From a virus: a DNA stretch of 29,130 nucleotides. The notes under the pieces are model-generated. The model worked only from the letters and a program-made list of their open reading frames with translations, ran no database searches and was not told the origin of the DNA. The translations under genes were made by a program, and so were the position numbers. Positions 1 to 29,130 of this stretch are shown here, one piece after another. Each line of letters opens with the position of its first letter. Position 1 is the first letter of the stretch. The stretch lies in IMG/VR virus record IMGVR_UViG_3300028563_000064, positions 1 to 29,130 of that record, one strand, 5' to 3'.

Positions 1-1
1 G

Positions 2-559
2 GTCGTGACCGAGGGCAAGAAGAAGGGCACGAAGTTAAACTTCGATAACGTCTCCCTTATGCCCCAGGCTCTCTGGAAGCTGAAAGGCCTCCTTGAGGCT
101 CTCGAAGTCGAAGTTCCGGACGGCGCACTGGAGATCGAGGAAAGTGATCTCGTCGGTGGGCAGTGCGGTATCGAGGTCACTAACGAGACCTACGAGGGCA
201 AGAAACGACCGAAGATCACCGGCTATGTCTCCGGCGGCGAGGGTGGCGAATCGTCCGACGGTGACGATGATGACGATGATGACGATGACAAGAAGGTCGC
301 CAAGAAGCCTGCGAAGAAGGCGGACAAGGCCAAGGACGATGACGACGCCGACGACGAGGATGACGACGGGGACAAGAAGGTTGGAAAGAAGCCTTCGAAG
401 ACCGCGAAGTTCAAGGAAGGTCAGCGGGTCAAGTTCCGAGACGACAAGGACAAGCTCGTCAAGGGTAAGGTAGTCGAGATCGAAGGCGATACCGCCAAGG
501 TCGAAGATGCCGAGGGCGATACCTGGGAGCTGGAGGTCTCGGACCTCGAAGCCGTCTGA
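2..559 (+). CDS. DUF669-like phage DNA-binding protein, 5' partial
   Basis: The frame is open to the first base of the window. The GTG at 5 has no visible ribosome binding site, so the true start is probably upstream and this is the C-terminal part. The first ~75 residues (ALWKLKGLLEALEVEVPDG, then GGQCGIEV..ETYEGKKRPKI) match my memory of the end of DUF669 phage proteins, thought to bind single-stranded DNA near helicase and recombination genes. A low-complexity hinge follows, with a run of nine Asp and repeated KK-x-x-KKP blocks (about residues 78-135). The last ~50 residues (GQRVKF...VKGKVVEIEGDTAKVED) look like a small SH3/KOW-type beta-barrel. The stop overlaps the next start (TGATG), so it is coupled to the helicase. 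Family assignment is moderate; the role in replication is inferred from neighbours. Confidence 0.65.
   Translation, partial: VVTEGKKKGTKLNFDNVSLMPQALWKLKGLLEALEVEVPDGALEIEESDLVGGQCGIEVTNETYEGKKRPKITGYVSGGEGGESSDGDDDDDDDDDKKVAKKPAKKADKAKDDDDADDEDDDGDKKVGKKPSKTAKFKEGQRVKFRDDKDKLVKGKVVEIEGDTAKVEDAEGDTWELEVSDLEAV
263..289 (+). repeat. poly-Asp codon tract
   Basis: Nine consecutive Asp codons built from a GATGACGAT-like 9-nt repeat, inside the hinge of the DUF669-like protein. Such tracts change length easily by slippage. It is part of the coding frame, not a separate element. Confidence 0.8.
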
Positions 560-1893
560 TGATTAAGACCCCTCTACTGCCCTATCAGAAGAGGGCGTCT
601 AACCGGGCCGTCACCGCTTTAACCGGCGGTGGCGGTTTTCTGTTGTTACCCGAGCCTCGGGCGCGAAAGACCCTGATCGCTCTGGATATAATGGACCACC
701 TAAAACCGGACTGGACTATCGTAGTCTGTCCGAAAGTTGCTATCCCCGAGTGGACCAGGCAGCTTGAAACCCATTTTAAACTCGATTGGAAGATGCAACT
801 GACTCTGGTTAACTACGAGCAGATGGTCTCTAATCGAAAGTTTTGGTATAAGTCGGTAAAGACTGATGCCGAAATCCTACTGATCGCTGACGAAGCTCAC
901 GCCCTAAAGACACGGGGCTCCTCCCGGTCTATGGTCGTAAGGCACGTCTCGAAGTATTGCGACTACCGACTAGGGTTAACGGGGACACCGTTAGCCCAAG
1001 GCCCGGAGGATGCTTGGGCGCTCTGCGACTTTGCTGACCCTACCGTCTTCGGTAAGTGGGATGACAAGATTAACAAGAAGACCAAGGAGGTCCTTGAGGA
1101 AGGGTTCGATACCCGTTATCTGGTTTGGGGCGGATTTAAGGACAAGGAACTCGTTGGGTATAAGAACCAGGAGGAGTTTAAGGAGAAACTTCACTCTATC
1201 TCGTACCGCATTACCCTGCGTGAGGCGAAGCGGGAAGGGGGCCAAGCCCCGTTAAAGATCCAATACTCAAAGATGATGGTCGATCTCTCCTCCCGGAGCC
1301 GACGTGCCTACGATACGATGGAGAAACAGCTCTACGCTATCGTAAACCAGAAAAAGGTCAAGGCTAAGAACGTCCTCTCCGTAGCGATTAAGCTCCAGCA
1401 AATTACGGGCGGGTCTCTGATCGACGAGGAGGGTATTGCCCGGGTAATCGATAGTGAGAAAATCGAGGCCCTGCATACCTTTGTTCGGAGCCTGCGCGCC
1501 CGGTCGAAATTTATTGTCATCTGCCGGTTCCTGCACGAGATCGATAGGGTTAAGAGCCACCTAGAGAAGCTAGGGTGCTCCGTCGCTCTCGTTAAGGGGG
1601 GGTCTCCCTACGATGGGGAGTTTAAGACCGACGCTATTGTAATGCAGATCCAGAGCGGCATGGCAGTAGATATGTCTAAGGCCGATAACATAGTCTTCTA
1701 CTCTGCGGACTACTCCCAGATAAATTTTGAACAGTCCCGCTTTAGGTCACTCTCATATTCGAAGTCCTTTGTACATTATCATTTTTTACTTGCCAGGGAT
1801 ACCGTTGATGAGATAATCTATGAGGCGCTAAGTAGAAAGGTGAATCTATCGAGACTGATCATCGATAGTTACCGAACCAGGAGCGGGAAGTGA
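559..1893 (+). CDS. SNF2-type (superfamily 2) DNA helicase/ATPase with altered Walker A
   Basis: A 444-residue two-RecA-lobe helicase like those in phage replication/recombination modules. An N-terminal Q-like motif (LLPYQKRA) is followed by a P-loop position reading PEPRARKT (31-38), DEAH at 111-114, and GLTGTPLAQGPEDAW (motif III, from 139). Lobe 2 contains FIVICRF, a motif-V-like VMQIQSGMAVDMSKAD and a motif-VI-like QSRFRS (Q392, R394, R396). SNF2 P-loops normally end GxGKT; here Arg sits where the Gly before Lys should be, although Lys37 and Thr38 remain. Motif VI is also shortened relative to the usual QAxGRxxRxGQ. The ATG overlaps the upstream stop (TGATG). The protein probably remodels or unwinds DNA in replication or recombination; ATPase competence is uncertain because of the P-loop change. 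Confidence 0.85.
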   Translation: MIKTPLLPYQKRASNRAVTALTGGGGFLLLPEPRARKTLIALDIMDHLKPDWTIVVCPKVAIPEWTRQLETHFKLDWKMQLTLVNYEQMVSNRKFWYKSVKTDAEILLIADEAHALKTRGSSRSMVVRHVSKYCDYRLGLTGTPLAQGPEDAWALCDFADPTVFGKWDDKINKKTKEVLEEGFDTRYLVWGGFKDKELVGYKNQEEFKEKLHSISYRITLREAKREGGQAPLKIQYSKMMVDLSSRSRRAYDTMEKQLYAIVNQKKVKAKNVLSVAIKLQQITGGSLIDEEGIARVIDSEKIEALHTFVRSLRARSKFIVICRFLHEIDRVKSHLEKLGCSVALVKGGSPYDGEFKTDAIVMQIQSGMAVDMSKADNIVFYSADYSQINFEQSRFRSLSYSKSFVHYHFLLARDTVDEIIYEALSRKVNLSRLIIDSYRTRSGK

Positions 1894-2243
1894 ACGACCT
1901 TAAAGACAGTATTGCCTTGGTAAAGGAGGCGCTAGCTAGCGCTCCTCCGGAGCCGGGTACCATTAGGAAAGGAGCAAGGAAAGTGCCGAAGAAAGTTGAA
2001 AAGGTGACGAAGAAGGTCACTAAGGTGGCGAAGCCCGAGAAGGCAGCGAAGAAGAGCGAGAAGGAGGTTGACGAGAACGTCGTCACGCTCGCTCAGCTCG
2101 CAGCCGAGGCCGAGATTGCCCCGCAGTCCGCGCGGGTCAAGTTGCGGGAGGCGAACGTCAGCCGTCCCGAGGGTCGCTGGCAGTGGCCGGTCGGTTCGAA
2201 GGCCCTTAAGGAGGCCCGCAAGATCGTTGGCCTCGAAGGCTAA
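1890..2243 (+). CDS. Small basic phage protein with C-terminal 'LAAE-IAPQ' domain
   Basis: A GTG start overlaps the helicase TGA by four bases (GTGA), with AGGAG just upstream at 1879-1883. The 117-residue protein has an N-terminal helix, a Lys/Val-rich linker (about 27-58) and a folded C-terminal segment (about 64-113). That segment (LAQLAAEAEIAPQSARVKLR, then a W-W pair) strongly resembles the C-terminus of the product at 3695-4264. Similar domains occur, from memory, at the ends of several small phage proteins, with no function I can name. A helix-turn-helix-like DNA-binding role is possible given the basic linker. A near-perfect palindrome lies inside its codons 12-20. Confidence 0.7.
   Translation: MNDLKDSIALVKEALASAPPEPGTIRKGARKVPKKVEKVTKKVTKVAKPEKAAKKSEKEVDENVVTLAQLAAEAEIAPQSARVKLREANVSRPEGRWQWPVGSKALKEARKIVGLEG
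1925..1948 (+). repeat. 24-nt near-perfect palindrome with CTAGCTAG core
   Basis: The core at 1929-1942 (GCGCTAGCTAGCGC) is a perfect 14-base palindrome. It is flanked by GGAG (1925-1928) and CTCC (1945-1948), which also pair, leaving a two-base bulge. As RNA it would hide an AAAGGAGG-like sequence in a strong stem. As DNA it could be an operator or recombination site. It lies inside a coding sequence and CTAG is usually rare in bacterial and phage DNA, so a site function is plausible but unproven. Confidence 0.5.
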
Positions 2244-2251
2244 CTAAGGAC

Positions 2252-2280
2252 GGGGGAAGGCTCCTCCTTCCCCTACCTTT
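2252..2280 (+). terminator. Stem-loop between 2243 and 2296, possible weak terminator
   Basis: GGGGAAGG (2253-2260) pairs perfectly with CCTTCCCC (2266-2273) around a five-base loop. The downstream sequence TACCTTTAA has only a short T run. It lies in the 52-base gap after the basic-protein gene and before the LuxR-type gene. It could attenuate transcription or stabilise the upstream mRNA; the weak U tract argues against a strong Rho-independent terminator. Confidence 0.5.
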
Positions 2281-2295
2281 AACACGGAAGTTCGT

Positions 2296-2598
2296 ATGGG
2301 TCAGGCAGTTCATTACACGAAGAGGCAGCAGTGGGTTTGCTCTACCTGCCAGAAAGAGATCCCCGCCAGTGAGATCCTTAGTCCGAGAGAGTTCCAAATA
2401 CTCCTCGAATACGCTAAGGGCAAACAGGCAACCCAGATGGCACGAGAGATGTTTCTCTCCATTAAGACCATCAGCACCCACTTGATGAGAATTCGAGCCA
2501 AGCTTGGAGTATCTACTACCCGGTTACTCCTGATCTATGCTTGGGAGCACGGACTAATGTCCGGGGACTCTAGTAAGGGTTGCGTCCATCACAAGTGA
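2296..2598 (+). CDS. LuxR/GerE-type helix-turn-helix regulator
   Basis: A 100-residue protein whose residues 28-84 carry the GerE/LuxR HTH signature: LSPREFQILLEYAKGK, then IKTISTHLMRIRAKLGVSTT. The recognition helix falls at about 55-68. There is no receiver or autoinducer-binding domain, so this is a stand-alone DNA-binding module. A Cys pair (C15-x-x-C18) precedes the HTH and could be half of a zinc knuckle. The ATG at 2296 follows a GGAAG at 2286-2290. It begins a new block behind the stem-loop at 2252-2280. A role in switching phage transcription or rewiring a host regulon is inferred; its targets cannot be seen. Confidence 0.85.
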   Translation: MGQAVHYTKRQQWVCSTCQKEIPASEILSPREFQILLEYAKGKQATQMAREMFLSIKTISTHLMRIRAKLGVSTTRLLLIYAWEHGLMSGDSSKGCVHHK

Positions 2599-2610
2599 GA
2601 AGGAGACTTT

Positions 2611-2985
2611 ATGAAAACTGCAATTTTGATTCTCGCCCTGCTCGCGTCCCCGGCTTTCGCTACCGACCTATCCCCGGCAACCATTTGCCCGTCGTATTGC
2701 ACGGGGATCACTACCAATGACCTCGCCGTCACGGTCGATTACCTTAACCTGAATTCGGGCGGAGACACCACGATTATCTCGATCAACGGCGTGACTTACC
2801 GGGGAACCTCTGCCTGGACTTCGCTGACCACGAACCTGCTGCACGAGGACGTATACCTGTTCTCCCCGGACGGAACTCCGTTGCACTTCGTAGGCGACAT
2901 GCGCGATACCCGAACCTGCGTAAAGTCCGGACGCGGACAGCACTGCACGGATCGCCTTTACTTCCTGGGTGGGACGGTAGAGTAA
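2611..2985 (+). CDS. Small secreted protein with Sec signal peptide and two Cys pairs
   Basis: A 124-residue protein starting with a textbook signal peptide (MKTAILILALLASPAFA, cleavage after residue 17, AFA/TD). The mature part is about 107 residues and appears beta-rich. It carries Cys at 26 and 30 (CPSYC) and at 103 and 112, compatible with two disulfides in the periplasm. The AAGGAGA ribosome binding site at 2600-2606 is well spaced from the ATG. The stop overlaps the next start (TAATG). I do not recognise the family. An early exported phage protein could alter the host envelope or block superinfection, but that is inference from location alone. Confidence 0.75.
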   Translation: MKTAILILALLASPAFATDLSPATICPSYCTGITTNDLAVTVDYLNLNSGGDTTIISINGVTYRGTSAWTSLTTNLLHEDVYLFSPDGTPLHFVGDMRDTRTCVKSGRGQHCTDRLYFLGGTVE

Positions 2986-3242
2986 TGAAGGCTGGTCTCC
3001 TCCTCCGTTGGGGTTCTTTCTGGGTTGGGGTGCATTGGGCTCCCGAGCACAAACGCCTCTGCGTTAATCTCCTTCCCTGCGTCACCCTCTGGGTGATAGG
3101 TGAGGGAGGAGATGTTCCTTCGGCGCATCAGCACCGGTGGAAACTCTACGCCCGCCGATTAGATCATACGGGTTGGTCCTCTCATCTCGAATGCAAGTAT
3201 TGCCCCGAACGCAAAATTGTCTATGATGGAGAAGGGCCGTGA
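2985..3242 (+). CDS. Small conserved phage protein, Trp/Cys-rich
   Basis: An 85-residue protein coupled to its neighbours on both sides (TAATG at the start, GTGA at the end). Its first half (WGSFWVGVHWAP, then LCVNLLPCVTLW) resembles small proteins I remember from Burkholderia-type and uncultured phages, all without known function. Four Cys (26, 32, 70, 73), including a C-x-x-C near the C-terminus with nearby His residues, could bind a metal. There is no signal peptide or clear membrane helix. Function unknown. Confidence 0.65.
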   Translation: MKAGLLLRWGSFWVGVHWAPEHKRLCVNLLPCVTLWVIGEGGDVPSAHQHRWKLYARRLDHTGWSSHLECKYCPERKIVYDGEGP

Positions 3243-3664
3243 GTGAAGCTAGCTTCTGGGATTACCTTCGCGTTCGGTTACCGAAGGACATTCACTACTC
3301 TCGGATTGAGTCCGATACCTGCCCGGGGTTCCCCGATGTTCACTACACTCTCGACCGTGAAACCGGGACCATCGAACTGAAGGACGCTAAACTCCCAGCG
3401 GGAAAGTACCCGTTCTCTGGTAAGAGCGGATTGCGGGACTCTCAGCTTAACTGGATGGATGACGAGCTAGCCTCCGGAGGCAGGGTTCTCCTAGCCCTCC
3501 AGAAACATAACGAGATCTACATCCTACGAGCTAATGTGAATTATAGGATGCTCTCTACGATGACCCTTCGGCAGATCGAAACAGCGTCCCTCCTTCGTTG
3601 GATGAAGAGATCGGAACCCGACAACCTGACTAAGCTACTTTACGACACCCTGATTTCCCTATAG
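3239..3664 (+). CDS. PD-(D/E)xK nuclease, VRR-NUC/resolvase-like
   Basis: A 141-residue single-domain nuclease. The active-site pattern is GFPDVHY (D33) followed by TIELKDAK (E46 and K48). A helix with R66 and Q69 (LRDSQLNW) and the strand GRVLLALQ match the core of restriction-like folds. An upstream Glu (E24) could complete metal binding. Length and layout fit phage VRR-NUC or Holliday-junction-resolvase-type enzymes that often accompany SNF2 helicases. The GTG start overlaps the preceding stop by four bases (GTGA), with GGAGAAGGG upstream. The likely role is processing branched DNA or degrading host DNA; substrate specificity cannot be read from the sequence. Confidence 0.75.
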   Translation: MSEASFWDYLRVRLPKDIHYSRIESDTCPGFPDVHYTLDRETGTIELKDAKLPAGKYPFSGKSGLRDSQLNWMDDELASGGRVLLALQKHNEIYILRANVNYRMLSTMTLRQIETASLLRWMKRSEPDNLTKLLYDTLISL

Positions 3665-3672
3665 ACTTAACG

Positions 3673-3688
3673 CTCCTAGGGCAAGGAG
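3673..3688 (+). promoter_or_regulatory. Hairpin covering the ribosome binding site of the 3695 gene
   Basis: CTCCT (3673-3677) can pair with AGGAG (3684-3688), the Shine-Dalgarno of the gene starting GTG at 3695, across a six-base loop. Only five pairs are present, so occlusion would be modest. It lies in the 30-base gap after the nuclease gene. Confidence 0.3.
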
Positions 3689-3694
3689 ACTAAA

Positions 3695-4264
3695 GTGGAA
3701 AGATCGGTTCGGTATATCAGGGTAGACGGGATGAAACCCGCCTTATGTTTTAGAGGCAAGAAACATGCCTATGCGATTATCAACGACGAGCCCTGTGTCA
3801 GGGCCGTCGAGGTAGATCTAAAGACCCACGACCTAGCCGGGGTTGTTGGCAAGGGATTCTTCCCCTACCCGCATGGGGAGTTTACCGAGAGGATGCAGGC
3901 CGTAGGCACCCGTAAGGGCATTACCCTACGCGCCCTGGCGCTCCTAGCCGTCCCGGAAGGTGCGGAGGACCCCGAGACCCTACCCCCCGACGAGATCGCC
4001 GCTCCGGAGCCCGCAGAGCGTCCTAGCCCCCCTCCGAAACCCCCGGCAAGCGAACGGAGAGCCCCAAAGCGGGCCGAACGGCAGGTAACCCCTAGCCCGA
4101 CCCCTAAACGGGGTGTTGGCGAACGGGGGAGCCTTATTGCAAAGCTTGCGGCCGAGCTAAATATTGCACCGCAGCAATTACGCTTAAGCTTACGGATGGC
4201 AGGCCTCCGAGCCCCCTACGACGACGAGGTTAAGATCCGCGCCGTGATTAAAGGAAAGAAGTAA
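3695..4264 (+). CDS. Phage protein with Pro-rich linker and 'LAAE-IAPQ' C-terminal domain
   Basis: A 189-residue protein with a GTG start and AAGGAG at 3683-3688. The N-terminal ~85 residues (RYIRVDGMKPALCFRGKKHA...) form a globular domain I do not recognise. Residues ~90-140 are a Pro/Arg/Lys-rich linker. The C-terminus (148-175: IAKLAAELNIAPQQLRLSLR) matches the C-terminal domain of the product at 1890-2243. The two are therefore linker-joined proteins sharing a module, probably for a common nucleic-acid or protein target. The stop overlaps the next start (TAATG). Function unknown. Confidence 0.65.
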   Translation: MERSVRYIRVDGMKPALCFRGKKHAYAIINDEPCVRAVEVDLKTHDLAGVVGKGFFPYPHGEFTERMQAVGTRKGITLRALALLAVPEGAEDPETLPPDEIAAPEPAERPSPPPKPPASERRAPKRAERQVTPSPTPKRGVGERGSLIAKLAAELNIAPQQLRLSLRMAGLRAPYDDEVKIRAVIKGKK

Positions 4265-4485
4265 TGCCCCACCATATCAGAGCCGTGTTCGTTCCTTTCG
4301 AGATCGGGGCTGACGGACTGGCGAAGAAGCGGGATGACTTACCCCGCTTTGCCGAGGACGAGATCGAGGCGATCAAGGACTATATCCAAAGCCACCCGAG
4401 ACTCGGGAGATCCAAACTAGAGTGGCGTCTGCACTCCGAGAAGGATCTGATAGCCGAGTACGTAGCCGGAGTAGGGGCTACCTAA
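4264..4485 (+). CDS. Small acidic hypothetical protein, last gene of the left operon
   Basis: A 73-residue protein coupled by TAATG to the gene before it. It is charged, with a predicted helix (FAEDEIEAIKDYIQSH) and no Cys cluster, signal or membrane segment. Its TAA shares bases with the TAG of the convergent late operon (4482-4485). I do not recognise the family. Confidence 0.55.
   Translation: MPHHIRAVFVPFEIGADGLAKKRDDLPRFAEDEIEAIKDYIQSHPRLGRSKLEWRLHSEKDLIAEYVAGVGAT
4462..4481. terminator. Hairpin at the convergent operon junction
   Basis: GTAGCC (4462-4467) pairs with GGCTAC (4476-4481) around an eight-base loop, immediately beside the interlocked stop codons. Neither strand has a T run behind it, so it is only a candidate bidirectional transcript end or RNA-stability element. 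Confidence 0.3.
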
Positions 4486-5372
4486 TCCTCACTTCCCAGG
4501 TCTTCCTCTAACCGTTCAGAAAGCCAGTCGGATAAACCGCCCGTCTTATCATGCTGTTTTAGTAACTTGTTCACCACGGTGGGGCCGTTTGCATCAAAGT
4601 GCTGTTGATAGAGATCATCTGGGTGAACTCCCAGTTGATTCGCCTTCTCTTCTACAGCGGAGAGAAAGTTCTGAGCCTTCCCTGTAAGCTTTGGATTCCA
4701 GCTAGGCAGCTCATCTTGCAGTCTCTGATGAGGAGAGAAACCCAGAGCCTCTTCGGTCCTCGATATGGTTGATTTAACCGTTGGTGCTATATCCGCTATA
4801 TCATTAGGGTGCATCTTAGGAATCATGCTCGTCGCCTGCGTTAAGGGTGACGCTGCCTTCTGCGCTACGGGTGCGGCCTCCTGCATCGTATGAGTCGCAA
4901 GCTTCGCAGCGGGTGCGGCGGCAGCACTAGCCGCAAGCAATTTTAGCAGGGTACGCCGTCCGGCATCTACCACCCCGCCACCGCCTGCTAGTTTCTGTTT
5001 CGGCATTCCATGGCCTGCGAGGCTTTGGCCTAAGTGCGGGAGCTTGATCGCAGCCCCCCCGATCTTCTGGTCTATGTTACGCATCGTATCCTGGATAGGA
5101 ATGCGAGGAGCGTGGAAGTGCATCATCCCGCCGAAGGCACTGTTGCCTCCTAGGTGCTGAACTCCCATCGGATTCCCGAAACCCCCTCCATGCCCTATGA
5201 CGCTAGAGAGCGGGGAGACCGGGCCGCCGGTAGCGTGCTCCCACTTACCAACCTGCTTATCCGCTTCATGGAAGTCGTGAGCGACCTTCTTCGACGGATG
5301 TTTCCCTGGGGGATTCCACCCGTGGTCGATAGCCGACATGTAATGAGCCTGCTTTTTACTACTGGATGGCAC
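4482..5372 (-). CDS. Late virion-associated protein with internal Tat-like motif
   Basis: A 296-residue protein, last gene of the late operon. The GTG start follows AAAGGGGAG and lies 14 bases inside the preceding gene. The N-terminus (SKKQAHYMSAIDHGW, then HPSKKVAHDFHEADK) resembles short phage proteins that begin SKxQ and lie in structural modules (DUF3008-like, from memory). The middle is Gly/His-rich. A KLAGGGGVV motif is followed by GRRTLLK (138-144) and an Ala-rich hydrophobic stretch ending in AxA, exactly the layout of a Tat signal but placed internally. The C-terminal ~120 residues are helical and polar. Association with the virion is inferred from operon position; function unknown. 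Confidence 0.65.
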   Translation of the reverse strand: MPSSSKKQAHYMSAIDHGWNPPGKHPSKKVAHDFHEADKQVGKWEHATGGPVSPLSSVIGHGGGFGNPMGVQHLGGNSAFGGMMHFHAPRIPIQDTMRNIDQKIGGAAIKLPHLGQSLAGHGMPKQKLAGGGGVVDAGRRTLLKLLAASAAAAPAAKLATHTMQEAAPVAQKAASPLTQATSMIPKMHPNDIADIAPTVKSTISRTEEALGFSPHQRLQDELPSWNPKLTGKAQNFLSAVEEKANQLGVHPDDLYQQHFDANGPTVVNKLLKQHDKTGGLSDWLSERLEEDLGSED

Positions 5373-6153
5373 CGGTGGTACTCCCCTTTGGTAGGGCGTT
5401 GATGATCTTATCGGAAGCGGTATTAGCCCCTCCGAGGATCGCGGAATCGGTTAGGAGTCGGGTTGCCGTTGCCGGGCGAAGAGCCCCGGTAAGTTCCATA
5501 AGACGTTTAGCCAAGGACGCCTTCTGTCCGGCTGCTCCCATCGGAATCGGAGAGGAGAGTTGACCTACCGCATCGAGGAGGTGGTCTGGCAGGCCGTGAG
5601 CTTCCCCGACCCCCGTTTGTTGGGCTACTCTCCTGTTTAACTCCGCGAGCCGCCCGGCTGCATCGGTCGAGAACTTAGGAGCCCACTTCCCGAGCATCGA
5701 TGGGGCCGCTAGGATCTCGTCCATAAATTTCGGATTGCCCTTTGTCAAGCTGGTTGACCCGTCCGGGTTCTTTAGGAAATGAGAGGACCCTAGGAACTGC
5801 GGGTTACCCTCCTCGTCAAGCCCGTAGAATTGGGAAGCAACCCCCGTCGCTAATCGAGCACGAGCCTCCGCCCCACCAGCGGGTCCTAGCTCCGCTGCGA
5901 CATCCGAGATCTTACGCAGCGAGGAGTCTTGGTCTACGTCGCTCGTATCTACCTGCCCACCTTCGGCAAAGGACGGTGGGGGATTGTTAAGCGCGTAGCT
6001 CGGAGGCATGTACCCGAGACGCATCATCGCAGAGTTAACCAACCAGTTAAGACCCGCGTTAGCGCCTGCATCCCCCGGGGTCGCCGCAGCGATAGCGGAT
6101 AACTCCGCCGCATACGGATCACCTTCCGGGGTTTTCTCTGTTGGGTTTGCCAT
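5359..6153 (-). CDS. Late hypothetical virion-associated protein
   Basis: The frame is open to 6216, but the ATG at 6153 is preferred. It sits four bases after the upstream stop with GGAG about 12 bases ahead, and the extra N-terminus would merely shadow the preceding gene. The 264-residue product has an N-terminal helical segment (YAAELSAIAAATPG), a FAEGGQV motif (GG-x-V) near residue 60, and an amphipathic Ala/Leu-rich C-terminus. The phrase LLDAVGQLSSPIP recalls unnamed proteins of other uncultured phages. It is part of the internal-virion gene block; role unknown. Confidence 0.6.
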   Translation of the reverse strand: MANPTEKTPEGDPYAAELSAIAAATPGDAGANAGLNWLVNSAMMRLGYMPPSYALNNPPPSFAEGGQVDTSDVDQDSSLRKISDVAAELGPAGGAEARARLATGVASQFYGLDEEGNPQFLGSSHFLKNPDGSTSLTKGNPKFMDEILAAPSMLGKWAPKFSTDAAGRLAELNRRVAQQTGVGEAHGLPDHLLDAVGQLSSPIPMGAAGQKASLAKRLMELTGALRPATATRLLTDSAILGGANTASDKIINALPKGSTTGAIQ

Positions 6154-6157
6154 CGCC

Positions 6158-7924
6158 TTACTCCGTTGGCTGCTTCGAGATCGCCTGCGGTAGGACAGCA
6201 CCGGCTGCCCCGCCACCGAGAACGGTCGCTGCAGTCCCGGCTCCCGCCCCTAGCTGCTTCGCTCGTTGCACACGAGCCGCTACGTCAGCGAGTCTAGCGA
6301 GTTGGTCTCCCCCGGCTTGACCGGATTGACTCATGATACTAGAGACCCCGCCCATATTAGGAGCAGCCGCCTTGGCTGCTAACCGTAGGGCTGTTAACTT
6401 AGGATGAACTACCGCATCCGCTATCGAGCTGATCGGACCTGCGCTAGGAGCGACGGCGGTGGCCGGTCCCTTCTTCGCGGCAGTAGTCATTACCTTCGTA
6501 TGGTCGTACATCTGCGCTTCCCGTTGCAGGGTGCCGATAAAGTCAGCGGCGTCCTTCGGGTTATCGAACAGAGCCCCGAGCTTCGCCTGCATGTCAGGGG
6601 TACCGATAAGCTTATACCCGGTGTTTACCTTCCCTGGGGTTTTACCGATCTCTCGAAAGAGCCCCTCAGCAACGCCGGAGCGGAAGGCGTCCTTAGAGGA
6701 GAAGTCCATATTCGTCATCGCCGCTTCCACGTCGTGGGGAGTCATCTTCGGGAACTCGTCTAAGCCAGAATGCAGGGCATCGACCACGGCATGATCGCTC
6801 TGAAATTGCTTGCGCGCTTCGGCATAGGGAGAGACGCCGTTAGGCCCGGCTGTTTTCGCGTCGATCTCGTCTACCATGCGATCACGCATCCCGCCGATAA
6901 TCCGCGCTTGGTTCTTATTCCCCGTCGCAGCCGCTCCCGCTACTTGATCGTCTAGCGCTCGCTTGACATAGTCGAAGTACTGGAGGGAGGGATTCATTAC
7001 CATGCCTTGGGGGTTAACCGGGCCGATAGGAACGCCGTCGGCTTTCATATCTTTCACAGCCCGTTTCGAGGCAGCTACGCCATACGGATTGTTAAGCACG
7101 TTAGAGAGCTGGTCCGACTGAATTGATGGGAAGGCTGCGTAGGCCTTATCGTAGAGAGGCTTGGCATTAGCTTTCATCGTAGCGACGAGTTTCTGCTCCT
7201 CATCCGTGTAGGGGCTAGGAGCGAGACCCTGGTTAACCGCCTCGGTGATTCGCTGTGGAGCCCCGGCCTGTCTCTGTTGAAGTTGCTGTGCGTAGGCCTG
7301 CGATTCCGGCGCTGGGGCTGCAATCGCCTGTTTAGCTAACGCCTGACCCTGCGGGCCTAGCACATCCCCGACTGTCTGCGGATTCGGGTTTGGCCCCCTT
7401 GCTCCTGATCGCAGTTCCGTAGCGAGGGCCTTTAACCGGGAGGACGCGGCTTGGGCGTTCCCCGCATCCGCAAGAACAGAAGAGGCGACAGCTCTCTCCG
7501 GAGAGGTAGTCTGCATCATCGTCTTAATCGCAGGCAGAGCCCGAGCCCCGGCATTAGCGGCCAAGCCGGTAGCAGCACCAGCCCCGGCCCCTACGAGGAG
7601 GTCAGAGGGTTTCCCCTCCTTGATCGCCTCCGGTACCGCAGCGGCACCCCCTGCCGTTGCCCCGACCGCCGCAGAGCCTACCACGGGATGGGCGGTAATA
7701 AACTCCCGCAAGGCACCGAGCCCCCTACTAATGCCCGGGTAGCGTCCTTTAAGCGCCATAGCGCCTGCCCCGAGGGCCGCAGCACCCCCGACCTCTAGCA
7801 GCCCCGCGTTAGGACTCCCGTCGCCAGGAGCGGGGGCCTGCGCGTGTTCTGGGGGAGCCGAGGAGGCCGCAGCGACCGCCTTTTCGGTTGACTGCTCGTC
7901 GTATTTGTCGAAGTAGTTACCCAT
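6158..7924 (-). CDS. Internal virion (ejection-type) protein
   Basis: A 588-residue protein coupled to the upstream gene by TAATG. It has two Gly/Ala-rich hydrophobic regions near the N-terminus (AALGAGAMAL; VVGSAAVGATAGGAAA, then LLVGAGAGAATGLAANAGA) and one near the C-terminus (GAGTAATVLGGGAAGAVL), resembling glycine-zipper membrane segments. The middle contains PLYDKAYAAF, YVKRALDDQV and YAEARKQFQ, which I recall from a widespread phage/prophage family beside internal virion proteins. Such proteins are carried in the capsid and ejected to help form a channel across the envelope. The ejection role is inferred from composition and context, not from a characterised homologue. Confidence 0.65.
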   Translation of the reverse strand: MGNYFDKYDEQSTEKAVAAASSAPPEHAQAPAPGDGSPNAGLLEVGGAAALGAGAMALKGRYPGISRGLGALREFITAHPVVGSAAVGATAGGAAAVPEAIKEGKPSDLLVGAGAGAATGLAANAGARALPAIKTMMQTTSPERAVASSVLADAGNAQAASSRLKALATELRSGARGPNPNPQTVGDVLGPQGQALAKQAIAAPAPESQAYAQQLQQRQAGAPQRITEAVNQGLAPSPYTDEEQKLVATMKANAKPLYDKAYAAFPSIQSDQLSNVLNNPYGVAASKRAVKDMKADGVPIGPVNPQGMVMNPSLQYFDYVKRALDDQVAGAAATGNKNQARIIGGMRDRMVDEIDAKTAGPNGVSPYAEARKQFQSDHAVVDALHSGLDEFPKMTPHDVEAAMTNMDFSSKDAFRSGVAEGLFREIGKTPGKVNTGYKLIGTPDMQAKLGALFDNPKDAADFIGTLQREAQMYDHTKVMTTAAKKGPATAVAPSAGPISSIADAVVHPKLTALRLAAKAAAPNMGGVSSIMSQSGQAGGDQLARLADVAARVQRAKQLGAGAGTAATVLGGGAAGAVLPQAISKQPTE

Positions 7925-9375
7925 TACTCTATCTCGCTTGGGAGGTACCCGTACTTAGCCTTAAAGTCATGCAGTAAGGTCGGGTTCTGTTTAAGAATGT
8001 CCGGGTTCGATAGATCCGATACTGCAGCGGCTGGGGCCGGGTTTAACTCGTAGGCCGTGCGAGGCAGGATTCTAGCACGCCACTCGCTATCGACCATCGC
8101 GTGGTGAGCATCGTAGGCCGGGGTACCTTCTTCGAAAGTCGGCATACCCATTCCGGCATAGAATTGGTTTTTCAGGTTATTCATCCGAGGAACAAGCATC
8201 GAGCGGTAGGCTTTCGTAACTGCGTGGGTTACCGGACCCGAGAAGTCTCTACTGACCTTATGCCCCGCCTCCTCACGTTCGTTAACTCCACTTGTTTGAG
8301 ATACGGCGTTCGCGATCTCGCTTCCAACGAAGGTCTTAATGGCATCGTAAACGGCAGGAGCCGCCTCGCCTGTCTGCACCCCTAGGAAATTACCAAGACG
8401 GTTAAGCTGTTTAATGTCGTTATTGTGCAACGCATCAGCCGCCTGATCTAAGATGTGCATGTGGCTAATGGCGAGATTTAGGGAACTAAGCTTGCCCCCG
8501 CTGCTGTTCGGTGCCGAGGAGGTAAATTCCTTTCGGGTTTGGTTTATCTGGTTGTAGATGCCCTCCTGGTAGTTCGGGTACTTCTGCATCACGGCATTCA
8601 TCGTCTCCATTGCACCAGGCTTAGTCAAAGCGTACTGACTAAACCCTGGCATATGGTAGGTTCCGATAGGGTCAACCATCCCTAGGTTCGGTGGGAGTTG
8701 ATCGGAGAACGGCTCTCCTTGCGGGGTCGTGGTTCGGGCTACGGGGTCGAAGAGGACTCGCTGCTTCATACCCCCTCCAACATCGATGACCTTAAGCTGG
8801 GTGTGAGTTACCCCTCCCGGTGCCTTATCGGGAGCCGCTTCAACTCCGAGGGCCTTAACAGCGAACTTGTCCGCTCCCTGCTCATGCAGTTTCTGCAACG
8901 CCATTTTCGCGTCGAGGCTCTTTGCATCGATCCCGTAGAGCTGTTTAGAGAGATCAACCCCACCGAGCGCCTGTTGCTGTTGGAATTCCCGCTCCTTCTC
9001 TAGCTCGTTTTTCTGCTCCCCTGCGACGTTCGCTAAGGTATCCCCGAAGCGACCGGTACGAGTAGGCGATAACCAGGCTTGAGCCATAGCTAGCTGGTTT
9101 TCTCTCGGTGTCGGCTGTAGGGCCGAGAGCTTATCCCGCGCATCCCGAAGCGCCTGCTTAACGCTCTCGGCATTAGCATTCATGCTAGAGAGGATGTCCT
9201 GCTCCCCCGCTTGGGTTGCTCCTGACTGGTACTTCTTTAGGAAAGCCGAAGCATCAGCCTTCGCCTCCTTAGTACTCGACTGCGGCTGTAGGAGCTGAGC
9301 TAACGCTCCCCCGCCACTCGGACTCTCGTCCGGGCCTTCGTCCTCGTCCTCATCAATTAAGCTAGGGTCTGCCAT
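7924..9375 (-). CDS. Internal virion/tail-associated helical protein
   Basis: A 483-residue, mostly helical protein with a very acidic N-terminus (DEDEDEGPDESP). Residues ~295-410 hold the recognisable region (LNLAISHMHILDQAADAL, then VQTGEAAPAVYDAI, VGSEIANAVSQTSGVNERE), which I remember from phage structural modules where these proteins follow Gln-rich ones. There is no signal peptide or catalytic motif. The ATG at 9375 is two bases after the previous stop. Probably a virion interior or ejection component; inferred. Confidence 0.65.
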   Translation of the reverse strand: MADPSLIDEDEDEGPDESPSGGGALAQLLQPQSSTKEAKADASAFLKKYQSGATQAGEQDILSSMNANAESVKQALRDARDKLSALQPTPRENQLAMAQAWLSPTRTGRFGDTLANVAGEQKNELEKEREFQQQQALGGVDLSKQLYGIDAKSLDAKMALQKLHEQGADKFAVKALGVEAAPDKAPGGVTHTQLKVIDVGGGMKQRVLFDPVARTTTPQGEPFSDQLPPNLGMVDPIGTYHMPGFSQYALTKPGAMETMNAVMQKYPNYQEGIYNQINQTRKEFTSSAPNSSGGKLSSLNLAISHMHILDQAADALHNNDIKQLNRLGNFLGVQTGEAAPAVYDAIKTFVGSEIANAVSQTSGVNEREEAGHKVSRDFSGPVTHAVTKAYRSMLVPRMNNLKNQFYAGMGMPTFEEGTPAYDAHHAMVDSEWRARILPRTAYELNPAPAAAVSDLSNPDILKQNPTLLHDFKAKYGYLPSEIE

Positions 9376-9377
9376 GA

Positions 9378-10382
9378 TTAGCCGCCACTCGGGTTAAGGA
9401 GGTTATAGAGCCCCAGAGACTGCGAAAGCGGGGAAGCACCGTAACTTGGTGCATACCCTGTCTGAGCACTCGTCGAGCTTCCCGGTACCGTAGTCGGTGT
9501 CGCAGTCCCCGAGAGGATCTGGGAGAGGTAACCGAGCTGTTGATACGGGTACTGCTGCTGGTTCTGGAAGTTCTGGTAACCGACGTTAAGGTTCTGCTGA
9601 TTAAGTCCTTGCTGTTCTGCTCCGACCGTATCGAGTGCAGCCGCACCCTGCAAGCCGAGCGCTTGACCGGTCTGGGAGAGCGATCCGAGCTGAGAGGCCC
9701 CCTGCAACCCGAGGACGCCCTGCTCGTATCCGAGACCACCGAGGGTCTGTCCGAGCGCACCGGTTGCCTGCCCAGCGGCGAGTCCCGTCTGCTGTGCGTT
9801 CGTGTACGCTTGGGAGAGAGCGGACCCCGCCGTATCTTGGATATTCTGCGTGATCTGCGCGGCCCCCTGGTTTTGGGCTCTCGTGTTCGCACTCGATCCC
9901 GCCTGCCCTGCCGCCGCGTACTGCTGGTTAATCGAGGGCTGGAGGGTGTTATTCCAGTACTGAGTAGCCTGGTCCTCCGCCTGCTTGATAACGTTGTTCG
10001 TATACGGATTTAGCTGTGCAGCCGTAGGAGCTACTGCATTATTGATATAGCTCGAAGCCTGTGGCACAAAACTCTGAGCTTGTGTTAGCGCTCCCGGGGT
10101 TGCCGAGGAGCTTGCTAACCCCATCGCCTGGTTTAGGGGGCTCTGGTACTGGCCCTGAAGGTTCTGTACCTCGCTCTGCGCCTGCGTCTGCGGGTCCGTA
10201 AACCCCGCGACTTGGGGACCCCCATAAGGCTGATATGGTTGCCCCGCTAGCGCCGCTGCCTGCCCTAAGATGCCCTGGCTATACTCCTGCAACCACGTCG
10301 GGACTTGAGACGACGATGTCCCGTAGTTCGTGGTCGAGGTCGGAGCCTGACCTTGGAATAAGAAGTCGAGAACGGAACTCAT
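9378..10382 (-). CDS. Gln/Gly-rich phage structural protein (internal virion type)
   Basis: A 334-residue low-complexity protein rich in Gln, Gly, Ala and Tyr. The N-terminus (WLQEYSQGILGQAAALAG, then PYQPYGGPQVAGFTDPQ) and the middle (LNPYTNNVIKQ, QQYAAAGQAGSSANTRAQNQ) match a very common uncultured-phage family upstream of internal virion genes. Long Gln-rich helices are predicted. The ATG is one base after the upstream stop (TAACATG). A virion protein in the ejection apparatus is likely, but no biochemistry is known to me. Confidence 0.7.
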   Translation of the reverse strand: MSSVLDFLFQGQAPTSTTNYGTSSSQVPTWLQEYSQGILGQAAALAGQPYQPYGGPQVAGFTDPQTQAQSEVQNLQGQYQSPLNQAMGLASSSATPGALTQAQSFVPQASSYINNAVAPTAAQLNPYTNNVIKQAEDQATQYWNNTLQPSINQQYAAAGQAGSSANTRAQNQGAAQITQNIQDTAGSALSQAYTNAQQTGLAAGQATGALGQTLGGLGYEQGVLGLQGASQLGSLSQTGQALGLQGAAALDTVGAEQQGLNQQNLNVGYQNFQNQQQYPYQQLGYLSQILSGTATPTTVPGSSTSAQTGYAPSYGASPLSQSLGLYNLLNPSGG

Positions 10383-10383
10383 G

Positions 10384-12807
10384 TTACTTCCCCTTCCCCA
10401 GATAAGCCAAGGGCTCTTTAGCCTTCATAAATTGTTTGCCTTTCACGAGGGACTTCCCCGCGTGCTTGCGAACCTGCTCCCGTAACTGATCGAGCTTTCG
10501 TGCCCCGGCATCATTAGACCCGTTACCGAGCATCGAGACGGTGCCACCGTCCATAACGTATTCACCCCCGGAGAGCTTTGCGTTAACCTCGTCAGAGGTT
10601 CCGTCCCCATAGCCAGGGTCATCGACGTACCCCTCTCCCTCATGCATTCCAGAGGACTGACTTAAAGCTCCACCTCCCTTGGCCTTTAAAATAGGGGAAG
10701 AGCCAGGGCCTCCTGGTATCCCCCCCATATAAGGAGCAAGCTGCATGTTTGGTGTCCCAGCGGTCGTGGAAGAAGCGGCCGTAGGCGAGGCGGGAGAAAC
10801 ACCAGAAACAGCGGGGAGCTGGTTATTAGAGAAGAAGGTCTGTTCCGGCCCCTCTCCATATTTATACCATTGTTCAGGAGTCCAATTCGAAGTGGTCGGG
10901 CCTACGTACTGCCGGGAGTAGTTAGGCACCGAGAACGGGGTCGAGGGAGGCCCGTACCCAGCCGGGGGTGTGGTTGAGGGTTGGGTAGCATTCCCACTAC
11001 CGGAGGACTTGCCCCCTAGCGAGGCGATGATCGGCGCGAGAGACGCAGCCGTTAACCCTAACTGGGATAAGGTCTGCGCCGTGCTCGGAGAGAGACCAAG
11101 CTTTCCTAGGAGGCTAGCGAGAGCCCCGCTCGCTCCCTTCCCCCCGCTGCTTGACGAGGTCAAATTGCTGCTAGGCAACTGCTGTAACTGGGAGAGCAGG
11201 TTAGGATCTAGTTGGGAGGCGCTTTGCAAATTCGGATCACTAAAGGACGGTGCGTTGCTAAAGAGCCCTAGGGAGTCTAGGTTACTAGAATCCATTACCT
11301 GGGTGCCGTCCCGTAAGGCCTGAGCGTTATAGTTAGCGGGCAGATCCCCGCTGGAACTAAAAGTCCCGAGGTCTAACGGGGAAGAGTTGTCAAAGATGCT
11401 AGAGAGGTCTAGGCTACTAGCGGGTGAATACGAGTTATCGAAACTAAAGGAGTCATCGACACTCCCGCCGTCATCGAAACTCTTTAACTTCTTCTTCATA
11501 TGTCCACCTTGTGCCATGACGGGTCTCTGGGCTATCGGAGTTGGTTGCTGGGGCTCTAGGGAGGGCTGTGTCTGCATTTGAATCGAGCCGGGACGTTGTG
11601 CCTGCAAATACTGCTGTATCAAAGCAGAGGAGGGAACTACCCCGGCCGCAGTCGCAGACCCCATGTTCGCGGGAGTAGAGGGCGGCTGCGCTTGGGCTGC
11701 CCTGCTAGCCGCCAGAGACGCCTGCATCTCAGGGGTCATTCCCGCATAGGTAGGCAGCGTCGTGTCGATCTGCCCCTTGATGCCAATGGGGGTCGTGTTA
11801 TCCAAGGTACCATTCGTGTAATCCCCGATCAGGTTCTGGATTGCTCCCGAGAGGACCCCACCTACTCCGTTGTCAGGACCTACGATCCCCTGCCCGTTCG
11901 TTCTCTGGGTGATATACGGGTTAATGACCGAGGAGTAGATGTCCGCAGCCGATTCTCCGGGCTTGATCGTTCCGGCACTGTAGCCCGAGTTGATCTGGTT
12001 AGCAATGTCGTTAAGGAACGACCCCTCCTGCATCCGTCCCCAAGTCTGTTCGATAGGCTCCGAATGCCCCGGGGTATTGTTCTTCGCATCGAAGATACCA
12101 GCGAGGGTCTCCATCGACTGCTGAGGGGTAAGAGTCGAGAGCGCCCCTTGGGCCTTGGTCGGGTCCTGGTTATACGCCTGCGTGTATTGAGGGATAAGAC
12201 TATTAACGGCGTCCGTCTCCGGGTCGTGTTTGCCTCCCCCGAAAGCCGAAGAGAGGGCTCCGATGGCCCCACCCGCCAGTCCCCCGATGACCGTCCCTAC
12301 GGGGCCTACGAGAGAGCCAACCGAGGCTCCGGTCTCTGCACCAGAGAGGGCGTCGGGACCGGTAGCACCAGACTGCCAGTTCTTACCGAAGTTGTAGAGG
12401 GAGAGAGCCGCACCAAGCGGACCTGCTACGTCTCCTAAGCCTTGAGATAGCGCGGTGTTTCCCGCCATCTGGGCTCCGTACTGACCTAATCGTAGTGCAT
12501 CAACCCCTGCCTGACCGTACCCGGAGACGCCACCCTGCTCTAACCCGGTGTAGAGACCGAGACCCGAGCCTAGCGCACCCCCGGCTTGGCTTAACCCTGG
12601 GCTGTTTGTAAGCAACCCTCCGAGCTTCGCCGCATTAGCAGCCGCAATAGCGTCCCCTAGGGGAGTCCCCGCGTGCAGGCCGCCATAGATGCTTAGAGCG
12701 TCACTCGCCCCGCTAAGGGCAGTGCCTACTCCGTTATTATTCGAGGTAGGAGGAGCCCCAGAGCCGGTCGGGTAGGGAATGGTAGGCTGGTAATCGGTAG
12801 AGCTCAT
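10384..12807 (-). CDS. Large internal virion protein with glycine zipper and conserved phage C-terminus
   Basis: The ATG at 12807 overlaps the upstream TGA (ATGA) and is preferred over a TTG at 12849. The 807-residue product has a Gly/Ala-rich N-terminal region with a glycine-zipper-like stretch (VGSLVGPVGTVIGGLAGGAI), then a helical domain, a Gln/Pro linker, MAQGGHMKKKLKSFDDGGSV and a Ser-rich region. The last ~80 residues carry a motif widely seen in phage structural proteins: LSGGEYVMDGGTVSMLGNGS, then NDAGARKLDQLREQVRKHAG, ending in PLAYL. The composition suggests membrane insertion during DNA ejection. It could be two ancestral proteins fused at the Gln/Pro linker. Moderate confidence in the role, high in the gene. 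Confidence 0.7.
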   Translation of the reverse strand: MSSTDYQPTIPYPTGSGAPPTSNNNGVGTALSGASDALSIYGGLHAGTPLGDAIAAANAAKLGGLLTNSPGLSQAGGALGSGLGLYTGLEQGGVSGYGQAGVDALRLGQYGAQMAGNTALSQGLGDVAGPLGAALSLYNFGKNWQSGATGPDALSGAETGASVGSLVGPVGTVIGGLAGGAIGALSSAFGGGKHDPETDAVNSLIPQYTQAYNQDPTKAQGALSTLTPQQSMETLAGIFDAKNNTPGHSEPIEQTWGRMQEGSFLNDIANQINSGYSAGTIKPGESAADIYSSVINPYITQRTNGQGIVGPDNGVGGVLSGAIQNLIGDYTNGTLDNTTPIGIKGQIDTTLPTYAGMTPEMQASLAASRAAQAQPPSTPANMGSATAAGVVPSSALIQQYLQAQRPGSIQMQTQPSLEPQQPTPIAQRPVMAQGGHMKKKLKSFDDGGSVDDSFSFDNSYSPASSLDLSSIFDNSSPLDLGTFSSSGDLPANYNAQALRDGTQVMDSSNLDSLGLFSNAPSFSDPNLQSASQLDPNLLSQLQQLPSSNLTSSSSGGKGASGALASLLGKLGLSPSTAQTLSQLGLTAASLAPIIASLGGKSSGSGNATQPSTTPPAGYGPPSTPFSVPNYSRQYVGPTTSNWTPEQWYKYGEGPEQTFFSNNQLPAVSGVSPASPTAASSTTAGTPNMQLAPYMGGIPGGPGSSPILKAKGGGALSQSSGMHEGEGYVDDPGYGDGTSDEVNAKLSGGEYVMDGGTVSMLGNGSNDAGARKLDQLREQVRKHAGKSLVKGKQFMKAKEPLAYLGKGK

Positions 12808-13031
12808 AGAGGTACTGCCTGGATAAAGCGCATAGCCCACTCCCTCCAATCACCAAAGTGGCGGGGGTCCGGGGGATGGAATTGGGAGATCTTCGTACTC
12901 GACGAAACACTTATCGCCCACCGCTGCCAGTCATGCTCCGAGAGGAGCGTAGGAACAGTAACTAGCTGCCCTAGATCCAGAGCGGTCAAGTCGCACCAAT
13001 CCTTGACGTTAAGGCCTCTCGGGTCTATCAC
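12804..13031 (-). CDS. Small conserved structural-module protein
   Basis: A 75-residue protein with GTGA overlap upstream and ATGA overlap downstream. LNVKDWCDLTALDL, W-x-x-WA and the C-terminal PPDPRHFGDWREWAMRFIQ ending in VPL match a small protein I recall between the gp10-like hub gene and large internal virion genes of other phages. There is no signal peptide. Its Trp/Asp-rich surface suggests a connector or chaperone, but that is speculative. Confidence 0.7.
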   Translation of the reverse strand: MIDPRGLNVKDWCDLTALDLGQLVTVPTLLSEHDWQRWAISVSSSTKISQFHPPDPRHFGDWREWAMRFIQAVPL

Positions 13032-14551
13032 GATGAGTACCTCCCGTCCGTTTCCTCGATGTGCGCGAGGGTGTGACCGAGGTAGTAGTCACCTCCGGGA
13101 GTGTTCGACTCGATTTGGAAAGCAAGTAACCGCGCGTTCTCCTTTAGGTAAACGAGCTGGGTATCCGGCGTCGTTACTACCGCTGGAACGACCTTCGGCA
13201 CCGAAGCGCTCTGAGACAACGTCGCATTCGCTCTCTGGTAGACGGTTAGAGTCAAATCCCCCGTCTGCCCAAAGTCAGGCTCCACGAGAGAGACGCCTAG
13301 CGCCTTATCCTTTGGCTGCGGAGCTACGAGCGGGGACATCTCCGTGGTCTTAAAGTACGAACGGATAGGGGTGATCTGCCCGTTCTGGTTTTTATCCAGT
13401 CCGGTCTCGTGCTGCCAAAGAGTAAATCCGGTCTCTGTTTCGTCGAGGTCCGTCATGTAAGGCTTGTTAAACGTGCGCGGGGAAGTACCCGAGGTACGTC
13501 CTAGGTCCGGAAGTGGCGTATCATACCAAACTCCTAACTGGGTGTTATAGATCACGGCATGGTTGCATTCCGTCGAGGACCCGAATGGGAAGCACCACCA
13601 GATCTCGCAAGCGGCCTGAACCTTAATGGCGAAGACCTTTTGACGGTACTGGAAATTTAGGTTCTTAAAGAAGAAGTCCAGATTCTGGGTATTCGGTAAC
13701 TCCCGAACGATGCCGTTAAACATCGAGAAGTGATCGACCTCGGGCCAGTAGTAGATCCCGTCGAACTCTACGATGGCGCTAGAGGAGAGGACCGAGGTGT
13801 CGCTAGAGATCGTGTTAAAGTTAAACGGGATGCCCGCGAGCAACGCCGCGTTGTAGGTTGCTACGATAAGCTCGGACATTGACCAGAGGATCATCGCGGG
13901 CCCACCGGACCCGTTGCGCAGGGGCAGGCCCTTTACGATCTTTTGGTCTGATACGAAAGCCGAATTAGGAGCAGTAGTAACATTGTTGATGGCCGAGACA
14001 TCGATACGACCGAAGTTACCGTATCCGATCAGGTAAGGAGAAACAGCAACGACGCCCCCGCTAACAGGGTCCATTCCTGAGGCGACTAAGGGAGTAGCCG
14101 CATTGACATCTCCGTAGTAGATCGGGGTCTCTGTAAGACTCGTGATCTCCGCTAGGTTAGGAGACCCGTTAGCTACTAGCACCGTTTGTCCGGAGGCCGT
14201 GTTATAAAAGGTGTCGAACTGCCAGAGGTTATTCGCATTAACAGCGAACCCAGCCGGAGTACGGTCATTCTGCGCCCCGGGGTTACCGAACTGGTCTGAC
14301 TGGATCTGCTCTAAGAACGACTCGGAACCTAAGTGCAGGTAATTGATCCCCCCGAAGAAGTAGGCATCCATCCCGTAGACCTTCTCCGGGAGTTGAGAGG
14401 TGATGCTCTTATATCCTGCGATCTTTCGAGGCAGAGCACGGCGGGAAAACCGGCACCATTGCCCGTCCTTATACTCGTCGCCTTCCAGCAGGGTACCGTC
14501 CCGTTTGATACCAGGCTTCGAGATGATTCTAACTGGGGTTGGGGCTGTCAT
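13028..14551 (-). CDS. P22 gp10-like tail hub / DNA-stabilisation protein
   Basis: The ATG at 14551 is one base after the upstream stop (TAACATG); the in-frame extension to 14614 would only shadow the fibre gene. The product is 507 residues. Its N-terminus (KPGIKRDGTLLEGDEYKDGQ, then WCRFSRRALPRKIAGYKSI) is the hallmark of phage stabilisation/hub proteins that start with 'xPGIxRDGT' and 'WxDxxxVRFRxGxPEKIGG'. The remainder is beta-rich with repeated aromatic-Gly turns (PEVDHFSMFNGIVRELP), consistent with a beta-propeller. Such proteins plug the portal-adaptor channel below the head. Neighbours (adaptor, fibre, internal virion genes) agree. Confidence 0.75.
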   Translation of the reverse strand: MTAPTPVRIISKPGIKRDGTLLEGDEYKDGQWCRFSRRALPRKIAGYKSITSQLPEKVYGMDAYFFGGINYLHLGSESFLEQIQSDQFGNPGAQNDRTPAGFAVNANNLWQFDTFYNTASGQTVLVANGSPNLAEITSLTETPIYYGDVNAATPLVASGMDPVSGGVVAVSPYLIGYGNFGRIDVSAINNVTTAPNSAFVSDQKIVKGLPLRNGSGGPAMILWSMSELIVATYNAALLAGIPFNFNTISSDTSVLSSSAIVEFDGIYYWPEVDHFSMFNGIVRELPNTQNLDFFFKNLNFQYRQKVFAIKVQAACEIWWCFPFGSSTECNHAVIYNTQLGVWYDTPLPDLGRTSGTSPRTFNKPYMTDLDETETGFTLWQHETGLDKNQNGQITPIRSYFKTTEMSPLVAPQPKDKALGVSLVEPDFGQTGDLTLTVYQRANATLSQSASVPKVVPAVVTTPDTQLVYLKENARLLAFQIESNTPGGDYYLGHTLAHIEETDGRYSS

Positions 14552-14552
14552 G

Positions 14553-16535
14553 TTAAACCCAGAACGGCATCCAGCCGACACCCAGACCCTGCACGGCCAC
14601 CCGAACCCAAGCAACGGGTTGAGCTCCTACCCCGGGGTATGTGGCCCCGCCGATGGAGGCAACACCACCTCCGGTGGCGGTATAGGGGAGATCGAGGTTT
14701 AGGGCAACGGGGTTGGCAGCAGTGGCGAAAAGGCGCATAGCTGTTTGCCCAATCCCCGCAGTAGCAAGATTCAGGGTAGGATTAAGAGCCCCGTTAGCGG
14801 AAGCTATGGTAAGAGAGGACCCGCCTACGGGGGGGGAGCCGATAAACATCCCGGAGGGAGCGATAAGGAGACGCGAGGAGACGGCCGTATTGTCATAGAC
14901 CTCCCAGATGCCTCCACCCGAGATACCTACTCCCGCGTAGTAAGACCGCCCGGAATTACCATCCAGGTAATTAGCATATGCTCCGTGACCAGCCGAACCT
15001 AGGAGCTGGAGCTGAGGACTGCCCGCCGCATCACCCTGTACGGATAGAGTGGTACCTGCGGTAGCTCCATTAATGAGAATATTCCCGGTTCCCCCGATGG
15101 TTATTCGCGCTGCATTGTTTGTTACGAGGCTAAACGGTATCGCCTGAGCGGGCCCCATCCCGAATTGTTCCCCCGTCGGGCCGTTGGAGAAGGGACTTGC
15201 TGTATACCCAACAGAGGTAAGAGTCAAGTTAACGAAGTGAGGTCCGTCGTTATAAAAATAGGCGCTTATGTCCCCGATGACTCCGCTGGTCCCAGGTCCC
15301 GCGTTCCAGGCCTGAGCACCGTTTAAATTAGCCTGGAAAAGACCTGCTTGGAATAGGCCACCTACGTTTAGGGTTGCACCGCTGGAGGACGCCGGGATGC
15401 TAAATTGCCCGGTACCCGACTGGTAGGTCATCGAACTACCGCCGAAGGCACCCGCATTGTTGTACTGTACCTGGGTATTAGCTCCTCCCGCCGTTGCGGC
15501 CGGGATAGACACTGCGTTGATGACGTTCGTGCCATCGCAGTACAGAATTGCCCTATTACCCTGAGCTACTAGAACGGGAGCACCACCGGCGCTGAATCCT
15601 AGCGTAAAGGCTCCCGAAGTTTCATTATCTACCCAGTACTGCTGAATCGACCCTGGAACGATCACGGTCACGTTACCCGCGAGGGCTCCGGTAAACCGGT
15701 AGGAGATCCGATTAAGTTGGGCTCCGGAGAGTACGTAGTTGCCGGGACCGACTCCGCCTAGGGAGATCTGCACGAAGTTAAAGGTAGAGACCACCGAGCG
15801 TCCGAACCCTAGGGTGACGAAGTTAATCCCGTCCGTAACGATGATGGCAGAATCAAAGGGCTGAAAGACTTGAGAGGCCGCTCCATTGATCGTCCCCGAG
15901 GGAGGCGTAACTGTTAGGGTACCGGTGCCCGAGTTCTGCACATAGGCGAACCACCCGGAACCTACGGTAGCCGGGTTAGGGAGAGTAAAGACACCACCGG
16001 AGCCTCCGGTCCATTCGATCAGGGAAGCGCGATCTTGCAGAGGGCCAGAACCTATGACGTAGTTCGCACTCTGCTGGTTGATATTAATATTTTCATTCAG
16101 AGTAGTAGAGATCGCCTTTAAGCCTGCCCCGGCAAGAGCCCCGGCATTCGCACTAGAGACCCCTGCACCGAATTGGAATACTCGCCACGTCCCGGCCTGC
16201 GTCGAATTATCGGCTAGGTAGATCTGCCAGACCTGCCCCGAGGGAACTACCATTAACGTGTTTCCGAGATTATCGGTAACCGTAAAGGAATTCGCCCCGA
16301 CGTTATTAAACAGAGCGCAATAGCCCGTCGAGGATTCGCGGGCATCGTCTAGCCGAAGGGAGAGGCCCACAGCGGTCGCTGTGATATCTAAGATCTCGGC
16401 TAGGACTGGTTGCCCACCTGCGGTAAGCTCGGTAGGCCACCCAAGCAGGATATTGGTCGAAACCGTCAGAGGGATATAGGTCGGCAACGCCGGGGCGATG
16501 TTGTTGCCCCCGAAGACTGTTTGAAAAGAACCCAT
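14553..16535 (-). CDS. Conventional tail fibre / receptor-binding protein (no signal peptide)
   Basis: A 660-residue beta-rich protein with a near-perfect AAAGGAGG ribosome binding site (16545-16552). The N-terminus (LPTYIPLTVSTNILLGWP) looks like a virion-anchoring domain. It contains three related beta modules at about 60-123, 181-240 and 285-350; the second (TLPNPATVGSGWF, NSGTGTLTVTPPSG, TINGAAS, TDGINF) also occurs in the exported protein at 23996-26992. The C-terminal half resembles a fibre tip with Gly/Asn/Ser-rich turns (GAHGAYANYLDGNSG..YYAGVG-like pattern). Only two Cys, in contrast with the signal-peptide fibres upstream. It lies between adaptor and hub genes, as expected for a tail fibre. 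Confidence 0.75.
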   Translation of the reverse strand: MGSFQTVFGGNNIAPALPTYIPLTVSTNILLGWPTELTAGGQPVLAEILDITATAVGLSLRLDDARESSTGYCALFNNVGANSFTVTDNLGNTLMVVPSGQVWQIYLADNSTQAGTWRVFQFGAGVSSANAGALAGAGLKAISTTLNENININQQSANYVIGSGPLQDRASLIEWTGGSGGVFTLPNPATVGSGWFAYVQNSGTGTLTVTPPSGTINGAASQVFQPFDSAIIVTDGINFVTLGFGRSVVSTFNFVQISLGGVGPGNYVLSGAQLNRISYRFTGALAGNVTVIVPGSIQQYWVDNETSGAFTLGFSAGGAPVLVAQGNRAILYCDGTNVINAVSIPAATAGGANTQVQYNNAGAFGGSSMTYQSGTGQFSIPASSSGATLNVGGLFQAGLFQANLNGAQAWNAGPGTSGVIGDISAYFYNDGPHFVNLTLTSVGYTASPFSNGPTGEQFGMGPAQAIPFSLVTNNAARITIGGTGNILINGATAGTTLSVQGDAAGSPQLQLLGSAGHGAYANYLDGNSGRSYYAGVGISGGGIWEVYDNTAVSSRLLIAPSGMFIGSPPVGGSSLTIASANGALNPTLNLATAGIGQTAMRLFATAANPVALNLDLPYTATGGGVASIGGATYPGVGAQPVAWVRVAVQGLGVGWMPFWV

Positions 16536-16538
16536 GAC

Positions 16539-17276
16539 CTAATCCTCCTTTCTAACCGAAGCTCTATCGACCACGCGAGTTAGGTCCTCGGTTCCTAGAC
16601 CGGTCACGGCTTCCTCATACATCTCCTTCCAAACAGAGATACGCTCATCGTTTTTTAGGAATGGGGTGCATTCTAGGAGAGCCCGGTACAGCAGGGTCTC
16701 GGGGGCAAAATCCGTCCAGAAGTTTGTCTGGTTGGTACTATCGAGCAGGTTCGGTAATCCATAGTAGTTAATCTCCCAGGCATAGTCGATGTCGGGAGTC
16801 GGGACTATCAACCAATGCTTATAGTCGTAGTCCGCATAGAATTCGGGGGGACCCGTCTGGGTAGAGTCCGGCCAGTAGGATCGGCAATACTCATACGAGC
16901 GAGCGAAGAGCGGCACCCGCTGATTCTGGTTATCTATCCCAAGAGAACTAACCTCGTCGATAGTTCCAGGACCGTCGATGGTTATTGGGCTATCCACGGT
17001 ATCAGAATTCGAGCCTGCGGCACCGACACCGTAGTTCATCGAAGTAGTGCGACGCCATCCAGAGGGTTTAGCGTAGACCGGGACCCCTACCGTTAGGACA
17101 GAGGTCACCGGGATTATCATGCCCGTGATTTTCAACCTACGCGCTATGGCCCTCTCCGCTAAGTTGATTAGACTCGGCAGTTGGTTATAGACAGTAGGGT
17201 CCGTAGAAGGACCGCCACGCTCCAAATACGACTGAAGCGTTTTGATCAAACTCGTGAAAGTCAGGGCAGTGGCCAT
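16539..17276 (-). CDS. Head-to-tail adaptor (SU10 adaptor-like)
   Basis: A 245-residue protein coupled by TAATG. LTFTSLIKTLQSYLERG, PSLINLAERAIARRLK, PSGWRRTTSMNYG, RSYEYCRSYWPD, PEFYADYDYKHWLIVPTPD, then APETLLYRALLECTPFLKND and DERI together make a strong match to the adaptor family attached below the portal in short-tailed phages (SU10 adaptor / gp11-like). Length is normal for the family. It should form a dodecameric ring linking portal and hub, agreeing with the gp10-like protein two genes downstream. Confidence 0.85.
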   Translation of the reverse strand: MATALTFTSLIKTLQSYLERGGPSTDPTVYNQLPSLINLAERAIARRLKITGMIIPVTSVLTVGVPVYAKPSGWRRTTSMNYGVGAAGSNSDTVDSPITIDGPGTIDEVSSLGIDNQNQRVPLFARSYEYCRSYWPDSTQTGPPEFYADYDYKHWLIVPTPDIDYAWEINYYGLPNLLDSTNQTNFWTDFAPETLLYRALLECTPFLKNDERISVWKEMYEEAVTGLGTEDLTRVVDRASVRKED

Positions 17277-17482
17277 TACGCCGCCTTATCCTGCGCTTCC
17301 GGTGGTACGGGAGGCGGAGGAGTAGGCAGAAGCGATACACGATTCGCTAAGATCATCCGTTGCTTCTCCTGCTGGATCTGCTGAATGACCCCGAAGACGA
17401 AGTTTAACTGGTTGCCCTTAACGACCAGGGCCTCCGAGGTCAACAGCGCTTCGATACTGTTAAGAGTTTCAAGAGATAACAT
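17276..17482 (-). CDS. Small structural-module protein with Pro-rich tail
   Basis: A 68-residue protein with AAGGAG at 17488-17493 and an ATG 14 bases inside the upstream gene; its stop overlaps the adaptor start (TAATG). One amphipathic helix (LNSIEALLTSEALVVKGN, then VFGVIQQIQQEKQR) ends in a Pro-rich tail (PTPPPPVPPE). Short proteins of this kind sit beside adaptor genes in related phages. Function unknown. Confidence 0.6.
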   Translation of the reverse strand: MLSLETLNSIEALLTSEALVVKGNQLNFVFGVIQQIQQEKQRMILANRVSLLPTPPPPVPPEAQDKAA

Positions 17483-18053
17483 TTTTGCTCCTTAGACGTT
17501 GGGTGAGGAAAGGACCCCACTCTTTTAGTTTCTCAGGTGTGAAAAAGTCGCTATGTCCGGAAACCACCGGCATCCCTTTCGTGATATCGCAATGGAAGTT
17601 CTGGATAGCTGGGTCGTTACCGACGTAACCGGTATGGCCTAGCTCTCCCCACTCCTCATCTACGATATGAGCCTTCTCCGCAAACTTGGCAACCTCGGTT
17701 ATGCGATCCCCGCTGTTGCAGTAGACATCGATAAACTCGCACTTGTCGGGACGACGGATAGCGGACTGTAAAGCACCGTTAATGAACACGGCCCCCCTTA
17801 CCGGGGCTCCCTGCAACAGTAAGTGGTAAGCAATCGCGCAGCCGTTAGAATGGCCTACGAGAATATCACCGGGCTCGATGTATGGAAGGAGAACCCCCTC
17901 GACTGCTGGGTTTAGCAACCGAGTCTCCACGGCGAGTTCATACCCGTACTCTGGGTAACGGGCATCGAAACCCGCATCCATCAAGTAGACGAGCAACCCC
18001 CGAACGGGGCTGTCTGGTGAGGTATGAATGCCGTGGATAAGGTGGACTTTCAT
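17469..18053 (-). CDS. Alpha/beta hydrolase (serine esterase-like) next to lysis genes
   Basis: A 194-residue alpha/beta hydrolase: beta-1 with an HGIHT oxyanion-type turn (7-11), nucleophile elbow GHSNG (67-71, Ser69), acid in NSGDRI (Asp116) and His in SGHSDFF (His167). The catalytic triad is therefore complete. No signal peptide, so it is cytosolic until lysis or is virion-borne. It follows holin and endolysin candidates, a position reminiscent of LysB esterases in mycobacteriophages, but it lacks their length and GYSQG-type motif. It may cleave an ester in an envelope lipid, capsule or acyl-modified polymer. Enzyme class is secure, substrate unknown. Confidence 0.8.
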   Translation of the reverse strand: MKVHLIHGIHTSPDSPVRGLLVYLMDAGFDARYPEYGYELAVETRLLNPAVEGVLLPYIEPGDILVGHSNGCAIAYHLLLQGAPVRGAVFINGALQSAIRRPDKCEFIDVYCNSGDRITEVAKFAEKAHIVDEEWGELGHTGYVGNDPAIQNFHCDITKGMPVVSGHSDFFTPEKLKEWGPFLTQRLRSKNVIS

Positions 18054-18055
18054 GG

Positions 18056-18322
18056 CTACGGAGCGTTGGCGATCTGCTGAAGTGAAGCGATTCCGCCGTC
18101 CAGCTTGGCATCGATGGCAACGCCCAGGGCCGTACCTTCCGAGGTCAGGAGACCCGGGAGCAGCAGGTCGAGTTGGCCGACGAGCTTTAGTTCAGCACCG
18201 GGGAAGTTACCAGCCCACTTTAGGGGATCGACCCCCATGTCGGCGCGGAACTGCTTAACGGCCTGAAGGGCCGAGATCAGGGAAGGCGCAGCGGCTTTAA
18301 GAACGGGATTCGGTGTGGACAT
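18056..18322 (-). CDS. Small conserved phage protein in the lysis region
   Basis: An 88-residue protein with TAGGAG ahead of the ATG. It contains LISALQAVKQFRADMG, DPLKWAGNFPGAELKLVGQL, DLLLPGLLTSEG and AIDAKLDGG, a pattern I remember from small proteins between lysis genes and tail genes of uncultured phages. It is moderately hydrophobic without a clear transmembrane helix. A lysis accessory or virion role cannot be decided. Confidence 0.65.
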   Translation of the reverse strand: MSTPNPVLKAAAPSLISALQAVKQFRADMGVDPLKWAGNFPGAELKLVGQLDLLLPGLLTSEGTALGVAIDAKLDGGIASLQQIANAP

Positions 18323-18331
18323 CGTAAACTC

Positions 18332-18532
18332 CTACTTGTTTGGCGGCATTGCCGCATTGGGGAAGAAAATCGTGTGGGCGGCCGTCGCTATCGTGCCACC
18401 GAGGGTAACCCAGGCCATGGCCGTAGGGTTTAAACCGAGGGAGGCCGAATCAAGGGCCATCGCCCCGGAGAGGACGGTAAGCAAGGAAAGAACCTTGTCC
18501 CCGTTCTTAGCAAACCATTGATAAAGAGTCAT
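18332..18532 (-). CDS. Small two-helix membrane protein, holin candidate
   Basis: A 66-residue protein with a strong TGGAGG ribosome binding site. Two hydrophobic segments (about 13-26 and 37-57) are joined by a short turn, giving a hairpin topology. Length, charge distribution and position two genes behind the endolysin fit a holin. No family recognised. Confidence 0.6.
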   Translation of the reverse strand: MTLYQWFAKNGDKVLSLLTVLSGAMALDSASLGLNPTAMAWVTLGGTIATAAHTIFFPNAAMPPNK

Positions 18533-18560
18533 TTTCGTTACCTCCAGGGTTCTTGCTGTT

Positions 18561-18773
18561 TTACGTGTGCTTCGCGATCATGTAAACGAGAGTAGCGGTA
18601 GAGACTAAAAGAGCGAGAATGGCAATCCAAGTATTACGTCCCTGGTCGGTGCGTTCCATCGCCACCTTTACTGTTTCTAAGGCCAGGATCGTGGCACGAT
18701 CAAGGGCCGCTAACCTCGTGTCTATATAGTCACGAAGAGATACCGTGTTGCTATGATCCTGGTCTTCGTTCAT
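18561..18773 (-). CDS. Coiled-coil protein with C-terminal membrane anchor, holin/lysis candidate
   Basis: A 70-residue protein coupled to the endolysin by ATGA. A polar N-terminus (LRDYIDTRLAALDRATILAL...) forms a helix or coiled coil to about residue 44, followed by one transmembrane helix (48-67) and a basic tail. This layout recurs in phage lysis cassettes as holin, antiholin or regulator. Two membrane proteins in the cassette suggest a holin/antiholin pair. Confidence 0.6.
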   Translation of the reverse strand: MNEDQDHSNTVSLRDYIDTRLAALDRATILALETVKVAMERTDQGRNTWIAILALLVSTATLVYMIAKHT

Positions 18774-19144
18774 TTCGTCGCTCCTTCATCCGGAGTTAAC
18801 GAGTAATGGTTATTGTCCTTCGAGTGAAAGTCGCCCCCCCAACAGAAGTCGGGCTGTTGCAACTTCCACCAGGCCCCTAGCTCCTTATGTCCCGTATCGT
18901 CCGTGATATAGGTCCCATCCGGGAGATAGAGATTTACGTCGATGGCGAGACCTTCGAGATGCAGAGAGTTCGTGATGCCCTTACCGTCCTTCGCGTTTAG
19001 GGCGGCTACCCGAGGATCACGCACCCACTCGCAGCGACCGGCCAGGTAGCCGAGATCGAAAGCCTTATCGATCAAACGCGGAACCCACTTAGCGAAGCGG
19101 GTCTGTTTCTCTCGTAGGGTCTCGTTTACAGTAGGCTCTGGCAC
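18770..19144 (-). CDS. Endolysin, M15-family L-Ala-D-Glu / D-Ala peptidase
   Basis: A 124-residue single-domain peptidase of the VanY/M15C type. Zinc ligands are visible in SLHLEGLAIDVNLY (S60, H62, D69) and NNHYSL (H113), with the family's WGGDF turn between. It should cleave peptidoglycan stem peptides during lysis. GTG start, overlapping the spanin-like gene by 19 bases, with only a weak GAGAG ahead, so it is probably translated by coupling. It lacks a signal peptide, consistent with release by a holin. Confidence 0.88.
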   Translation of the reverse strand: MPEPTVNETLREKQTRFAKWVPRLIDKAFDLGYLAGRCEWVRDPRVAALNAKDGKGITNSLHLEGLAIDVNLYLPDGTYITDDTGHKELGAWWKLQQPDFCWGGDFHSKDNNHYSLTPDEGATK

Positions 19145-19530
19145 TTCGGCTCTCTATAGAAGAAGCGTTGGATGGTAAAGTACTCGCGATTTAATTTATC
19201 GATGTCCTCCGTTAGCTCCTGCTTAAAGGCGGGATCTGCGGCCTTGCATCGATCCGCTACCCGGTTGCGTATGGCGGTCTCTAGGCTCTGCGCTGCGATT
19301 AGATCTACCCGGGTCTGGATGGCAGTAACCGAAGACACCTGGGCGAAACCAGGGTAGACCGAGGGCAGCCAACCGCAGGCCAAGGCGATATGCAATACGG
19401 ACCCGGAGATGATCAGAATGAGAGCCGCGAAGACCATCCAACGCCAGCGGTTCTGCTCGTACTCGTCGTTCGTGTTCCGAGGGGGCAGTATGGCTTTAAC
19501 GACCCCTAACCCGACATCTTCAAGACCCAT
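19126..19530 (-). CDS. Single-pass membrane protein, spanin-like
   Basis: The ATG at 19530 with AAGGAG immediately ahead (overlapping the upstream TAA) gives 134 residues; the longer open frame to 19671 only shadows the beta-helix gene. Residues 31-51 are a transmembrane helix (MVFAALILIISGSVLHIALAC), preceded by charged cytoplasmic residues (NRWRW) and followed by a mainly helical periplasmic part with Cys at 52, 95 and 130. Topology and location beside the endolysin fit an inner-membrane spanin. No separate outer-membrane lipoprotein partner is visible, so a holin or other envelope role is possible. Confidence 0.6.
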   Translation of the reverse strand: MGLEDVGLGVVKAILPPRNTNDEYEQNRWRWMVFAALILIISGSVLHIALACGWLPSVYPGFAQVSSVTAIQTRVDLIAAQSLETAIRNRVADRCKAADPAFKQELTEDIDKLNREYFTIQRFFYREPKCQSLL

Positions 19531-19540
19531 CTTCTTCTCC

Positions 19541-21748
19541 TTATGGTTGAACGAACGGCGTATTGGCATCCCAACGAGCTTTGGCGGGGAGCCCGCTTGT
19601 AGCGGTACACCCTGCTCCTGTGGGGGTCTGGAGCTTAGTGCCAGCAGCCGGGGTGACCCACGGCCAGGCATATCTGCAATTGATGCCTGAGGTACCGAAC
19701 TCGGGAGGGGTCGTAGAGGTATACAGGGAACTCGGGAATACCTGCGAGTACCCCGCTGGGGTATCTACGATGCTGTTCGTAAAGAAGTCATAGTTTCCAC
19801 TACGAAACAGGAGCTGGGGGTTATTAACCCCGTTAAGGTTGTTGTCGTTGCAGTAGATCCCACCGTTACCGCACTCGGAGCCGGTCCAGCCTAGAAGCCA
19901 GATCTCACCCTTATTGTTTGGGCACCCGGCAGTCCCGAAGCATCCCTGATAGACGTAACCGTTAGCAGCGGTAGTGACACCAGAGATACCTAACACATTA
20001 CCTACGTAGGCCATCTCGTAATCCCACATCATAGCCCCCGCCGCACGCAGGGGGCCTGGGGGGTACGGGTAAGCTTGGCCGGTGGCGTACCCGAGCCCGC
20101 TGTTGTCGTTGACGGTCCCGCTAGCAACTCCGAAGGTCACCGAGGAGCTAAGAGTCAGACTCGGGTCCGTAAAGGGAGGGCGCTGGGATAGAAACCAGTT
20201 ACGGAAGAAGGTGTGAGCAGTGACGTTGCCGTGAGTCTCATCGTCGTCGCCGTTATCCCCCTGATTACCCTCGAAGAGGATTCCGTGGCAGCCGACGTAG
20301 TGGGAACCGTTAACGCCCATATCGAGGAGGTAGTTACCGATGCCGCTGTTGGCCTGATACATCGTTTCACCGATGTAATTATAGGAGACCACGTTGCCCC
20401 CACCGCATGAGCGACCTACCATCCCCTTGCCGCCCAGTCTGATGATGCTGTTCGTAATCATCGACTCGGTAGTAGCGCCATCGATGGCTACGGGGTACTC
20501 GATCCCGTTGTTTTCGAGATCCGCCCCGTCGTGGAAGTAAACGGTATTAAGCTCGATCCGCAGAGAATTGCTGATGACTACGCCACCGCGCCATAGGAAG
20601 GTTTCCACGTTTTTAAGCCAGCACCCGTCGCAGTACTGGAAAACCACCGGGTCCTGGGTGGACCTCTCAATCGTAACATTCTCCAAACCCGCTCCGGAGA
20701 TAAATGGCACGGAGGTACCGGAGGCGTTGGTTGGCCAGTAGACTTGAGCGAAATGGGGGCTACCGGCTCTAAACGCTACCGTCACCGGCGAGTCGAAGGT
20801 GATAGTGCAAAGGGCTCCTGGGCACACCGAACTGATGGCGGAGATCTTCTTCACCTCGCTAGTTTCCCGATCATAGACGGCCCCGTAGGCTTGCCCATCC
20901 TCCACCGTGGTGCAACCGGGGCAGTAGACTATCCTCCCGATCATCGGACTGGTGTTTGCGGCGGCATAGTCGAGTGCGCCGAAAAGGTTAGCTGCAAGAC
21001 TCCCGCTGGTGTTCGCCGGGTTTGTCTGTGTAGTGGCTCCAGAGGCCTCGTCGATACGTACATCCATTCCTACGGCGAGATTAGCCACGCTATTAAGCTG
21101 GACGGTCGTTGCTCCCTGGAAAACGCTGAAAGCTAACTGCGCGCCGCACCCGGTGGCCGAAACTCCGTAGGGGCATCCTGCCCACCACAGGTTATTGTTC
21201 GGATTCGCTCCTATCCGCACGGTCGCATTGGTGCTAACCCCGGGGCATGGGGAAGTCCCGGGGGCAGTTGCTCCGCAAGCACCCGAAGCTACGTAGGTCT
21301 GTAACATCCCATTATAGACAAAGAATTCGGTTCCGCAGAAGGCAACGGGAGGTTCACCCCCACCGGCAACCGTACATGCGGCACCCCGAACGGTGATGCC
21401 CTTATTAATCAGAACGGTCTGAGTGTTATCGAGATAGAACTTACCCGAGGAAAGCTGAACGACCCCGTTAGCGGCGCAAGCGGCGATGGCAGCGGTAATC
21501 AGGGTGTAATCATCTCCTGCCGTAGGAGGCGTAAGGTGGCCGCTAGGGCTAACGGTAGCTCCGCATTGGGTTCTGGTGGTAGGGATGCCGCCGTAGAACA
21601 GCATCCCGGCTTTCGGCCAGTTAGCTGCCGAGAGATCATTAATAGCTGGAAGAAACGGAGCCGTCGAGGCAACTCCTCGCCCATGCCGTATGGCGGCCTG
21701 TGCGTTTGCTACCAGCAGAGAGAGCAGAAGGGCGATGATATATTTCAT
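19541..21748 (-). CDS. Secreted, Cys-rich right-handed beta-helix spike / pectate-lyase-like protein
   Basis: The ATG at 21748 overlaps the upstream TGA (ATGA) and begins a Sec signal peptide (MKYIIALLLSLLVANAQA, cut after residue 18); longer starts would be shadows. The 735-residue product shows pectate-lyase/tailspike hallmarks: AGDDYTLITAAIAACAANG, VVQLSSGKFYL and INKGITVRG, then repeated Asn/Gly/Val-rich rungs (GLENVTIERS, WLKNVETFLW, GGVVISNSLRIELNTVYFHD). It carries 22 Cys, many paired closely (CPGC, CDGC, CPGALC, CFGTAGC, CGNGGIYC), implying disulfides formed outside the cytoplasm. It may degrade or bind host polysaccharide. It could be a virion spike or an enzyme secreted by the infected cell. 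Confidence 0.75.
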   Translation of the reverse strand: MKYIIALLLSLLVANAQAAIRHGRGVASTAPFLPAINDLSAANWPKAGMLFYGGIPTTRTQCGATVSPSGHLTPPTAGDDYTLITAAIAACAANGVVQLSSGKFYLDNTQTVLINKGITVRGAACTVAGGGEPPVAFCGTEFFVYNGMLQTYVASGACGATAPGTSPCPGVSTNATVRIGANPNNNLWWAGCPYGVSATGCGAQLAFSVFQGATTVQLNSVANLAVGMDVRIDEASGATTQTNPANTSGSLAANLFGALDYAAANTSPMIGRIVYCPGCTTVEDGQAYGAVYDRETSEVKKISAISSVCPGALCTITFDSPVTVAFRAGSPHFAQVYWPTNASGTSVPFISGAGLENVTIERSTQDPVVFQYCDGCWLKNVETFLWRGGVVISNSLRIELNTVYFHDGADLENNGIEYPVAIDGATTESMITNSIIRLGGKGMVGRSCGGGNVVSYNYIGETMYQANSGIGNYLLDMGVNGSHYVGCHGILFEGNQGDNGDDDETHGNVTAHTFFRNWFLSQRPPFTDPSLTLSSSVTFGVASGTVNDNSGLGYATGQAYPYPPGPLRAAGAMMWDYEMAYVGNVLGISGVTTAANGYVYQGCFGTAGCPNNKGEIWLLGWTGSECGNGGIYCNDNNLNGVNNPQLLFRSGNYDFFTNSIVDTPAGYSQVFPSSLYTSTTPPEFGTSGINCRYAWPWVTPAAGTKLQTPTGAGCTATSGLPAKARWDANTPFVQP

Positions 21749-23241
21749 TGAAATGCGATAGCCGTTGCGAAAGCGGTGGACCCGTGTTGAGCAGCACCCA
21801 TAACGAAATTCCAGTTCTGGGTTACTGTGGTTGCAAAGTTTGCGTGACCGAATTGGTCTGCGTTGTCCATACGGTCCTGGTCGAAGGTCGCCCCACCCGT
21901 GATTGCATAGGAGACGCAATCGAAGACCGCCCCTGCGGGAGCCCCGGCAGCCATCGCCCCCTGAGAGGCCGTGCCCGACCCGGTTTGGTCGATGACGAGG
22001 CCCGGGGCCGCGATTGGGGTGATCGTCGGGAAATTAGAGATCACCGTACCACTGCCCGGAGCGGCCCCATTAAAACTCTGCGCATTTAAGAATGAGCTTG
22101 CTTGCGCTCCTACTACATCCCAAAGGTGGATGGAGAACTGGGGTTGTCCTGCTCCGGATAGGTTAACTGTTAGGGTAAGGTTATTCCCCGAGGTCGCATT
22201 CTGGTGATAGAAAACCTGCGAAGTACCCGCCGCTCCCGGGTTCGTGTAAGTCTGACTGCCAGAATCCACGACCGATGAGACTGCATTGATGTTATTACCT
22301 GCTGCCATAGAGGCGACAAGCAAATTCCCATCGGAAGGGAATAGAAGAACATTTGCCCCATTCTGGGGGTTGACCACACTGTAATGAAGTAGTCGTTTGA
22401 CACGGATGCCAGTTGGGGCCGCAGTGCCCGCGCTCGCGACTTTTAAAGCAACCGAGGCATCAACACAATTGGTCCCAGTAGACTGAGTGAACCCAAAACC
22501 AGGATTGATCGACCCGTTAGTAGTCTGCACGTCGAACGATGACGCACTCGGGATCGTGGCGATGTTGTTCGCGTGCATAAAGGCAGGGGATACCCCACCG
22601 GTCTTCGAAATCGCCGTGGCCTGGGTGCTGATCCCGGTGCCGACGGGGTCGTTACTGATCGCGTAATTCCAGATCAGGTGGCCGCCGTTCGCGTCGTTGT
22701 TCGTCGTCGGAGTGTAGGCCCCCGCAGTGATCGAGGAGCAGGCCGCATTCGCCGTGCTATGACTGCCGTCCGCAGGACTCGCCGTGGCGATGTTATTAAA
22801 CTCAGCAATCGCATAGTGGAACGGTTTGATGAACGTATCGAAGGTTACGGTCAACGTGTGCAGGCAAGATCCCGTGGCATTCGGTAACACGTAGATCTTA
22901 GTGTTCATATTCCCGACCGAGGCGGTCCCTCCCGTGACCGTAGCGGCAGGCCAAGTGTCTCCGCAGGAATCAGAGATGGCCCAAGTACGAGAAGCACTGT
23001 AGGGGTATGCAATCGATAGGAGGATCGGATTGCCCGTCCCCGTCGCATTAGGCAAGTTGATGACGAAGGCATTGCCGGTAATGCCGTTGTTATCGTTCAG
23101 GTCGGAACCGGTACCCTGAATAAAGGTTGGCACCGGGGGCCCACCGCCGCCACCGCCAAGGGACATGCCGACACCGTGATGAATACGAGCATCGGCAAAG
23201 GAGAGGAAAAGAGCGAGCGCTAAGGCTAGAACCTTCTTCAT
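21745..23241 (-). CDS. Secreted fibre-like protein with Gly linker (third of four)
   Basis: The ATG at 23241 overlaps the upstream TGA (ATGA). The signal peptide MKKVLALALALFLSFADA (cut after 18) is followed by RIHHGVGMS and a run of six Gly. The 498-residue product has two similar halves of beta-sandwich-like sequence (ILLSIAYPYSASRTW, CGDTWPAATV; later LLVASMAAGNNINAVSSVVD, QTYTNPGA) and five Cys in the mature part. The first half resembles the shorter protein encoded just upstream (23238-23999). I recognise the general fold class (jelly-roll/Ig-like phage adhesin) but no named family. Surface adhesion is inferred. Confidence 0.7.
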   Translation of the reverse strand: MKKVLALALALFLSFADARIHHGVGMSLGGGGGGPPVPTFIQGTGSDLNDNNGITGNAFVINLPNATGTGNPILLSIAYPYSASRTWAISDSCGDTWPAATVTGGTASVGNMNTKIYVLPNATGSCLHTLTVTFDTFIKPFHYAIAEFNNIATASPADGSHSTANAACSSITAGAYTPTTNNDANGGHLIWNYAISNDPVGTGISTQATAISKTGGVSPAFMHANNIATIPSASSFDVQTTNGSINPGFGFTQSTGTNCVDASVALKVASAGTAAPTGIRVKRLLHYSVVNPQNGANVLLFPSDGNLLVASMAAGNNINAVSSVVDSGSQTYTNPGAAGTSQVFYHQNATSGNNLTLTVNLSGAGQPQFSIHLWDVVGAQASSFLNAQSFNGAAPGSGTVISNFPTITPIAAPGLVIDQTGSGTASQGAMAAGAPAGAVFDCVSYAITGGATFDQDRMDNADQFGHANFATTVTQNWNFVMGAAQHGSTAFATAIAFQ

Positions 23242-23999
23242 GGCGAAACGTCCGCTCCCGATGCGATCTGATCGCATGACCCGGTAAAGGCAGCTGTTGC
23301 AGTTACGGTCGCCGCACCCGTAGTGTAGCTCGATACAACCGCGAGATTAGGACCGGTGGAGGCGTCCGAGTTTACCGTTGTCCCGCTAACCGCTCCCCAC
23401 GCGGAGCAGCTCTGTGCGAACCCCGTGAATACCTGATGCCCCGTACCGCTGGTTATCGGGCCTATCGAGATCGGGCTGGCGGTCGCGGTCAGGATACTAG
23501 TGAAACCCGCATTGGGGAACGCAGCACCGATGCTACCCTGATTAACCCCGGTAAACGAGATCGCGGATATGTGCGCTTCCCAAGACCCGGTCCAAGTACA
23601 GGTCAAGTTCTTAGTACCGCTGGTCGGAGCGATCAGGGCAAAAATGGTCGAGGCCCCGCTAAGACCTCCGTTCGTACCCGTGTTAGCACCGGTCAACTCG
23701 GTCATAGCCTGATTAGTACCCGCAGGGTCCCAATGGCAGGCTAACCCGGTTGGGGTAGTAGAGAGACTAAACCAGAGAACAGCGGCAAGGGCACGATTAG
23801 ACCCGCTGCCTACCGTCATGGAGGCGGTCATCGTCGTGGCCCCGTTAACAGAGACCACCGCCGCCGTCTGGGCGTCGAAAACTACGGAACCCCCGCCGCC
23901 ACCGCCGAACGACCCCAGGCCCGGCCCAGGTCCCTGCCCCTGGCCCGCTAGGGCAACCCCGTAGAGTAGGGCCAGTAGAAGAGTAAGTACCTTTCTCAT
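23238..23999 (-). CDS. Secreted small adhesin-like protein with Gly linker (second of four)
   Basis: The ATG at 23999 overlaps the upstream TGA (ATGA). The signal peptide MRKVLTLLLALLYGVALA (cut after 18) is followed by a Gly/Pro spacer (GQGQGPGPGLGSF) and six Gly. The ~210-residue domain (NRALAAVLWFSLSTTPTGLA, CHWDP..TNQAMTEL, NLTCTWTGSWEAHISAISFT) is a single beta-sandwich with four Cys, enough for two disulfides. It appears to be a paralogue of the first half of the next gene product. No enzymatic motif. Probably an adhesin or virion decoration; function inferred from context. Confidence 0.7.
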   Translation of the reverse strand: MRKVLTLLLALLYGVALAGQGQGPGPGLGSFGGGGGGSVVFDAQTAAVVSVNGATTMTASMTVGSGSNRALAAVLWFSLSTTPTGLACHWDPAGTNQAMTELTGANTGTNGGLSGASTIFALIAPTSGTKNLTCTWTGSWEAHISAISFTGVNQGSIGAAFPNAGFTSILTATASPISIGPITSGTGHQVFTGFAQSCSAWGAVSGTTVNSDASTGPNLAVVSSYTTGAATVTATAAFTGSCDQIASGADVSP

Positions 24000-26992
24000 C
24001 GCGGCACGTTCCAGTTCAAAGTGATCGCTCCGGGCGTGATACTGGAACTGGTGTTGTTACAGACCTTAAAGTTCACGTTATTGGCCGAGGGGTAGGCGAT
24101 GATGGTAAGCATCCCCGAAGCACTCGGGGTGTAGCCGGTCACTGCGGTCGGATCACCGTTAAAACCCCAGTTAACAACGTCGGTGGTCGCAACTCCAGTA
24201 GCCGAAGTCGTAACGGCGGTAGCACAAGTCCCGCTGGAGATCGCGCCCGTAGCGAGGGCCGAAGTACCGTTGGCAACGAGCTGACCGGCGCGGACCCCGT
24301 TTATCTGGGTGTTGGCAGCCGAGCCGCCGACGATGTTCGTGATCGTGCCTGAGTGGACATTCTCACCTAGGGTTATGGTCACGGCGGTTGTCGTCGTAGG
24401 CACTAAACCAAAGAGAGTAGTTCCGCTGCCCTCCTTAAAGATAATGGAACCGGGGAATCCGGTACCTGCCCCAGCCCCGGTGTTAAAGTTTAAAGTCCCA
24501 CCGTTAGCATTGGCCGCGGCCCCGGGCGACCCGGTGGTAATGCTGATGGTACCTGCGGTAGCGCTGGCAGTGGCGGCTCCTCCGCTACCTGCGCTGATCG
24601 AGACGTTACCTCCGTTAGCTACACCGACGCTGGTGGTAGAACCGCCTGCACCGGCCGTAATGACGACATTGCCACCGGAAGCAGGTCCGGTAACAGCACT
24701 AGCTGAACCTGCCCCTCCGAATAGGCTAAGAGCCCCGCCATTGCCCGAAGTGGTACCGATACCACTACCTGCAGAGACGGTAGTCGCACCACCGGTCCCG
24801 GAAGTACTGCCGCCCGCTCCTCCTGTGACGTTTAAGGCCTGACCATTGGCGGCGGCACTTCCCGAAGCGGCGGTAAGATTACCGGCCGTCGTAGCCCCTA
24901 GGATTAGAGTAGTGCTGCCATCGAGCCAGAGGAAGTCGGGGGTACCAGTAAGGAGATTCGAGCCATTGCCGTAACCTACCTGACCAGCGGTAAGAGACCC
25001 ACCGCAGTTACCTCCCGAGTCACTGATCTGCAAGGGACCGGTACCACCTACCGTTACGCAGTGACCTACGGTAAAGGAGCCGGTCGAACCAGGCAGTGTG
25101 CCAGCAGTACTCGGAATGGTGCTCCCGTTTACCGAGGTGACCCCGGGCAGCAAAGCCGAGTAGGCGGGATCTGCGGAGGCACCACCGGAAACGAGGGCCT
25201 GACCGGTCGAACCGGTGGCAATGCCCTCTAGGGTAGTGCTGGTCACCCAGATCGCTGTCTGATGAACGGTCGGAGTACCCGAGGCGTTAAGGGATCCACC
25301 TCCGGCGACCAGAGCCGTACAGGCTGATACTTGGTAGTTCGTGCCATCACTCGTGATGTCGCAGCCGCGATTCGAGGCAATAGACAGGGAACTGGCCCCG
25401 TTAATCGTGCTGGTCGTAGGCGTAATGGTAAGAGTACCCGCCCCGATGTTCTGGGCCGTAAAGCCGAACCCCGCTCCGAAGCCTGTGGTAGTAGCTACCG
25501 GGAGCGTCGCGGCAATTGCCCCCGCATTATTATGGGTTACGAGCTTGTTGCCATCCGTAGCCAAGTAAGTGTACGTGGTGCCGGTCTGCGCATTAATCAC
25601 GGCACTCGGGGCGAGAACCCCGGAGCTGATCCCGAGACCAGTGCCTACAGTAATAGGCGTGTTCTGCGCAGAGGAGTTAGAGGCCAGCAGGGCCGCGCTG
25701 GTCGGGTTAACCGCCCCATTGATCTGGTTTGCATTAACTACGCCAGTGCCGGTAGGACCGAGGCTCGCGCCCGTACCTACCAGGGCCGCCATACCGGTGT
25801 TCGTACCGGAGGTCAGGCCGCTAAAGGCGGTCGACCCACCCGAACCGCAGGCGCTACCGGTACCCGAAAAGAGCCCAGCTGAATTCGCTTGAATGCACTG
25901 GGTTAATCCCGTGATTCCCGAATCGGTAAAGCTAGAGGCAGTAGCCGCCCCGAGAATCGGGGTGATAAAGGTAGGGGTGTTGTTAAGGACTACCAGCCCA
26001 GTGCCGGTCTCGTTAGTGATAGCCGCTGCGAAGTTGGCGCTAGTCGGAGTGGCTAGGAAGGTCGCCACGCCGGTTGCTAAACCCGAGATACCCGTGCTGA
26101 CCGGCAGGTTAACCCCGTTGGTCAGATTCACCGCACTAGGAGTACCGAGGTTAGGCGTGATCAATACGGGGTTGTTGGAGAACACCACGAACCCGGTACC
26201 GGTCTCGTCGGTCAGAGCCGCCGCGAGGTTAGCGCTCGAAGGAGTCCCGAGGAAAGCCGCGACGTTAGTTCCAAGTCCCGTGATCCCCGCGAGAGGCGAG
26301 GAGGTCGCTACGATAGAACCCGCGCCCGAGGTATCGAGGATTGCACCGGTACCCACCGTCATGTGGGCGAGGACGTTGGTGCTGGTGGTCAGGGCACTAA
26401 ACGCCGAGGAGCTACCCGCACCGCAGCCGCCGCCCGAATCCGTAATGGAGGTCGAAGACGCCCACTGGACGCAATCTCCGGAGGTGATCACCCCGACCTG
26501 CACGGGGATACTTGCACCGGTCAGACTATTCGCCCCGGTACCTCCCGAAGACTGCGGAAGAGGAGTACCCGATAGGGTGATCGCGAAAATCCCAGAGGTC
26601 GTAATGGTCGAAGGGGAAACGGACAGGAAAGAGGGAACGGTTACCCCGATACTCGTAACCCCACCGCCTCCACCGCCGCCCGGGGCAGTACAACCCCCGG
26701 CACCGTTTACGAACAGGAGGGGATTGCCTCCGCACGGGAAGAGGTTGATGATATCGCTCGCACTCGAAGTACCGGTTAGGGCCAAGGAACTGGTAGGCCC
26801 AAACATGTTAAAGAGCTGGTGAGTGGATGTATTGTACTTATACGCGAAGATATACCACGGATCACCCGACCCGGTGGATACCGGACCCGTCGCGGTACAG
26901 GCTACCCCGGTAGCACAGTTCGCTGGGTTATACTGAGCGTATGCCCCTCCGCATCCGAGCAACAGCAGTAGAGCGAGTAGAATCTTTTTCAT
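23996..26992 (-). CDS. Very large secreted tail-fibre-like protein (first of four)
   Basis: A 998-residue modular protein. The N-terminus is a signal peptide cut after AYA (residue 19), although LLGC at 11-14 could alternatively serve as a lipobox. Seven Gly follow at 105-111. Residues 239-293 and 304-359 are a direct repeat of a module common in phage fibres (GLGTNVAAFLGTPSSANLAA). Residues 491-557 hold the same beta module as the conventional fibre gene. Residues ~703-850 are a Gly-rich solenoid with units like GGNVVITAGAGG. The C-terminal ~95 residues (ending NNVNFKVCNNTSSSITPGAI, then TLNW) form a probable cap domain that I recall from other phage fibres. AGAGG precedes the ATG. Receptor binding is inferred. 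Confidence 0.75.
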   Translation of the reverse strand: MKKILLALLLLLGCGGAYAQYNPANCATGVACTATGPVSTGSGDPWYIFAYKYNTSTHQLFNMFGPTSSLALTGTSSASDIINLFPCGGNPLLFVNGAGGCTAPGGGGGGGVTSIGVTVPSFLSVSPSTITTSGIFAITLSGTPLPQSSGGTGANSLTGASIPVQVGVITSGDCVQWASSTSITDSGGGCGAGSSSAFSALTTSTNVLAHMTVGTGAILDTSGAGSIVATSSPLAGITGLGTNVAAFLGTPSSANLAAALTDETGTGFVVFSNNPVLITPNLGTPSAVNLTNGVNLPVSTGISGLATGVATFLATPTSANFAAAITNETGTGLVVLNNTPTFITPILGAATASSFTDSGITGLTQCIQANSAGLFSGTGSACGSGGSTAFSGLTSGTNTGMAALVGTGASLGPTGTGVVNANQINGAVNPTSAALLASNSSAQNTPITVGTGLGISSGVLAPSAVINAQTGTTYTYLATDGNKLVTHNNAGAIAATLPVATTTGFGAGFGFTAQNIGAGTLTITPTTSTINGASSLSIASNRGCDITSDGTNYQVSACTALVAGGGSLNASGTPTVHQTAIWVTSTTLEGIATGSTGQALVSGGASADPAYSALLPGVTSVNGSTIPSTAGTLPGSTGSFTVGHCVTVGGTGPLQISDSGGNCGGSLTAGQVGYGNGSNLLTGTPDFLWLDGSTTLILGATTAGNLTAASGSAAANGQALNVTGGAGGSTSGTGGATTVSAGSGIGTTSGNGGALSLFGGAGSASAVTGPASGGNVVITAGAGGSTTSVGVANGGNVSISAGSGGAATASATAGTISITTGSPGAAANANGGTLNFNTGAGAGTGFPGSIIFKEGSGTTLFGLVPTTTTAVTITLGENVHSGTITNIVGGSAANTQINGVRAGQLVANGTSALATGAISSGTCATAVTTSATGVATTDVVNWGFNGDPTAVTGYTPSASGMLTIIAYPSANNVNFKVCNNTSSSITPGAITLNWNVPR
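24443..24886 (-). repeat. Gly-rich solenoid repeat in the fibre gene
   Basis: Six units of 17-21 codons follow the pattern GG-x-[VL]-x-[IF]-x-x-G (for example GGALSLFGG, GGNVVITAG, GGNVSISAG). The biased composition also leaves a long open frame on the opposite strand, which is an artefact. Confidence 0.75.
25916..26278 (-). repeat. Direct repeat of a fibre module, 65-codon period
   Basis: The two copies encode GLGTNVAAFLGTPSSANLAA...DETGTG and GLATGVATFLATPTSANFAA...NETGTG, followed by closely similar ITP-x-LG segments. This is an internal duplication of a fibre segment found in many phages. Confidence 0.85.
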
Positions 26993-27003
26993 GCTAGGAA
27001 CCT

Positions 27004-27300
27004 CTATACATCGGGAGGGAAGGGGGCAGGAACCCCGTCGGTAAGGGGAACGTCAGGACGACAGAAGGGTAACGTGATGTTCTCGGTCTGCCGGGCCGGT
27101 AACCGGTACGGATCGAGAACGTCTAAATCAGCTTCACAAACCATTAAACCCGGAGAATTCGGATCCATGAAAAGCTCGTCGAGGAAAAACTTTCGAGAGC
27201 ACCGGGCACAAAGACCAATGCCAAAGGTAGAGCGGCCCCGGGGATCGAGGAAAATCGCTCCGTGACTTGCCTTGCTTCTACGGTGTCCCGAACGTCTCAT
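27004..27300 (-). CDS. Small Cys-rich, zinc-ribbon-like phage protein
   Basis: A 98-residue protein coupled to the adaptor-like gene by ATGA. The core GLCARCSRKFFLDEL...MVCEADLDVLDPYRLP has Cys at 31, 34 and 55 with Asp residues close by, and a further Cys at 80. From memory, phages with this adaptor-like gene often carry such a short protein (CxxC...VCxADxD) right behind it. It probably binds zinc and helps virion assembly, but its role is unknown. Basic N-terminus, no signal peptide. Confidence 0.7.
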   Translation of the reverse strand: MRRSGHRRSKASHGAIFLDPRGRSTFGIGLCARCSRKFFLDELFMDPNSPGLMVCEADLDVLDPYRLPARQTENITLPFCRPDVPLTDGVPAPFPPDV

Positions 27301-28373
27301 CTCGTGTAATTCCTGATCATAGGCCGGAGGTAAGTGGGACTTCCATCCGATTCACCGCCCCAGGCCTCGTTGATTAACCGGGCCGCTTCCGGCCCTAGCT
27401 CCTCTGCCACCCCCGCTTCGACCTCCGGGATCGTATACGCGAGTTGACGGGCAAGCTCGGTAATGACCGCAAGGAACCAGCGCTGAGGGATGGCTAACTG
27501 TTGGGTCATCGTCCCTACGTCCTCTACCTGCTGTTGGATGTAGCAAACGATCTGAGCGTAAGTAAACTGAAGCTGTGGAACCGGCCACAGGGTAATGACC
27601 GGTTGCATAAATTGCTTGTTATACCAGAACTCTACCGGGCGACCCGCGAAGTCCTTGTCTGGGAGGTTAGCATAGTCATCCCGGTTGACCTTAGCTAAGG
27701 GGATCTCGTTAGGCCTTGTTCCGCAGACGAACTCGGTGACGTTTAGGACCGTGGCAGACCCCGCCTGCAATCGGACGTAGGATACACCGGCTTCCGGGAT
27801 ACCCTCGATATCAACCCAAATCCAAGCTCCCGAGGAAACAGAGAGGGATTCGGACCAAAAGGTTTCCCAGGTAACTCCGTCATCGGATGTTTGGATAGAG
27901 AGAGCCCAAGTACCGGAGGCGTTAGGGAGAACCCCGAAGATCGTAGGCTGACTCGGAGTCGAGAACTTGACCTGGATGAATCCCCCTGGTACGACCTGGG
28001 TGCAGGCTGTCGCAAGGTCATTATCGAAGGCGTTGGCCGCTACTCCGCTAGACGCGCTCGGGATGGTCGAGTTCCCGTTCCTTGATATCTGGGTTAGGGT
28101 TCGCAGATTCGCGTTTAGAACATCGACGGTGCCATCGGGACACGGGACCGACTTAACCGAGTCATAGACAGGGAGGATGATCTTCTCGATGCAAAAGGTG
28201 GCCAGGCCCTTGCTAGAGAGAGTCGAGAGATACAGGTAGAGAAGGTCCTTGGCAATATCAATATATTCAGGATTGATTTGCTGAGGAGAGATTCTGCAAC
28301 GGCCAAAGGCCCGATCAATGACCTTACGGGTGTTAAATACCGTGGTGGCTACGGTACCCGATGTGCTTGCCAA
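27297..28373 (-). CDS. Head-tail adaptor-like protein with inserted discoidin-like domain
   Basis: A 358-residue protein with a TTG start preceded by CCGGAG; there is no ATG or GTG between it and the upstream in-frame stop. The N-terminal part (VIDRAFGRCRISPQQINPEY, LYLYLSTLS, CIEKIILPVYDSV) and C-terminal part (IPLAKVNRDDYANLPDKDFA, then GRPVEFWY, MTQQLAIPQRWFLAV, IPEV) fit a helical connector family in uncultured short-tailed phages. Between them, at about 100-215, lies an F5/8 type C (discoidin)-like domain: ANAFDNDLATACTQ, GGFIQVKF, WALSIQTSDDGVTWE, YVRLQAG. Such domains bind carbohydrates or other surface ligands, so this connector may display a binding domain on the virion. The fold is inferred from motifs. 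Confidence 0.7.
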   Translation of the reverse strand: MASTSGTVATTVFNTRKVIDRAFGRCRISPQQINPEYIDIAKDLLYLYLSTLSSKGLATFCIEKIILPVYDSVKSVPCPDGTVDVLNANLRTLTQISRNGNSTIPSASSGVAANAFDNDLATACTQVVPGGFIQVKFSTPSQPTIFGVLPNASGTWALSIQTSDDGVTWETFWSESLSVSSGAWIWVDIEGIPEAGVSYVRLQAGSATVLNVTEFVCGTRPNEIPLAKVNRDDYANLPDKDFAGRPVEFWYNKQFMQPVITLWPVPQLQFTYAQIVCYIQQQVEDVGTMTQQLAIPQRWFLAVITELARQLAYTIPEVEAGVAEELGPEAARLINEAWGGESDGSPTYLRPMIRNYTR

Positions 28374-28455
28374 AGTTCGCTGCTCCGGTAAGAACAGCTC
28401 GCCTACGCAAGCTTAAGTGTCTGAAGGTTAAGGTCGACACGGAGGTTACGCCGTA

Positions 28456-29127
28456 TTAGCGAGCCCGGGAAGCAGATTTGCCTCCCTTCGACGCCATACG
28501 CATCCGGGGGGCTAAGGGACGGCCTGCACCCGATACCCTACCTACCGTAGGCATAGGGGGCCGGGGGCCTCCCGTCGGCACGTTCCCTATCGGCATCGGA
28601 CGAGCCCCGAGGGTCGGAGGAGCACCGAGACGGTTTGGGGCCCCCATCATCGGCATACCGCCCCCTGCTAATCGGTCTTGGGTTCCCCCGGTAGCGAGCT
28701 TGTTAACGGTCCCTCCTGTTGCGAGCTTGTCGATGGTTCCCCCTGTTCCGTAGACGGCTCCACCGGCGTTGTGGTGCTTGACTTTCCCTCCCTTCTTGTA
28801 GTCGGGAGATCCCTTCGGGATCGAGGTCTCATCATGCACATGGCCGCCTTCCTTCATCGCGTGCTTCTCAGCCCTTTTACGCTCGTGATGCTTGGGCATC
28901 TTCTTACCACCGTGGTAGTGGTTATGAACGTGAAAGTGCTTTTCAGCCTTACCACCCTTTGCAAACCCGGAGGTCAAGGGGCTCTTACCCCCGTGGTCCG
29001 CTAGCTCCTCGGTAGAAGGAATGCGACGATCAACGGCGGAGTTGCCATGGTCCCTATCAGCCGAGTGGTTCGGATCAACCTGAGGAGGCATCTCCCGGAC
29101 CATACCGCCGTGGGCTAGTTTGGCCAC
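28456..29127 (-). CDS. His/Gly/Lys-rich repeat protein, possibly 5' partial
   Basis: The GTG at 29127 is three bases from the window edge with the frame open beyond it, so the true start may be outside. The product (at least 223 residues) is low complexity. It contains a His cluster (HFHVHNHYHGG, 64-74), many GG-x-V/I-type motifs (LAHGGMV, YKKGGKV, NAGGAV) and three 9-residue repeats (GGTIDKLAT, GGTVNKLAT, GGTQDRLAG). The C-terminus is Pro/Arg/Gly-rich and basic. Similar Gly/His-rich proteins occur near capsid and connector genes of uncultured phages. Metal or nucleic-acid binding is possible. The 82-base gap behind it has no clear terminator. Confidence 0.6.
   Translation of the reverse strand: MAKLAHGGMVREMPPQVDPNHSADRDHGNSAVDRRIPSTEELADHGGKSPLTSGFAKGGKAEKHFHVHNHYHGGKKMPKHHERKRAEKHAMKEGGHVHDETSIPKGSPDYKKGGKVKHHNAGGAVYGTGGTIDKLATGGTVNKLATGGTQDRLAGGGMPMMGAPNRLGAPPTLGARPMPIGNVPTGGPRPPMPTVGRVSGAGRPLAPRMRMASKGGKSASRAR
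28660..28743 (-). repeat. Three 27-nt tandem repeats
   Basis: In-frame imperfect repeats encode GGTIDKLAT, GGTVNKLAT and GGTQDRLAG. They are coding, not CRISPR. Confidence 0.75.
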
Positions 29128-29130
29128 ACT

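Follow-up and report, generated by a model that had tools for sequence, protein, structure and literature searches.

An internal Tat-signal-like segment behind a GG motif in a late protein of an uncultured phage, and its recurrence in other environmental phage proteins

The stretch of DNA analysed here (hereafter the window) is a virus record of 29,130 bases, IMGVR_UViG_3300028563_000064, in which a minus-strand late block ends with the gene P0001 (4482-5372, minus strand), encoding 296 aa from a GTG start that is backed by its orthologues, which begin V/M-P-S. The neighbouring ORF (4264-4485) lies on the opposite (plus) strand. On the minus strand, the N-terminal part of the protein (residues 1-120; 5013-5372) is common to syntenic orthologues, and weak matches link its residues 1-45 to phrog_16759 and its residues 1-51 to the virion structural family phrog_22033 (E 0.0021 and 0.0053). 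Residues 127-157 read, in order, KLAGGGGVV (127-135; 4968-4994), i.e., the GG motif past which orthologues diverge, DAG, RRTLLK, with its twin arginine at residues 139-140 (4953-4958), an uncharged Ala-rich run of 12 residues, LLAASAAAAPAA (145-156; 4905-4940), and Lys 157 (4902-4904), which closes the run and stands at the same position as the K of most modules in the marine proteins described below. The part from residue 136 to 157 (bases 4902-4967) is DAGRRTLLKLLAASAAAAPAAK. The rest of the protein (residues 158-296; 4485-4901) is a C-terminal passenger for which no relative was found. An in-frame ATG (Met123; 5004-5006), 16 codons before the RR and with a weak 3-base Shine-Dalgarno match, is a possible, unsupported internal start.

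Further up the late block, ORF 9378-10382 matches the DNA ejection protein phrog_4287 (E 4.2e-16), ORFs 13028-14614 and 16539-17276 match virion structural proteins, and the latter also matches the SU10 adaptor family. The position of P0001 in this block suggests that it is a member of an ejection block. Direct homologues of P0001 were found neither among phages (E<=0.01) nor among viral contigs. Nor did phages yield a match when the segment was searched by itself, which is uninformative, since the low-complexity filter can mask Ala-rich sequence.

Other parts of the window have peculiarities of their own. Four consecutive late-strand ORFs (19541-26992, minus strand) begin, as judged by eye, with Sec-type signal peptides at their presumed starts, as exemplified by MKKILLALLLLLGCGGAYAQ at 23996-26992; they have no Pfam match at E<=0.01, and the syntenic stretch of the related contigs L002 and L003 holds other, smaller ORFs. 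Sec-type signal peptides are unusual in phage late genes. Next to P0001, at 5359-7924 (minus strand), ORFs 5359-6216 and 6158-7924 (285 and 588 aa) face a single ORF of 979 aa with several GG motifs in one of these contigs (L002), the 285-aa ORF matching its residues 770-949; from the positions of the ORFs, we read this as the splitting or fusion of a gene in comparison with L002, not as a frameshift error. There is also a small helix-turn-helix protein of the LuxR/GerE type at 2296-2598 (plus strand; E 2.1e-13), and the late block holds a weak alpha/beta hydrolase match at 17469-18053 (minus strand; E 0.003, below our cut-off) near a gene for an M15-type peptidase at 18770-19144 (E 7.4e-7).

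A sequence-only reading of this DNA had claimed an internal twin arginine and Ala-rich run after KLAGGGGVV in the last late gene, and the internal Tat-like segment is confirmed as described there. In GRRTLLK the twin arginine stands in the (S/T)RRxFLK context of Tat signals, with the small correction that TLLK and not xFLK comes after the RR. Similarly, the AxA that the same reading had seen in the Ala-rich run is there, and is trivial in a sequence so rich in Ala. To what degree such a layout occurs by chance was assessed with a strict pattern (RR-x-[FL]-[LMIFV]-K plus 12 uncharged residues), which was written after the motif had been seen. Of 200,000 shuffled versions of P0001, two contain it, and none does when A-x-GG within 20 residues upstream is also demanded. 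Across 84 related-phage loci (from the best 80 of 580 relatives), 1045 distinct ORFs (325,859 aa) did not yield a single match; the ORFs in these searches are longest-ORF greedy calls, with shadow frames included. As the pattern postdates sight of the motif, calibration on E. coli is fairer evidence than the shuffles. Applied to seven E. coli regions picked for their Tat genes (191 ORFs), the strict pattern gave nine matches, all in proteins known as Tat substrates, and missed four of the 13 Tat genes. A looser pattern gave five matches in 1294 greedy ORFs at 88 loci, and by eye only the match in the window was in a credible late gene with the layout. A search for a GC-rich RR pattern without GG pointed to nine loci, with the motif in an ORF at five of them, and these were judged to be chance or shadow frames.

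The segment is not a constant part of its gene. Three IMG/VR contigs (L002, L003 and L004, the first two nearly identical here) carry a syntenic operon whose last gene is the orthologue of P0001, yet homology extends over residues 1-120 only (40-42% identity pairwise by position in the operon comparison, 45-47% in a separate alignment), and past the GG motif these orthologues have another C-terminal module, without the RR segment. More generally, at 11 loci with a P0001-type N-terminus, one of which (L344) yielded no ORF in the count, the motif is in none of the ten ORFs obtained (nine distinct, two of them only 62-63 aa). The RR pair is thus not conserved in the orthologues of P0001 because the whole segment is missing there, and conservation of the segment at the same gene, which we had considered, is rejected; among carriers elsewhere, the pair is kept (see below), so the expectation of a conserved RR holds for these alone. 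Given that the orthologues have residues 1-120 and not the segment, the latter behaves as a cassette joined at the GG motif, and we infer that recombination at this junction may be the cause of its presence and absence.

The tail protein encoded at 13028-14614 is common to five contigs, L002, L003 and L004 among them, and its family was found in four of the eight records searched for it, with the caveat that some records may be fragments: those of L319 (E 1.5e-193), L341 (3.7e-188), L279 (1.6e-29) and the pelagiphage HTVC027P (5.4e-21). It is absent from the records of L312, L300, L306 and L138, which are possible fragments. The L341 record holds a P0001-type protein without the segment, and L279 is a marine carrier. 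In L319, an RR segment sits not in the P0001-type gene, but in the gene beside it. The orthologue of this L319 gene in L019 is 47% identical to it up to just before the GG motif, where it ends, and the segment is absent. Directly after this short orthologue lies an ORF that we read as an HNH-like endonuclease (L019:17784-18296); it may have replaced the C-terminal part of the protein, and truncation at this place is also possible. In 023Pt_psg01, two genes stand between TerL and the head-tail connector, with GG motifs in at least one and the RR segment in neither. This patchiness in L319/L019, in 023Pt_psg01 and in the relatives of P0001 means that the segment comes and goes at or near GG junctions.

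That internal RRxFLK-type segments also occur in other environmental phage proteins, as the sequence-only reading had stated, turned out to be right, and most of them follow GG motifs. One scan, for GGAGG followed after a short gap by RRxFLK with AGR arginine codons, pointed to at least 120 stretches, and 80 of these contained 83 matches, ten of them in frame within an ORF and seven (six distinct) with the internal layout. The module counts given below take in all 120. A second scan was by homology (tblastn with an RR-containing query), and 80 of its 135 confirmed relatives were used. The carriers are mainly large marine-type phage proteins reading ...GGRIGF..G..xPKRRxF(L/M)K, then 12 uncharged residues and K. 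In 65 distinct marine modules (among the matches listed) together with gp42 of HTVC027P, the pair is RR in 64 and KR in two of the 66. Since the expression that defined these modules (second R, F/L/I, hydrophobic residue, K/R) favoured RR, the counts were repeated without the RR pattern as anchor. Anchoring on the C-terminal domain gave 59 RR and one KR in 60 proteins, with five truncated proteins set aside; proteins whose ORF was without the RR pattern of the scan gave 33 RR and one KR of 34, all of which had passed tblastn against an RR sequence.

The remaining parts of the module are equally regular. A search for RRxxLK-type segments and their spacing to GG motifs had been proposed. In a set of 66 modules with at least 12 uncharged residues, gp42 not among them, 63 indeed have a GG no more than 30 residues ahead of the segment, whereas 513 do of 2657 windows drawn at random from these proteins. 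The uncharged run of P0001 is exactly 12 residues long, as it is in 61 of these 66; in the 66 modules that include gp42, with no requirement on the length of the run, positions +6 to +16 are always free of charged residues. K follows at +18 in 62 of 66, so that Lys stands on both sides of the run. The RR is internal: over 86 marine ORFs, some of them truncated, its median position is residue 687, with a median distance to the C-terminus of 207.5 residues. P0001 resembles this recurrent GG-RR module in its GG within 30 residues, its basic pair-x-hydrophobic-x-K and its 12-residue uncharged run, and in an alignment of 28 modules (window included) its RR falls on the RR of 25 others and the KR of two. 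A profile of the modules finds it among 3164 greedy ORFs at E 1.5e-4, and an E. coli Tat signal scores comparably.

Pairwise blastp gave no significant match among the passengers of P0001, L319, L312 and L140, and P0001 is without the C-terminal domain of the marine family (which starts near MPxWFP), its best match to the L140 passenger having an E of 7.2. With a GC-rich pattern, the scan further turned up L300/L304 and L319, which have GG, and L312, which has none; the L312 protein has a ParB-like stretch and adjoins a portal gene. The same scan found Tat-like segments nearer to the N-terminus in L306 and L315, and its remaining matches look like chance. In L306, on a contig of 185 kb, the ORF (2311-3150, 279 aa) has RREFLK at residue 34, an Ala/Gly run, an acidic N-terminus and no in-frame GG. 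Isolate homologues of the L312, L319, L300 and L306 proteins were not found at E<=0.01, and HTVC027P gp42 matched HTVC027P alone. In bacterial genomes, two of 113 candidate stretches were confirmed: a MAG contig with a marine-type module (L351) and L352, which we read as an aldo-keto-reductase-like protein with an ordinary N-terminal Tat-like signal.

By profile, the phage modules are Tat-like. Of the 28 modules, that of the window counted in, 16 match Pfam TAT_signal (PF10518) at E<=1, eight TIGR02811 and four TIGR01409. The L312 protein, at 24.6 bits, is over the curated TAT_signal cut-off of 22.7 and P0001, at 10.1 bits, is under it. In the opposite direction, with a profile derived from the phage modules, P0001 comes out on top, and eight of the 13 E. 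coli Tat proteins follow before the first of 168 non-Tat E. coli ORFs, with E<0.01 for HybO and FdnG only and five of the 13 unlisted. A profile of the short core ranks six of the 13 before the first non-Tat ORF, with P0001 third and one other gene of the window mixed in. HybO comes close to P0001 with the full profile (15.8 vs 19.6 bits) and surpasses it with the core one (15.7 vs 9.2), so the profile match of P0001 is no proof of common descent. Mean Kyte-Doolittle hydropathy over the 12 residues is 1.63 in the window and 1.75 in the marine modules, within the 0.98-1.89 of the E. coli Tat set. The run itself is shorter and more constant, 12 in most modules vs 13-22 in 12 of the 13 E. coli signals (the 13th, NapG, has an immediate charged residue), and AxA occurs at +15 to +41 in only seven of 66 modules, so that a conserved signal-peptidase site is not apparent. 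Moreover, the pair is internal and not N-terminal, both in P0001 (residue 139 of 296) and in the marine proteins. Two other families touch the region. One is phrog_27431, which meets residues 129-164 of P0001 (E 0.036) and matches one of the 28 modules only. The other is Pfam Dicistro_VP4, the cricket paralysis virus VP4 family, which matches 13 of 28 (best E 1.9e-4), possibly by chance. Dicistrovirus VP4 is membrane-active.

For the marine family, structure prediction does not place the segment in a soluble helix bundle, which had been named as an outcome that would speak against its being a signal. The AlphaFold model of the C-terminal part of the marine family (48 sequences, mean pLDDT 80.5) has the RR segment as an isolated low-confidence helix, followed by a linker and a confident beta domain, for which there is no fold match at E<=0.001 in PDB or BFVD. 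The model of P0001 itself, with a mean pLDDT of 39, is unusable. With a Kyte-Doolittle window of 19 residues and a threshold of 1.6, 44 of 45 long marine proteins have no hydrophobic helix before the RR and the other has one; P0001, L300, L312, L319 and gp42 have none either. At the segment itself, the best 19-mer has a median of 1.37 and stays under 1.6 in 43 of the 45 marine proteins.

The GG motif has a life beyond this segment. In the form [FYM]AxGGx[VI] it occurs 80 times in relatives of the window (best 80 of 580) vs 4.75 in shuffles, and 65 times vs 2.85 in marine loci, which were partly selected for GG or for the family; the E. coli sample has no such enrichment (0 vs 0.3). In the cases compared, it borders a variable module. 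A phage-encoded protease for such motifs was considered, and gp34, noted as 'Pdase_C33_assoc' in PMC12753301, was rejected as the candidate, since a gene of only 141 bp is too little to build on. Of 67 modules with at least 12 uncharged residues, including that of the window but not gp42, 59 have an in-frame ATG within 30 codons upstream, at -2 in nine of them, and the density of ATG upstream of the segment is 5.2%, vs 2.6% in whole proteins.

How could these features be interpreted? The reading that we favour, tentatively, is that the segment would serve as an uncleaved signal-anchor of the Tat type, targeting the C-terminal passenger to the inner membrane of the host, and that it entered a late protein as a cassette. 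A late protein, probably of the ejection block, would have gained by recombination at the GG junction a portable unit made up of the Tat-signal-like segment (RRxxLK, 12 uncharged residues, Lys) and an exchangeable passenger domain. The segment would most likely be bound via the twin-arginine recognition site of TatBC, and the passenger would be targeted to, or anchored in, the membrane while virions assemble or once it has entered the cell together with the phage DNA. We favour a signal-anchor, and hence a presumed topology, of this kind because the segments are weakly hydrophobic and followed by positive charges but have no helices upstream; a polytopic Sec-Tat arrangement is rejected, since upstream helices are missing from 44 of 45 long marine proteins. 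A variant with a masked signal, which takes up the proteolysis idea of the sequence-only reading, seems to us rather improbable: the Tat-like segment would be hidden within the larger late protein in the producing cell, putative cleavage at GG during head maturation would bare it as a new N-terminal signal, and the Tat system of the next cell would then move the C-terminal domain into or across the inner membrane. If this were true, the cassette would be a mobile address label common to unrelated phage proteins.

Membrane insertion might also proceed independently of Tat, with the short hydrophobic helix and its basic pair entering the host membrane as ejection proteins cross the envelope, and we regard this as possible, if somewhat doubtful. 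The late block of P0001 includes a match to a DNA ejection protein (9378-10382), HTVC027P gp42 and the L312 protein adjoin portal genes, the run is flanked by Lys on both sides, and 13 of 28 modules match Dicistro_VP4, possibly by chance. A run of 12 residues is short for this, however, with the best 19-mer under 1.6 in 43 of 45 proteins, and such insertion has no need for RR, F and K kept at their Tat positions. It is unlikely, in our view, that RRxFLK and the helix are a docking or cargo peptide that binds capsid, portal or scaffold and loads the protein into the head. Carriers with identified neighbours do sit in head/packaging or late blocks, a near-constant spacing of 12 residues (61 of 66) fits a contact between helix and groove, and the helix is predicted to be isolated, with flexible neighbours, yet docking leaves unexplained why bacterial Tat signals rank at the top of the module profile, and the syntenic relative 023Pt_psg01 has two proteins at the same place without the segment.

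Very little likelihood attaches to a nested gene, in which an internal start just before the segment would give rise to a short protein of its own with the usual Tat signal at its N-terminus. The frequent upstream in-frame ATGs (59 of 67) and their raised density are what it would predict, but eight of the 67 modules have no such ATG, Shine-Dalgarno matches are mostly 3-4 bases, several ATGs lie inside GG motifs and AxA sites are rare. About as improbable, and to us barely credible, is chance, i.e., a functionless Ala-rich linker of P0001 that happens to follow an RR. No readable homologue of P0001 has the segment, P0001 is under the curated Tat cut-off, and five matches of the looser pattern in 1294 greedy ORFs show that loose look-alikes exist; against this, the layout arises in only 2 of 200,000 shuffles, P0001 has the GG, the 12-residue run and the Lys in common with the recurrent module, and its relative L319 has a similar segment in the neighbouring gene.

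If the signal of the favoured reading, the uncleaved Tat-type signal-anchor, works, phages would be using the Tat system of the host for late or injected proteins by means of an internal, swappable label after a GG motif. This would help in working out what the large uncharacterised proteins of environmental phages do, and would give the GG motif a testable role.

In the open-access literature we found internal Tat-like segments described for no phage late protein, the nearest case being the releasin gp25 of phage Mu, for which a twin-arginine motif and the Tat system have come under discussion (PMC9239132). As far as the consulted part of that paper goes, gp25 is a lysis protein, and its arginines stand in reverse order relative to the hydrophobic part, unlike those of the phage modules. 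Internal Tat signals as such are known in Sec-Tat dual-targeted membrane proteins, e.g., the actinobacterial Rieske protein; in these, it is important that the segment is weakly hydrophobic and followed by positive charges (Tooke et al. 2017, PMC5449189; PMC13186574). According to the portions of these two sources drawn on here, the Rieske type resembles the phage proteins in its internal RR, its weakly hydrophobic segment and the positive charges before a C-terminal domain, and differs in having Sec-inserted helices ahead of the RR and cofactor domains behind it; the phage proteins tested are almost without such upstream helices and show no recognised cofactor domain. Among cultured phages, the closest counterpart is gp42 of the pelagiphage HTVC027P (QGZ17823.1, a hypothetical protein), which sits between gp41 and the portal gene gp43 and has a GG motif, a basic pair-x-F-x-K and a run of 12 residues in its C-terminal part; it differs from P0001 in its KR instead of RR, its length of 892 aa, its genomic place and its passenger. 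Ordinary Tat signal peptides (PF10518, TIGR01409) are N-terminal, whereas the phage segments are internal, with a run of mostly 12 residues and mostly no AxA, and P0001 remains under the curated cut-off. Even so, they have in common with the phage modules the RRx(F/L)LK, the weakly hydrophobic uncharged run and the basic residue after it, and within E. coli it is Tat signals that the phage profile matches best.

Follow-up and report, generated by a model that had tools for sequence, protein, structure and literature searches.

Four consecutive signal peptide-bearing genes in the fibre slot of a P22-like podovirus suggest exported fibre-like and polysaccharide-active proteins

The window (the whole stretch of DNA analysed, 29,130 nt) is an entire virus record, whose minus strand carries the structural operon of a P22-like podovirus that is kin to the Caulobacter phages KcrB, RW and RLK. 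The operon runs from the tail adaptor through a small CxxC protein, a block of four genes (genes 1-4; Table 1) and the lysis genes to gp4-like, stabilisation-type and ejection-type proteins, and the block occupies the position where tail fibres normally lie. As stated in the first-pass annotation it directly precedes the lysis genes, with a TM protein, an M15 endolysin and small TM proteins coming next. The ATGA coupling that had been claimed for every junction holds for the three internal ones, but gene 1 has a GAGG ribosome site of its own and starts 11 bases past the gene before it (27004). No fibre is found in this slot in KcrB, so that the slot is dispensable; that of MW202545 contains two genes, annotated as a tail fibre and an endo-N-acetylneuraminidase, both lacking a signal peptide (SP).

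Table 1. Features of the fibre slot and its surroundings in the window
Feature	Positions	Strand	Remarks
Tail adaptor	27297-28373	-	46% identical to gp076c of Caulobacter phage KcrB; marks fibre slot
Small CxxC protein	27004-27300	-	70% to KcrB; directly upstream of block
Gene 1	23996-26992	-	998 aa, fibre-like; predicted SP 26936-26992 (AYA, then Q)
Gene 2	23238-23999	-	253 aa; predicted SP 23946-23999 (ALA, then G)
Gene 3	21745-23241	-	498 aa; predicted SP 23188-23241 (ADA, then R)
Gene 4	19541-21748	-	735 aa; predicted SP 21695-21748 (AQA, then A)
ATGA stop/start overlap, gene 1/gene 2	23996-23999	-	
ATGA stop/start overlap, gene 2/gene 3	23238-23241	-	
ATGA stop/start overlap, gene 3/gene 4	21745-21748	-	
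Single-TM protein (MGLEDV..., spanin/holin-like)	19126-19530	-	start ~11 nt after gene 4, AGGAGAAG site
M15 peptidase endolysin	18770-19144	-	Pfam PF13539
Two small TM proteins, holin-like	18561-18773 and 18332-18532	-	
Fifth SP gene, outside block	2611-2985	+	MKTAILILALLASPAFA, then TDL; 124 aa, 4 Cys

Several further genes of the window deserve mention in their own right. The tail adaptor contains a weak F5/8 type C-like domain that is partly absent from KcrB, and the fifth SP-bearing product weakly resembles a flocculation-associated protein in NCBIfam. Between the lysis and tail genes, 17469-18053 (-) encodes a product beginning MKVHLIHGIHTSPDSP with the look of an alpha/beta-hydrolase. 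The gene at 14553-16535 (-) specifies a conserved tail protein with the pattern FGG...LxLxxDxxLxWP, ranging in length from 487 to 927 aa among the relatives, which may be a constant receptor-binding protein.

The first-pass annotation had proposed Sec signal peptides for the products starting at 26992, 23999, 23241 and 21748, and the starts, the N-termini with K/R preceding 10-14 hydrophobic residues, and the A-x-A sites all prove to be as described. The predicted signal peptides are MKKILLALLLLLGCGGAYA in gene 1 (followed by QY), MRKVLTLLLALLYGVALA in gene 2 (GQ), MKKVLALALALFLSFADA in gene 3 (RI) and MKYIIALLLSLLVANAQA in gene 4 (AI), with the A-x-A ending at residue 19 in gene 1 and at residue 18 in the other three; all four display the positive n-region, 10-14-residue hydrophobic core and A-x-A cleavage site of Sec/SPI substrates. 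Using a simple n/h/c-region rule made for this analysis (threshold 5.5), the prediction suggested earlier gave scores of 7.6, 7.15, 7.5 and 7.17 for genes 1 to 4. For each gene, 5000 composition-preserving shuffles yielded no score of 7.0 or more, and when all the relatives' proteins were shuffled, just 25 of 27,780 attained 5.5. These are also the four most hydrophobic N-termini among the 31 ORFs of the window, and the mature parts contain zero transmembrane segments. Rather than consistently beginning after the hydrophobic segment, an outcome raised in the first-pass annotation, the homologues of gene 1, gene 3 (L180c, in L180) and gene 4 (in L185) retain the export signal; for gene 2 no homologue was found.

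Gene 1 displays a conserved CX5C at residues 26/32 and phage-fibre repeats. Its N-terminal module takes the form SP-AxA-Q-CX5C-GPxxTGTGD, and the AxAQ and CX5C elements are conserved in settings that span several types of phages: L014 from the same podovirus group, L174/L179, which have T7-like tail proteins (phrog_376), and L176/L177, where the module lies beside a tape measure protein. A further SP-bearing copy occurs in the tail sheath phage L180. The arrangement thus recurs in unrelated environmental viruses, and L180 has four consecutive SP genes, the third of which resembles gene 3. In both L014 and L177 an SP-bearing GH26-type enzyme comes directly after the gene 1 module, the two enzymes being 51% identical, a pairing as expected for a mobile cassette. 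The gene 1 repeats share 58-60% identity with ORFs of phages, and in one case the ORF lies opposite the strand of its annotated gene. The GenBank CDS 'ribonuclease E' of MW202701 (L005:7472-8743) is antisense to fibre-like repeats, and is probably a mis-annotated shadow ORF. The module was absent from 385 bacterial genomes, and hence no host could be assigned by prophage; a genome scan for the host returned two MAG contigs only, from Proteobacteria and Betaproteobacteria. The Bacteroidetes Q-rule (PMC5837995) was also considered for the host and dropped, as many relatives have Q after the terminal A but in the window gene 1 alone does.

Searches of genes 1-4 against PHROGs, Pfam and NCBIfam recovered no useful family match, with no Pfam cutoff reached, and PDB sequence searches gave no meaningful match. 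AlphaFold2 models of single-sequence mature chains had pLDDT values of 43 (gene 2) and 32 (gene 4), too weak for use. Genes 2 and 3 both have a Gly-rich linker after the SP, which in gene 2 probably precedes a beta-rich domain. Genes 3 and 4 showed no close relatives in viral contigs, and gene 4 none in plasmids. A single one of 398 sampled genomes encodes a bacterial homologue of gene 4 (L185:7223-9151; E=8e-51, nearly full length, 36% identity), with an N-terminus, MKATTSARPSLFPFYATVAIAAVGAALCAPSRVAA, that is of the export type as judged by eye and was not flagged by the rule-based scan. It is surrounded by genes of a polysaccharide cluster, coding for glycosyltransferases, a UDP-GlcNAc 2-epimerase, a dTDP-sugar isomerase and an amidotransferase, and it weakly matches the pectate-lyase-like PF12708 (E=1.9e-5, below the curated cutoff). 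This context and weak match point to gene 4 as a probable beta-helix polysaccharide-active protein. The two share the region SHxVGxH...EGNxGxNxDxDxTHGN and the hydrophobic export-type N-terminus, whereas the bacterial protein has 2 mature cysteines as against 22 in the phage product; 20 of these 22 are missing from it, and many lie closely spaced in phage-specific loops.

We drew 158 loci as relatives with profiles of the small CxxC protein and the tail adaptor, and split them into zones by landmarks. ORFs that encode an SP and are 120 aa or longer were absent from the core, head and tail/ejection zones (0/417), and made up 16 of 409 in the two delimited appendage slots, including the four of the window itself; another 12 lie in zones for which no limits could be drawn. 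Of the 57 relatives in which slot A is delimited, a count that includes the window, about 5 have an SP protein of 150 aa or more in it. Hence, such proteins are not general in the group, and the slot in most relatives is occupied by ordinary fibres lacking an SP. The usual fibres of the slot often begin with a motif resembling I-x-x-LP-x-A-x-x-x-L, at residues 5-14. In L051 (ALAQFPISKLPPATLPL), L008 (ASAQVPISGLPPATLPL) and L009 (ALGQIPITNLPQATVPL) the same motif is found at 21-23, right behind a signal peptide (that of L009, with a score of 5.47 just below the threshold, was counted by alignment). The SP proteins of L008 and L051 end in a C-terminal Peptidase_S74 domain, the fibre chaperone, and that of L008 is the sole long fibre-like ORF of its slot. 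The latter also has a C-terminal hydrophobic/TM stretch and then RKR, which would fit a membrane-tethered chaperone. When gene 4, gene 1 and six relatives' SP proteins were compared by tblastn with GenBank phages (50,697 records), no SP-bearing relative was seen among the matches listed, which came from two or three queries only and were each to parts of proteins; for L051, those seen among the best 20 of 282 partial matches fall in the S74 end.

Other SP-bearing families surfaced in the same survey. Small SP proteins with a fibronectin-III-like look (WTAPTTFTDGT...) are encoded at L166:2435-2827, L090:71-451, L044:5576-5968 and L091:6803-7198, the first with a lipobox (LTAC). An SP-bearing Cys-rich family comprises L108:18989-19531 and L153:16141-16662, which are 48% identical with 6 Cys at matching places, and had no match in GenBank phages. 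Genes resembling NAD-dependent sugar epimerases (L029:6131-7117, L039:2199-3197) lie close to the appendage region of relatives.

Cysteines tend to be paired in proteins whose folding takes place in the periplasm. The mature products of genes 1 to 4 contain 14, 4, 5 and 22 cysteines, respectively. An even number of mature cysteines is found in 27 of 28 Cys-bearing SP fibre-like proteins as against 80 of 185 non-SP fibre-like ones (Fisher p=2e-8; the count sets aside one Cys inside the L008 TM segment, and is otherwise 26/28, p=1.5e-6), and the density of cysteines per 100 aa is about fourfold higher (1.49 versus 0.41, p=1.6e-7), these p-values being indicative only, as they overstate independence given that the proteins share modules and the SP list was hand-assembled from several searches. 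Among motif-matched fibres the difference is nearly sevenfold (0.84 per 100 aa with an SP, n=3, whole proteins; 0.12 without, n=27). The apparent pairing of cysteines implies translocation of the SP proteins. Together, the even cysteine numbers, the conservation of the SP in divergent homologues and a bacterial counterpart of gene 4 that is itself predicted to be secreted lend good support to export, and we consider it very probable that the products of genes 1-4 leave the cytoplasm.

We suggest that the four genes form one cassette, with genes 1-3 as putative host-surface-binding appendage proteins and gene 4 as a putative polysaccharide-active beta-helix enzyme. The proteins would be synthesized late, pass through the Sec system of the host and be cleaved by signal peptidase I; they would then fold and form disulphide bonds in the periplasm, to be released once the endolysin and spanins open the envelope. 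Gene 4 would probably trim the host exopolysaccharide or O-polysaccharide, as a virion-borne or a free enzyme. The features that can be read directly from the sequence are the signal peptides, the cysteine pairing, the conservation of the export signal and the slot between the tail and lysis genes; what they suggest, and what we favor with moderate confidence, is a set of fibres and polysaccharide-active enzymes that are exported via Sec, stabilised by disulphides and released at lysis. The odd number of mature cysteines in gene 3 speaks against it, as do the small share of relatives with an SP protein in the slot, the dispensability of the slot in KcrB and the lack of an SP-bearing relative among the GenBank phage matches listed.

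Of the alternatives offered in the first-pass annotation, export itself is upheld and uncleaved anchors are disfavored; sequence does not separate secreted adhesins or depolymerases from virion proteins that mature in the periplasm and attach at lysis. That the proteins are solely free adhesins/depolymerases, acting on the surface of their own host or of its neighbors and never virion-bound, is possible though rather doubtful; they might then serve to clear the matrix, to prevent superinfection or to keep progeny away from debris. It would accord with the likeness of gene 4 to a predicted secreted protein of a bacterial polysaccharide cluster, with the SP-bearing GH26 enzyme of L014/L177 and with the dispensable slot of KcrB. 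Yet the genes lie inside structural operons in the fibre slot, the relatives retain the fibre N-terminal motif and the S74 chaperone behind the SP, and the L008 slot offers no other long fibre-like ORF. For the fibre-type members (gene 1 and the relatives with LPxAT and S74) the slot, the retained motif and the S74 domain seem to tip the balance slightly towards docking onto tails after lysis; the secreted-enzyme homologies favor free action. In P22 lysates, tailless particles are known to be joined by tailspikes.

The remaining explanations concern the N-termini themselves. Short hydrophobic stretches, along with the C-terminal TM stretch and RKR of L008, might be taken for uncleaved SAR-like anchors by which fibres are plugged into the virion or tethered to the inner membrane. 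We deem this improbable, since a predicted A-x-A site, which an uncleaved SAR/signal anchor should lack, is kept in all four, AxAQ is invariant in four aligned gene 1 homologues, the paired mature cysteines imply translocation, and the SP of the relatives stands ahead of an ordinary fibre motif. The invariant AxAQ also bears on gene 1 as a membrane-anchored lipoprotein (LLLLG-C lipobox): the LLLGC closing its hydrophobic core suits a relaxed lipobox, but this cysteine is not conserved among the aligned homologues, and we rejected the idea as very improbable. It is equally unlikely that translation really begins past the hydrophobic segment, as the SP-less slot fibres of most relatives might suggest, for the starts of genes 2-4 are set by ATGA coupling, and for genes 1, 3 and 4 even divergent homologues keep the SP.

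Phage fibres normally fold and assemble in the cytoplasm, and tailed phages are held to assemble entirely there. Set against this, we tentatively raise the possibility that some tailed phages, of several tail types and by way of a mobile cassette, might route virion appendages via the host periplasm, with Sec export, disulphide locking and docking when the compartments mix at lysis. No account of tail fibres exported by Sec turned up in the open-licence literature, and within the literature so searched periplasmic appendage assembly would be undescribed for tailed phages. If the fibres are exported, virion maturation would gain a second compartment, yielding oxidised, tougher fibres; alternatively, phages would have a class of secreted proteins with which to remodel the surface of the host at lysis or ahead of it. 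Either way, the combination of an AxA signal peptide, an even number of cysteines and a fibre slot could serve as a genomic rule for receptor-binding or polysaccharide-degrading proteins missed by family searches.

Among known systems, tail fibres and tailspikes with the S74 chaperone (PF13884) are comparable in their slot after the adaptor and, in the relatives L008/L051, in the LPxAT motif, repeats and S74 domain; here, in contrast, there is an N-terminal Sec SP with paired cysteines, and the window's four proteins are without S74 or a PHROG match. Phage capsule depolymerases such as the Klebsiella tailspikes likewise direct a beta-helix or glycoside hydrolase at surface polysaccharide, but usually lack a signal peptide and are assembled in the cytoplasm. 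Sec-type export as such is established for phage proteins, namely the fOg44 endolysin, the T4 antiholin RI, Spackle and spanins (PMC6116005, PMC8385771, PMC7677548, PMC6139136), which share with genes 1-4 a Sec-type signal for crossing the inner membrane, whereas they are lysis or exclusion proteins rather than fibres and do not form a multi-gene appendage block.
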